Source: Zygnema cylindricum (taxonomy: Eukaryota; Streptophyta; Zygnematophyceae; Zygnematales; Zygnemataceae). Taken from it: a stretch of DNA of 64,000 nt. A program made the position numbers and the translations under genes. Each line of letters begins with the position of its first letter. Positions within the stretch are counted from its first letter, which is position 1. A model generated the notes under the pieces. It was given only the letters and a program-made list of their open reading frames with translations. It had not been told where the DNA came from and did not search any database. Location of the stretch: the NCBI GenBank assembly GCA_037447655.1, contig JBBHKE010000993.1, positions 1 through 64,000 on the forward strand. Reading direction: 5' to 3'. Shown here piece by piece: positions 1-64,000 of this stretch.

Positions 1-40
1 AGTAACCATTTTTGTATCTCAACATCGAATAATGACAAAA

Positions 41-433
41 TCATGTTTGAAAAAAAAATCCATTTTTGCATATCAACATCAAATAGTGACACATCCACAA
101 TTTAAGCAAAAAAAAACAATTGACTTTCAATGTCTGGTGACTTTCAATGTTTGCCTTGAAATAGGGGTCATCTAATAGAGTGAATGGCAAGCCATTGGTA
201 AAGAAAGCCTTAGCCCATGTTGCATCTACCTCCTTCTGATTATACTTATTGAAACAATTTATTATTTTCATCTGTACTCTTTGTACCTTATCAGACCCTG
301 CATGACTTGTATGACATGTATGACTTCTAGTGGGTTGATCTAAAGCGGATATAAAACGCTTTAGAGAACCTTGAGAAGCCTTGTCGGTTTTCACTACACG
401 TAACTCTGCCTTTACCTCATCCGTACACCTCAT
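41..433 (-). pseudogene. hAT-type transposase fragment (DUF659-like region)
   Basis: An open frame of 130 codons. Its middle part (around residues 58-95) reads like the DUF659 / N-terminal region of hAT-superfamily transposases: the stretch TWAKAFFTNGLPFTLL followed by DDPYFKANI matches the family pattern of an aromatic-rich helix, then (N/S)GLPF, then a few residues, then P-Y/A-F. The frame diverges after that and ends at a stop, and no catalytic DDE or dimerisation region is present nearby, so this is a remnant. It sits in the same region as small hAT-like elements with 8-bp target duplications, for which a hAT transposase would be the expected source. Family assignment is by eye. Confidence 0.5.
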
Positions 434-727
434 CCGTACACCTCATCCGGACATAAATAGCAGAGCCTAATGCCTCCACTCTTCAAATTTCCAAGAAGGT
501 GGTTTCTAATCCGGGTGGCTTGTCCATTATATTCGAAGTTACATAAATACAAATGCACGATTTATCGTCCCCTAGTTGCCCACCCTTCGGAGCCTTAACA
601 TGGTCCCACTATGATCCTCGAGGCCTAAGTATGGCTGCTTGTGAAGAAGTTCGTGGAAGCTTGGAGTGCGGCATCAATCAAGCCTTTAATGGCAGCTTCG
701 ATGAACCGTACAAATTTATTTCAAAAA
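434..727. other. Non-coding stretch with a short CTCATCCGTACAC tandem
   Basis: About three adjacent copies of a 13-14 bp motif (CTCATCCGTACAC) lie at roughly 418-456. I see no gene in the remainder. Confidence 0.4.
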
Positions 728-990
728 CATAGTCAAAAGTAGGTGAAATTAGGCCCATACAATATGTCTGTTGTACGCAAAACATATAATATGACCTTAA
801 GACCCATATTGTATTGGTCGCAAAATGAAAGAAAAAAGTAGCATGGTTCAGTTGCACATCATTCGATAGAGCATTTCACGTAATCGAACAGTCGCTAATC
901 AAAGTAGTGATCAAAGTAGCGATCTAAGAAGATCACATGAAAAGCCCCTAACACAACTTGCGCCTACCAAAGGCCTACCATAAAACGCCT
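728..990 (+). repeat. hAT-like MITE, 3'-truncated copy
   Basis: It starts with CATAGTCAAAAGTAGGTG, one base short of the terminal repeat of the full copy at 45876-46332. It then follows that copy through its internal landmarks: GCCCATACAATATG, the ACCCATATTGTATTGG segment, the GATCTAAGAAGATCACATG segment and GCCTACCAAAGGCC. The right terminus is lost in a T-run. No coding capacity. Confidence 0.65.
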
Positions 991-2029
991 TTTTTTTTAA
1001 TATGTTCAAAACTTCGCGCGGGGGGGGGGGGGGGTGGGGAATGAAACGTTTTTTTTATAAATTTCCATACATTATAACCGTAAAGTACAAATTTATTTCA
1101 AACTTTGCTTGCGCAAATTAATAGTCTCTATTTAAAAATCCCCATACATTATATCAGTACGTTTTATTCGTACGAAAAGTATACGCATTTAAGAAAGATT
1201 AAAAATCTTAAAGAAACCTAGTTGTCATATTCGTACGGATTTGGATTTTTTTTCGAAAACTACGTAGTATTCGAGACTTTTATATTTTTCGTAAAATTCG
1301 TTTAGTTTACGCTGTACGAACATGTACAAAAACGTTCAGAAAGCACAATCATAGAAAATGCTTAAAAAATCTTAAAATGTACGGAAAAGTAACATAAAGG
1401 TACAACAATGTACGAAAAGTGTACCCTACAAAACCTAATGGTACGGCAAATCTTTGGTAGCCGTACTAAAATATAAAGGAAAGTACGGCAATGTACCATA
1501 GAAAGTATAAACCCTATAATCCCCCCTTTAATTACCCTAATATGTACAAAAATGTACGACCACTGTACGTAACTGTACGAAAATGGTAGTGCAACTGTAC
1601 TGAAATATACTGCAATATACGGGAATGTACCCTACAAACCCTAAAATATATATCCCTAAAACGTACAGAAAATACGGACAATGTACGTACATGTATGAAA
1701 AGTGTGGGGCGGTTATACTCAAACATACAGAATCTAAGGAAATGTACTTTAAAGCCTTGCAAATCCCTTAAATAACCCTAAAATGTGCGAAAATGTACAA
1801 ACATTGTCGCGAAATGTACGGAAATGTACTGGTACATATTCAGGTACGCATTTTATAACATTTTTTTCATCGTTAAATGTGTATCGTGCGTAGTATTGGC
1901 GCGTTCATTTCGTGTTTATTATGCGCACGGGACAACTATGTAAAAAAATTACGAAATTTCGTAAAATGTCAAAATCCGTGCAAATGAGAGATATATGCAA
2001 TTATTACTACTACGGGTGCGTCTCCATAT
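991..2029. other. Intergenic, GTAC-rich
   Basis: Contains a poly-G run near 1020-1034 and dozens of GTAC words, especially at 1300-1860 where they often occur as AATGTACG. The short open frames here are accidental. No gene or known element recognised. Confidence 0.5.
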
Positions 2030-2200
2030 ACTTATAACTTAGAGAAATTACTTTGTTTTTTAACGCAAATCCGGCGGACCTGGATTTCAAGTGCCCCTAT
2101 GTGTAAAAATAAAATTAAAATTTAAGGGTGTGACTATTATATACGGTGACAGGCCCGTGACAGCTGCCAACGTCTACAATCTGTGATGAGTTTATGACGC
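2030..2200 (+). repeat. Dispersed repeat R1a
   Basis: The block begins TAACTTAGAGAAATTAC and runs through the CCGGCGGACC and GGGTGTGACTATTATATACG words. It recurs at 2812-2990 (same strand) and at 43069-43200 (opposite strand); the part beyond the Copia-A insertion continues at 38210-38287. No coding function seen. Confidence 0.6.
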
Positions 2201-2214
2201 ACCGGATTTTTCCA

Positions 2215-2640
2215 AATTGTTCGTGACGTCGCATAATTGTTTGTGAGAGGCGGCGAGTGGGAGTTAACGTGGCGCCCTCAAATATTTCTCACGTTTTAGT
2301 GAAATGGCATCTGAGTCGTTAGATCCCCTGAAATGGAAAAACTTGTACTGAACGAAACCTGTCAAAACGAAACAAATTGTGTATGTTGATGGACGGAAAC
2401 GAACAAAACATACCGAATTGTGTACTTTTCTTCGTCGTCGCTTGAATTCATGTGAAATGTTAGAAAGATTTCTACACGTGTGAATACGTGATATTATTTG
2501 ATTGGCTAAAATACTTTGTTTTAAAAAAACATCGCGCTCGTGTTTTAAAAAAAAGTTTGAAGATGGCGTTTTTTGGCGTGCCCGTGGGTCGAAGAGCGCA
2601 AGATGACAACATGTAGTACATCCTAAATTCGATGGTGATG
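2215..2640 (+). repeat. Dispersed repeat R1b
   Basis: The block carries GAGAGGCGGCG, GGCGCCCTCA, TTTCTCACG and later GATGGACGGAAA and GCTTGAATTC. The same order is found at 5600-5900 on this strand and at 37640-38060 on the other strand. It is a dispersed element of unknown class. Confidence 0.6.
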
Positions 2641-2811
2641 CAAAATGTACATCTCTTTTTTTTTATTTTTTTGTACGGTTGACACTTACACGGTACAACG
2701 CAAAGTTTTATAAGAAAACGACAGAAAAAAACCCTTACTCTGGCACACGGAGACGCAACCTAACTCTATTTTAAGTTCAAATAGCGCCTTCAAATTTTAG
2801 CGCTAAGTCTT

Positions 2812-2990
2812 TATGTACTTCAAAACTAGAGAATTTACTTTGTTTGTTAGCACATATCCGGCGGACCCGTATTTCGGGTGTCCCTGTGTGTACCAAACGA
2901 AATTATCACTTAAGGGCGTGACGATTGTATACGTCGACAATGCCCGTTACGGCTGTCGACAGTGTTCAATCTGTGATGACGCACCATATA
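2812..2990 (+). repeat. Dispersed repeat R1a, second copy
   Basis: Homologous to 2030-2200 and, inverted, to 43069-43200. It contains an accidental 62-codon frame. This copy shows what the Copia-A insertion site at 38287/43069 looked like before insertion. Confidence 0.6.
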
Positions 2991-3003
2991 GTGCAGTTTG
3001 AAG

Positions 3004-3100
3004 CATAGTTCAAAAGTAGGCGTTTTTATGGTATGCCTTTGGTAGGCGTACAAAAATTAACACAAAAAGCAGGCATACTGTATGTGTTGTTTTTTAAATG
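3004..3100 (-). repeat. hAT-like MITE terminus
   Basis: CATAGTTCAAAAGTAGGCG is the right-hand terminal repeat of the hAT-like MITE in inverted orientation, followed by GCCTTTGGTAGGCG as in the copy at 5211-5560. The rest of the element is not recognisable. Confidence 0.5.
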
Positions 3101-3599
3101 TTAGTTTCGTACTTACGCCACATTTTGTGCGCACGGGACGGTTCGTGCGTATATTATTACCGGAAATAATGTGGTGGTACAAATGGAGGTTCGAATGGAT
3201 ATGGGGATTGGGGGAGTAATTGTACGATTGAAATTAAAGGGAGTAATTGAGTGGCTCGGAATACGTTTGCAAATGGATAGCGGATCGCGAAGCGATCCGA
3301 TGTGAAATGTACGAAATGTTGAATATGTACGCCGCCGATACGGAGCGTCTTATTTGGACAAGTGTACTTTATTTGCGAGAAGCGTATTTATTGCAAAGGA
3401 CGCTGGTTCGGTACGGAAAATATTTTGAAGGTAAGGTTTAATTTCGGGAAGTGGTCTGTGGTACATTTGGAGGGCGGACGGCATCCGCCGATTTTTCCAA
3501 AGGATTGCATTTTTGACGATGTGGTATCAAGTGGACCGTACGTATGTGATGTCGGTTCATGACGTGGCTTCGTCCTCAAGTGACTAATGAAGTTGATAC
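3101..3599. other. Intergenic, no gene recognised
   Basis: Overlapping frames of 60-66 codons run in different frames and on both strands, with no family resemblance or codon signal that I can see. Confidence 0.4.
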
Positions 3600-3602
3600 T
3601 CA

Positions 3603-4349
3603 GGGTAACCTTCCATCAGGCGTTCCCAGTAATCGTACGAACACGTTTACTGGCAGTAATATTTGTAACACCCTTCCATCAGGTCGTGCCAGTGAATGAG
3701 GTGATAGATTGCGATTGGTACCACGTAGGACCTGTTGAGCCGCCCGGGAATAGTTATCATTTCCAAAAGGACAAAATCGCAGTTGCGTATGTGTACGGGC
3801 GGACGCCGATTAAAATATCTAGTAGCGTCACGCTAATGTACAATCTGAACGTTCTTACGGTTGTTGTGGTATCAACGGCCACGAAAACCGTTGCAAAATT
3901 AAAGGTTGTACAAATGTCCAAGGATGTACCATTTGTACGTGAATCGTTTTTTTGTCGTCGAACAAACAACCAAGTTTTTTTTGTCGTCGAACAAGTTGGC
4001 TTTTATGTCACACGGTACACTCCAATTGCCACATGTAAGTTTATTATTTCACGTCTGTCATGGATCGACTCTGACTGTACAAGTGGACCAAAACATGCGT
4101 CTAGTAATCACAAAATCTCCTCCCGGGGACACTCGGAGGAGACTAGCTACGTACTGGAAACAAGAAGCGTTTGCGTCAAAAATTGAAAATCGGACGGTGG
4201 TATTTTTCTCAAAGAAGTCTGGAGAATCTCAACGAATTTTTAGTAAACATTTTTTGTAAAAAAAAAAAAAAAAAAAACAGTACGGCTTAGTACGGAACGG
4301 TACTTTCTCTAGTAAACAACCCCACTTTTCGCTTGATGGAAGGTAACCC
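3603..4349 (+). mobile_element. Tourist-like (PIF/Harbinger-type) MITE, copy 1
   Basis: Terminal inverted repeats of about 20 bp: GGGTAACCTTCCATCAGGCG at the left, and its near-complement CGCTTGATGGAAGGTAACCC at the right. The element is flanked by a 3-bp direct repeat TCA (3600-3602 and 4350-4352). A 3-bp target duplication with G-rich termini is the PIF/Harbinger pattern. The internal 199-codon frame is probably not a protein: against copy 2 the shared part differs by 12 amino-acid-changing substitutions and one silent one, the opposite of purifying selection. A poly-A run lies near the right end. Confidence 0.8.
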
Positions 4350-4352
4350 TCA

Positions 4353-5210
4353 GTTTGCGGATTTTACGGAAGCGTCGATGTAAATATTTGGTTGAACATT
4401 GATTTGTCTTTTTGTGAATTAACTATTAGTGTAGATTTACTCACTTTGACATACCTTGAAGTATTCGGGTATACCAACGTTAAAAGAGGTAGCTGGTAGA
4501 TAGCGTACGGCTGATATGCCTCCGTACATTCAGCAGTAAGCTCTTTGTATATATTTGTAGGACCTAGTCATTTTAGGACATAGGAACTTTTTGGACCAAA
4601 ACTGTTTATGGTTATTTTTGGCAATTTTATCTGAGGATTACTCTCACATCTGTTGGCAGAATTGTCTGAAATTCTGCATGTGTGTTCCTCTTCATATTCG
4701 TAATAATTTCACAGATTTTCAGGCCTATTGTGTGCTCGGTCTGTGTTTTACCTCACTGTGAAGTTAGTCTATTTTATCAATTTCTGGCAGACTATTTTTT
4801 CTGCAACTTTGAATAGATGATGTGAACTCTATGTTTATTATTTTTGTCTGAAACTTTATGAGGTTATTCTATAGCCTAGATGGTATCTTTTAATGTAGTT
4901 TCAGCCTGTTTTGTTAATTCTGTTTAATTTTGTGTGTATCCAAAGTAGGCTGTTTTTGGGGTAGTCTGTGGTGCTTCCGAGGGTGAATCCATGGCTAGAA
5001 ATGGCTATGGACAACAGTATGTGTGTGCGTTGTGCACATTTTTGTACGAACGTACGAATGTGACGTATGATCATAGTACACGGCACACTGGCGGACGAAT
5101 TTTTTTAGCGAAATGACAAGGCGTAGGATGACATTCCGCGGGAAAGAGAACCCGGAAAAAAAAAGCCGCCAAAGTGTTTTTACCAACGGGTAGGTTTTTG
5201 TAATATTTTC
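4353..5210. other. Intergenic, no gene recognised
   Basis: T-rich sequence without convincing frames or repeats. Confidence 0.4.
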
Positions 5211-5560
5211 CATAGTTCAAAAGCAGGTGTTTTATTGTAGGCCTTTGGCAGGCGCAAGTTTTGTTATGGGCTTTTCATGTGATCTTCTTAGATCGCTACT
5301 TTGGTCAGCGATCGTCCGATTCGTCCAAATCTGACGGTTTAAATAAAAATAAAACTCACAAAAAAAATAAAATTTGTCAGAATGTTTTTCAAAAATTTAG
5401 ACATGACGTTTAATTCTCTATCAATCGATGTGCAACTCAACCGTGTTACTATTTTTTTTCATTTTGCAACCAACACAATATGGGTCTTAAGGTCATATTG
5501 TATGTTTTCCGTATAATAGGCATATTGTATGGGCCTACTTTCACCTATTTTTGAACTATA
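5211..5560 (-). mobile_element. hAT-like MITE, inverted copy
   Basis: Begins CATAGTTCAAAAGCAGG and ends CCTATTTTTGAACTAT. The 8 bases outside each end are ATATTTTC (5203-5210) and ATATTTTT (5561-5568), an 8-bp direct repeat with one mismatch, as expected for the hAT superfamily. The internal sequence is the reverse of the copy at 45876-46332. Non-coding. Confidence 0.7.
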
Positions 5561-5599
5561 ATATTTTTGGCAGACTATGGTTTGAAGGAGAGAATACAA

Positions 5600-5975
5600 G
5601 GCTGTGTTAGAGAGGCGGCGTGTGCGACTTGATGGGGCGCCCTCAGAGATTTCTCACGATTTTGTCAAATGGCATCGTAATTTTCAGACCCCTAGAATGG
5701 AAAAATCCGTACTGAACGAAACTCGACAAAACAAAACAAACTGTGTAATTTGATGGACGGAAATGGACAAAACATAATGAATAGTGTAACTTTCGTGGTC
5801 GCTTGAATTCGTTTAAAATTTTGGAAAAAAAATTACCCGTGCAAATGCGTGTTCCTATCTATTTTCGAAACACTTTGTTTTAAAATACACCGGCCCTGTA
5901 CAGGACGACATGGGACAAAAGAGTACAAATTTTTGTAACAGCCTCACTTTCCGTCTGATGGAGCTTTACCCTAAT
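5600..5975 (+). repeat. Repeat R1b copy plus a Tourist-like MITE end
   Basis: 5600-5900 repeats the R1b block of 2215-2640. From about 5930 the words TTTGTAACAGCC and CGTCTGATGGAGCTTTACCC look like a decayed right terminus of the Tourist-like MITE. Confidence 0.5.
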
Positions 5976-6767
5976 TCATACTAACTTACGAATGAAATAT
6001 ATAATGTTTAACACGAAAGTGTGAATGTTATTTTAATGTTATTATACAAATTTATGATTTTGATCCAAAAAACTGAAAATAAGCCCCAACAAAATTGGTG
6101 TTACGAATATTAAAAATGGTTTTCACTGTATCATATAAGCAAATTATAAACAGGAACCCGTATGCAAAAACTGGACTAAGCGTTTTCATAAGGTTTCGCA
6201 CTTGTGAACTTTGCGAAAGATGTGTAAATTCAACCGCGATGGGATGGGTGTCGCATACCAAGCGATATACAATAAGGTAACAATTTGTTTGTGTAATAAC
6301 GTATAAAAAATGCATTCTAGTTATGGCCATTTCATTGTCGGTTTATTAAAAATGAATGGTTGCGGACACCTAGAGAGTTGCTTCGGACACCAATCGAGGT
6401 AGGTATACCACAACGATAGTTGGCAACAAACTGACAAACGATCACAAAACAACCACTAAAAGTTTCGATCCATTTTCCATATACGTTAAATATTGCAAGT
6501 TAGCACGTTTAGAATTAAATTAGACCTTGGTAAAATTAAATTATAGTTTCGGAAACATCGTTGGATGCTTTTAGTGCTCACGCGAAGCAGTTTTGCAATT
6601 TCGGCAGAATACGTCGAGGTGTTTTTTATTCACGGAAAGAATTTACTGTTTTTGAAAAGAAAGAAAACCCATATACTTCCATGGAAATCTTAAATTAAAC
6701 ATAAACATCCTAGAGAAAAGCCGTCAACAACCACAATGTCACGTGGCCAAAACTTTTAATTGGCTAA
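5976..6767. other. Intergenic, no gene recognised
   Basis: Antisense overlapping frames at 6052-6330 show no family resemblance. Nothing else recognised. Confidence 0.4.
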
Positions 6768-7486
6768 GGGCTCTTCTCCATCAGGCGTGCTTTTAATTGT
6801 ACGAAAACATTTAATGGTTGTAGGATTTTGATCATTTATCCATCAAGTCGCGCCATTAAGTCCCTTTGTTTATTATTTCAATTGGGAATAAGTATGTTCC
6901 TTTTCAAACTATGAGAATTGTCAAAGATTCTAAAAGCACAAAATGTGACCGTGGTATAAATTTAAGAGGTATAGTAAAGTATGAAATTTGAAGATCTGTC
7001 CGTGCGTACTCTATCACTGTTCAAATTGCGCCATTATTTTTTAAACGTAAATTCATTTCCGCGAAGGTCAATGGATGTCAAAAGTAACGTATGAGGATAT
7101 TCTCCTACAATGATTTTTTCGTCGGTTTCGGTGGATTTGAATCCACTTTGTACAAAAACACATGACCTTTGCCAATTGTTTGTTTGTCATGGCTCGTCCG
7201 TCGTGGACCATATATTTTATTTCCTAGTGTTCATATTCTACACGTCCAGTGTGTGGCCAGTCTCCACCTTGAAAAAGTGGAGGACACTAGCCATATACTA
7301 GATAGAATAAACATTTGTTTCGAAAACGACGAATAGGACGGTCGATGTTGTAGTCCAAAAGTTTGGAGAATCTTGCCAAATCCACAATAAACATGTTTAA
7401 AAAAAGCAGTATGACCTTGTACTAAAATGAAAATGCTTTTTTTTTAGGAAACAACCTAACTTTTTGCATGATGGAGGCTCACCCGA
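6768..7486 (+). mobile_element. Decayed Tourist-like MITE
   Basis: The termini GGGCTCTTCTCCATCAGGCG and TGCATGATGGAGGCTCACCC are degenerate forms of the inverted repeats of copies 1-3. The flanking triplets TAA/GAA are only partly conserved. It is the most diverged copy in the window, hence probably the oldest. Confidence 0.5.
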
Positions 7487-8550
7487 ATAGTTTCTATTAT
7501 TAAAGTAAAAATCTAAGGAAAAAAGTAAAAAACCCTTAAGCCTCTATTACAGCAGGAGTTGCCAGTAATCGTACGGACATGTTTAGTTGCCAGGAATATT
7601 TTCACCATTTTACAAGGTCGTGTCAGTAAATTACCTACCTCGCCCTTAGGTGTTTTTTTGGCTGGTACCACGTAGGCTTCCGTTTTGATGTTAAAAATCT
7701 TCAAGATTCTTCAAGCGCAAAATCTTGATGTATGAGAGGATGAAATTCTTCTATACGAGCGTACTAAAAATCTAAAATATAAGATGTTTATCTGCGTACT
7801 ATATCCTTGTACGAACTGTGCTGTAATGCTTTAAAATTTTAAAACCCTAAAAAGCGGAGCGTGAGAGGATATCCTCCGGCAAATATTTTTTCGTGGCCCG
7901 TGTCCGAAGGCACATGGTAAGGTATATACCACGTGTAAGGCTGTCATCGCTCGCCAATCGTGGGGACGTAACTTCTGTTCAACGTGTACTAAAGGTACAC
8001 GTCTGTGCTAAAGGTACACGTGCAGTTTGTGGCTACAGTACTGTACTGTAGTGTTTTCTTTGAGTACGGTAGTCACAAACTGGCTGGATAGAGCGATTGC
8101 GTCGCGGATGCGAAAAATGAAAACATCGGACGGTCAGTTTCTACGCCTAGGTGCTTGTAGATTCTTGATAGATCTCCAATAAATATGTTCGACATAAAAT
8201 AGCCCTAATAGTACAAATATGTACGGCATCGACGCCGCGGCCGGCAGACGGATGACCATCACAGATTATTAAATGCGAGTTCAAACAAAAGATACGCACA
8301 GTCTGGAGTGTGGTGTCCACAAAAATCTTGTTGATGTCCCACCAAGGATTTCCCTTAATTTTTTGCATGTCAGACAGGTTTTTTTTTGACTGGCGTTTAC
8401 GGGATTCGACACCAGCATATTTCATCCGTACCTTTGAAAGCTGAACCGACGGTAGGCCGTACGCGGCCTCAAGGCCCTATGCCCGTGCGAGGTTCGATTT
8501 TCAGATCGTACGGAACGATCGCACGCCTACCATTGTAAATTTGTAACTTA
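7487..8550. other. Intergenic with MITE remnant and a hairpin
   Basis: 7550-7680 resembles the left part of the Tourist-like MITE (GCCAGTAATCGTACG, GCTGGTACCACGTAGG). Around 8015-8082 CAGTTTGTGGCTACAGTACTG and CAGTACTG-type words face an inverted AGTCACAAACTG, so the segment can fold back. No gene seen. Confidence 0.4.
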
Positions 8551-9353
8551 GGGTAACCTTCCATCAGGCGTTCCCAGTAATTGTACGAACACGTTTACTG
8601 GGAGTAAAATTTGTAACACCCTTCCATCATGTCGTGCCAGTGAGTGAGGTGTTAGATTGCGATTGGTACCACGTAGGACCTGTTGAGCCGCCCAGGAATA
8701 ATCATCATTTCCAAAAGGACAAAATAGCAGCTGCGTATGTGTACGGGCAGACGCCGATTAAAATATCTAGTAGCGTCACGCTAATGTACAATCTGAACGT
8801 TCTTAGGGTTGTTGTGGTATCAACGGCCACGAAAACCGTTGCAAAATTTAAGTTTGTACAAATGTCCAAGAATGTACCATTTGAACGTGAATCGCTATAT
8901 CGCACATTTATGATGGAGACGTCACAGGATGTCTTACAACCAAGTTTTTTTTGTCGTCGAACAGGCTGGCTATACAACCAGGAATTTTTTGTCTTCGAAC
9001 AGGCTGGCTTTGATGTCACACGGTACACTCCATTTGCCACATGTAAGCTTATTGCTTCACGTCTGTCGTAGGTCGACTCTGACATTACAAGTGGACCAAA
9101 ACACGCGTCCAGTAATCACAAACTCTCCTCCCGAGGACAGTAGGAGGAGACTAGCTACGTACTGGAAACATGAAGCGTTTGCGTCGAAAATTGAAAATCG
9201 GACGGTGGTACTTTTCTCCAAGAAGTCTGGAGAATCTCAACGAATTTTTAGTAAACATCTTTTGAAAAAAAAAAAAAAAAAACAATACGGCCAGTACGGA
9301 AGGGTACTTTTTCCAGTAAACAACCCCACTTTTCGCCTGATGGAAGGTTACCC
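8551..9353 (+). mobile_element. Tourist-like MITE, copy 2
   Basis: The same terminal repeats as copy 1 (GGGTAACCTTCCATCAGGCG at the left, CGCCTGATGGAAGGTTACCC at the right). Flanked by TTA at 8548-8550 and 9354-9356, the 3-bp duplication typical of PIF/Harbinger. It abuts copy 3 directly. Confidence 0.8.
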
Positions 9354-9356
9354 TTA

Positions 9357-10156
9357 GGGTAACCTTCCTTCAGGCGTTCCCAGTAATTCTACGGTCACGT
9401 TTACCGGTAGAAATATTTGTAACACCCTTCCATCAGGTCGTGCCAGTAAAGCAAAAATTGCTTACGTGTTGGATTTCGTCTGGTACCACGTAGGATCCTG
9501 TTGAGCCGAACGGGTATATTGAAAGTTTCGAAAAGTACAAAATTTCGACTACGTATTTGTACGGGCGGACGCCGATAAAATATCTAGTAGCGTGACGCTA
9601 ATGTACAACCTGAACGGAGATGGAGGAAATGGCATGTACTGTACTTGATTTTGCACATTTATAAAGGAGGCGTGACACGATGTCCTACAACCAAGTTTTT
9701 GTCTGTACTTGATTGTGCACATTTATAGCGGAGGCGTGCCAGGATGTCCTACAAGATTTTGTCGTCGAACAGGGTGGCTTCGACGTCAGAAGGTACACGC
9801 CATTTGCCACATGTAACTTTATTACTTCACGTCCGTCGTGGATAGACTCTGACTTTATAAGTGGACGAAAATACGTCGTGGATAGACTCTGACTTTATAA
9901 GTGGACCAAAATACGCGTCCAGTAAGCGCAAAGTGTCCTCCTAAGGACAGTCGGAGGAGACTAGCCAGGTACTAGAAACAAGGGGCGTTTGCGTCGAAAA
10001 TTGAAAATCGGAAGGTGGTAATTTTCGCCAAGAAGTCTCAACGAAGTTTTAGTAAACATCTTTTGTTAAAAAAAAAAAAAAAACAGTACGGCTTAAGTAC
10101 GGAAAGGTACTTTCTCGAGTAAACAACCCCACTTTTCGCCTGATGGAAGGTTACCC
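9357..10156 (+). mobile_element. Tourist-like MITE, copy 3
   Basis: Starts immediately after the shared TTA and ends GGTTACCC at 10156, followed by TTA (10157-10159). Internal similarity to copies 1 and 2 carries indels that destroy the frame seen there, and it contains a short local duplication (GTCGTGGATAGACTCTG twice, near 9835 and 9875). Confidence 0.8.
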
Positions 10157-10159
10157 TTA

Positions 10160-10460
10160 ATCGAAGTTGTGAATCTTACCTTCCAATCGCAACCGTCAAA
10201 TCTAAAAACCAACATGCGCGTATGGAGAAAAGATGTTTTAAGCGGCAAAAAAACATTAACACTACAGTAAAAGCGATACAGGGTGTAATGTTACTAATTC
10301 TAGTTCGGTGACAAATGACGTGGCTGGTTCGGAAACGTTTATATTACTACAGTAGACGTTAAAAAAAAAAGTCATGCGGGCTAAAATTTAGAGGCACCAA
10401 CAAAATGTCATTGACGCTACAGTAGTGACGATACACGGTGTACTTTACGCCATTCAAAAT
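10160..10460. repeat. Diverged TA-flanked MITE-like sequence
   Basis: Contains AATCTTACCTTCCAATCGCAACCG, GGAGAAAAGATGTTT and GCGATACAGGGTGTA in the order seen in the better copy at 10720-10943, but without a clear matching left end. Confidence 0.4.
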
Positions 10461-10719
10461 TGTGCCATTGCGTATCGAGCGTGAATCGGAAGTTTTGAAG
10501 TTTTAAATGCGGAAGGGAGGCGATCTTGGTTGATATGGCTCGGCTCGGTTTCGTTGGTAACCCTAATTTTGGAAAGGTTTCAAATTGCATAAAATTGCAA
10601 ATAATGTTAGTAATCAACACTCTCAAAAGCCATAAAGAAACCATTTAAAAAAGTCAACCCTCGACTCGAAAACTCAAAAAGTTGCGATACTCGGAGTAGA
10701 GAAGTCTAGGTTCGTACTA

Positions 10720-10943
10720 CACCGTGTATCGCTATTAGTGTTAATAGTTTTTTCGCCACGTAAAACATCTTTTCTCCGTACACACTTGTCCGATTTTTAA
10801 GTCGAGACCGCCAATCGGAAGCTGGGAATCTTACCTTTCAATCGCAACCGTCAGATCAAGGAACCGACATTTGTGTACGGAGAAAAGATGTTTAAACTTT
10901 AAAGAGACGAAAAAAACATTAACCCTAATAACGATTCACGGTG
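10720..10943 (+). mobile_element. TA-flanked MITE (Tc1/mariner-like), copy 1
   Basis: The element starts CACCGTGTATCGCTATTAG and ends with the inverse (CGATTCACGGTG), with TA at 10718-10719 and 10944-10945. The interior is itself an imperfect palindrome: AAAACATCTTTTCTCCGTACACA faces its complement, so the transcript would fold into a long hairpin. Non-coding. Related copies lie at 49325-49520 and 57810-58008. Confidence 0.7.
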
Positions 10944-10974
10944 TACATAGAACTTTCTCTTGAAGCTTTGCTAC

Positions 10975-11235
10975 TGGAATCCACGTCAACAGGAAAATAG
11001 TGCCACGCCAGCATGAAAATTTTGATGCCACGTTGGCGTAATGAAATGACACGTCATCAGGCTGGTATTGTCCCGTCAGCAGAATGGAGCGACACATCAG
11101 CAGGAAAAGATGGCAAATCATGAGGACAGAGGTGTGGAGCCAGCAGGCTACCATTGTCACGTCAGCAAAGAGGTGTGACACGTCAGTGAGATGGGATGAC
11201 ACGTCAGCAAGAGAAGGGAGACACGTCAGCATGCC
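10975..11235. repeat. Degenerate minisatellite with ACGTCAGC core
   Basis: About ten imperfect units of roughly 22-26 bp, each with a form of GACACGTCAGCA followed by a variable G/A-rich spacer. The frames crossing it are repeat artefacts. Confidence 0.65.
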
Positions 11236-11304
11236 TTATTACTAAAAGTGGAGCGCCGCTCGAAGCTTGCTGTAGGCAGCAAGTTTGTTGGTACTTTGTA
11301 CACT

Positions 11305-11530
11305 CACAGAACCCTAGAAAACTCTGTAAAACCCTAGGAAACTCTAAAAAACCTCAGAAGACCCTAAAAAACCCTAAAAATCTCTGAAACACCATAGTAA
11401 ATCCTAAAAAACTAAAAAACCCTAGAAATCCCTAGAAAAACCGTTAAAATTCTAAAATCCCTTGAAAAACCCTGAAGAGCATTAGAAAACCCCTAGCAAT
11501 CCCAAAAACTCTAAAAAACCCTAAAAGTGT
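11305..11530. repeat. Degenerate CCCTAAA-type array
   Basis: Many AACCCTA(G/A)AAA words at irregular spacing, a degenerate version of the plant-type telomere repeat read on the C-rich strand. Internal position and sequence decay argue for an interstitial array rather than a telomere. Confidence 0.65.
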
Positions 11531-12495
11531 AATATTGTCCTATTGTACTATTGTAATATTGTCCTATTGCACTATTGTAATATTGTACTATCATACTATT
11601 ATACTATGTTTTATATTATTGTACTATTGTACTATGGTTTATATTATTGTACTATTGTACTATTGCACGATTGTAATATTGTACTATCATACTATTATAC
11701 TATAATTTATATTATTGTACTATGGTTTATATTATTGTACTATTGTACTATTGCACTATTGTAATATTGTACTATCATACTATCATACTATTATACTATG
11801 TTTTGTATTATTGTACTATTGTACTATGGTTTATATTATTGTACTATTGTACTATTGCACGATTGTAATATTGTACTATCATACTAATGTACTATTGCAC
11901 TATTGTAATATTGTACTATTGTACTAATGTACTATTGCACGATTGTAATATTGTACTATCATACTAATGTACTATTGCACGATTGTAATATTGTACTATC
12001 ATACTATTGTACTATTGCACTATTGTAATATTGTACTATCATACTATTATACTATGTTTTGTATTATTGTACTATTGTACTATATTTATATTATTGTACC
12101 ATTGTACTATGGTTTATATTATTGTACTATTGTACTATTGCACTATTGTAATATTGTACTATCATACTCATTATACTATGGTTTATATTATTGTACTATT
12201 GTACTATGGTTTATATTATTGTACTATTGTACTATGGTTTATATTATTGTACTATTGTACTATGGTTTATATTATTGTACTATTGTACTATGGTTTATAT
12301 TATTGTACTATTGTACTATGGTTTATATTATTGTACTATTGTACTATGGTTTATATTATTGTACTATTGTACTATGGTTTATATTATTGTACTATTGTAC
12401 TATGGTTTATATTATTGTACTATTGCACGATTGTAATATTGTACTATAATACTATTGTACTATTGCACTATTGTATTATTGTACTATTGTACGAT
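11531..12495. repeat. AT-rich satellite with ATTGTACT core, 28-bp higher unit
   Basis: The whole stretch is built from ATTGTACT and close variants. From about 12181 to 12420 it settles into roughly nine near-perfect 28-bp units (two ATTGTACT blocks plus a TTTATATT / ATGG spacer). Several long open frames made of YYCTIVL-like repeats arise because the unit lacks stops in three frames; they are artefacts. Confidence 0.9.
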
Positions 12496-12535
12496 TTGTT
12501 CAAAGTACATGTAATATATTTAGCTATTTTAGTGA

Positions 12536-12838
12536 AGGAGAGGGTAGGGAGAGACAAAAAGGGGGGGGAGAGAGAGGCGGAGAGAGACAGAGAGAGGGAG
12601 AGGGAGAGAGCGAAAGAGAGCGAGAGGCAGGGAGAGATAGGGAGAGAGGGGGAGAGGGGGAAAGTGGGAGAGAGTGGGAGATTGAAAGTGATAGGGAGAG
12701 AGAGGGAAACAGAGAGGGAGGGGCAGAGAGCGAAGGAGTGTAAGCGGAGAGAAATATAGGGAGAGAGGGAGAGACCGAGAGACGGGGAAAGGGGAAGACA
12801 GGGCGAGGGAGGGAGGAAGGGAGGGAGAGAGAGAGGGG
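12536..12838. repeat. Polypurine GA tract
   Basis: About 300 bases of almost pure purine (GGGAGAGAG-type) on the plus strand. Mirror-symmetric purine tracts of this kind can form triplex DNA; that is general knowledge, not shown here. The Arg/Glu-rich frames across it are artefacts. Confidence 0.9.
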
Positions 12839-13780
12839 CTAAACTTTGAAGGCGTAATTTATATACTATATTAAGGAATTATTCTTTTTTTTGGTTTTTT
12901 CTGGTCAGCCATTAAATTTTTTGTCATTTTCGGGCAGACTTGCGAAAGAAATTTGTTAAAAATACATCAAATGTCAAAAAAAAAAAAAAGTACAAATAAA
13001 AGTAAAAAAAAAACATCAATGAAGCAAGATGCTTTCATAGATTTAAAAAAAAAAAAAAAACCGGAAAAAAAAAAATGTATTTTATATTCCAAAAGAATTA
13101 TCCAAAAAAAAAAAAAAATTGAAAATTTGGAAAAAAGTTGAAAAAAATGGCCATCAATTTAGAGTACAAGTGTCCCCATGTGTTCAAGTAAGGGTTTTTT
13201 TCCGTCGTTTACACAGAAAATGGGACTCCCTTACTTGAAAATATTACGCCGTACGAAAAATGGGCAAAAACTCAAATACATTTTCCGTCATCTTGGAACT
13301 TGAAAGGTACGGCGGTGTGGCAGTATTATCATCGCGACCCACTTCCACCTCATCTTCACTCTTGCACTGAAATCAAATCGTGACCTTATTTTAATCAAAA
13401 TACTACCCTATTGACGAATAGAAAGCCTAGGTTGCACGTGTGAAAAGTTTTCATTTTTTTTATTCAGTTGGGAGAATACACGAAAAAAAATTGTTTGTCC
13501 GTTTGCTTATGTTTCGTTTGTTTGTTTCGTTGTACGGATTTTCTCTCCAACAGGGGTATGCGAAGAATGCAGCGGTGTAGCGACCCTTTCCAAAAGAAGA
13601 AGTCCAAGAAGGGGCTGCACACTACCTCTTCCCTTGTTTCTCCCACTCCCCTCGCACACTCCTTCGATTTTTTCTGCGTTTTTTTACTGTAATTTAAAAG
13701 GAGATTGCTACTCACCGGCCAACCAAGGGAAAAATAGATAAATTCAAAGGCTCGTTTTTTGCCATCACATAAGGTAATTT
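12839..13780. other. A-rich intergenic segment with one inverted repeat
   Basis: Runs of A at 12970-13140 give Lys-rich spurious frames. CAAGTAAGGG (13185-13194) and CCCTTACTTG (13228-13237) form a hairpin with a 33-base loop. The sense/antisense open frames at 13464-13715 show no family resemblance. Confidence 0.5.
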
Positions 13781-14424
13781 AAACTTTGAGACCTCCATTG
13801 GCCCTCAGAGTAGGTAGATCCAAAGAAACTAATCTAGATAGTGCCGACTCCTAACTTGATATAAACCCAAATGACTGACCCCTTGACAGTAAGAACCCCA
13901 ATATAGATTCACCCCTGTGAAATAACACTTTTTATGTACTCAGTTCCACCATAGAATGCAAAGTTAAAATATGAGATTTTGACACATTCACCCACTTTGA
14001 TTTTCCCTTAGAAATGCTGCCACCCAGGCCAACAAAAACTCTGACGGACTACACCCTTGTGTAGCTTGGACTCGCGTGAGTCCGCAGCAAAAAGAATCAC
14101 TGAAAATGGTCAAGTAAATTGATAGTTATGGCTGGCCAAAGTTTTCCATTTATACAAGGTGCTCTCTAGGAGAGGCAGCTACCTACCCAAATTTTTTTAA
14201 GTCCTATTCCCCCTCTAAAACTCTATCTACTGAAGTACGACACCAATCAAATTATTGTGTCGTATAGCAAAGTACAGTGTCGTATAGAAAAGTACAGGTG
14301 CCGGTTTACTTTCAGTACGGCCATTGTACAGCATTGCCAAAATATAACACGTGTCAAATCAAGATTTGTTCCCGTAATCTCTGGAGTTCTAGTAGTCCAA
14401 TGTTACCACGCGACGTGTCATCTG
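13781..14424 (-). repeat. Copia-B LTR/leader fragment
   Basis: On the minus strand the block reads through GACTCACGCGAGTCCAAGC, CACAAGGGTGTAGTCC and TTTTTGCTGCGGACTC, shared with the U5 side of the Copia-B LTRs at 21216-22241, 34743-35700 and 45181-45560. It was cut at 14424 by insertion of Copia-A element 1. Confidence 0.6.
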
Positions 14425-15134
14425 TGTTGTATTTTTGGAAAGCTTTCAGTCTCAGAGCAGCGCTGCTGCTATAGAAACAAAGCAGCGCAACTGCTATACA
14501 GAGAGAGCAGCGCGGCTGCTATACAGCAGAGCAACGCAGCAACAAAGCTGCAACACAGACAAGAAAACGCAACCAGGATTATATTTGATATGGTCCGTAC
14601 GGACAACGAAACGTCTGATATTCTTAATGTGATTCTGTACAGGATAGAGCAACTGCGATAGATACGATTCTAGTAAACTTAGTGGGTAACTCAATGGTAA
14701 CTTAGTGGGTAATTCAGTGGTAGCTTAGTGATAGCTCAGTGGTAGCTTTACAAATTAGTGGTAGCTTGGTGGTTTGACGTACCTCTCAAGTACATTGGCG
14801 TTGCCATTTCAACACAAGTATAAGACTTAGGACTCAGAACATTTTATGTATCCAGACTTCCAAGTAGTAAAACTGCAGACAATTTTTGCGAAACTTTTGA
14901 GTATTATATCTTGAGTGTTGTCGGGTCAATTGTGCTAAAATTTTGGGAGTTATTAGTGTTTATGCTACTCTATAATATGATAGAGTTTTGTGAGGTTTGG
15001 ATGTTTGTATAAGAATTGGTGAGCACTTAAGAACAGCTGTTTGGTAGGATTCTTGATAGCTTCTGAGAGTGTATCATGTCTACTTCTACTACTACTGCTG
15101 CTCCTCCACCTGCACCAGTGGTTGTAGAACAATA
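14425..15134 (+). repeat. Copia-A element 1, 5' LTR
   Basis: Begins TGTTGT and ends ACAATA, a one-base change from the ACAACA end of the family. It matches the LTR pair of Copia-A element 2 (38288-39051 and 42348-43068) over its whole length. It contains the GCTGCTATACAGCAG palindromic microsatellite (14460-14545), a GGTAGCTTAGTG-type short tandem (14680-14770) and a CT/ACT-rich end. The downstream neighbour is a half-tRNA primer site, which fixes the LTR end. Confidence 0.85.
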
Positions 15135-15145
15135 GGTTATGGGCC
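15135..15145 (+). promoter_or_regulatory. Primer-binding site, initiator-Met half-tRNA type
   Basis: GGTTATGGGCC directly follows the LTR. It is complementary to the anticodon region of eukaryotic initiator tRNA-Met (GGCCCATAACC). Priming by the 5' half of this tRNA is the documented mechanism for Drosophila copia and relatives. Confidence 0.75.
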
Positions 15146-15930
15146 TGTCATCAAGAATTCCTATCTTTTCCGGGGATAAGTATGTTTACTGGGCGGATAT
15201 GGTGGAGACACATTTTGAGAATGTCAATCTTATGGATATATTGGATGGTTCGCTGGATGAATCTGATCCGTCATGGTCTAAGAAAAATACGCAAGCTCGT
15301 TTTATTCTGAAATATTGTATATATAAGGACTTAGCTATGTCTCGGATAAAAATGAAAAAAGTAATCAAAATCTGGAAATCCCTTAAAAGTGATTATGAAA
15401 AGGCTAATGTCCAAATGAGCTTCTATTGGCTGGAAAAATTTGGGACTATAAGTACACTGGCGGTACAATGGCTGATTATTCTAACAAATTTCGCATCCTT
15501 TTAGATGCACATGCTTGTGCAGATTTCGTATCCTTTTAGATGCACATGCTTGTGCAGGTGGGGTGTTTCCTCTTTTTCAACAGGCAGTATTGCTCATGAG
15601 GGGTCTCCCTCGTAGTATGAAAGGAGCATTTGACATGCTCAAACAAAAAGATAAAGCTAGCTGGACTTTACAGTTAGCAATCAATCTTTTAATATAAGAG
15701 GAAGCTACATTTTCTATTCTCAATGTTGAGCAAGTAGAGGTTTTTAATTCAGACCTTCAGAGAAAATGACAGTTTAATCAGCAAAAGAATCAGTTTAATC
15801 AGTTCAGACAGTTTAATCACGGTGGAAATAGACAATCCAACAATGCATGCTTTTATTGTAGTGAGAGAGGTCATTGATAAAAATTTTGTCCTAAGCTTAA
15901 AAAAGCTAACGATACAGGTTTACACAGGCC
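15139..15930 (+). pseudogene. Copia-A element 1 gag, broken
   Basis: The first frame (15139-15504) begins MGLSSRIPIFSGDKYVYW, the typical Copia Gag N-terminus that folds around the nucleic acid (UBN2/DUF4219-like). The frame breaks near 15500, where a segment of about 40 bp is duplicated (TTTCGCATCCTTTTAGATGC then TTTCGTATCCTTTTAGATGC). A second frame (15515-15697) continues Gag. A CX2CX4H zinc knuckle (CFYCSERGH) lies at about 15848-15875 but is followed by two consecutive stop codons before the last Cys. Not functional. Confidence 0.75.
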
Positions 15931-15933
15931 GAG

Positions 15934-17793
15934 ATGGCAACTAAGCCAGTTTTACAAAGGCTTCACAGGGCCTACACCTCGTGGAAATGCACTATTTTCG
16001 GCTTCTTCGTCTCTCCAGGACGAGAGTTTGACGATTTCTATGGAGGACGATACGGATCTATTCGCTATGGTGGCTGCAATGGAGGGTGTGAAGGACCCTG
16101 GATGGATAATGGATATAGGAGCGTCAACCCACATGTGCTGGAACAAGGCTATCTTCAAAAATCTGAAAGCAACGCCGGAGAAAAATATATATTATGTTTG
16201 TGGAATGAGTGTCCACACTCGTGCTGTGGGTGATGTGTCCTTACTAGTTGATGTAGAGGGAAAAGCAATTGAAAGGACTCTTCACAATGTCTTATTTGTA
16301 CCTGACTTTAAGAAAAATCTGTTTTCTACGTCGTTGGTAGAGAGTAAAAGCTTTGAGGTTAATTTGAAAAATTGTCGGCAGGTTGATAGCAAAAATGGCA
16401 AGGTTGCGGTTACAGGTACTAGAGATAGTAGCAAGATGTATCGCATGGATATGGCTAGTACCAAGGAGAATGATGTTCTGTACTCCGGTGTTTTGCACTG
16501 AGATGAGTCGTGGCATGAAAGATTAGGCCATGTAAACTATGATAGTTTGAGGAAAATGTTCCTTGCTGGAAAAATAGAGGGTGTATCAATCACAAATGAG
16601 CCGGTCAAAACTTGTGATGGTTGCGCTTTAGGCAAAATCCACAGATTGCTATTTCCTAAAGAGTCTTAGCATCGGTCAACGAAACTTTTACAGCATATTC
16701 ATTCGGATGTCTTTGGTCCGGCGAAGGTTCCATCTGCCGGGGGGATGAAATATATGGTCACCTTCACAGATGATTTCTCCAGGTTTACAAAAGTTTACTT
16801 CATGAAGGAGAAGAGTGAAGTGTTTGGTCACTTCAAACACTATAAAGCATGGGCTGAAAAACTTAATAATTCATCTATTTTGCAGCTCAGATCGGACAAT
16901 GGTGGTGAATATACATCGAAGGAATTTGAAACCTTTTTACTTGAGGAAGGCATTAGTCATCTATTGACTGTTCCATATTCACCAGAACAAAATGGGGTGT
17001 CGGAAAGACTGAATAGAACTCTCACGAAGAGCTCTAGGTCAATGCTCGCATATAAAAATGTGGATTCGAAATTCTGGGCTGAGGCTCTAAATTGTGCAGT
17101 TTATATTAAGAATAGGATAGGATCAAGATCGGTAGAAATTACTCCTTACGAGATCTGGACAGGTAGCAAACCAGATGTTAGCCATTTCAAGGTCTTTGGT
17201 AGTCAATGCTTTATATTAGATACGTCTACAGATAGATGGAAAATGGAATCGAAGGGATTACCAGTTATTTTGTTATGATATGATGATCACTCAAAAGGTT
17301 ATAGAGTCTTTGTGTTTGAGAGGCAGAAAATAGTTGTAGCAAGGAACACCATTGTTAAAGATGAACAAGACTCCATAGATTTATTTCAAATGACAGAGCA
17401 ACAAAAGCAACAAAAGGTACAAGAATATGTCATTTTAGATAGCATGCAGGAAATTCACCCGCAGATTCCACAAACTCCGGTGGTGACTCCGGAGTCAGAC
17501 TCTCTCCAAGTTCCTCAACAACTTCGGGTCCAGACGCACCAATAGCGGCAGTACACAATGATCGCAACCAGCAGAATCAGCGCAATGCACGGCATCCGAC
17601 GATCTCAACCTCAAAATTTCCGTGGGGGAAGAAGATCAAGCAGCCACCTGCAAGCAAACTCTCACTTTGCCTACTCGGCAGCCTCAAGGGAGCCTTTGAC
17701 CATTTAGGAGGCCTTCTCATCACCAGCACGGAATCACTGGATTGAGGCAGCAAACGACGAAATGAAGTCCATCATCGAGGCTCAAACATGGGA
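15934..17793 (+). pseudogene. Copia-A element 1 pol: protease, integrase, start of RT
   Basis: Frame 16028-16501 carries the protease motif WIMDIGASTHMC (the catalytic Asp-X-Gly is Asp-Ile-Gly instead of Asp-Ser-Gly). A TGA at 16501 and a TAG near 16669 interrupt the GAG-pre-integrase region (LGHVNYDSL, CDGCALGK). Frame 16745-17278 is the integrase core with HSDVFGP just upstream, RSDNGGEY and PEQNGVSERLN, giving the D, D, E triad. It goes out of frame at 17278, continues as the linker (17312-17545) and reaches the RT start (MKSIIEAQTWD) before being cut at 17793 by a gypsy LTR. Very close relative of 39212-42346. Confidence 0.85.
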
Positions 17794-18846
17794 TGTCGTG
17801 CATGGCAGGGCTATCGTGAAGGACATGCATTAGGCCTAGCTTGAGTCGCCGAAAAAACACCAGAATGTATTCAATCAACCTATATGTATCGTGTTTGTGA
17901 CAACATCCAACATACAAAGCATTTATACAGCGAAAAAACAATAAATGAATCTGCCGGGAAAAACAACTATTCAAATCACATGAACTGAGAACAACAAAAG
18001 GTAAAAGCAAGGTAAGGTAAGTAAGGTTGGAATTCTATTTGCGACAGTGACCACTAGGCCCTGAAGTCTTTAATATTCCCTACAAGAGTCCAACCATAAG
18101 ACGATAACTCTCCTCCAGCCAGATGAAGACACCGAGATAGCCGGCGTTCCACAAGATCAGACCAAAGGAGAGCTGGACCGCAAAGTTTGCGCTCCGTTAA
18201 CAATAAGACACTGAATCCGCACAAACCACTCATTCACCACGGCAAGTAGACAACAGTCTGGAGGGAAACCTTGCAAGCTGGCTTACGCCGGTAGATTAGG
18301 TAAGGACTTGATACAGGAAAAGATCAGAAGCTCAGAGACAGTTACCAGCATAAGCTATGGTCCGGAAAGCAAACCCTAACTCACAACTAGTTGTCACTAA
18401 AATTTAGATCAAAACCCTAAGTCTCACAAGTTCGACAAATCCCGACGAAAAAGCTTGTAAGGAAGCGACAACGCTCCAATGTTGGATTCCCGTGTTAAAA
18501 TTTGTCATTTGTCCTAGCATGCCATTTGGCATTTATCGTATGCTTTGTGCTAACCGTACAAAACGCTGCCAGTTCCTAGAGACGCCCGCTACGTGGCCGT
18601 CTGGGATGCCTTACATCCACACCTCGAGGATAAAAACCCTCCCTACGCTAAGCAAAAATAAATGCATGAACCTCCGAGGGTCCACGACTTTGACATTTGT
18701 CCCGTTAAGAGCCGTTGAGTTCTAGGCATCCAAATGCCGTACCGCGGCCCGGTTCCATGTGGATTCCGTACAGACCTGTTACGTCACAAAGGCACAATTA
18801 GTATGGGTTCAATCAATAATACCCGCCGACGTATTACGGCATGACA
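17794..18846 (-). repeat. Gypsy LTR, intact-length copy 1
   Basis: Read on the minus strand it starts TGTCATGCCGTAA and ends TGCACGACA, so TG...CA ends are present. It is the same sequence as 23371-24469. On the minus strand a TATA-like TATAAATG lies about 150 bases before its end. Two bases (GC) separate it from a partial second copy at 18849. Confidence 0.75.
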
Positions 18847-18848
18847 GC

Positions 18849-19092
18849 TGTCGTGCATGGCAGGGCTATCGTGAAGGACATGCATTAGGCCTAGCTTGAG
18901 TCGCCGAAAAAACACCAGAATGTATCCAATCAACCTATATGTACCGTGTTTGTGACTGCATCCAACATACAAAGCATTTATACAGCGAAAAAACAATAAA
19001 TGAATCTGCCGGGAAAAATAAATATTCAAATCACATGAACTGGGAACAACAAAAGGTAAAAGCAAGGTAAGGTAAGTAAGGTTGGAATTCCC
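18849..19092 (-). repeat. Gypsy LTR, 3' quarter only
   Basis: The last ~245 bp of the gypsy LTR, joined on the minus strand directly downstream of a G-rich tract (the plus strand shows AATTCCCCCCCTCC) that follows the PHD reading frame. The same junction exists at 24472-24716. Confidence 0.7.
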
Positions 19093-19106
19093 CCCCTCCA
19101 AGCTCC

Positions 19107-19322
19107 TTAGTTTGTAAGAGAGCTGGGAAAAACAGCAGGCAGGTCGCGACATCCGTGGCAAAACCATTGCCCATCCGGAATAGGTTGCAAAGGTGGAACT
19201 AGACACTCCATGTGAAACCCCAGATTGCAATAGTCACAGAGCAACATTGTTGTTTCTCCATCAGATCGCCGGCACAACTGACACTCAGTGGCCTCGGTAA
19301 TCGGCATCCTCCACTCATTATT
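19107..19322 (-). pseudogene. PHD-finger end of a gypsy Pol, fused to a Copia remnant
   Basis: 66 codons containing a complete C4HC3 PHD finger: CQLC, then LLCDYC, then GFHMEC, then WFCHGC, with all eight ligands in the right order and the Trp before the last Cys pair. It is the C-terminal tail of the gypsy polyprotein, as in 24729-25238. Upstream on the same strand the gypsy sequence stops abruptly at about 19320 and Copia-B integrase sequence begins, so the two elements are joined by a rearrangement. PHD fingers usually read methylated or unmodified histone H3 tails; here the ligand is unknown. Confidence 0.8.
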
Positions 19323-20557
19323 ATTTTAATGGGGGTTTCATGCAACTTCTCACTCCAGGCTTTGTATTCTTTGAAGTAAGTTGGTGTTTCTGACTTTGTT
19401 TTTAGAAAATAAACTCTAGAGTATCTAAACTAATCATCTGTGATTGTCAACATATATCTTTTCCCTCCAACTGAGGGTACCCTTGCTGGTCCCCAAATAT
19501 ATGTGTGGATCAAATCTAGTATTTTTTCACCCCTATATGTGGCGGCTTTAGGAAAAGGAAGTCTGTGAGCTTTTCCTTGGGCCCAACCACTACAATCATC
19601 CACCATTTCATTATCACTGAAGTGAATGCCTTTTAACACACTCAGCTTCTTCATCTCCCTCAACCTATCAAAATGCACATGCCCCAACCGCTTATGCCAA
19701 ATCATCAATTTTGGGACACCAACATAGTAAGCATTCTTCTTTTTATTACTCAAGTTAAGCCTAAACATTCCTTGGCTACCCTTATCTGCAATGAAGTAAA
19801 CTTCATCCCTATACTTGGCTGTACAAACTCCCTTTCTAGAGAAAGTATCAAACTCTTTGTCATCTAACACAGATGTAGAAACAAGATTTTTACTCGGCTG
19901 AGGAATATAAAGCACATCTGAGAAAGTGAGAATAAAAGTCTTACCCCCCACTAAAACTTTCAAGTCAACTGATCCCACTAGATTTGTAGTAACAACTCTC
20001 CCATCCCCATACTCTATTTCTACAGTAGGGATTTTCTTTAGCTTAGTGAAGAGGTCCTTTTCACGACACATATGCATGGATGCACTTGAGTCGATGATCC
20101 AACCTTCCTGTGGAGCTTCCCGAATTGCTCCAAGGGCACACTTTTGTCTCCGAGGGATCTCTTTCCCCTCCAGACTCTCGTCAAGAAGAAGCTCCCTATC
20201 CTCCTCAGAGGACTCGTCCTCTTTGTCTCCTGTCACCTTTGTGACCAAAAGTGCCTTTTTCTTCCCTCCGGAAGAACTCCCTCTTTGGTTCTCTTTGAGC
20301 CTCAACTCCGCCAACCTGGCAAAATCTGCAATAAAGTTCTCTGGCTTTTTGCAAAAATGACATAGGCCCTTTGGGGGCCTCAGTCCTCCAAGTTGGACTC
20401 TTTCTCCTTTGTATGGTTTTTTCGGTTCCGGTCTCCACCTGTCCCCTTCGGCGGCTAGAGCTTGAACGCTCTTTCCACCTCCCCTGATCTCCATGGTATT
20501 TTCCTGCACAAGTATCATCTTGACCACTGTATTCCACTTCCATGAACTATCAGTCAT
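19323..20557 (-). pseudogene. Copia-B element 1 pol fragment (zinc knuckle, protease, integrase N-part)
   Basis: 375-codon frame. Around residues 66-79 CHFCKKPENFIADF is a CCHC knuckle whose His and last Cys are replaced. The protease motif is WIIDSSASMHMC (Asp-Ser-Ser rather than Asp-Ser-Gly). The GAG-pre-integrase part has LMIWHKRLGHVHF and a mutated zinc pair (CSGWAQGKAHRL). The frame ends in the first part of the integrase core (YMLTITDD), and homology continues about 100 bases to 19323, where the gypsy PHD fragment begins. RT and RNase H are absent. Confidence 0.8.
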
Positions 20558-20560
20558 TTC

Positions 20561-21097
20561 TTATACTCGGTAAACTAAGTTCTCATACTCGTCTGGTAAC
20601 TTCATGATGCTAGTGTTTACTTTCATTTTCATTGTGCCTCTCAACCCAGCACTTTCCATCTCCATATACAAACAAGAACGATCATTGCAATAATATAACA
20701 TCTTTCCTTCTTTGTAACTGTAACTCACTAGCTTTTGCTCAGCCAACTGGAGCTCCTGAATGGTACTAGCTCTATAGATCTCCACCAAAATTTCCCACAA
20801 CTCCTCGGGCTTGTAAATTTTAAGGTGAGAGGTGGCCAAGGCTTAAGTGAGATGCCTTAGAATGAAGTTTTTGGCAGCCATGTTTATGTCTTCCCACATT
20901 TGAACATCACTCTCCACTTTCTTCACGGTTGCCGCTCTTGGTGCCATGGCAATAGGGGTAAGGGGTGTCTCCTTCCCTTTCCCCTTTTCCGACACACTGG
21001 TGGCCCCATCATCTGCCTCCTCCGCGGAAGCAGTCGCTGCTGCAGAAAACCTTACTCCTCCAAATCCCGGCGGAGTTCCCGAAGGTGGACGTTTCAC
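20561..21097 (-). pseudogene. Copia-B element 1 gag
   Basis: Two frames: 20843-21097 (Gag N-terminus, ending in an in-frame stop) and 20561-20839 with YKPEELWEILVEIYRAS and LVSYSYKEGKMLYY, typical of Copia Gag (UBN2). A stop separates this from the pol frame at 20557. The gag start is 106 bases downstream of the primer-binding site, as expected. Confidence 0.7.
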
Positions 21098-21202
21098 TTG
21101 TCCACTGACGATACCCTAGTATTGTTTTTCACACAAAGCTCCCATCATCATGGCTTCCCAATAGATGAACCCAGATCCATTGAATGTGGGCACCCTAGAG
21201 GG

Positions 21203-21215
21203 TGGGCCCATAACC
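21203..21215 (-). promoter_or_regulatory. Primer-binding site of Copia-B
   Basis: On the minus strand GGTTATGGGCCCA directly follows an LTR ending in TTGCA. The 13 bases are complementary to the initiator tRNA-Met anticodon arm, so Copia-B uses the same half-tRNA priming as Copia-A. Confidence 0.75.
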
Positions 21216-22241
21216 TGCAATTATGTGTCCTCCATTGGACTACAAAATACAGGAAGCCTCTAAGTAGTTGTTAACTAGCCCACTTTAACCCACAGCCACT
21301 GCTGGCCAGGCAATCAAACTGACAATCTGAATGCACCCTTGTGCAGCCTGGACTCCCGTGAGTCCGTGGGAAAAATAATCTCTGAAAACGCCCAACCAAG
21401 CGATAAGTTATGAGGCAGTAAAAAATGCCAATTTGTACAAACTCTCAAAGGGAGAGGTGAATGCCTTCCAAAATTTTCTAAGTCCTGATTCCCTCTAATA
21501 ACTTCTATCTACTGAAGTACGAACGAATCAGATTACTGTATCGTACCAAAAAGTACTACTCTCGGTGTAACTTTTGTATGACGTATGTACGACACGACTA
21601 TTAAGCGGACGCGTGTCTCCTTTTCACTCGTCCGTACATTCCTCGAAATTCCTATGACCGAATGTCATCTCTCCACGTGGCTCCAGGTCATGCCACGTCA
21701 CTAAACGCCAAAGTGACTACTCCGGGATTTTGGCGATGATGTGCGCCGTTAGATTTGGAGCGAGACACAATCTTGGCCGTAATAAATACTTGCGCAATAT
21801 TTGTTTCGTTGTCGAAACAAAATGCGTGGTATTCGTTTTGAAATGGTACATTCATAAAATTTTATCCATGCACGCCGTACACAGTTTTAGTTAAATGGAT
21901 TTGCTCCTTCCTAAATATATATATATCTATCACATACTATAGCATTTAGCATTGGTCCTAGTCTAGTAGGATAAAGCTGACCACTATCGGCCAGCTTGAC
22001 GAACCGCAGGTACTGGGATCAAATCCTGGGTCCGTCAGGTATATTTTTAGTAGCCTTAAAAATATCTGCCAGTTGAAGTAAGGCAGCCATGGATAAACCA
22101 CTCTCTCTATCCTTCAGCGACTTTAACAAGTATGGGGGCTATAGAGAGGAGGTGTAGAAAGGCTGTTTGTCCTTTTTATTTTTCTTTTATACTAACATTT
22201 TAAACCTAGAAAATACTCTAGAAATCTATTAATTTCAACAG
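21216..22241 (-). repeat. Copia-B 5' LTR (about 1 kb) with an embedded tRNA-like module
   Basis: On the minus strand it starts TGTTGAAATTAATAG and ends ATAATTGCA at the primer site. The stretch 21954-22217 is homologous to 34768-35036 and 52783-53023; U5-side sequence matches 13781-14424 and 45181-45560. It was inserted head-to-head against the truncated Copia-B element that begins at 22242. Confidence 0.7.
21954..22030 (+). other. tRNA-like module inside the LTR
   Basis: GGTCCTAGTCTAGTAGGATAAAGC resembles a tRNA D-arm/A box and GGATCAAATCC (22016-22026) a B box, with the normal spacing of about 45 bases. It lies antisense to the LTR. Two further LTR copies have the same arrangement. It may be a SINE captured by the LTR. 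Confidence 0.5.
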
Positions 22242-23370
22242 AGAACACTATTGAGAATCGGAGAGGAGGTATGAGAATTCAAGCTCTAGTTGCAGGAACG
22301 GACCGGTGGACAAAGGATTTGAGGAAGCCGTACTACAACTTCAAAGGAGAAAGAGATCAGCTTAGAGGACCGAGGCCCTCAAAAGTTCTTTATCATTTTT
22401 GCAGAAAGATGGGACAGTTCATAGCAGAGTGTACCAAATTGTCGAAGCTCAGGCTCAAAGAGAACCGTGGAGGGGGTTCTTCCGGAAGCACTTGTGGTCA
22501 CACAAGTGAACAGAGAGACCGAGGAGGACGAGTCTTCTGAGGAGGAGGATGGGGAGCTCCTTCTTGACGAGAATCTTGAGGAGAAAGAGATCCCTTAAAG
22601 ACAGACTTGTGCTCTTACAGCCATTCGGGAAGCTCCACAGGAAAGATGGATCATCGATTCAAGTGCATCCATGCATATGTGTGGCGACAAGCACCTCTTA
22701 ACAAAGCTAAGAAAGGTCCCTACTGTAGAAATAGAGTATGGGGATGAGAGAGTAGTTACTACAGATCTAGTGGGATGGTAGATCTGAAAGTCTTAGTAAA
22801 GGGTAAGACTTTTATACTCACCTTCTCAGATGTACTCTACATTCCTTAGCTAAGTAAAAATCTTTTCTCTACGTTTGTGCTAAATGACAAAGAGTTTGAT
22901 ATCTTCACTAGATAGGGAGTCTTTAGAGATAATTATGGGGATGAAGTCTACTTCACGGCAGATAAGGGTTGCCAAGGCAGGTTTAGGCTTAACCTGAGTT
23001 ATGAAAAGAATGATACTTGTTATGTTGGTCTTCTAAAGTTGATGATTTGGCATAAGCAGTTCAGGGCATGTTTATTTTGATAGGCTGAGGGAAATGAAGA
23101 AGCTAGGTGTAGTAGAAGGCATTGAGTTTGGGGATAATGAAATGATGGATGATTGTGGTGGCTGTGCCCAAGGAAAGGCTCATAGACTCCCCTTTCCCAA
23201 ATTTGCCAAATATGGAGGTGAGAAAGTACTATATCTGATCCACACATATATCTGAGGACCGGCAAAAGTACCTTCAGTTGGAGAGAAAAGGTATATGATG
23301 ATAATCACTGATGACTAATCTAGATATTCTAGAGTGTACTTCCAAAAAACAAAGTCTGCAGCACCAACTT
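22242..23370 (+). pseudogene. Copia-B element 2, gag-pol 5' part, heavily broken
   Basis: Begins in Gag (GGMRIQALVAGTDRW), with a degenerate knuckle (YHFCRKMGQFIAEC). It continues as protease WIIDSSASMHMC and the GAG-pre-integrase region, but across at least eight stops and frame changes. Several stops stand where the sister copy at 19430-20557 has Gln or Lys (for example LYIP-stop-LSKN against LYIPQPSKN). It is interrupted at 23370 by the gypsy insertion and resumes at 33793. Confidence 0.8.
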
Positions 23371-24469
23371 TGTCGTGCATGGCAGAACTATCGTGAAGGA
23401 CATGCATTAGGCCTAGCTTGAGTCGCCGAAAAAACACCAAAATGTATCCTATCAACCTATATGTATCGTGTTTGTGACAGCATCCAACATACAAAGCATT
23501 TATACAGCAAAAAAAAAAATGAATTTGCCGGGAAAAACAAATATTCAAATCACATGAACTGAGAACAACAAAAGGTAAAAGCAAGGTAAGGTAAGTAAGG
23601 TTGGAATTCCTATTTGTGACAGTGACCACTAGGCCCTGAAGTCTTTAATATTCCCTACAAGAGTCCAACCATAAGACGATAACTCTCCTCCAGCCAGATG
23701 AAGAAACCGAGATAGCTGGCGTTCCACAAGATCAAACCAAAGGAGAGCTGGACCGCAAAGTCTGCGCTCTGACAACAAGAAGACACCGAATCCGCACAAA
23801 CAACTCATGCACCACGGCAAGTAGACAACAGTCTGGAGGGAAACCTTGCAGGCTGGCTTACGCCGATAGATTAGGTAAGGACTTAATACAGGAAAAGATG
23901 AGAAGCTCAGAAACAGTTACCAGCATAAGCTATGGTCTGGAAAGCAAACCCTAACTCAGAACTAGCCTGTCACTAATATTTAGATCAAAACCCTAAGTCT
24001 CACAAGTTCGACAAATCTTGAGGAAAAAGCTTGTCAGAAAGCGACACGCTCCAATGTTGGATTCCCGTGTTAAAATTTGTCATTTGTCCTAGCATGCCAT
24101 TTGGCATTTATCCTATGCTTTGTGCTAACCGTACTGCTACACTTATTTCTATGTGTCTCTGAGCGTGCAGGTTTCTATGCTCAAACGCTGCCAGTTCCTA
24201 GAGACGGCCGCTACCTGGCCGCCTTGGGATGCCTTACATCCACACCTCGAGGATAAAAACCCTCCCTACGCTAAGCAAAAATAAATAAATGAACCTCTGA
24301 GGGTCCACGACTTTGACATTTGTCCTGTTAAAAGACGTTGAGTTCTAGATATCCAAATGCCGTACCGCGGCCGGGTTCCATGGGGATTTCGTACAGACCT
24401 GTTACGTCACAAAGGCACAATTAGTATGGGTTCAATCAATAATACCCGCCGACATCTTACGGCAGGACA
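23371..24469 (-). repeat. Gypsy 3' LTR, intact length (1,099 bp)
   Basis: TGTCATGCC...ACGACA on the minus strand. The outer end abuts the AACTT target duplication. Nearly identical to 17794-18846 apart from small indels. Contains the TATA-like TATAAATG in the terminal 245-bp segment and, in the opposite direction, GGATAAAAACCC. Confidence 0.8.
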
Positions 24470-24471
24470 GC

Positions 24472-24716
24472 TGTCGTGCATGGGAGGACTATCGTGAAGG
24501 ATATGCATTAGGCCTAGCTTGAGTCGCCGAAAAAACACCAGAATGTATCCAATCAACCTATATGTACCGTGTTTGTGACAGCATCCAACATACAAAGCAT
24601 TTATACTGCGAAAAAACAATAAATGAATCTGCCGGGAAAAACAAATATTCAAATCACATGAACTAAGAAAAACAAAAGGTAAAAGCAAGGTAAGGTAAGT
24701 AAGGTTGGAATTCCCC
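24472..24716 (-). repeat. Gypsy LTR terminal segment, extra copy before the 3' LTR
   Basis: Repeats the last ~245 bp of the LTR directly after the G-rich tract (C-run 24712-24721 on the plus strand), which may be the polypurine tract. Two bases separate it from the full LTR. The segment is missing from the other end (32950-33792). Confidence 0.75.
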
Positions 24717-24728
24717 CCCCCCAGCTCC

Positions 24729-25238
24729 TTAGTCTGTAGGAGAGCTGGGAAGAACAGCTGGCAGGTCGTGACATCCGTGGCAGAACCACTGTCCATCCGG
24801 AATAGTGTGCAAAGGTGGAACTAGACACTCTATGTCAAACCCCAGATTGCAATAGTCACAGAGCAGCATTGTTGTTTCTCCATCAGATTGCCGGCACAAC
24901 AGACACTCAGTGGCCTCGATAATCGGCATCCTCCATGGGTCCATGCTGTGGGAAAGATTGGGTAAGTAGCAAGGGGCACAATTCTTTGAATGCTCTCGTA
25001 AAGTCCGAGTGTCAGCCCCTTGTAAGCTCAATAATCCATTGGGATCAATTGCTGTAATCCTCAAAATGTGAGGTGAGACATCCGTATCGAGGGTGTCAAA
25101 TGTCTGTCGTCGCAAAAAAACGTAATCCCCCACCCGGAAGGGTTTCTGTTGTGGCCGATAGCTGCCGCTGCGAGTTGTCGCAAACCATAAGGAGTCGCGA
25201 TGTTGGGCAATCTGCAAATTTTCAAAGGCCATGGGCAT
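24729..25238 (-). pseudogene. Gypsy integrase C-terminal domain with PHD finger
   Basis: 169 codons. Residues around 36-52 (FRVGDYVFLRR) are the GPY/F-like C-terminal integrase region. Around residues 113-155 follows a PHD finger: CLLC, LLCDYC, GFDIEC, WFCHGC. The ligand that should be His is Asp here, whereas the related fragment at 19107-19322 keeps His, so this copy probably has a damaged zinc site. The PHD is the last domain of the polyprotein, in the position where chromoviruses carry a chromodomain, suggesting a role in choosing chromatin for integration (inference). Confidence 0.85.
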
Positions 25239-25845
25239 TTCCCTAGCGAAAAGTCATGCCCGGTTAGTTAGTTCTTCCAGAAAAAGAGAATCTGACATGA
25301 GCGGCAAAAGCAAACTAGCGGCTTTCTGTACATTTCTACCTAGCAATGGTTTCCGACCAAACAACACATAATATGGAGTGAAATTTGCTAAACTGGCCTG
25401 TACAGACATTCGATAACCCATGGTAATATATCCTAATGATTCATCCCATACAGTAATCTGTTTTTTAAGCAGTGTTTACGCAGAGCCCGCTTAAATGTTT
25501 GCACCGCTCTTTCTGCCAAACCGTCTGCTTGGGGATGATCTAGACTCGTTTGACAGTGATCGATCAGCGCCTCGTCCAACATCTCCTGAAATTCGCCACG
25601 GAACTCGGTTCCTTGGTCTGTAAGTACTTCTGCTGGGGCTCCATATCGGAGGAGAACATGCTCTTTGAACGCTGCAGTGGTAAGTTTGGCAGTTTTTTGC
25701 GGGAGGGCCACAACTTCCACCCATTTACTGAAATTTTCAATCATTATCATAATATATTGCTTGCCCTTTCGAGAAATAGGGAAGGGACCGGCCAAATCGC
25801 ACGACCACCTGTAAAAGAGACCTCGAATAGGCAAGGTTGAAGTGT
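25239..25845 (-). pseudogene. Gypsy integrase core
   Basis: Frame 25433-25834 shows the rve fold with WSCDLAGPF (first Asp), VLTDQGTEF (second Asp) and HPQADGLAERAVQ (catalytic Glu). A one-base shift in an A-run near 25470 moves the rest (TVWDESLGYITM, FTPYYVLFGRKPLLGRN) to another frame, and a TGA near 25252 interrupts it again. The HHCC zinc region lies upstream in the RNase H frame (HTDLGHYG ... CSTYDRL). Confidence 0.85.
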
Positions 25846-27745
25846 AGTCTGCCGGTTAGAAAAGGATGTCCGTAACCGATCATATGTGCTGCATTCCTGC
25901 AACACAGATGCTACGTCGTCCTGCATGCCCGACCACCAATAGCGCGCCTGTACCAAACTCAAGGTTGGTTTGGTACCATAGTGCCCAAGGTCGGTATGTA
26001 TCTGGTTAATGAGAGATAATCGCTCCGTTGGCCGAGGGATATGACGACAGCTTCCATCTGTGAGAAGACGAATAAGTGAGCCCCCCATCCATAAGTAATT
26101 TTGGGCTCTCTTTCGAACACGCTCCTCCTCCGTTGGTAAGGTTCCCGTCCGAAAAGACTGAGTAGAAAGAAAAAGAATCAAAGCACTGTCCCGCCATGGA
26201 TCGTGTTCGATTTTGTGGTTCGTAGGAGCCGCAAAACTGTAAATCAGATGCGCTCCCGCTGATAAGGAGGCAATTGTTTCGCCATCAAAATCATGTCGTA
26301 CCCCATTGTCAGTGGAGTTGGGCAAAGGGTTCTTGGAGAGCCCGTCGGCATTCAAGCTGAGGAGCCCGCGTCGATGGATTATTTCTATATCATATTCTTG
26401 TAAAATAAAAGCCCAACGGGCTAACTTGCCAGATATCTTGTCATTGGTTATGAGCCAATGCAATGGTTGGTGGTCAGTAAGGAGAGTAAAAGGCTTGCCA
26501 TAGAGATAATGTCGGAAATGCACAATGCCCCAAACTGCGGCGAGGCATTCTCCCTCGTAACTGCTGTAATTTGATTCCACTTGATTGTTGCTTCTACTGG
26601 CGTAGGCCACCACAAATTCCTCACCGGTGAGTTCGCGTTGAGTTAGGATAGCAGCAATACCGGGCTTACCAAAGTCATTCTGTAGACAAAAAGGTAATTT
26701 ATGATTTGGTAGACGAAGAATGGGAGCAGTGGACAGCGCGTTATTTAAACCTTGGAAAGCTTCTAACTGAGTTGGTCCCCAAGAGAACATAACTGATTTT
26801 TTTAGAAGTTCATTCAGTGGAGATGCAAGTGTAGTGAAACTGGGGACGAACCTACGGTAATAATTAGCCAATCCGAGAAATGCCCGCAGACTCGTCAGAT
26901 CACTTGGGGCAAGTAGATTAGAAATGGCTTCCACTTTGACTTCTAATGGAGTAATTCCCTCAGATGAGATAAAATGCCCAAGGTATGGGACCCTTTCGGC
27001 CCCGAAGGTACATTTAGCAGGATGACATTTAAATCCTACTTTTTTCAATTCCTTCAACACCCACTCTATATGAACTGCATGTTCCTCTACAGTAGCCGAA
27101 GCGATTATCAAATCGTCGATATAGCAACGGGCAAACTTACATCCCCCTAAGACTGAGTCCATGACCTTTTAGAATACCGCCTGTGCATTTTTCGGTCCAA
27201 AAGGCATAACCGCCCATTCCCAACGTCCGTCACTACCCCAAAATGCAGTCTTGTGTCGGTCCTTTTCCTCTATCTCGATTTGATTAAAACCATGTCGCAA
27301 ATCTAGAATACTAAAATGTTTAGCTCCTCCGACATGATCAAAGATGTCCTCTGCCAACGGCATCGGGTGTCGGTCCTAGATGGTACGTGAGTTTAGTTCT
27401 CGATAGTCTCCGCACATTTGACGTTCTGTAAAATATCCCTCCGCGTCTTTTTTACGAGGCGAAACGGTGGGCGCCGCGAAAGTGGAATCAGACCTATAAA
27501 TCAGACCTGCCTCTTCTAATTCCGCTCATCGTTTGTCCACAGACTCCCATTTAGTTTCTGATAGACGATGTTTGGGCTTGAAGATGGGTCTGTCATCTTC
27601 CAGGTCAATAGACATCCTGTACATGGTGTGTCGCCGCAAGTCTTTCATGGAGAAAGCGAATGCGTCCATATGTCGATTTATGACTCCATTTAAAAGTTCG
27701 TGTTCAGTCTTTGTTAGTCCAGGTCCAAATTTCCATGTTGGTTTT
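25846..27745 (-). pseudogene. Gypsy reverse transcriptase and RNase H
   Basis: RT starts near 27740 (HELLNGVINRHMDAFAF, then IFKPKHRLSETKW), passes a TGA near 27535, then APTVSPRKKD, DYRELNSRTI, a TAG, then FSILDLRHGFNQIEI. After a TAA at 27166 comes the catalytic block CYIDDLIIAS (YIDD box). The RNase H domain follows (LQNDFGKPGIAAIL, YASRS, NYSSYEGECLA, LLTDHQPLHWL), and then the integrase zinc region. The frame 25747-27162 is open for 471 codons; its last ~30 codons are out of phase. RT and RNase H catalytic residues are recognisable; the stops make it inactive. Confidence 0.9.
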
Positions 27746-28157
27746 TCGAAGTGCTAACTGTCATGGCTTCCATGGCTAGTGCAAATGCTAGTTGTTCATC
27801 CGCTATTAAGGAGTGACCCAACTCATACTTGACTGGAAGTTGATGCAAACAGTTTACTGCGTGATGCCAACTTCTAGATGGGAATGCGGCTTTCCAGTGT
27901 GGTGATACCTGTGGAGGTGCCTGAGACCTAGCGGCTCTGTATGCTGGGAGCGACCAACTCATGTGACTGGGAACCAAAAAATCATAAATAGTGTGCGCTG
28001 TATCAGACTTAGCAGACGGAGGAAAGAGAGAGAGCTGAAAAGTTGTACCCTGGAGAGAGGGTAAGGGCTTAGATGCCGTATGTTTAAATGGTGTATGCCC
28101 CCCCCCAGCTGATTGAGACGGATTGTTCTGTGAGTATCGACCAGCTGCTAATCGCAT
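27714..28157 (-). pseudogene. Spacer between methyltransferase and RT, including methyltransferase C-terminus
   Basis: Directly in frame with the methyltransferase, separated from it by one TAG. The first residues (GMRLAAGRYSQ) align by eye with the last conserved motif of DNMT3-type enzymes (R-L-A...G-R). The rest (about 130 codons) is Ser/Pro/His-rich with no recognised domain. A one-base shift near 27740 joins it to the RT. Confidence 0.6.
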
Positions 28158-29477
28158 TCCAAAGACAAATGAAAGTGACTAGGGATCCATGACCCGACCG
28201 AGTAAGGTACAGCGCTGCCGCTCGGTGAGTCCCGGAGCGGCAGTGGTGCCCGGGATAAAATGTAAGAGGTGATCTTGTTTTGCAGCAGTGTGTTCTTCTA
28301 AGCTGCATGTATGAGTATTTTGAAGCATGCCTGGTCCGTTGTGTGAATATGCGTGAGAATGTGGATATGAGACTAGTGTAGGAAGTGCACGTAGTGGTTG
28401 GCCAGGAATGTTGAGACAGAAAGCAGGAGGATAGTCTGTCTGAATGCAGGTTTGGACTTTATGAAATGGGAGTAGTGCATCCTGAATGGAAAGATTAGGT
28501 GGACGGACAGCAAGGTTAGCTTCTCGGAGCCGACCCATGTCTACCAGGTTAGTCCACTTGGAACGAACCCTGTGAGCCAGCGAACCGTGGCGTGCGGCAT
28601 CGATAATTAATGGTGGTCCAATCAGTGATTCAATGCGTTTGTAATCTGCGAGGACCGTGGGTCGGGGATCATTATAAGCTGCGATATTTTCTAAAATGTA
28701 CCCAAAAGAACGGTTCCGTGTTTGGAAGAAATGGATAAGGCACACCATCTGGAAGAACAACTTAGTACGCGGATCTGCGAGACCTAAACCTTTTCCGGCC
28801 CTAGACATCCCTTCACATTCCCATCCGACAAACAGAAGATCTGTTGGTTCCAATTCCAACAAATGGTGGTTTCCTATTAGACGGATATCCTGTGGTAAAG
28901 CCGAATGCATGTCATAAAAAGCGGACTGTGGTAAGAGGTGAGGATATTGTTCGTGCAAGATTTGACAGTGGTGTAACTGGGCGCGTCTGGCCAAGGGGTC
29001 AATATCTACGGAATAGTAATGCTTTATAAGAAGACCGTTCCGAAGGGAAGAGAGAAGTGAAGTTCCTATTCCTGCAAAAAGGTCTAAGATAACGAGACCG
29101 TTTTGGTGAGGTTGAAAACTGACATGTTTCCAATTAATGGGAAGGAACCCAGACGAACCCATCGTAATCGAGGGTGGATCCGGGATGCTCGGTAAAGGAA
29201 TTGGTATAGTGAACTTATAAAGTCGGTCAAAATCTGAAAAATTGATAGTAAATCCAGGTGTGCTAAATAATTTTGGTATTCCCAGAGGATCTATCGAGAT
29301 TTCTTTCGCTGTTAAAGATTCAAAAATATCCGCTCCTATGCCAATTGCGGCATAAGCGTGTAAAGTCAGCGCGGAATGAGTCGTAGTAGGCATGGGTTGC
29401 CGGGCCGATATAAGAGGTAAGCATATTTTGAGCTCAGGAAAGTTGTTTGGTTTATAAGAAAATGTTTGATCATGCAT
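28137..29477 (-). pseudogene. Cytosine-C5 DNA methyltransferase (DNMT3/DRM-like) within gypsy Pol
   Basis: A 432-codon open frame (28179-29477) followed in frame, after one TAG, by the last motif. Residues about 129-140: LVILDLFAGIGT, the SAM-binding motif I. About 155-165: YSVDIDPLARR (motif II). About 214-240: DLLFVGWECEGMSRAGKG, motif IV, with the catalytic Cys at 221 but Trp-Glu before it instead of the usual Pro. About 261-266: ILENIA, the ENV-type motif VI. About 300-313: LAHRVRSKWTNLVD, matching the AHRARYFWGNLPG-type motif of DNMT3. About 416-428: LTERQRCTLLGR, then, after the stop, the terminal motif. The motif order is that of DNMT3, not the permuted order described for plant DRM. 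Fused downstream of the protease and upstream of RT. No PWWP or ADD domain is visible. Predicted to methylate cytosines; specificity unknown. Confidence 0.9.
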
Positions 29478-30249
29478 ATCACCCCCCCGCCCCTACGCGA
29501 AAAATCACGTCTTGGCCAACGAGGCATTCATAATAACTACACATTGTGACCAAGGCATAAGCATATATCTCTGCGAAATCTGTCTCTGAGTGACTCTAGA
29601 ACTGGAAACAGACTGGTTCTTTTGTAATTCCAAGGACCGGTTCTATGGTGCCTGCTGAAGTCAACAGGCGTGTGGTTGTAGGTTGTATTTTTTCTGCTGT
29701 CAGACCTATTCTGATTGCAAGAGTTGACCCGAGGATAATCGGTTTCACGCTTGTGTCCATTAAAAGTAATGCCGCGGCAACCCCATTAACTGTGAATACC
29801 CCGCGCGTGTTGTCCAAAAAACTTATGTGTGGTGTAAGACTAGCGCGCTCTTCAAGAGTGATTGCTTGAAGAGAGAGAGAGTTTCGATTATTCTGAAGGG
29901 CTTGTAGTGCATGTGCAGATTGATCAAATTTAGTTAGATTTGCAGATTTGGTGTCGCTCACCAGATCCAGAAGCATGGTGGACAATATAGATAATCGTTC
30001 TTTGACTCTATAGGTTTCTTGGATACTTTTCTCTAAGATAGTTAATGCCTCAGCGGTGATGTTGAAGGCGGTTTTCTGAATAGGTGAGAGTGGTTCTTTA
30101 GCAAATGATAATGGAATACAGGTGTTAATGGATTTGGACTCGCGGTTATGATCGGAAATCCCTTTAAACTGAGCTCCCTGCTGTTGAATAGTGGACTCTC
30201 GCAGAGATCGACCTGCAAAGGACGGTATGTGAACCACGGTTCGAGCCAT
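29478..30249 (-). pseudogene. Gypsy aspartic protease
   Basis: 217-codon frame (29596-30249). The C-terminal third holds the retropepsin fold: GVFTVNGVAAALLLMDTSV, with the catalytic Asp-Thr followed by Ser instead of Gly, then VKPIILGSTLA. It is in the same frame as the end of Gag across a TAG at 30271. After a TAG at 29596 the frame stays open to a G-run near 29484, where a one-base change would join it to the methyltransferase frame. Protease and methyltransferase were therefore probably one polyprotein. Confidence 0.75.
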
Positions 30250-30270
30250 TCCAGATAATTGCGGTTTGAC

Positions 30271-31793
30271 CTACGCCATTAAACCGACAAACTGCTCCTT
30301 CATCATGGCTCCAACGGTAGCTTGCAACTCCGCTTTATCTCGATCCTTCCTACTGATTTTGGGAGGTGTGTCTTTGTCTACCTCTTTAGGTGGGGTGACC
30401 AATTTTGCCGAGCGTGCAGGTATACCGCCATTTCTAATTTGATTTTGATAACTGAAATCGGGGTTTTTAATATGACATCTGTGAATGTAGTGACCTATTT
30501 GGTTACAATGAGTACACGTGGCTGTATTATCTGGACAGCTGCGCGCGTCGTGACCAGTGTTACCGCACCGGAAGCAAATACGCACCCCGGGGGTCGTTGG
30601 GAGAGATCCCATGGCCGAGACTCTTGGAGGTCTGGGTTTGTCCATGGGCGCGGGTTAGGATTCGAATTTTGATTTAGATTCGGGTTATCCCGAGGAGAAG
30701 GCTTAGGCCGCTCGTGAGCGTCCCACCAGCTGGTCTGCATTTCATACCTCACGGCATATTCTGCAGCCTGCTCGAAGATGAATTTTAGACCATATGTTTC
30801 AGTTAGATGACTTTGAATGAACCGCCGAGATTGGGTGGGAAATTGTCCCACGAATTTTTGGACTGCCTCCGCATCTGACATTAGGTCAGGCAGGGCTTCA
30901 CGTAAGGTTTCCATACGTGCTCGCAGCGCCGGGGCAATTTCGTTCGGTCTGCGTTAGAAATTCATTAGTTCTTTGACTTGGTCAAGATTTTGCATTCTGT
31001 ACTCTTCCTGTAACAAACTAAAAACAAACGAAACCGGATCTCGGAGGGGAACCTGCATGGCTACTCGAGCAGGGATTGCTGCCCGAGCCGCCACCGCAAA
31101 TTGCTGAGCAACCTCCGGTATTTCTGGTGAAATTTCAATACCGGTAGAGTCATAAACTGCCAGAACTACAGCTTAAAAAGGGATTTTCGGGCTGCCAGTT
31201 ATGGCCGGCGAGCCGGGATGGGCGGGTGTCATTTCAGCCATAGCACAAATCGCCGCATATTTCCGAGTGTAGAGCGATAGGGCCGACCCCCTTAGGTATC
31301 CTCCTAGCAAGGAAAAAGCTACACGCAAATCATATCGATCTTGATATCGGAATGCAAGATCGCACATCTCCGTATCAAAAAGCATGCGAAAATGGGACAC
31401 AGACATAGTGTCCTTGAGACCCGAAAAACAAAACTGATTTCTACCTCCTCCGGTGTCCATGGACGAAGCCATGTCCACGTTGAAGGGGCTTGCGTTAGTG
31501 TGTATGGTTCCGCCCACCTGAAAGAGTGATGGCGGTAAGTTTAGATCCCGGATATCAAGGGAATCTATGTCAGAATCTTCCCCCCAACTGTGGGAAGAAG
31601 TCGAAGACACAGATGATGTAGTTCTGTCTGTTGGAGAGATACCCGATCTGAATCTGGGTGAGCCCGTAAGTTGAGACTGATCGGCAGGATAGGGAGATTG
31701 TAACGGAGAAGATCCGACAAGAATGGAATCCCTGGCCGGTCCGCGGGAAAGACTCGAGCTTCTAGTGGTACCTGTCGGATAGAGTAAATTATT
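30271..31793 (-). pseudogene. Gypsy Gag with two CCHC zinc knuckles
   Basis: Open from 31793 with no in-frame ATG before 31610. The capsid-like region (31173-31610, then after a TAA the segment to ~30955, then after another TAA 30914-30495) includes SDAEAVQKFVGQFP. A frame change near 30640 leads to the nucleocapsid CFRCGNTGHDARSC and CTHCNQIGHYIHRC, two perfect CX2CX4HX4C knuckles, and a Lys/Asp-rich tail ending at a TAG. The knuckles bind genomic RNA in related elements. Broken by at least two stops and one frameshift. Confidence 0.8.
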
Positions 31794-32949
31794 CTAGTCT
31801 GTTGGCATGTAACCAGCCAGTCGACCTATTCGGATGCAATTATATGACACACACTAATCAAGGTCAGTGAGCAAATACCCACCGCCAGATCTACCAATCA
31901 ATCACAGAAGAAATATTCTAATTCACACAAACAGACACCACCCTCACAATTCGGTCTATTCTGTATCACCAGGGTTAATCTAATTGCGAACCCCCCTAAC
32001 AAGGCCGTTCACAGCCAGATCTACGCAGCCCTCAAAAATTCACTCCAAACCACACCAAAAAGAAAACATGTCGCCTATTCAGGGCCACTTGGGCCAGATT
32101 TAATAAAAGCAAAAAACTATCAGGGCCAACAAGGCCAGATGTAGAGAAAAAACAGGAAGCTACCAGGGCCAACAAGGCCAGATGTTATAATCAAGAAGTC
32201 GCTATCCAAGACCACTCACGGTCAGATCTAAGAGAATGCGACGAATGACTTATACGAACGGAAGGCACAGCCTTCGGTCGACGATAAACCCCTCTAAACG
32301 ATCGCACTGAACTACCTACTTTGCGCCTGCACCCACAAGGAACCGAGAACTCACCTTAGATAGCACCAAGTATGATACTGTAATGTCTCCCCGCGAAGCT
32401 CCAACCCCTCTCCGATTTCAGATTATCGAGAAACACCACAGTTCAATGCCAAAGTAGTTAGTAGCCTGTTAGGGTACGCGTATCAACTTTAAGCCACGCT
32501 CTACCCAACTATTAAAGCAGTTATATTTTTATGTGATAATTCGTGGAAGCTAATTTATATAAATAAATATATATAATTTTTTTTTCTTGGTTTTTGATAT
32601 GTTTTTTTTTTTTTTTAATTTTATAAGTTTTTAGGTTTGCTAGGTTTTCTGAGTGAGTTAATCCGGTAGGCAGACAGAAAAGAGAAACTATACCGGATTT
32701 ACAAACAAAATCAGAAAAATCGAACCCAGAGCCCACCAAGCAACGAAACCCTAAAAATTGAAAATAAAAACAAATTAAAACAATCCAAAGAAAACCACTA
32801 GACAAGGAAAGAAAACAAACAACTAATTAATGCTTGAGTGAAAAAGAAAAGCAAATTACAATAATTAGACAGAAAGAAAACAAAATGCCACAAGGAATAA
32901 CGAAAATTAAGAATGAGACAAATTTTAACACGGGAATATTTTCGACAGT
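31794..32949 (-). other. Gypsy 5' leader with GGCCAGAT repeats
   Basis: No coding frame. Between about 31990 and 32230 the minus strand repeats ATCTGGCC(T/C)TGTTGGCC words at irregular 50-60 bp spacing (clearest at 32085-32180). An A/T-rich segment with a T-run lies at 32520-32640. A word related to the inside of the LTR (CCGTGTTAAAATTTGTC on the minus strand) occurs right at the LTR junction near 32920-32945. Confidence 0.6.
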
Positions 32950-33792
32950 GACCACTAGGCCCTGAAGTCTTTAATATTCCCTACAAGAGTCCAACCATAA
33001 GACGATAACTCTCCTCGAGCCAGATGAAGAAACCGAGATAGCCGGCGTTCCACAACATCAGACCAAAGGAGAGCTGGACCGCAAAGTTTGCGCTCCGACA
33101 ACAAGAAGACACCGAATCCGCACAAACAACTCATGCACCACGGCATGTAGACAACAGTCTGGAGGGAAACCTTGCAGGCTGGCTTACGTCGGTAGATAAG
33201 GTAAGTACTTGATACAGGAAAAGATGAGAAGCTCAGAAACAGTTACCAGCATAAGCTATGGTCGAAAAGCAAACCCTAACTCAGAACTAGCCTGTCACTA
33301 ATATTTAGATCAAAACCCTAAGTCTCACAAGTTCGACAAATCCCGAGGAAAAAACTTGTCAGAAAGCGACAACGCTCCAATGTTGGATTCCCGTGTTAAA
33401 ACTTGTCATTTGTCCTAGCATGCCATTTGGCATTTATCCTATGCTTTGTGCTAACCGTACAGCTACACTAATTTCTATGTGTCTCTGAGCGTGCACGTTT
33501 CTATGCTCAAACGTTGCCAGTTCCTAGAGACGGCCGCTACGTGGCCGCCTTGGGATGCCTTACATCCACACCTCGAGGATAAAAACCCTCCCTACGCTAA
33601 GCAAAATAAATGCATGAACCTCCGAGGGTCCACGACTTTGACATTTGTCCCGTTAAGAGCCGTTGAGTTCTATATTAAAATGCCGTACCGCGGCCCCGTT
33701 CCATCGGGATTCCGTACAGACGTGTTACGTCAGAAAGGCACAATTAGTATGGGTTCAATCAATAATACCCGCCGACGTCTTACGGCATGACA
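32950..33792 (-). repeat. Gypsy 5' LTR segment lacking the last 245 bp
   Basis: Matches the first ~843 bp of the 1.1-kb LTR (TGTCATGCC at 33792). The remaining TATA-containing segment is absent here but present as an extra copy at the other end (24472-24716). The outer edge abuts the AACTT target duplication. Confidence 0.75.
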
Positions 33793-34742
33793 ACTTACTT
33801 CAAAGAATATATAGCATGGAGTGAGAAGTTGCACGGAACCCCCATTAAAACGACAAGGAGTGATAATAAAGGAAAATATACCTCTAACCTGTTTGAGGAA
33901 TACTTGAGGGATGAGGGGGTTCAACATCAAAAAAAATGTACTGTATAATCAAGAACAAAATGGAGTAGCTGAATGGTTGAACCGGACTTTAAGAGATAGT
34001 GTATGTAGTATGCTGGCCGACAAGAAAGCAGGGAAAAGGTTTTGGGCAAAAGCCATGAACTCTGCTAACTACACTAAGAATAGAGTCCTTACCTCAACCA
34101 TAAAAGGAATGACACCTTATGAGAGATGGGTTGGAAGGAAATCAGATGTTTCTCATTTGAAGGTATTCTGTAGTCAAGTTTACAGTCTTGATACGAATAG
34201 GAAAAAGAAGAAACTAGATGCCAAAAGGAAACCTGGATATTTTTTAGGATATGATGAGGATGTCAAAAGATATAGAATCTATGACTTAGCAATACAAGAT
34301 ATCATTCTAGTAAAACACCTAGTTGTCATGGATGAAGGGAAGTCATTTGATCCCTTTAAATATACGAAAAAGATAAGTGTCGAGCTCTCTGTCTAACTGG
34401 AGGGCTGGCCAAATTTCTGCAGATTCGGGGAAGCCATCGGTGCCATCGGTTTCTCCTATAGGTGGAGGACAAGACCCTCCAAATCTCCCAAGTCCTTCCC
34501 CAATTTCTCCTCTTCCGTCCACTCATCCCATTGGGATGTCAACTGAAGATTTCCCCACTCTAGCAGAATTCGTTGAGCGAAGACGAGCTTCTCGGCCATT
34601 TCCACCAATTAGGAGGGCTTCACATTCTCCTTCTTCTTATTCGGCAGCTTCCACTAACTCTCCTATAACTGGACCAGAGCATTACATTCTTGATCTCCTT
34701 GAGCATTTTGATATGTCTAAATGCAATTCTGTGCCTACTCCT
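33793..34742 (+). pseudogene. Copia-B element 2, integrase and linker, resumed after the gypsy insertion
   Basis: Sequence continues exactly where 23370 stopped (TYFKEYIAWSEKLHG). The integrase core has RSDNKGKYTS, then a stop, then the frame 33911-34396 with NQEQNGVAEWLNRTLRDS (the Glu is followed by Trp rather than Arg) and VGRKSDVSHLKVF. A Pro/Ser-rich linker follows (34377-34680), then a jump to the late RT word FDMSKCNSVPTPC, directly abutting an LTR. Most of RT and all of RNase H are deleted. Confidence 0.8.
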
Positions 34743-35700
34743 TGTAGAAATTAATGGAATTTTAAAGTATTTTCTAGGTCTGAATAGAAATAAGAAAGAA
34801 GCCGAGGCAGTCTACCTCTAACTTCTCTCTCCAACTCTCAAACTTGTCGCAGTCACTGAGAAATTGGAGAGGAAGCTAGAGCCATGGCTTACCAAGGTAA
34901 TCCAGAGGTTTACAGGAAAATATACTTTAGTTAGGGGTTTAATTTACTAAAAGATATGTGCCGGCCACAGGATATGATCCTAGTACCTACCGGCCGGCAG
35001 ACAGCCGGTAGCCTTAGCCGTTAAGTCTAGAAGTAGTGTTACATTTATAGGGTTTGATAATTATTTAAACATTTATACGTAGAAAAGTTCATTTAACTAT
35101 AACTGATTACGGGAGACATATATCCAGTAAATGTAAAAGTACGAATTCCGATACGGATAAGAAACCAATACCGCGCATATATTTCTTTAGTGAAACGAAT
35201 ACCTCGCATGTATTTATTACGGCTACGATTAAATGTGAATTTAATCGGACGGCCGGAATTAACGTCGAGATCGCGGAAGAGGATTTCGGCGGTTTGTGGT
35301 CATCGCCACATCGGATGACACGTGGCGGAATGACATTGGATCGCGGCATCTCCGAGGATTAAGGGAGCGAATCCGGACATACCACGTGTCGACATTTAGG
35401 CCATGTCGTACAATGGCCGTACATAAAGTACACCGGCTGCTGTAATTTTGTGTACGAAACTGAAATCTGATTGGCTCCGTACATCAGTAGATAGAGTGTG
35501 TGAGAGAGATAGGACTTAGAAAAATTAGAAGATAGGACCCTCTCTCCCAGAGAGCTTCTGTACAAAAGGTCAACTTTGACCCTCCATAACTTACTGCTCA
35601 GGGGAGCAAATTCAGAGATTCTTTTTGCTATCGACTCAGGGGAGTCTTGTCTTCACAAGGGTGAAGTTGGTCAGAGTTTTTGTCTGCCAGGGTGGCAGTT
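34743..35700 (+). repeat. Copia-B LTR with tRNA-like module
   Basis: Starts TGTAGAAATTAATGG and follows 21216-22241 (inverted) through TATTTTCTAGGTCTGA, the tRNA-like part, CATTTAACTATAACTG, the GTCGTACAATGGCCGTAC block and the GACTCAGGGGAGTC U5 hairpin. The right end is not sharply defined (about 35700). Confidence 0.65.
34968..35036 (-). other. tRNA-like module, second copy
   Basis: On the minus strand GACTTAACGGCTAAGGC (A-box-like) is followed about 40 bases later by GGATCATATCC (B-box-like). Antisense to the LTR, as in the other copies. Confidence 0.45.
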
Positions 35701-36558
35701 TTTTTTGCTGAAACACAAAGGGGTCAGGGTTATCCTAGAGGCTTCTTGGAAGCTGTCCACTTTGAGGACTTATGGAGGTCTCAGAGTTTCACTCCTCTTG
35801 CTCCTAACACCACCCTCACCAAAATGTCCTCCGATCGGAATGCCCAAGGAGATATAAGCTCAGTTTATCGGTCCATTATAGGAAAATTGATGTATGCTAT
35901 GCTTGGTACACGGCACGATATTTGCATCGCAGTTTGTCTTTTGTCTCAATTTTTGCATTGTGCCACTCAAACCTATATTCAAGCCGCCAAGCGTGTCTTT
36001 CGCTACCTCCAAGGCATAAAGCGTCTTCATCTCACTTTTTCCCATCTTTCTCCTCCCTCAACTTCCCCCTCTTCCTTTTTCTCGGACACTTCTATTATTG
36101 GTTTTTGCGATGTGGACTGGGGTAATTAACCCGAAGATCGTCGCTCCATTTCCGGTGTGTGTTTATCTTTAGGAGGCGGCCTTGTCTCTTGGTCGTCCCG
36201 CAAGCAAGTCACAGTTGCTCTTTCCTCGATGGAGGCGGAATATATGGTCGGTACTACCGCCACGAAATTGGCTATTTGGTTCCGACACCTTCTTTCCAAT
36301 CTCTCTTTTCCTCCTTTTTCTCCCACCTCCATTTTTTGTTATTATCAAGGAGTATTGGCTCTTATGAAAAACTTTATCCATCATACACGCACTAAGCATA
36401 TAGATATCCAATTCCACTTCACTCGTGACAAGATACTTGATGGCACCATTTCCTTCTCTCATTGTGCCACCGGCTCTCAACTTGATGATTTCCTCACCAA
36501 ACCTCTCCCTCGCCCCTTATTTCATCATCACATTTTCCATATCGGTCTTCGTGACTAA
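35701..36558 (+). pseudogene. Copia-C RT C-terminus and RNase H
   Basis: From about 35830: SSVYRSIIGKLMYAM, then DICIAVCLLSQFL, AAKRVFRYLQGIK and IGFCDVDWGN, followed by a TAA at 36127. The next frame continues in register with RRSISGVCLSLGGGLVSWSSRKQ, SSMEAEYM and HTRTKHIDIQFHF, ending LTKPLPRPLF. This is the Ty1/Copia RNase H with its Asp, Glu and Asp acidic residues. 35701-35830 has no recognised domain. Upstream pol is absent, so the segment is a 3' remnant. Confidence 0.85.
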
Positions 36559-36570
36559 CCATGCTTTAAT

Positions 36571-36580
36571 CGAGGGGGGG
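36571..36580 (+). promoter_or_regulatory. Copia-C polypurine tract
   Basis: CGAGGGGGGG immediately upstream of the LTR start TGTTGAAAT, the expected plus-strand primer position. The same tract is seen inverted at 52145-52154. Confidence 0.75.
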
Positions 36581-36960
36581 TGTTGAAATTCACTTAAAGC
36601 ATTCTACACTACTTGTTGTATTCTACACTACTTTAGTTTCTTACTCACTACGCTATTAGTCTAGTACTACGGGTTAGTGTTATTATAGTGTACTGTACAT
36701 ATCTTAGTTAGAATTGATGATTCTTACGTAGGAATCTTCTTTAACTTAGATTCCTTTTAGCGTACCTAGATGTACCTTCCTAAGTTATACCTAGATTAGT
36801 TGTACCTTTTAAAGCCTTTTCGGCTACCCTTTTTGCTTTGTCTTACTATAAGACTCCCGTGTGTATTTGTGTAAATTATTTAATTAAAAGACACTTAAAC
36901 GACAAACCTCTCACTTGTTTTTTTGTTTGCCGTTACTCTCTTGTCATTCTCTATCTTGGA
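36581..36960 (+). repeat. Copia-C 3' LTR
   Basis: Begins TGTTGAAATTCACTT. Homologous along its length to the inverted copy 51755-52144. The end is placed where that similarity fades (CTCTATCTTGG). A CTTACTATAAGACTC word conserved in both copies may hold a core promoter (TATAAG). Confidence 0.7.
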
Positions 36961-37439
36961 CTTTTTATTTTCTTTTGGCCTCTCTTTGTTATTTTTTCAT
37001 ATTACCTTTTTCGACATCTTATGACTTCACATTTAATAGCCACGTCATCAAGACAATATGCCACCCCAGCAGATTTTTTCCGATGCGTGGAAGTACGGAA
37101 GTGCGCCACGTGGCATTTTTATCTCTATGAGAAATTTCTCGGAAGCTGCCTTTGTGGGAAACAGTGAGGAGGGGGGAAAAAAGAAAAAAAAAATCTCGGT
37201 CAATGTTTTGATTTCTTTTTTTTTGTTTTTTTCTTTTCTCGGTTTTGGAAGAAAGAGGTTTTGAATACTCATAAATTTTATTTAGTTTAAAGGTTTTTTT
37301 TATATTAAAACACTAAAAACCCTGGAGAAAGACCAAAAAACACTTTCTCCTTTCAAGTAATTGTAACATGTAAAATCTTAGGTTAACTTATATCACCATT
37401 TTGTACTCTTTTAATCTACTTGTTTATTTACTTATTTAT
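36961..37439. other. Intergenic, pyrimidine-rich
   Basis: Sense and antisense frames at 37048-37272 have no resemblance to known families. Nothing supported. Confidence 0.4.
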
Positions 37440-38070
37440 TTTAAATGTATTTCTATTTGTTTTTTTTTCCAATTTTTTTGAATTTTTCGGCAATCACCCA
37501 TTTTTTGTACCGTGCGTAAAGGTGCGTCTCTATGTGCCAAACTAAGGGTTTTTCCTTGTCGTTTTCCTGTAAACCTTAGAGTCGTACCGCGTAAGATTTT
37601 ACCGAACAAAAAAATAGAAAAATAAGTTAAGGACATTTTCCATCATCATCGAATATAAGATGTGCTGCATGTTGTAGTTTTGTGTTCTTCGACCCACGGC
37701 CACACCAAAAAACGTCATCTTCAAACTTCTCTTTAAAACACAGGGTCGATGTGTTTTAAAACAATGTATTTTCGAAAAACAAATAGGAACACGTATTCGC
37801 ACATGAATTTTTTTTACAAAAATTTCTAAAGAATTCAAGCGACGGCGAAAGGTACACTATTCGTTATTTGTTGTCGGTTTGCGTCCATCAAAGTACACAA
37901 TTTGTTTTGTTTTGTTGCATTTCGTTCAGTACGGATTTTTTCATTTCAGGTCTGAAAATTCCGATGCCATTTAATGAAATCGTGAGAAATCTCTGAGGGT
38001 GCCCCATCAAGTCGCACACGCCGCCTCTCTCACGCAACCTCACATTCTCTCCTCCAAACTGCACTATTCC
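37440..38070 (-). repeat. Dispersed repeat R1b, inverted copy
   Basis: The reverse complement of the 2215-2640 / 5600-5900 block (GATGGACGCAAAC, GCTTGAATTC, TTTCTCACG, GAGAGGCGGCGTG). It extends further at its 3' side than the other copies. Confidence 0.6.
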
Positions 38071-38287
38071 TCATCCTGTCACGAGGCGACATCTCAACGC
38101 TGACCCATCCTGTCACGAGGCGACATCTCTACGCTGACCGGTGAGAAGTTGGAGAAAACAGTGAGTGTCGAAAAGTGAGAACGTGTAAAAATGTCACGCA
38201 AGGTTTTGCGACATTCAAAAGCATTTTTTTACAATTTGGTGCATCATCACAGATTGTACATTGGCGATAGTCGTCACTGGCATTGTC
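38070..38287 (-). repeat. Short tandem plus R1a remnant at the Copia-A insertion site
   Basis: CATCCTGTCACGAGGCGACA occurs twice about 36 bases apart (38072-38140). From 38210 the minus strand follows the R1a repeat (ACAATCTGTGATGATGCACC) up to the Copia-A insertion at 38287. Confidence 0.5.
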
Positions 38288-39051
38288 TGTTGTTCTACAA
38301 CCACCGGTGCAGGTGGAGGAGCAGCAGTAGTAGTAGAAGTAGACATGATACACTCTTAGAAGCTATCAAGAATCCTACCAAACAGCTGTTCTTAAGTGCT
38401 CACCACTTCTTATACAAGCATCCAAACCTCACAACACTCTATCAGAATATAGAGTAGAATAAACACTTATAACTCCCAAAGTTATAGCACAATTGACCCG
38501 ACAACACTCAAGATATAATACTCAGAAGTTTCCCAAAAATTGTCTACAGTTTTACTACTTGGAAGTCTGGATACATCATGTGTTCTGAGTCCTAAGTCTT
38601 ATACTAGTGTTGTACCGGCAATACCAGTGTACCTGAGAGGTACGTCAAGCTGCCAAGCTAATACTAAGCTACCACTGAGCTACCACTAAGCTACCATTGA
38701 GCTACCACTGAGCTAACTAGAATCGTATCTATCGTAGTTGCTCTATCCTGTACAGAATCACATTAAGAATATCAGACGTTGCGTTGTCCGTACGGACCAT
38801 ATCAAATATAATCGTGGTTGCCTTGTCCTGTCTGTGTTGCAGCTTCGCTGCTGCGCTGCTCTGCTGTATAGCAGCTGCTCTGCTGTATAGCAGTTGGGCT
38901 GCTGTATAGCAGTTGCGCTGCTGTATAGCAGCTGCGCTGCTCTGTTGTATAGCAGCTGCGCTGCTCTGTCTGTTGTTGTATAGCAGCTGAGCTGCTCTGT
39001 TGTATAGCAGCTGCGCTGCTCTGAGACTGAAAGCTTTCCAAAAAGACAACA
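38288..39051 (-). repeat. Copia-A element 2, 3' LTR
   Basis: TGTTGTC...ACAACA on the minus strand, 764 bp. Includes the GCTGTATAGCAGC palindromic microsatellite (about 38845-39020), ACTGAGCTACCACTAAGC-type short tandems (38660-38715) and a CT/ACT-rich end. Confidence 0.85.
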
Positions 39052-39063
39052 CTCCCCAAAAGC
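39052..39063 (-). promoter_or_regulatory. Copia-A polypurine tract
   Basis: GCTTTTGGGGAG on the minus strand directly before the LTR start TGTTGT. Confidence 0.65.
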
Positions 39064-39211
39064 TTTAGACTCAGTATCCCAACGCAGCTGCGGTGATACA
39101 CTAGCGCAGCACCGCAGCATAGCAGTATAGCAATTACCAAATCACCCAGTCCCACTATATCTCAATGGTGGATTTATCGCAGAGTGGCAGTATAGCAGTG
39201 CATCAATTCAA

Positions 39212-40760
39212 CTATTCACTTAATCCCACTACGTCCCTACAATACTTCAGCTTAGGAGCAGGAAGAGCTTTAGTGAGCATATCAGCAATCATTTTTGCAT
39301 CTGGTAAATAACATAATTTAATCACTCTAGAGAACACTTTTTCTCTTAGAAAGTGTAATCGTACATCCATGTGCTTGCTTTTGAAGTGATGACTCAGGTT
39401 AGAAGCAATGACAATGGCAACCTGGTTATCACACCAGATCACCTGTGGACCAGCTTGCATGTATCCTAGTTCTTGTAACATGGATTTTACCCATAAGAGT
39501 TCTTTGAGGGCCGAGCTTGCTGCCATATATTCTGACTCCATTGTCGACTGTGCTGTAACCTTTTGAAGTTTGCTGCTCCAACAGCAAGTACCGTTCCCAA
39601 TTTGTAGAAAGAATCCCGTGGTGGATTTCCGGCTTGGCATGTCGCCATAGCTTGCATCACTCCATGTTTGCAGCTTGACTTCTCCTCCGCCTAGAGTGAG
39701 TTTGAGATCTTTAGTTCGTGCCAAATATCTTAAGACTCTCTTTGCTGCATCAAGATCAGATTTTCTCGGATTTTCTAGACTCCTACTCAGTACCCCGACT
39801 GTTTCAGCAATGTCAAGACGGGTACAGTTCATGAAATATTTTTAGCTTCCCACTATCTGTCTATAAGGTATTATTGTCATAGGATCATTCTCCCCTGATT
39901 CTAAATACTCGCTAACAATGACACCTGGTTCTGTCTCTTCTCCCTCTAACTTCTGCCGAAACTCCATTGGAGTTAAACATCCTCCGGCCCCCCGCGTTCC
40001 GTACTCATCTAACATGTTTCCAATAGCCTCTTTTTGAGTCAATTTTATTATTTTCTTATTTCTGTCCCTCTCTACCTGGATACCCAAAATATATTTTGCC
40101 TCACCAAGGTCTTTCATCTCGAACCGTAAGTTTAGAGCAGTTTTGATTTTGTTAATTTCAGCCATTTATTTGCTAATTACTAGCAAATCATCTACATATA
40201 CTGCTATATACACTATCCCATTTTAACCCTTTACAACGTAGACAGAGTGATCAAAACTTATCCTTCGAAATCCTAGACTAGTGAAGAATTCATCAAGCTT
40301 TATATTCCACTGTTTGGGGGCCTGTTTTAGGCCTAGAAAGATTTTAGCAACTTCATACTAAGTGTTCTTTCCTGGTTCCACATACTTTTCAGGTTGCTGC
40401 ATGTAAATGGTCTCTTCTAGTTCTCCATGAAAAAAGGCCGTTTTTACATCCATCTGATGAATTTCCATATCATGTATAGCAGCTAGGGACAGCAAAATCC
40501 TAACTGTTGGAAATCTTACAACCGGAGAAAATGTTTCTTCAAAATCGATTCCTTCCTTTTGATTGTACCCCTTCGCCACAAGTCTGGCCTTATAGCGTTC
40601 AATGGTGTTATCGGGATTTAACTTCACCTTGAATACCCATTTCCTGCCGATCGCTTTTCGGTCTGGAGGAAGGTCCACGAGCTCCCATGTTTGAGCCTCC
40701 ATGATCGACTTCATTTCGTCGTTTGCCGCCTCAATCCAGTGATTCCGCTCTGGTGATGAG
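39212..40760 (-). pseudogene. Copia-A element 2 RT and RNase H
   Basis: RT frame 40358-40714: ETWELVDLPP-like start, KWVFKVKLNPD, RLVAKGYNQKEGIDF, ETFSPVVRFPTVR, MDVKTAFFHGELEE, ending at a TAG. The YVDDLLVISK catalytic box (about 40170-40200) is followed by a TAA. Frame 39842-40165 has the connection region (FEMKDLGEAKYILGI). Frame 39212-39832 is a complete RNase H (WSDASYGDMPSRKSTTGFF, STMESEYMAAS, WCDNQVAIVIA, KHMDVRLHFLRE). About four disruptions separate these, so no active protein is expected. Confidence 0.9.
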
Positions 40761-40765
40761 AAGGC

Positions 40766-42346
40766 CTATTGGATGGTCAAGGGCTCCCCTGAGACTGCCG
40801 AGTAGGCAAAGTGAGAGCTTGTTTGCAAGCGGCTGCTTGATCTTCTTCCCCCCGGAAATTCTGAGGCTGAGATCGTCGGATGCCGCGCATTGCGCTGATT
40901 AAGCTGGTTGCGATCTGTGTCTTGCTGATTGCGCTGGTTGCGATCCGTGTGTATTGATTGCTCTTGGTCCGTCTGGACCCGAAGTTGGTGAGGAAGTTGG
41001 AGAGAGTCTGACGCCGGAGTCATTACCAGATGTTGTGGAATCTGCGGGACAATTTCCTGCATGCAACCTAAGATGACATACTCCTGTACTTTTTGTTGCT
41101 TTTGCTGCTCTGTCATTTGAAATAAATCTATGGAGTCTAGTTCATCCTTAACAATGATGTTTCTAGCTACAACTATTTTTCTGCCTTTCAAACGCAAAGA
41201 CTCTATAACCTTTTGAGTGATCATCATATCCTAATAGAATACCCGGTAAACCCTTCGGTTCCATTTTCCATCTATCTGTAGACGTATCCAATATAAAGCA
41301 TTGACTACCAAAGACCTTGAAATGGCTAACATCTGGTTTGCTACCTGTCCAAATTTCGTAAGGAGTTGTTTCTACCGATCTGGATCCTATCCTATTTTTA
41401 ATATAAACTGCACAAATTTAGAGCCTCAGCCCAGAATTTCGGATCCACATTTTTATCTGCGAGCATAGATCTAGAGCTTTCCGTGAGAGTTCTATTCAGT
41501 CTTTCCGATACCCCATTTTGTTCCGGTGAATATGGAACAGTTAGTAGATGACTAATGCCTTCCTCGAGTAAAAAAGTTTCAAATTCTTTCGATGTATATT
41601 CACCACCATTGTCTGATCTGAGCTGCAAAATAGAGGACTTATGAAGTTTTTCAGCCCATGCTTTATAGTGTTTGAAGTGACCAAACACTTCACTCTTCTC
41701 CTTCATGAAGTAAACTTTTGTAAATCTGGAGAAATCATCTGTGAAGGTGACCATATATTTCATCCCTCCGGCAGATGGAACCTTCGCCGGACCAAAGACA
41801 TCCGAGTGAATTTGTTGTAAAAGTTTCGTTGACCGATGCTCAGACTCCTTAGGAAATGGCAATCTGTGGATTTTGCCTAAAGCGCAACCATCGCAGGTTT
41901 TGACCGGCTCATCTGTGATTGATACACCCTCTATTTTTCCAGCAATTACCATTTTCCTCAAACTATCATAATTTACATGGCCTAATCTTTTATGCCACAA
42001 TTCATCAGAGTGCAAAACACCGGAGTACAAAACATCATTCTCCTTAGTATTAGCCATATCCATGCGATACATCTTGCTACTATCTCTAGTACCTGTAACC
42101 GCAACCTTGCCATTTTTGCTAACAACTTGCCAACCATTTTTCAAATTAACCTCAAAGCCTTTGCTCTTTACCAACGACGTAGAAAACAGATTTTTCTTAA
42201 AGTCAAGCACAAATAAGACATTGTGAAGAGTCCTTTCAATTGCTTCTCCTTCTACATCAACTAGTAAGGACACATCACCCACAACACGAGTTTGGACACT
42301 CATTCCACAAGCATAGTAAATATTTTTCTCCGACGTTGCTTTCAGA
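40766..42346 (-). pseudogene. Copia-A element 2 integrase and linker
   Basis: Frame 41398-42303 contains the GAG-pre-integrase zinc region (LWHKRLGHVNYDSL, CDGCALGKIHRL), then HSDVFGPAKVPS, RSDNGGEYTS and PEQNGVSERLN (D, D, E). One extra T near 41412 shifts the frame within EALN-CAVYIKN, and one extra A near 41185 restores another frame, giving the Gln-rich linker 40766-41227. It starts at NLKA(T/S)..., directly joined to LTR sequence at 42348 by the deletion. Confidence 0.9.
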
Positions 42347-42347
42347 T

Positions 42348-43068
42348 TCTTAAGTGCTCACCACTTCTTATACAAGCATCCAAACCTCACAACACTCTAT
42401 CAGAATATAGAGTAGAATAAACACTTATAACTCCCAAAGTTATAGCACAATTGACCCGACAACACTCAAGATATAATACTCAGAAGTTTCCCAAAAATTG
42501 TCTACAGTTTTACTACTTGGAAGTCTGGATACATCATGTGTTCTGAGTCCTAAGTCTTATACTAGTGTTGTACCGGCAATACCAGTGTACCTGAGAGGTA
42601 CGTCAAGCTGCCAAGCTAATACTAAGCTACCACTGAGCTACCACTAAGCTACCATTGAGCTACCACTGAGCTAACTAGAATCGTATCTATCGCAGTTGCT
42701 CTATCCTGTACAGAATCACATTAAGAATATCAGACGTTGCGTTGTCCGTACGGACCATATCAAATATAATCGTGGTTGCCTTGTCCTGTCTGTGTTGCAG
42801 CTTCGCTGCTGCGCTGCTCTGCTGTATAGCAGCTGCTCTGCTGTATAGCAGCTGCGCTGCTGTATAGCAGCTGTATAGCAGCTGCTCTGCTGTATAGCAG
42901 CTGCGCTGCTGTATAGCAGCTGCGCTGCTCTCTCTGTTGTATAGCAGCTGCGCTGCTCTGTCTGTTGCTGTATAGCAGCGCTCTGTCTGTTGCTGTATAG
43001 CAGCTGCGCTGCTCTGTTGTATAGCAGCTGCGCTGCTCTGAGACTGAAAGCTTTCTAAAAAGACAACA
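42348..43068 (-). repeat. Copia-A element 2, 5' LTR (3'-truncated)
   Basis: Starts TGTTGTCTTTTTAG at 43068 and stops at GAGCACTTAAG, about 75 bp before the normal LTR end. Identical to the 3' LTR except for about one substitution (CGCAGTTG versus CGTAGTTG near 42693) and different numbers of microsatellite units. Confidence 0.85.
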
Positions 43069-43200
43069 TTGTCAACGTATACAATCGTCACGCCTTAAGT
43101 AACAACTTCGTTTGGTACACATAAGGACACCCGAAATCTAGGTCAGCCGGATATGCGCTAAAAAACAAAGTAAATTCTCTAAGTTTGAAGTACAAAGAGA
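43069..43200 (-). repeat. Dispersed repeat R1a, third copy
   Basis: The reverse complement of 2812-2945. The Copia-A element 2 insertion separates it from 38210-38287. Confidence 0.6.
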
Positions 43201-43391
43201 CGCACGCTAATACTTGTCGCAATTGGGTGCTCGAATCCGTACCCGACCGTTATCTAAACGCCCGCGCCGGATCCGTAACGAATTCGGGTGCCAAATTTTG
43301 GAGGCCGGTCAGATTCTGGCGGGTGATTCATATCCAACATTATTGTACTTTGTACTCTTGGTATCGCGGAAGGTATGAGGGAGATTATTAT
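43201..43391. other. Intergenic
   Basis: Nothing recognised; a 69-codon frame here has no family resemblance. Confidence 0.3.
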
Positions 43392-44199
43392 TAATAAGGT
43401 TATTGGATCAATGACACACTATATGTGTGCCTCTTAAGTTTACCCTTTGAACTAAAATAGTATCATTGACAAAAACTGATTTTCTCTTTCTTAAACATCA
43501 ATCAGCCACGTTAATTCAGGAATACATTAGAACAGGTACACGAATAATAAAATCCCCAGGTTAAAAATGTATTTTTTTCTATTAAAGATTCATAGTTATA
43601 TTGTATGTATGTGTGTTTGTGTGTGGTATTTTTTTATTTGTGTGTCTGCATATTTTGTGAAGGTTCAATGTGGACATTTTTCTTTTCTGCTTAGAAACTA
43701 TATGTCCTTGAATCAATATCAAAACGACTCTTCTTCTTCATATTAAACAACAATAAGTGACAATTTGTGGCAATGTTGCAAAAAAATAATTAATTGTCGT
43801 TGCTTTCTTCTTTCGCTTTTCAGGAATTTGCAAAAGTTCGAATTGTTACTGTTGCAGGTTTCAATTTTTAATAATGAACCACTAAAATTTCCTCTAAGTG
43901 CGGTTTTGAGTGTTACTTTGATTGAAAGTTATAGCCCTTCTAATTCGAGTGTTCCAGCCGATTATCTTTTTAAGCCGTCGTCTTATCGACTTCCCTATTC
44001 GAGTCGAATAGTTTTAGATAATAGTGCTTTGTGGATCCAGGTAGCCAAGTTTTTTTAATTTGGAAAAAACAAAACCCCTATAGGCTTGTATTTATTTTAT
44101 ATGGTTTTATGGTTTTTTATGGTTGAACAAGTTACTTTTATAAACTTGTGGGTACCTTCGTAATGCTCATAAAAGCTATGAAAATTGGAGGAGAAGTTC

Positions 44200-44249
<50 letters not shown>

Positions 44250-44740
44250 CTTTTTGTTTCTTTTGCATTTTGTTTTTCTTTTGGGACCTCATCGAATAGT
44301 AACAGTAAAAGACGTGTTAATTTTTTTTTTTGTTTTTTTGTTTTCTGAGAAGACGTGACAGCAACTACAGTAATTTCCCGGAATCAGAAAAGAAGGTTTA
44401 CGTTTGAAAGAAGTTTTCAAATTTTGGGGATAGAAAAAGTTGACGTCGCACAATTTTCCAAAAATGGGACGAATTCTGATTATTTTTTTTCGAAAATGAG
44501 TTCATGTGGACTAATGTGAATCGTTTTAAGTTTACATGAATAATTAGATGGAAATTTTAATAAAGTGTAAAATGCGAATTACTTTAAGTTGATGTGGATA
44601 AAAATATGATTTGATTTCTCTTGTATTGATGTGATTTGATAGAAAATGTTAGTAAAAAAATGTGAATAGATATAGTTGAATTGAATTGCTTTTAAATGGC
44701 TCTAAATGGCTTTAAAACAATGTAAATGTTGGCAATCATC
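43392..44740 (+). pseudogene. Truncated duplicate of the S41 gene 3' end
   Basis: Follows 56255-57660 through the end of intron 4, the last exon and the 3' flank. The exon copy (43824-44058, after TTTTCAG) starts EFAKVRIVTVAG, lacks about 33 codons in the middle (RGVPMAYSAGTSG... in the gene), and rejoins at FNNEPLKFPLS, ending VAKFF and stop. Upstream exons are absent, so no catalytic Ser is encoded. A (TA)n tract (44201-44245) interrupts the copied 3' flank. Confidence 0.85.
44201..44245. repeat. (TA)n microsatellite
   Basis: About 22 uninterrupted TA units. Confidence 0.95.
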
Positions 44741-45180
44741 ATTGACACACTAAACTGTAAATTGCAATATTTCTCAATGTGAAAGAGAAATTAAATTCAC
44801 AAAATCATCACTAGTTCACATTTCATACATTGAATAATAATAACATATATATAAAGACAAGAAGTGTTGAGGTATACTTTTAAGATGTGTAAATAGTGAA
44901 TTTTAAGTATCAAAGGTACAGTATTGTAGCTTAATTCGTATCCTAATTTTAGTGCAACATTGTTGTGTCGCGTCTATTTAATTACATTCATCTATATTTA
45001 TTGTTCGCATACGGGTGTCTTATATTACAATATGTACAAGCTTTTTCATCATTGTACTTATTCTGTCTCGTGGCATAGTGAAACAATGTTTTGTGGATTT
45101 TGTGCGTTACACCTTTTCACAGACCAAAAATGAGAAGTATTGAAGAAAAATTTGAAATTTTGGAGGCTCTATAGCCTCCC
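44741..45180. other. Intergenic
   Basis: AT-rich; no gene or repeat recognised. Confidence 0.3.
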
Positions 45181-45560
45181 AGAATGTAGAGCTCAAACTA
45201 AGCCTCTACAATAACCCGGACCCACTTTGGTTTAAACAAAAATAGCAGCCATCTAGGCAAGCAACAATTCTGACCGATTCACCCCAGTAAAGGCATGACT
45301 CCCTTGATTCCGCCGCAAAAAGAATCACTGAAAACGCTCACTCGAGCGGAATGTTAAGGCTGATCAAAGTTAGCAAATATATACAGAAGCTCTCTGGGAG
45401 AGAGGTACTAGAAAACAACCTAAGTTAGTGACCAATCTATCAATCAGAATACTGTAACGTATAATTTTTGCAAGAGAAGGTACACTAGCCGTGGTAAGAT
45501 CTATAGGGCTTTTGTACGACACCAATGAAATCGATGTGCCATCCATGTCCGACGCCATGG
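45181..45560 (-). repeat. Copia-B LTR fragment
   Basis: Contains GCATGACTCCCTTGATTCCGC, GCAAAAAGAATCACTGAAAACG and the GAAGCTCTCTGGGAGAGAGG hairpin shared with 13781-14424 and 21300-21500. No target duplication identified. Confidence 0.55.
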
Positions 45561-45875
45561 ATTTGTCCCATCTCCCTCTGGTGACCTCTAAAGACCTGAC
45601 GTTTCAATCTGTCGGCTCTTTTGGCATAAGCCGTTGAAAGAGCCATTCCGGGATGTCAACGCTCACTCAACTGTCTGATCGTAAATTCCCAATCAATGTC
45701 GTCCGTTCAATTCTGGCGACGCGCAAATGTTCTTTGCCGCCATTGTACTCTGCGGTTGCGGCCGTTTGTACTTTTTGGCCGTAGTCCTTTTTCCGTTCCA
45801 TGATCACCAGTTTTGTCAGTTCGCCGTTTAATGAAACATTTGTCGTACTAAAATTATTGAACCCTATATATGCAA
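45561..45875. other. Intergenic
   Basis: A 72-codon minus frame (45667-45885) has no recognised family. Nothing else seen. Confidence 0.3.
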
Positions 45876-46332
45876 CATAGTTCAAAAGTAGGTGACCATA
45901 CGCCCATACAATATGCCTATTGTATGCAAAACATAAAATATGGCCTTAAGACCCATATTGTATTGGTCGCAAAATGAAATATAATAGTAACAGGGTTGAG
46001 TTGCGCATGGATCGATAGAGAATTAAACGTCATGTCTAAATTTGAATAAAAAATCGGACAAAAAAATCTTTTTCTGTGAGTTTTGAGCGACTTTTTATTT
46101 AAACCGTCAGATTCGGACGATCTGACGGTCATTGATAAAAGAACGATCTAAGAAGATCACATGAAAAGCCCATAACACAACTTACGATAGGACTATCGTC
46201 AGATTCGGACGATCGGACGGTCGCTGATGAAAGTAACGATTTAAAAAGATCACATGGAATGCTCGTATCACAACTTACGCTAAAGGCGGCCTACAAAAGG
46301 CCTACCAAAAAAACGCCTACTTTTGAACTATG
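45876..46332 (+). mobile_element. hAT-like MITE, most complete copy
   Basis: Terminal inverted repeats of 17-19 bp: CATAGTTCAAAAGTAGG at the left and CCTACTTTTGAACTATG at the right. Flanked by ATATGCAA and ATTTGCAA, an 8-bp direct repeat with one mismatch, diagnostic of hAT. The interior has sub-terminal repeats (GACGGTC(A/G), GATCACATG, GTCAGATTCGGACGATC twice). Non-coding; transposase remnants of hAT type lie at 41-433 and 47670-47900. Confidence 0.8.
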
Positions 46333-47256
46333 ATTTGCAACAATTCATCTACGACTTAGCGGATAAGGCAAACTACTACCCTTTGCTTTGTAAAACCTAG
46401 GATCAAACATAGGTTAATCCAAAGCTTTTGGTAAGTACTTCTTCTGCCCTCTCTCTCTCTCTCCTTAGTCTCTTCTAATGAGGTAGCAATGGTGGCTCAT
46501 GGCCTAACTCTCTCTCTCTCTCCTGTCTAGAGTCCAATCCAAGAATAAACTAGTGACCTGCGAATTACCCTTTTCAACAAACTTGTTTCTGCAATTAGTG
46601 ACTTTTACGTTGTTTTACAACTTTTACGTTCTTTTACGTTTAAGATGTACACTATGTTAGTAGGTATTGTATTTGTAGTTCCACGCTGCCGTTACCCGTG
46701 TATTTTAAGTGGGTTCACGTATTTAACTTCGTACTTCCTTTCCCCGCGCCACCCTGCGCATATAGACGATATCGGTAGTCATGATCTTTAGTTGGGCGTA
46801 GTTTGAGGCTTTAGTGTCTAGGGTAATTTGTAGTGTTTCAATAGTTTAGTTTTGTTGTACTTGCTTTGTTTCTTTTCTTTTGTGCTTTTCTTTGTTTTTA
46901 TTCCTTTAGGATTTTGGTCTTTAACCTTTGTTGGTCATCAATTCTTTTTAGTGACAATCATGTTTTGTACTTTGATGGTATTACCATCGCTTTTTTGGAA
47001 ATAAATTCTATATCGAGGAGTGCAGAACGGAGTGTTAAATTTTAGTGTTGTGTATCGGGTCAGAACTTAGAGCGATAAAACTAATACTGTAACTAGGGAG
47101 GGCCGCTGATATATCGCTTTGGGACCAACATATTTATTATCGCCGATAATTGTAAAAAATATAGAATACCATATAAATATGTTGCAATATACTGTATTTT
47201 ATTTCTTACATTATATAGTGTGGAATGCCATGAATGACTATACATTTCGTCTTTTG
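46333..47256. other. Intergenic with CT microsatellites
   Basis: CTCTCTCTCTCTCC tracts at about 46450 and 46508. No gene recognised. Confidence 0.4.
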
Positions 47257-47505
47257 TAGAACGGAAGGACGGAAGTTTCGTCCAGACAACGCACAATTGT
47301 AATGTTACAAAAAAAATGTAACAATTCGTTTGGTACTCTGTAGAACGGAAGTACAAAAGTTATGCCCGGATAGCGTAGCATTTTAACATTACAAAGCAAA
47401 TTTAACACTCCGTTCTGTACTTTGTAGAAAGGAGGTACGGAAGTTTCATCCATACAGCACAACACTTTAACGCTACACAACAAATTTAGCAATGGAACTT
47501 TATAG
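47257..47505. repeat. Degenerate ~84-bp tandem repeat, three units
   Basis: Each unit begins TGTAGAA(C/A)GGA(A/G)G, passes GGAAGTTTCRTCC or a variant, then a TAA(T/C)(G/A)(T/C)TACA word, and ends in TTTGGTACTCT-like sequence. Minus-strand frames reading through it are repeat-driven. Confidence 0.6.
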
Positions 47506-47669
47506 TACTAAAAGTATAGAGCCGAAATTCCAACTACTTCACAATATCTAACTTTTTCAAAAATCAATGAACAAAACGGTCACCATTTTCTTAGCATTTA
47601 CTAACGATCCGTGAGCAAGATGTAGTAATTAAAGCATAAAATAGATGGTAGGCACTGTAATAAAGCGTT

Positions 47670-47900
47670 TTGTTTCTATTTCTAGTATCTCACTTGAAAC
47701 TTAATCATAAAAAAATATTTGGAGCTGGGAGACTAAATGAAATAGAAAAGAAACCAGGGGCAATAAAGACTTTTTTCAACAATGGAGCAAAAACTTATTT
47801 TAAAGATAAGGTTCTTCGGTGGATTGTCTTAGACTTTCAATCGTTAAGTGTGGCGAAAAGCACGGAGTTTCGTGAAATGGTCAAGTTCGATGTGGAGTAA
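47670..47900 (+). pseudogene. hAT-type transposase fragment
   Basis: 76 codons ending KDKVLRWIVLDFQSLSVAK then STEFREMVKF. This matches the conserved hAT transposase segment (hydrophobic-IV.D.qPFsvVE...eFReml) that follows the BED zinc finger linker. The preceding LNEIEKKPGAIKTFF resembles the usual linker. The frame stops right after, and no further hAT sequence is seen. A remnant. Confidence 0.55.
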
Positions 47901-48013
47901 CAACAAGAATGGAGGAGATAGAAACTAAGGTTCGTTTAGGTTTTTCGAAACTTCTTGAAGGAGTGACTCTTAACATCACCTAATAATCACCATAATGGAT
48001 CTTCACCCTTAAA

Positions 48014-48258
48014 TACATGGACTTTTAAGGTTTACATGGACTTTTAGGGTTTACATGGACTTTTAGGGTTTACATGGACTTTTAGGGTTTACCTGGACTT
48101 TTAGGGTTTACATGGACTTTTAGGGTTTCCATGGACTTTTAGGGTTTGCATGGAATTTTAGGGTTTGCATGGACTTTTAGGGTTTACATGGACTTTTAGG
48201 GTTTACATGGACTTTTAGGTTGTACATGGACTTTTAGGGTTTGCATGGACTTTTAAGG
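48014..48258. repeat. 19-bp minisatellite containing TTTAGGG
   Basis: About 13 tandem units of TTTACATGGACTTTTAGGG with few variants. The TTTTAGGGTTT core equals plant/green-algal telomere repeats, but the extra 9 bases per unit show a local satellite, not a telomere. Confidence 0.9.
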
Positions 48259-49322
48259 TCACTCTCTCGAATGTGTCTTTTTGAAAGCGAAACAAATCGT
48301 GTATACGAAACAAAATGTACTCGCGGAAATTTTACCAATAAAACAAAATGCGTGACGTGACGCATTACCAAATTCACACTATTTACGAACAAAAAATCAA
48401 GGCATTGATATTGATATTATATTGACATTACGACTCCCACCGACATTGGCTTACGTCATTGTACGAAAAGTCCACGATTCGAGATCCGATGTCCGATTGG
48501 CATCAAATTTTAATAAAGATTCGAATCTTTTCGGCTGGACGGTGGAACAATATTCGACCATTGCCAGATAATTCCAAGAACAAAAAAGAGATAGAACCAG
48601 CGAAGACCGGACCAGCTGATCGTTTTCCATTGGTTCTCGCAAATATTTCTGCTTAGGTGTGCGAAATATGTATTCTTTGCATAGTATCGATTGTTGACGG
48701 CCAAATCTGTCAATTCGCTGTCAATCTGTTATACACACCGTGAATCGCTATTAGCGTCAATGTTTTTTTAGCCATTAACTCTTGTTTTTTTTATTAACTC
48801 TTGGTGGAAAGTGGTCCTGAGAGAAAATCAACCTTGAAAATAACCACTTACCAGGGGGAGGTTATTTTCCGTACCCCCAATTTGCGGGTCAAAAGCGATA
48901 TTTTTTAACTTTTTTTTGTTTTTTTGTTTTTATATTTTAGAAATGACCGGATTCAGTGCACTCGTTGAATTATGCGGGTCAGACTTTTGGCCATACAGGA
49001 TGCCACGTGGCGATTGCAAATGGCGACTAAAGGAATCTTTTGAAAGAACAAACGTGTATGCAAATTATTATTTCCTGCGTCAGCCGTACGGTCCTAGATC
49101 TTTTTCATGAGATCGATTTTCCAAATTTTGGGCGAATCTTTACTGTTTTTGGAAATAATAAAATTTCTCAAATATTTCACGGGCAGAAATAATATTATGC
49201 AAATTAGTGAATTACTATTTTTGTTTTTTTGTGTATTATGTAAATTACACGTGTAATAATATTAGAGGTTTTCCCGATTTCCTAGAGGGCTATCGCGATC
49301 ATTGAGCTTTTGTAAGCTTCAG
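48259..49322. other. Intergenic
   Basis: ACCGTGAATCGCTATTAGCG at about 48736 is an isolated end of the TA-flanked MITE. No gene recognised. Confidence 0.4.
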
Positions 49323-49324
49323 TA

Positions 49325-49520
49325 CACCGCGAATTGCTATTTGAGTTAACATCTTTTCTCCGTACACACTTGTCGGATTGTGAATCTGACGGCTGCGATT
49401 GAAAGGTAAGATTCTCAGCTTCCGATTGGCGGTCTCAAACTGAAAATCCGACAAGTGTGTACGGAGAAAATTTGTTTTAAGTGGCGAAAAAATTATTCAC
49501 ACTAATAGCGATTCGCGGTG
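49325..49520 (+). mobile_element. TA-flanked MITE, copy 2
   Basis: CACCGCGAATTGCTATT at the left, AATAGCGATTCGCGGTG at the right, with TA at 49323-49324 and 49521-49522. The arms face each other over most of the length (TTTTCTCCGTACACACTTGTC with its complement), so the element is nearly one long hairpin. The TA duplication suggests Tc1/mariner. Confidence 0.75.
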
Positions 49521-49522
49521 TA

Positions 49523-50454
49523 CTGTACTGATTTCTTTTTTGTAAGAAAAAACGTTTTTTGACGCGCTGATTGGCCATTGGAGCGCTTATTCTTTAGTTT
49601 TCAGGGTTTCTGCTCCATCAAGTACAAACGTTTCTCAAAATCTTCAAATACAATATGCCACGTGTAGCATAATCACAGGTCTACGCTATACTATCATTAT
49701 CATTATTATTATCATTATTATTTTTTGTAATCATTGAGTTTTCGACGGTATCTTTTAGCCGGTCATCTCATTTGCAAACCGACAGCTCGAAAAACACTAC
49801 ACCGTCCATCGTTATTACTTATTAGCGTTAAAAATTAAATTTTCTATGTGTGAAATTACAATTGACTGCACTAATTTAGTGGTTTGACACGTGGCACATT
49901 TTGTCCACTTTTATACATAGTATTGCTCACACGGTTTTGTGATTTATGGCAAAAAAATGAAAAATAGTCGCAACCGAATTAATGATATTATCTCTAGTAA
50001 AGATGTACGTTTTTTGGTCGGTGTACTTTTATTTGGCCGTATGATCTCAACCGTCATGGAGAATAACCCTAACCGGTAACTTTTCGTTAACTTTTTAACA
50101 GTCAGCGTTAATTATTAACGGCCAACATGAAATTTTGGCGGCCGTTACTACAGGAGGCGCAGGCTTGTCCGTTATAAATTTTTAATAGCTTTTATGATAT
50201 TTTTTTTCCCGGTAATTTTTTATTTGTCGTTTTGGGAAAAAGATTCACATATCTCAACATCATTTTCATGCTACTGAGTATTTTTTTTTGTCTATTTTAA
50301 ATAAATATTATTACGGTTGTAAACCGTACTTCTGTACTGTAATCAAGTGAAGAAACTTCGAAGCACTTTCCACTTTTCTGTCTTTTTCGTCTATTTTATC
50401 CGCATCTGTGAGAATAATCGTCCGTACAGTAATTTATTGACACGTCATCAAACT
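49523..50454. other. Intergenic
   Basis: A further MITE end (ACACCGTCCATCGTTATTA) lies near 49799. No gene recognised. Confidence 0.4.
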
Positions 50455-50660
50455 GGGTATCTGTACGGCAGGCTGAGTGACTGTACGGTAAGTTGAAGAC
50501 CTTGTACGGCAGTTTGAAAATTGTGTATTGCGTGTTTGAAAAATGTGTACGGCATCCTGAGAAATGTGTACGGGAACTTGAAAATGTGTACGGCTTTAGA
50601 AAAATGTGTACATCACGTTGAGAAATGTGTACGGAAAGTTTGAAAAATTGTACGGATAAC
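50455..50660. repeat. Degenerate GTGTACGG minisatellite
   Basis: About nine units of roughly 22 bp, each with (T/G)GTACGG followed by a TTGA(G/A)AAAT-like spacer. The 88-codon minus frame is repeat-driven. Confidence 0.65.
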
Positions 50661-50962
50661 AAGATTTGGCGTCGGCCCGGTGTTAACTGAGACTTAAAAT
50701 TCGATTGAAAGCTGACGTGGCAAAAAATCGGCCGGCGATGTGGTCATAGCTTCTCGCAGCGCTGTGATTGGACGGACAGAAGGCGACAAAAAAGTAGCAA
50801 ATGGAAAGTACACACTACAAAACACTTGTAACCCTTATTTTTTGTCGTGTAGCTCGTGCTCGAAAGGCACAAGCCTCTCGTTCCGGCTTCCCTTACGCTC
50901 TCTCTCCCTCTCCCCCCCTATATAGTTCTCTCCTGATCTATTCTTCTGAAACGTTCACACGC

Positions 50963-51190
50963 AAGAGAGAGAGAGGGAAGAGAGAAGAGAGAGGGAGAGA
51001 GAGAGAGGGAGAGGGCAGAGTAAAAGAGAGGGCAGAGAGAGAAGGAGAAAGAGGGCGGAGAGAGAGAGAGAAAGAGAGAGGGCGGAGAGAGAGAGAGAGA
51101 GAGAAAGAGAGGGCAGAGAGTGAGAGGGAGAGGGAGAGAGAGAGAGAAGAGAGAGGCAGAGATAAAAGCGAGGGAGGTAGGGAGAGAAAA
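50963..51190 (+). promoter_or_regulatory. GA tract just upstream of the S41 gene
   Basis: About 230 bases of GAGAGAG/GGAGA purine tract ending 20 bases before the start codon, so it should be promoter or 5' UTR. GA-rich promoter tracts are known as GAGA-factor sites in plants and animals; whether this one has a role is unknown. The Arg/Glu-rich frame across it that joins the S41 start is an artefact. Confidence 0.5.
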
Positions 51191-51209
51191 ATCTAAAAAA
51201 TCTCCCATC

Positions 51210-54200
51210 ATGGTTTTCCTCCTCCTCCTTTGTCTTCTAGCGTCCGTACAACCCCGCGCGGAAGCGAAACCCTGTACGGAAGTCATCAAATCTATCAACG
51301 ACTACTACCCGCCAAAAGTAAAGTACACCCGAAAATGTTTCAATTCGATTCCGTACAATAGGACGGAGGCGGCCAAAGTGATCGACTCCGTACAAAAAAC
51401 GTACGAATTTTGGCCGTATCTGGACATCGCGAAAAATGCGCCGGATCCTGCGCTGGCTTCGAAAGTAGACGTCATCGCGGAGTTGAAAAAATTGAAATCG
51501 AAAAATTTTACGAGCGCGTTTTCTTTTCATAAGGCGGTTTATGACGTCATCAATAGTATAAATGACGGACATTCTCTTTATTATCCGTACTGTTTCGCGG
51601 AGGTGCAGTCCGTACTGCCGGTGTCGCTTTTCACTTATGTGGAAAATGGGACGAGAGTGTTTAAAATCGCTCCGTTTCGTAAGTTTTGCCATAAAAGGCA
51701 AAAAAGATTAAAGTGTCGAAAGTATCTAGAAAAGCCAAAACAAGGAAAACACTAAGATAAATAAGACAGAGAAGAAAAAGTAACGACAAACAGGGAACAA
51801 GTGAGAGGTTTGTCGTTCAAGTGTCTTTGATTTCGATTAATATTCACGATGACACAAGAGAGTCTTATAGTAAGACGAGGTGAGGAGTAGCCGCAAAGGG
51901 TTCTAAAAGGTACATCTAGCCTAGAGTGTAACTTAGGAAGGTATATCTAGTTAAGGTAAAAGGTATCTAAGACTATAAGAGATTCCTACGTAAGAATCAT
52001 TAATTCTAATAAAGGTATGTACATTCCACTAAAATAAAGTACAGAATGCTAAACCGAAGTACAAGACTTATAGCGTAGCAAATAGAACTCTAAAAAGTGT
52101 AGGAAACAACAAGTAGTGTAGAATGCTTTAATTGTATTTCAACACCCCCCCTCGATTAAAACATGGTTAGTCACGAAGACCGGCATAGTATATGTGATGA
52201 TGAAATAAAGGACGAGGGAGAGGTTTGGTGAGAAAATCGGCAAGTTGAGAGCCGGATGCACAATGAGAGAAGGAAACGGTACCATCAAGAATTTTATCAC
52301 GCGTAAAATGAAATTGTATATCAATATGTTTGGTGCGTGTATGATGGATAGGATTTTTCATAAGAGCCAATGCCCCTTAAGAGTCACAAAAAATAGGAGT
52401 GGGAGAAGATGGAGGAAAAGAGAGATCCGAAAGAAGACGTCGGAACCAAATAGCCGATTTCGTTCGTTTTATAAAGTGCGACTTTTTTTAATAAAGTACG
52501 ACTTTTTTGTCAAGAAGTTTTGCGAAATCTGGACTTTTTGTTCAACAAAAAACGGACAGGATAGTGATACGTTACATGGCATACTGTACATTGCATACAA
52601 TAAAATACTATACATTGCATACAATATAATACTATACATTGCATACAATATAATACTATACATTGCATACAATATACTACTGTACATTGCATACAATATA
52701 ATACTATACATTGCATACAATATAATACTGTACATTGCATACAATATAATACTACTATACATTTGCATACTGTTAAATTTGTGTATTTTCTAGGTCTGAA
52801 TTTATTCTATGTGTTTGTCAGATGGTCTTGTCTAAGTCATCCATACTTGTCGTAGTCACTGGAAGACAGAGATAGCCATGGCTGCCCCCATAGTCAAAAA
52901 GAAGAAACAAGCAAAAACAGGCAGGAAAACTGATAGGTGGCCAAAATGTTGCTCTAAACCGGATTTGAACCTGGGTCTGTGGTTCGCTATGTAGACATAA
53001 GCCTTATCCAATAGGGCGTTACCGAAACGATACACGTGACGGGTTTCAAAGATATATAAACATTAACGCAACAGATACTTAATAGCAGACTAACCAAAAG
53101 GAGCAATTCATGCATGTACGCGAATCTGAACCATGTAAAATATGTTTTGATCGGACGGCCGACATTATAGCCGCCACGCGAAGTGAGCTGCAATTCATGC
53201 ATGTACGCGAATCTGAACCATGTAAAATATGTTTTGATCGGACGGCCGGCATTATAGCCGCCACGCGAAGTGAGCTTTTGGCGGCATACGGAGATAGCGT
53301 CACGCGGTGCCACGTGGCGCCACATTATTTGATACCGGAGAAGATGGGAGGAGGAACCATGGCTTCCGATTTGACAGGTGTCACCTTGTAGACCTTGTCG
53401 TACAATGGACGTACAATAAAGTACATCGTCCATCGTACCTTCTTGTACTTTATAGTGTTCCTATTGGACTAGGGTTTAGTAGTAGGTAGTCGTGAGTAGG
53501 CAGACCAAAACTTAGTGATATTTAGGTACCTCTCTCTAAGAGAGCTTGTAACTATAAAGGTCATCTTTGAGGATGGAGGTAAGATCTTTTACCCAACTTG
53601 TAAGTAACATCTTTTACCTTTAGAATGGAGGTAAGATATTATTCCTTGAATGGAGGTATGATCGTTGACCTACGATCGAGGTAAGATTTTTTACCTAGAG
53701 AATGGAGGTAAGAGCCTCAATGTTTTTCCTCCTTTCAATAAGGATAGTATACGGTGGGTGGCCATTAGGGTCAATTACATACATTGGTGCCCCTAAAATT
53801 TACCCCTCGAACCTAAAATAGTATTGTTGACACTAATTGCCCTCTCCCTCTCCCTCTCCCTCTCCCTCTCCCTCCCTCCCCCCTCCCCTTTCCCGGAGAG
53901 GTAGGGAGAAAGGGATCACCCATAATTGATGTAGCTCACTCATAATTATTGTATCTTTTCCTTTTTGTGTTTTTTTTTTTGTCTTTTCAGGAAAGGATTT
54001 ACATCCAAGGAAGTCATCACTTTATCATTTTTTTCGGTTTTTCCGGGCCTCAATTCTTCCTCTTTCTACTTTTCTAGTGCGATGGACTACTATAATAAAT
54101 ATTGTTTTTCTTCCTATTATAAACAAAAAGAAGTAAACATTACCTCAAAAAATTTGTTTATGTCGAAGCTTTATCAACCAATAAATGTGATAAAAGCGAC

Positions 54201-57002
54201 AATGGACGCGCCTTCGAAGACGAGTTTATCGTCTTTTTCTGCGAAACCCGTTTTAGTACTAGATGGATTTGTGCAGGTGAGAGGGGAAGGAGGGTGTAAA
54301 TAGACCTTTTTTTTTTTAAATTAAGTTTTGTAAACTTCGTGTTTCCAATGTCGTGTGTTTACGAAAGTTTTCCTTTGTTTTTTATGAATTTTGATCTATT
54401 TTCTTGATTTCAAGTTAAATTCTAGAAGCGATTTAAGTGGGGAGAACATAAAATTCTACCTCTTGATAATAATAAAAAAAACAAAAAACAAAAACAAAAA
54501 AAGAAAACAAATTAAAGGGCTGATTACGTAATCTGCGAAATACGAGTTCGCCTTGTGTTTTTCAAAAATCTTTCTCATTGACTTTCGCACATTTTTTTTC
54601 ACATTTTTTTTTCACATTTTCTTTTTCTTTTTCTTTTTCTGGTGAAAGTTTTAAACCATAGTTAAAGGGTATTCTGTTAATTTGCAGGCGTGGTTTTTAC
54701 CCGATAATAAGACGGGAGTTGTGATAATTTCGACATTTTCCCCCGATGGCTACGGGTCGGGGCTCAACCTCTTGGAAGGTTTTATGTTTGATTTCTCCTA
54801 CAGTTGTCAAATTCTATTGTAAGTGTTTGGGGTTTTTCTCGGTTTTTGAGGGGATTAATCAATAGTTTTTGAGGGTTTTTGAGGGTTTTAAGGGTTTTTC
54901 CAGGGTTTTTCCAGGGTTTTTAAGGGTGTTTAGGGATTTTTTAGGAGTTTTTTAGTGTGAGTAGGGTGTTCAAGAGTTTTTCAGAATTTCTAGGTTTCTT
55001 AGGATTTTTCAGGGTTAAAAATAATTTAAAACCCTAAAATTTCCTAGGAACCTCTAAAATCTTAAAATATGTTAATGGCCCTGTTCTGTCGTCTTTTGTG
55101 ATTCTCTTAGAATTTGTACGGAATTGGGGGAGTTTTATTCACATCTTTAATCTTTTGTTTTATTCTGTCCTCTTATTCCTTTTCAAAAGAAAATCTGAAT
55201 GGAATTGGGTTATTTTCCATAACTTATAATAATGAATGTTGATGGACACTTTGGTTAGATTTCTTTCACAACATTCATTTCAAATAGATATTGGGTTAGA
55301 TTTGGGTTTAAATTGGGTGTAAATCATTTCTCCTGAATGATATTTACACGCCATCGGGTTAACATATTTAAATGACATTTGGGTAAAATTGGTTTTTATC
55401 CAAAAAAAAAAAAAAAAAAAAAAACATATAAATACATTAAATTAGATTAGAACAGTCTTCATCTTTGAATACCTCTTTTGTCGTTTTCCAAATATGATAA
55501 CCTGGTGATTGTTTTTGGTGTTTCTTTTTCAACTTATAAAAAAAAAAATAATGATATTCTTTTGTTTTTTCTTTGTACTTTTGTTGAATTCTGATTTCGT
55601 TTTTCCTTTTCCTTACTTCTTTCTGTTTTTTTTTTTCTTTCTGTTTTTCTTTTTCGCAGACGTCTCGGTGCCACTCGTTTAATTATAGATCTTCAAAATA
55701 ATCCCGGGGGATATTCAATCCTCCCAGATATAGTCATCCAATACCTTTTCCCATCCGTCAGTAATAAAACTTATAATCTTCAGTTCCGGGCTTCTTCTTT
55801 GAGCCAGAAACTCGTAAAATATTACAATACTAAAGCTTATTCTTATTCCACTTTCCACTACACTTTTTGGGCAAACACAAAAAATGTTCCCTTCAATACC
55901 TCAAAGGGATTTTTTTTTCCTGTTATTTCAAAAACACTTGGTGGGAAGAACGGAAATTATTCAAGTTTTTTTAGATTCCAAAGTATTAGTATAAGAAGCC
56001 CTCCGAAAAATGCGGCCCCGCTACTTCCGGCCGAAAATATTCTTTTGCTTACAAATGGACTTTGTTATTCGGCTTGTGGATCTTTCACCTATAGGATGGA
56101 GGTAAGATCTTTTACCTAACTTGTAAGTAACATCTTTTACCTTTAGAATGGAGGTAAGATATTATTCCTTGAATGGAGGTATGATCGTTGACCTACGATC
56201 GAGGTAAGATTTTTTACCTAGAGAATGGAGGTAAGAGCCTCAATGTTTTTCCTCCTTTCAATAAGGATAGTATACGGTGGGTGGCCATTAGGGTCAATTA
56301 CATACATTGGTGCCCCTAAAATTTACCCCTCGAACCTAAAATAGTATTGTTGACACTAATTGTGTTTTCCTTAACGCTATTTCTCTAAACAATTTGGAAT
56401 CAGCCACGTCGTTCGGGAATGCATTAGAACTGGCACACCAATAAAAACCTCACGTTAATAAATTATTATATTTCTATTAAAGATTCACGGTGTAATGTAT
56501 GTGTGGGTCGTTTGTTTTTTTGTATGTCTTTTATTCACCTAAAGTTTTTTATTTTTCTCTACTTAGAAACTACGCTCTCAAGTTACAATCAAAAGGACTC
56601 TTTGTCCCAAACAACAATATGTGACAATTTGTAACAATGTTGCAAAAAAAATTAAAACCGTTTCTTCCTCTTTTCGCTTTTCAGGAATTTGCGAAAGTTC
56701 GAACTGTTACTGTGGGAGGTTTCAGAGGAGTTCCTATGGCTTATTCCGCAGGAACTTCTGGAATTGTATATTCTTTAAATGATTTGTTATTTTATGATCT
56801 TCAGGGTCTTTTCAATAATGAACCAAATCGTTTTTCTCTAAGTGCTTATTTGGGTTTTACTTTGATTCAAAGTTATAGCCCTTCTAATTCGAGTGTTCCA
56901 GCCGATTACCTTTTTAAGCCGTCGACTTATCGACTTCCCTATTCGAGGGAAACCGTCTTTGATAATAGTGCTTTGTGGGCGGAAGTGGCAAAGTTTTTTT
57001 AA
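51210..57002 (+). CDS. Secreted S41-family (tail-specific type) serine protease, five exons found
   Basis: Exons: 51210-51678, 53991-54276, 54688-54818, 55660-56101, 56685-57002, all bounded by GT and AG (donors GTAAGT, GTGAGA, GTAAGT, GTAAGA; acceptors TTTTCAG, TTTGCAG, TTCGCAG, TTTTCAG). About 545 codons. The ATG at 51210 gives a signal peptide (MVFLLLLCLLASV...AEA), so the product should enter the secretory pathway. Exon 1: SFHKAVYDVINSINDGHS. Exon 3: TGVVIISTFSPDGYG. Exon 4: RLIIDLQNNPGGY and the nucleophile region TNGLCYSACGSF, with the catalytic Ser codon at 56069-56071. Exon 5 completes the domain (GVPMAYSAGTSGIVYS). This architecture matches S41 proteins best known from fungi. Exons 2-5 are in phase, but exon 1 to exon 2 is not (1 leftover base against 2 needed). 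A short exon in the TE-filled intron 1 is missing from my model or lost, so the gene may be disabled. Confidence 0.8.
51755..52490 (-). pseudogene. Copia-C 3' remnant in intron 1 (RNase H end, PPT, LTR)
   Basis: 52167-52370 encodes the RNase H end (HTRTKHIDIQFHFTRDKI, FLTKPLPRPLF), the same as 36360-36558. Then the polypurine tract (52145-52154) and an LTR from 52144 down to about 51755 starting TGTTGAAATACAATT. Antisense to the host gene. RNase H sequence upstream of this frame continues to about 52470 with breaks. Confidence 0.8.
52575..52770. repeat. 24-bp satellite
   Basis: About eight near-perfect units based on TACATTGCATACAATATAA. Three frames per strand stay open through it; these are artefacts. 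It abuts the Copia-B LTR fragment. Confidence 0.9.
52961..53023 (-). other. tRNA-like module, third copy
   Basis: On the minus strand GCCCTATTGGATAAGGC reads like a tRNA D-arm (GCC/GGC stem) and GGTTCAAATCC is a near-perfect B box 34 bases further on. The best of the three copies. Confidence 0.55.
53104..53277. repeat. 87-bp tandem duplication
   Basis: Two copies (53104-53190 and 53191-53277) with about one mismatch in the first 84 bases. Being 29 codons long it keeps an accidental frame open. The other Copia-B LTRs have a single, diverged version, so the duplication is local. Confidence 0.85.
53576..53845 (+). repeat. Copy of the S41 intron 4 start, inside intron 1
   Basis: From GGATGGAGGTAAGATC to TATTGTTGACACTAATTG it is nearly identical to 56094-56365, including the exon-4 donor site. 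Both copies contain internal AATGGAGGTAAGA repeats. Confidence 0.85.
53846..53892. repeat. CCCTCT microsatellite
   Basis: About seven CCCTCT-type units directly after the copied intron segment. Confidence 0.9.
54819..55659 (+). other. S41 intron 3 with GGGTTTTT-type degenerate repeat
   Basis: 54838-55045 is full of GAGGGTTTTT and AGGGTTTTT words (a degenerate TTTAGGG-like array). An A-run lies at 55400-55423. A pyrimidine-rich tract precedes the acceptor. Confidence 0.6.
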
Positions 57003-57807
57003 TTAATTTAAGCACTAATAGGGCTTGTATTTATTTTTTCATGGCTTTTTGTGGTTGGTTGAACAAGTTAGGAAAATTGCCAGTTCCTTGCTAATGCTAA
57101 CAAAAGTTAAAATAATTGGAGGAGAAGTTCTTATATGTATTTATTTATCTTTTTGTTTCTTTTGCATTTCCTTTTTTTTTTTGGACCTCGTCAATCAATA
57201 GTAATAAAAAGACGTGTCCGAAATATTTTGGTTTTTTATTTTCTGAGTATTTGTTACAGCAGCTAATTTCACGGAAGGAAAAAATAAGGTTTGCGTTTGA
57301 CAAATCTTATTAAGTTTTGGAGATAGAGAAGTTGACGTTTGACTATTTTCTAGAAAAGGAATAATTTCTGGTCGATATTTGACGAAAATGAGTTAATGTG
57401 AACTGATGTTTTGAGTTTATATGGATCATCGATACTTTTTGATGTGAAATTGGCTAATGTGTTAACAGAAGTGAATTACTTCAAGTTGATGTATATCATA
57501 GCAAATGGATTTGAAGTGTTTTGTATTGATGTGATTTGATGTAAGTTTGATAAAAAAAAAAATGTGCGTAAAATAGTTGGAGTGAATTGCTCTAAATGGC
57601 TTTGAAATAATGTAAAATGTTGACAAACGAAATGGACCATTGCTAAGAACGGAGGGTGAGCTTCAACAAGAAAAGCTTGAGCCTTTTTGTTGTCTGTTGC
57701 CTTTGAGACAACATAGAGTCGGAGCCAATCCAAGTCGAAATCACAGCGGTGTTGGTAGATTGCAATATGCGAATCGGAGTATCGCCTGTGTTCGCGCCAA
57801 TGTATGC
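57003..57807 (+). other. 3' flank of the S41 gene
   Basis: Homologous to 44059-44740 behind the pseudogene copy, so the duplication includes several hundred bases of 3' sequence. The 3' UTR lies here. No clear single polyadenylation signal; AATAAA-like words occur at about 57200 (AATAAAA). Confidence 0.5.
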
Positions 57808-57809
57808 TA

Positions 57810-58008
57810 CACCGCGAATTGTTGTTAGCGTCAAGGTTTTTTTTGCTACTTAAAACATCTTTTCTCCGCACACTAATGTCGGATTGTGCATATGACGGTT
57901 GCGATTGAAAGGTAACATTCTCAGCTTCTGATTGGCGGTCTCAAATTGAAAATCGGACAAGGAAAAATACGGCGAAAAAAATATTAAAACTAATAGCGAT
58001 GCACAGTG
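57810..58008 (+). mobile_element. TA-flanked MITE, copy 3
   Basis: Left end CACCGCGAATTGTTGTTAG after TA (57808-57809). The right end AATAGCGATGCACAGTG is mutated and the right TA has become CA. The middle matches copies 1 and 2 (GATTGAAAGGTAACATTCTCAGC). Confidence 0.6.
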
Positions 58009-58410
58009 CATTTTTTGTTTAGTATGAGTCGTATCGTTCCGTGCGCAATACTTGGTACGGTATCCGGTGCAGCGCACGATTTCATTTCGATGGTGTATCG
58101 TTGTTTGGATGTTGGTCTGATAGTGTGGATTTCGATGTCAAAGTGTTTTCAGTGGTATACATAATTAGAGTTATGAACTCTAGTTTGTGTGATATAATTT
58201 TTTCAATAAGGAAGTTTACTCTAATTTATTTAAGTACTCTATATTGGGTTATGTCGGCAATAATTATCCGCGCTATAATTATGAACACTAAATTATGTAT
58301 ACGTACAAAAACTACCAGTCCGTATATTTTGACGTCATTATGACGTTAGAACTATTTGTCGCGCTGAATGTCAATTACGTCGGACCACCGTCAAAGGTTA
58401 CATGTGAATT
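58009..58410. other. Intergenic
   Basis: A 100-codon plus frame (58041-58343) has no recognised family. Nothing else seen. Confidence 0.3.
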
Positions 58411-59377
58411 ATGCGCAGTTAAATAATTAGAAATCAACATTTATGAACGAGTGAATTACGCTTGTAGTTCGAATGTAAACGACACTTCTGTTACGTTGTT
58501 TGATTTTCATATGACAAAGGGTCTTTTGAACTCTAATAACGTCGCACTTTGGTGGTTATACTAGAGTCATTTTACTTTACTAAGGTGTCTTAACTCTAAT
58601 AAATTTGCTTCCAGATGAGGAAGTTCGGAAATGAACACGTATTACAGTTAATTTTAACTCTAAATGGGTCGCAATTTGAAGATATATTAACGAATCGACG
58701 TAACGCAACATATTATTTGACGACCACAATTACACGTGGCCAATTTATTAACCGTAGAAACGCCATGCCTTCAAAACAACGATAATACACAAACCGTCTG
58801 TCCTTTTGGTCTCTCTTATACAAAAATTCCGTACATTCAATAAGCTGCATCGTTTTTCACAGCTCTTTCGTAGAATTTTTCGGCGGCAATTTTTACAAAT
58901 TCCCGCTTCGTTTTTGAGATTTTAAAAAAGGTGAGATTTGAAATTTAAAACCAAAAATTAAAATTTAAATTTTGAACCCACCCTCTTTTCACAATGGATT
59001 GCCTCGTTTTTTTGACCTCTCACTTTTATAATTTTCCCATATATGTTGCACGCTCGGACAAGTTGTGGCATTATCGATGTAGGTTTTTTATTTGCGTTTA
59101 TTCTTACGTCCGACTCTCAATTTTGCCTACACTTTCCCGCTTTAAGGAGTCGCTTAGTATTCAAAATTATATGGAGATTTTCAAGAATGTGGAATAACTA
59201 CGTTTCTAAATATAACGGCATGTCTCACATCCCTGCACATGTTGTTGAAAAGGTGATTGGAGAGATGAACAGTGTGGGATCCGAAATGGCGAGTGGTGGA
59301 ACCGATTTACCACATGTGAAGCCTCTCGTGGAAGAGCTTCGAGCGGAGATGACAACACCACGGGCGGAGATTTGGGA
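58411..59377 (+). repeat. 0.97-kb direct duplication, copy 1
   Basis: From ATGCGCAGTTAAATAATTAG to GGCGGAGATTTGGG it matches 60712-61679, with few differences in the first 700 bp. Includes an AAAAAAGGTGAGATTTG word that could be a splice donor (about 58926). The two copies are separated by about 1.3 kb of unrelated sequence. Confidence 0.9.
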
Positions 59378-59414
59378 ACTCAGCCTACAACTGTCAATAT
59401 GCTATCGCAAATAA
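59187..59414 (+). CDS. Small hypothetical protein in duplication copy 1
   Basis: I do not recognise it. From the ATG shared by both copies the frame reads MWNNYVSKYNGMSHIPAHVV and continues with VIGEMNSVGSEMASGGTDLP, about 75 residues, acidic and hydrophilic, with no signal peptide or membrane segment. The frame is also open upstream (from 59043). In copy 2 it is open with different substitutions and a different C-terminus because of an indel near 61640. This could be a real small gene, or an accidental frame in a duplicated non-coding segment. Confidence 0.3.
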   Translation: MWNNYVSKYNGMSHIPAHVVEKVIGEMNSVGSEMASGGTDLPHVKPLVEELRAEMTTPRAEIWELSLQLSICYRK

Positions 59415-60711
59415 GTTAAACATATAAAGAATAAGACAATGGCTCTACTTAAAACTAATTGTCGGTCCTTGCCTCAAAACTAATGACTTTAGTTCATCGC
59501 CTACTTTTCTTTGTCATTTAGCGTACTTCAAATCCAGTACATGTTCCCATGCTTCCTTTAAAGAATTATATGTCGCTTGATAAGAACAAAAAAATGCCTT
59601 AAAAGTAAGAGACTCTTTAAAGGAAAGAAAATAAAAGGCATTTTTAGAACTGATCTGTTCGCACTTAGGAATACGTTGTCCTATGCTTGGTGAAGTAAAG
59701 ACAATGGGAGCCCAATCGAGACAACGGAGACGTTATCTGACGTCCAAAGTGTATTGTAAAGTAATGTTGTTGTCTTTCTCCGGAATAGTATCCCATTTGT
59801 TCACCAAAATTACTGCAACTTTTCTTTCCTCTGCAATTTTTTTGCCTAATCAAAAAACCTGCAAAGCATTCAAATAAAACTTCAATTTTCCTTCAAAACT
59901 CCTATTTCTATTCGCATTAGGTTTCACTCATTCACATTTGAATTTTGCATTTGCGTTAAAATTCGCAGTCAAGTTCTCGTTTGAATCACATTTTTCACAT
60001 TAACTTGTGGAAAGGTCTTGACCGCTTTGAGTTCAGATATAACCAAAGCTCCCAGAAAACATCCTCTTTAAACAGTACATATAACACATGTCAGCGTTAT
60101 TGGACTTATCCGAATGATAAGCCCTAAACCCTCTTCACCGTTCCCTTACCTTATATTCCCTTCAACCTCCGATTCCCTTCCCTTTAATCTTCCTTTCCCT
60201 TCCTTCCCTTTCCTTCTTCACCTGTTCCGTGACACATTCCATAGCATTGAACACCAGTGCCACGACATCCGCACTCCGTACGGTCTGGAACGCACGGTTA
60301 ACCTACAAAGATTTCGTTTTGTTGTTGGCCACAACCATGACCGCTCGCCACTAGATCCCCTTTGTGTCGATAAGCGTGTATTCTTGCCATCAAAAAGGTA
60401 AAATGGGCAAAATTGATAATTGTGTATTCCAAAAAGCAAGATGGTAAAATTGTTGTTCTTTGGTCTAAAATAGACCGCAGAAGCAACCCAAACTATCATG
60501 CAAAAAACTAAGCAAAGCTAGGCCGATGAACAATCATTTGAAATGCATCCTCCATATGCAACAAACAACATTTAGGGTTTTATGGTATAATCAACATAAA
60601 TAAACCCTATGACAACATCTAAGGTTTGATGGAATAATCGACATAAACAAACCCTAGGACAAATGCATAAACAATGCATATCAAACATATATAAAATAAC
60701 ATAAATAAATA
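59415..60711. other. Spacer between the duplicates
   Basis: 60113-60210 is CCTTCC/CCCTTC-rich. CAACATAAATAAACCCTA-like words repeat at 60590-60660. No gene recognised. Confidence 0.4.
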
Positions 60712-61679
60712 ATGCGCAGTTAAATAATTAGAAATCAACATTTATGAACGAGTGAATTACGCTTGTAGTTCGAATGTAAACGACACTTCTGTTACGTTGT
60801 TTGATTTTCATATGACAAAGGGTCTTTTGAACTCTAATAACGTCGCACTTTGGTGGTTATACTAGAGTCATTTTACTTTACTAAGGTGTCTTAACTCTAA
60901 TAAATTTGCTTCCAGATGAGGAAGTTCGGAAATGAACACGTATTACAGTTAATTTTAACTCTAAATGGGTTGCAATTTGAAGATATATTAACGATCGACG
61001 TAACGCGACATATTATTTGACGACCACAATTACACATGGCCAATTTATTAACCGTAGAAACGTCATGCCTTCAAAACAACGATAATACACAAACCGTCTG
61101 TCCTTTTGGTCTCTCTTATACGAAAATTCCGTACATTCAATAAGCTGCATCGTTTTTCACAGCTCTTTCGTAGAATTTTTCGGCGGCAATTTTTACAAAT
61201 TCCCGCTTCGTTTTTGAGATTTTAAAAAAGGTGAGATTTGAAATTTAAAACCAAAAATTAAAATTAAAATTTTGAACTCACCCTCTTTTCACAATGGATT
61301 GCCTCGTTTTTTTGACCTCTCACTTTTGTAATTTTCCCATATATATTGCATGTTAGGATAAGCAATGGCATTATCGATTTAGATTTTTAATTTGCGTTTA
61401 CTCTTACATCCGACTCTCACTGTTGCCTACACTTTCCCCCTATAAAGAGTCGCTTAGTCTTCGGAAGTATGTGGAGATTTTCAAGAATGTGGAATAACTA
61501 CGCGTTGAGATATAACGACATATCTAACATCCCTGCACCTGTTGTTGAAGAGGTGATCGGAGAGATGAACAGTGTGAGATCCGAAATGGCGAGTGGTGGA
61601 ACCGATTTACCACGTGTGGAGCCTCTCGTGGAAGAAGCTTCGAGTGGAGATGACAACACCACGGGCGGAGATTTGGGGA
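60712..61679 (+). repeat. 0.97-kb direct duplication, copy 2
   Basis: See copy 1. The start is preceded by a different sequence (ATAAATAAATA), so the boundary is sharp. Confidence 0.9.
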
Positions 61680-61696
61680 GTCACCCTCCGAGGTGA
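61469..61696 (+). CDS. Small hypothetical protein in duplication copy 2
   Basis: 75 codons beginning MWRFSRMWNNYALRYND and ending GGDLGSHPPR. Unrecognised. The pair shares the central IGEMNSV-SEMASGGTDLP part. Confidence 0.3.
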   Translation: MWRFSRMWNNYALRYNDISNIPAPVVEEVIGEMNSVRSEMASGGTDLPRVEPLVEEASSGDDNTTGGDLGSHPPR

Positions 61697-63138
61697 TTTT
61701 GGATGAAGTTTTTGATGGGTTGGATTCTCTTGCCCGGGGGAGGCCGAAAAGAGGAAAACGCCAAAATGCGTTCACTTGACGACAAACATGCAGTACATTC
61801 AAAGTATAGAATTGACGTTCACTGTACTTTGGTAAAAATGATTTTTCTCGTACGGCTCAAGTCTTTCTCAAAGTTCCCTGAATTTTAGGGCAAAACGACA
61901 GAGAAAAGTCGATACTTTAATACATGGGTACACTCCCTTAGTTGCAAATTCAATTTTGAACTAAAACGACAAAAAACTCTACTTTGACGCATGGGCACAC
62001 TCTCACGGTGGAGCGACATTAATTAAAGGACCAAGCGTGGCCGTTTAGGTGAAACAAGCGTGATTTCTTTTTCCCAAAACGACAAAGAACAAAATTGAGG
62101 CGAACATGTTCGATACTGGCAAAAGAATGCGGTACACGTGTTACGAAAACTGGAAACGTCATATGGACGGCGTGGATCAGGAATTGATCGTGACAAGGTT
62201 CTTGTTGTCAGAAAATTTCGTTAAATTTCGTACTACTTTGGCTCAACGGATAATATCGCTACAAAGATTCACGTACTTTTCAGCATATTATATGACATTG
62301 TTTCGTACGGCCCTCGTGCGTCAGATCTTCACCGCCAACAACAAATTGGAAGAAAATCTGGCATATAATTGGTACAACTGTCTCATCACCTCCATTGTCC
62401 TTTCTGCTCCTTGTTGTAGTACCGTACGATATAGTACAGTCTAGTACAGCAATAATCTGGTACAGCATCCACAGTTTCTCAATCGCAGCCGTCCATTCCA
62501 CCTGTAATCTTCTTTTGCTCAAGCCGACAAGCGAAAATCAATTCGAATGAAAATCAAAATTCTCTTCATTCCACAGCCGATCGGACGGCTCATAAAGCTC
62601 TGAAGCCTCGGGAGCTTTCTGCCGTTAAATTTGCAGTTTCAATTTTTTGACGCCGATTGGATCCGTGATTTCCGCCGCATATTACGGAAATTCGACCAAT
62701 CACATCCATCCTTTTTTCACACATGGTTTCACCGACTCTCACTCTCACAACCGAATTTTGGTAACTTTTATTTGGCAATTGAAACGCCACGTGTCATCTT
62801 TTAATGGCGCCCTTCTCCCTGTCCTGCGTCGCACGTGTCTCTACGGATTCGACGCTTACTACCAAGCGATCTTCTCTGGCGCTTCCACGTGGCAGCAGTC
62901 CTTTCCCTTGGCTGGTAGTGGTTTGTCTTCTTCTGCCACCAGCTGTCGGACCTGCCAGGTGTGCATCTCATTGGCTACTAAACGACGAAAAGGGAATCAT
63001 TGAGCTTCTCACGGGAGAATCGGAATCGCGTGGACACGTGGCAGAACAGGAGTATGTGAGAGACAGGAAAGTGGAGGCTCAGTTGGCGGCAGAGTGAGTA
63101 GGGAGGGAAAAATAAAATTTGTTTGTTTTTTTTTTTTT
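61697..63138. other. Intergenic
   Basis: Frames at 62106-62444 and 62647-63097 have no recognised family. CCACGTGTCATC and CCACGTGGCAG (62790-62892) are G-box-like ACGTG words, common in plant promoters, but no gene follows. Confidence 0.4.
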
Positions 63139-63262
63139 TTTTTAGAGTTTGCTATATCTTAGGGTTTGGTGTGTTTTAGGGTTTTGGAGTATTTTAGGTT
63201 TTGGCATGTTTTAGGGTTTGGTGTATTTTAGGGTTTGGATTATTTAGGGTTTTGAGAGGGTT
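63139..63262. repeat. Degenerate TTTAGGG minisatellite
   Basis: Six or so units of roughly 18-20 bp, each with TTTTAGGGTTTGG and a variable GTGTA/GCATG spacer. Confidence 0.8.
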
Positions 63263-63284
63263 TTTCTGCCATATATTTTGGATT

Positions 63285-63570
63285 TATAAGCGAGGAGAGG
63301 GGAAGGAGACCGGGAAGAGAGGGAGAAAGAAGAGGGGGAGGGAATGGGAGAGGAGAGAGGGAGAGGAGAGAGGGAGAGGAGAGAGGGAGAGGAGAGAGGG
63401 AGAGGAGAGGGAGAGGAGAGAGCGGGAGGAGAGGGAGCCGAGAAGGGGAGGAGAGAGGGAGAGGAGAAAGTGAATGGGGAGTGGGGGAGGAGAGATGGGG
63501 AGGAGAGGGGGATAAATGATAGAAAGCGAGTTGGAAGGGAAGGAGGGAGAGAGCGAGAGAGACAGTGAGA
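63285..63570. repeat. Polypurine GGAGAGAGGGA tract
   Basis: Almost pure purine for about 285 bases, including regular GAGAGAGGGAGAG units. Overlapping Arg/Glu/Gly-rich and, on the other strand, Ser/Pro/Leu-rich frames are artefacts. Confidence 0.9.
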
Positions 63571-64000
63571 AACGTCTTCGTTTAATTTTCTGCCGCAATT
63601 AATGAGCTTGAAAAATAATAAAAGGCTTTTTCGAAGAAACATTTTTTTAATTTTTTTTTTATATACATTCTACTACCTTTTTCCTATGTTTTTCAAAAAA
63701 CCCCCAAAAAAAATTATTACTTATTGTTATTATTTTAGGGTTTTTTTTATTTTCAATAATTTTTCAAATTACTGGTTCTCTTTTTTCTGCATAGTACTGA
63801 TTTTAAATGTGGGTATTTTTTACTTCCCACATGCTTGTAATTAAAAAATAACTCGACAGAAATCTCGAAAACTTTAGGAAACTTTAGAAAACTTCAGAAA
63901 AATTTAGAGAATTAGCGTTTATTGCAACATCTTCATGTAAGGGAGAGAGAGGAAAGTAGGGAAACAGAGAGAGTAAGAGGGGATGTTTTAAAGAGAGAAA
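63571..64000. other. Intergenic to window end
   Basis: AT-rich with another purine tract starting about 63938 that runs off the window. No gene recognised. Confidence 0.4.

Follow-up and report, generated by a model that had tools for sequence, protein, structure and literature searches.

A high-copy Ty3/Gypsy retrotransposon family of Zygnema cylindricum with a predicted DNMT3-type methyltransferase within Pol and split terminal repeats

The window, the whole stretch of 64,000 nucleotides from a contig of Zygnema cylindricum that was analyzed, contains on its minus strand a Ty3/Gypsy insertion that splits a copia element, and a related copia copy at 19312-20503(-) represents the empty site (Table 1). 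The element was assigned to Ty3/Gypsy based on the order of protease, reverse transcriptase (RT), RNase H and integrase, the latter of the rve type, and on its TG..CA ends and short target site duplication (TSD). In place of two matching complete terminal LTRs, however, it has split direct repeats in the arrangement B-coding-A-B-A. An assignment to the DIRS or tyrosine-recombinase elements, for which a tyrosine recombinase and no TSD would be expected, is contradicted by the rve integrase and the 4-bp TSDs. The Gag region of the window copy had no Pfam match, and the match of its protease region was weak; both domains are plain by position and motif in another copy in the genome, C1344, which reads LMDTGAKPIILGS in the protease region and in which one uninterrupted frame, 2395 codons long, runs across the domain joins. 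The window copy, given its several stops and frame breaks, including one inside motif X of the methyltransferase, is a fossil. Elsewhere in the window there are several Ty1/copia copies (14506-17800, 19312-20560, 22241-23370 with 33796-36558, and 38287-42842), two of which match each other as near-inverted repeats (about 89-94% identical in pieces), and a probable host gene with long introns at 51000-57000 (+) that has a weak peptidase S41 match below the cut-off (PF03572, 4.3e-4). Rfam and tRNA scans of the 64-kb window gave no matches.

Table 1. Features of the Ty3/Gypsy insertion and of a truncated relative, in window coordinates.
Feature	Position	Strand	Remarks
Whole Ty3/Gypsy insertion	23371..33792	-	10,422 bp; TG..CA ends; splits copia copy; junction letters
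4-bp TSD, 5' side	33793..33796		AAGT in element sense
4-bp TSD, 3' side	23367..23370		AAGT in element sense
B1, 5' terminal repeat	32937..33792	-	94.7% to 23611-24472, alignment
Gag region, broken frame	30498..31793	-	Assigned from its position and its match to the open Gag of C1344
CCHC zinc knuckle	30274..30654	-	PF00098 3.2e-5
Aspartic protease region, broken frame	29493..30270	-	Weak PF13650 0.11, below cut-off
DNMT3-type C5 cytosine methyltransferase (predicted)	28182..29492	-	Core about 28182-29150
Premature stop within motif X, window copy	28179..28181	-	
Motif X beyond the stop; linker to RT	27717..28178	-	
RT, RNase H, integrase H2C2; RT part broken	25750..27753	-	PF17917 1.3e-31, PF17919 1e-27, PF17921 6.2e-13, PF00078 5.7e-9
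DDE integrase core	25436..25855	-	PF00665 3.2e-13
C-terminal PHD finger	24771..24905	-	PF00628 2.2e-8; best PDB match PHF12 1.2e-12
G-run, taken as polypurine tract	about 24715-24724		Just before A1
A1 repeat	24472..24714	-	93.8% to 23371-23610; directly behind G-run
B2 repeat	23611..24471	-	Joined to A1 through palindromic junction ACAGCTGT
A2, 3' terminal repeat	23371..23610	-	
Second truncated copy, same A-B-A end	17794..19313	-	91% to 23371-24935

The original prediction described a 432-codon methyltransferase frame between the aspartic protease and the RT. That frame was found on the minus strand at 28179-29477, in one direction with the protease region and the RT that enclose it, and all of the motifs quoted for it are present (DLFAGIG, DIDPLARR, the motif IV cysteine in WECEGMS, ENIA and HRVRSKWTNL); the proposed check against PF00145 gave a match of 2.8e-7 (30.7 bits versus a cut-off of 22). 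The limits of the open frame stand, but the ATG at 29477 is not to be read as a start, given that in C1344 the domain lies within the single long frame. At its other end the window frame terminates at the premature stop in motif X, and since the chain reads on across that point in P0002, P0003, P0004 and C1344, it is the window copy that is broken there. A PDB search with the methyltransferase matched DNMT3A at 3.6e-7 and HhaI at 0.38, and its profile matched DNMT3A at 7e-23 versus DNMT2 at 2.1e-4. The alignment with DNMT3A runs in order from motif I to motif X, with first and last stretches that are weak alone, and includes the catalytic cysteine, the glutamate of ENV/ENI and the unpermuted motif order of the DNMT3 enzymes, the window copy being cut in motif X. 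The best 50 rows of a Foldseek search with the predicted fold were all DNMT3, and a separate AlphaFold model of the whole frame, built from a six-row alignment, was poor (pLDDT 47.3). Based on these sequence and fold comparisons, the enzyme is a predicted DNMT3-type cytosine-5 DNA methyltransferase. Of the earlier DNMT3/DRM-like label only the first half was retained: a DRM-like origin is ruled out because DRM2 aligns over motifs I-IV only and the motif order is not permuted. There was no DRM or DNMT1 row among the matches of the VIA list, which by itself excludes neither of them. Among viral contigs there was one distant match (28%), and among plasmids six weak bacterial matches, three of them annotated as cytosine methyltransferases. 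It is also conceivable that the enzyme acts on RNA in the manner of DNMT2, with the genomic RNA of the element as one possible substrate, as RNA methylation was raised for LINE-borne DNMTs in the discussion of PMC5890265; with a profile far closer to DNMT3A than to DNMT2 and with DNMT3 alone among the best Foldseek rows, we consider this very unlikely.

The host genome (352.8 Mb in 2689 contigs) was searched with the window enzyme, which gave at least 98 matches (best 97 of 2196 candidates scored), and with PF00145, which gave at least 123 (best 123 of 782 scored). When matches within 400 bases were merged, there were at least 195 methyltransferase places among the matches listed, a count in which a second family, and perhaps some host genes, are included. 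That second family is deeply different and has the classical PCQ motif; it occurs at C1374:27224 and C544:127660 (L052, L053) in frames of about 1520 codons, is 50% identical to the metagenome protein P0002 and stands beside P0002 and P0034 in the methyltransferase tree. Light-harvesting genes gave at least 88 matches in the same genome (best 1.3e-48; 150 of 160 candidates scored), many of them clustered on C519 and C2590, which indicates that the host is a photosynthetic eukaryote. The original prediction had suggested searching for intact copies and for a shared order, and a copy with an intact frame, C1344, as well as the shared order were evident. The ten copies fetched were picked by their methyltransferase match, a choice that cannot reveal methyltransferase-free copies; in nine of them the enzyme is flanked by protease and RT. 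The sequence of the tenth copy, C46, ends after the methyltransferase, and the full series from Gag to PHD finger is present in seven of the ten. An RT-based search gave 93 rows, which are matches rather than copies (three copies yielded two rows each). A methyltransferase was located upstream in 40 of them among the matches listed, and three of the remaining 53 were probed, all three of which encode it at the expected place; no RT copy without a methyltransferase was seen among these 40 listed and three probed rows of the 93. The order common to the copies bears out the view that the domain is a regular part of Pol in this family and not an accident of one copy. The interrupted and decayed state of the window copy might in itself suggest a chance insertion of a host gene, or an assembly join, but the probability of either is negligible and we regard both as ruled out by the at least 195 places among the matches listed, by the unbroken frame of C1344 and by the occurrence of the same domain order in independent metagenome and named proteins.

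To determine dN/dS, the 19 loci with a length of exactly 1296 bases, out of 30 fetched, were combined with four more copies. Eight of the copies were free of stops, and in 15 of their 28 pairs, which are not independent of one another, dS was unsaturated and dN/dS ranged from 0.07 to 0.38 with a median of 0.12; in the other 13 pairs synonymous sites were saturated and dN was 0.14-0.23. Over all 253 pairs of the 23 copies, decayed ones included, the median was 0.24. The catalytic core was less changed than the linker preceding it in each of the seven pairs compared, marginally so in one (0.050 versus 0.053), and the EC of motif IV was invariant in all 23 aligned copies. The methyltransferase is thus under purifying selection. 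B1 and B2 of C1344 are identical across 931 bp, which identifies this copy as a recent insertion. The family is large and has been active recently, and the copy in the window is itself broken. CpG depletion was considered as a mark of self-methylation and gave no clear signal: the observed/expected ratio was 0.84 in the element, only mildly below the window flanks (1.16 and 1.08), and lower still in a copia copy (0.61), so that no special mark is apparent; in the 23 methyltransferase copies it was 0.79-1.04. Separately, in 13 stop-bearing methyltransferase copies compared with L003, with coding constraint uncontrolled, C-to-T rates were 0.128 at CG, 0.135 at CHG and 0.068 at CHH, and the reverse rates were 0.066, 0.044 and 0.055, respectively. 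There is an excess of C-to-T change at CG and CHG, as if both were methylated in the host.

In element sense, the parts are ordered B1, coding region, G-run, A1, B2 and A2, between ends that read TGTCATG..ACGACA. The identity of the B repeats is 94.7% in the window copy, 100% in C1344, 99.5% in C1915, 99.1% in C2573, 89-97% in pieces in C232 and 80% in C449, and C605 has the same repeat blocks with a nested insertion. A perfect 4-bp TSD flanks four of the seven testable copies (AAGT in the window, TTGG in C1344, CCCT in C1915 and CCAT in C232), and in two more the flanks are alike at three of four bases (TCAT/GCAT in C449, CCTC/GCTC in C2573); C605 was the one testable copy in which no TSD was found. 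A1 and B2 meet at ACGACA-GC-TGTCATGCC, which contains the palindrome ACAGCTGT. The 17 letters of this junction are exact in seven of ten downstream regions, including those of four subfamily copies in which A and B have lost their blastn match to the repeats of the window, and a 19-mer across it has 131 exact occurrences in the genome versus none for a reversed control. In the window, the junction has one mismatch in the full copy and is exact in the truncated copy. In all nine copies with A1 displayed, the distance from the G-run to the start of A is no more than two letters. The simplest reading that we infer from these arrangements is that A and B together constitute the replicative LTR, which would begin at the polypurine tract, that the cDNA would circularize, and that integrase would open the two-LTR circle at the palindromic A/B junction, leaving the integrated form B-coding-A-B-A. 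Alternatively, a linear cDNA with an unusual template switch may produce the split repeats with no circle, and it is true that integrated copies alone cannot reveal the intermediate and that a circle has not been seen; given the constant start of A beside the G-run in the nine copies displayed, and a junction that is conserved to the letter even where, as in some subfamilies, the repeats have diverged beyond a blastn match to those of the window, we judge this a possible but somewhat doubtful explanation. As for a primer-binding site of reverse transcription, CCTAGTGG recurs near the end of B, with no tRNA match recognized by eye, and a junction of 18 nt derived from a tRNA, with the end of B as a copied tRNA end, was rejected because its length differs between subfamilies (18 versus 21 letters).

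Relatives were sought with the RT. Among the best 120 of 5161 matches, 23 have a precomputed PF00145 match, including proteins of Klebsormidium, Closterium and Marchantia. Rows with <300 aligned residues were dropped, and in 71 of 122 RT hits the upstream sequence was too short to judge. In a first round, 46 RT relatives were judged: the 25 most similar (>=44.9% identity) all carry the enzyme, and below them are one more with it and 20 without. In an RT tree of 52 rows with a midpoint root, 25 enzyme rows and the metagenome protein P0107 form one 26-row group (100/100), and 26 rows without the enzyme fall outside it. In P0107 just the first part of the enzyme is matched, and weakly, and the cysteine motif is absent, as if the enzyme had decayed from recognizable form. 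In P0112, P0117, P0118, P0127 and P0133 the enzyme is positioned between RNase H and integrase, so a constant position between protease and RT throughout the lineage is ruled out. A second RT tree (57 rows, quick method, midpoint root) placed these five as one inner branch of a 31-row group (SH-aLRT 100), and their enzymes group with P0010 inside the enzyme tree (quick method, with a long DNMT3A outgroup branch); P0010, also from a metagenome, likewise has its enzyme between RNase H and integrase. In this branch the methyltransferase seems to have moved within Pol. A fresh, independent capture we had to abandon in favor of one RT group, since the trees unite the Zygnema element with the Dnmt3-bearing Gypsy of Klebsormidium. 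With the trees rooted at their midpoints, the data are best explained by one old capture, after which the enzyme moved once inside Pol. KFL_009030040 (P0113) is taken by us to be of the K. nitens KnitGypsy-Dnmt3 kind, and the RT grouping, a Dnmt3-type domain in Pol and DIRS-like repeats (those of K. nitens from a figure legend) all place the Zygnema element in its lineage. P0031, which has RT, integrase and PHD finger and is 55% identical to the family in RT-RNase H, is a EukProt transcript, so that a relative seems to be expressed somewhere. The pairing of enzyme and element looks old and lasting, having been kept even where the enzyme changed its place in Pol. The element, by these comparisons, is a member of an old lineage of which one green alga had already provided an example, and to which relatives from Zygnema, Closterium, Marchantia and metagenomes are added.

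The reading that we favor, by a small measure, is that of a decayed copy of a high-copy Ty3/Gypsy family whose Gag-Pol, with a DNMT3 between protease and RT and a PHD finger at its end, serves to methylate the element's own cDNA ahead of integration through a circle. The methyltransferase, either set free or retained with Pol inside the particle, would enter alongside the RT and carry out de novo methylation of the cDNA, at the latest during integration; the new copy would then arrive in the nucleus marked as host-like DNA, and the PHD finger may help to choose the chromatin. A wider version, in which a whole DDE-integrase lineage in charophytes, a liverwort and other hosts inherited a single methyltransferase capture and has its circular cDNA opened at the palindrome and methylated by the DNMT3 as host-like, is put forward tentatively and is rather improbable in its entirety. 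In PDB comparisons the PHD finger resembles those of PHF12, DPF3, WSTF, BAZ2, KDM5B, PHF21A and AIRE, which are readers of unmodified H3K4, as is the ADD domain of DNMT3A; if the finger were an H3K4 reader, a DNMT3 would by analogy again be paired with such a reader. This likeness, and the fact that a PHD finger was called in many of the best 120 RT relatives, could also indicate that host chromatin is the target of the methyltransferase, either locally at the insertion site or throughout the genome. Copies might in this way be confined to regions that are silent and tolerated, with unmodified H3K4 read by the PHD finger. The general expectation, however, is that Pol products remain with the particle, and action on host chromatin is in our opinion unlikely.

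DNA methylation is known mainly as a weapon of the host against mobile elements, and for this reason it is puzzling that an element should maintain, under selection, a predicted de novo methyltransferase of its own. The question would become testable in a genome such as this one, with its roughly two hundred listed places and its recent, nearly identical repeats. A second puzzle is how a DDE integrase came to work with a layout of repeats that has otherwise been described for elements with a tyrosine recombinase.

Several described systems can be compared with the Zygnema element. The catalytic domains of DNMT3A and DNMT3B are 22-25% identical to its enzyme, which differs in being part of a retroelement polyprotein with no PWWP or ADD domain seen. 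DRM2 of plants has motifs I-IV in common with it and differs in the permuted motif order outlined in PMC5890265. A 2025 paper (PMC12344493) mentions retrotransposons of the LTR Copia and DIRS types that contain DNMT3, in streptophytes and dinoflagellates. According to a 2019 paper (PMC6338049), land plants, for example tracheophytes, lack DNA-methylase transposons; the Marchantia records with the enzyme come from a non-tracheophyte land plant. Among the titles and abstract openings listed, none announced the Zygnema element or those of Closterium or Marchantia. Closterium P0029, P0077 and P0115 and Marchantia P0106 and P0114, known here from database records alone, resemble the Zygnema element in having the methyltransferase upstream of the RT and in belonging to the same RT group, although P0106 is without the motif I stretch and reads EKV for ENV. 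The five metagenome proteins of the inner branch share the RT group and differ in the position of the methyltransferase. SymbioDIRS-Dnmt3 of Symbiodinium also has a Dnmt3-type domain in Pol, with repeats given as A-coding-B-A-B, but is a tyrosine recombinase element whose capture is treated as independent (PMC5890265). In the yeast test reported in that paper, two SymbioDIRS enzymes were active, and the SymbioLINE and KnitGypsy-Dnmt3 enzymes were without activity, an outcome called inconclusive by the authors; the latter result would, by analogy, count against self-methylation by the Zygnema family. The K. nitens acquisition is described as independent of that in Symbiodinium (PMC5890265), a conclusion left untouched by our single RT group, which adds relatives. 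The closest counterpart is KnitGypsy-Dnmt3 (de Mendoza et al. 2018, PMC5890265), likewise described as an LTR Gypsy with a Dnmt3-type domain in Pol, purifying selection and DIRS-like repeats, and joined to the Zygnema element in the same RT group (100/100) through KFL_009030040. The Zygnema element differs in its genome, in which there are at least 195 methyltransferase places among the matches listed, in its branch of the group, in a C-terminal PHD finger when set against KnitGypsy-Dnmt3 as described, and in that its 4-bp TSD and palindromic junction have been worked out, whereas the K. nitens repeats are known by description only.
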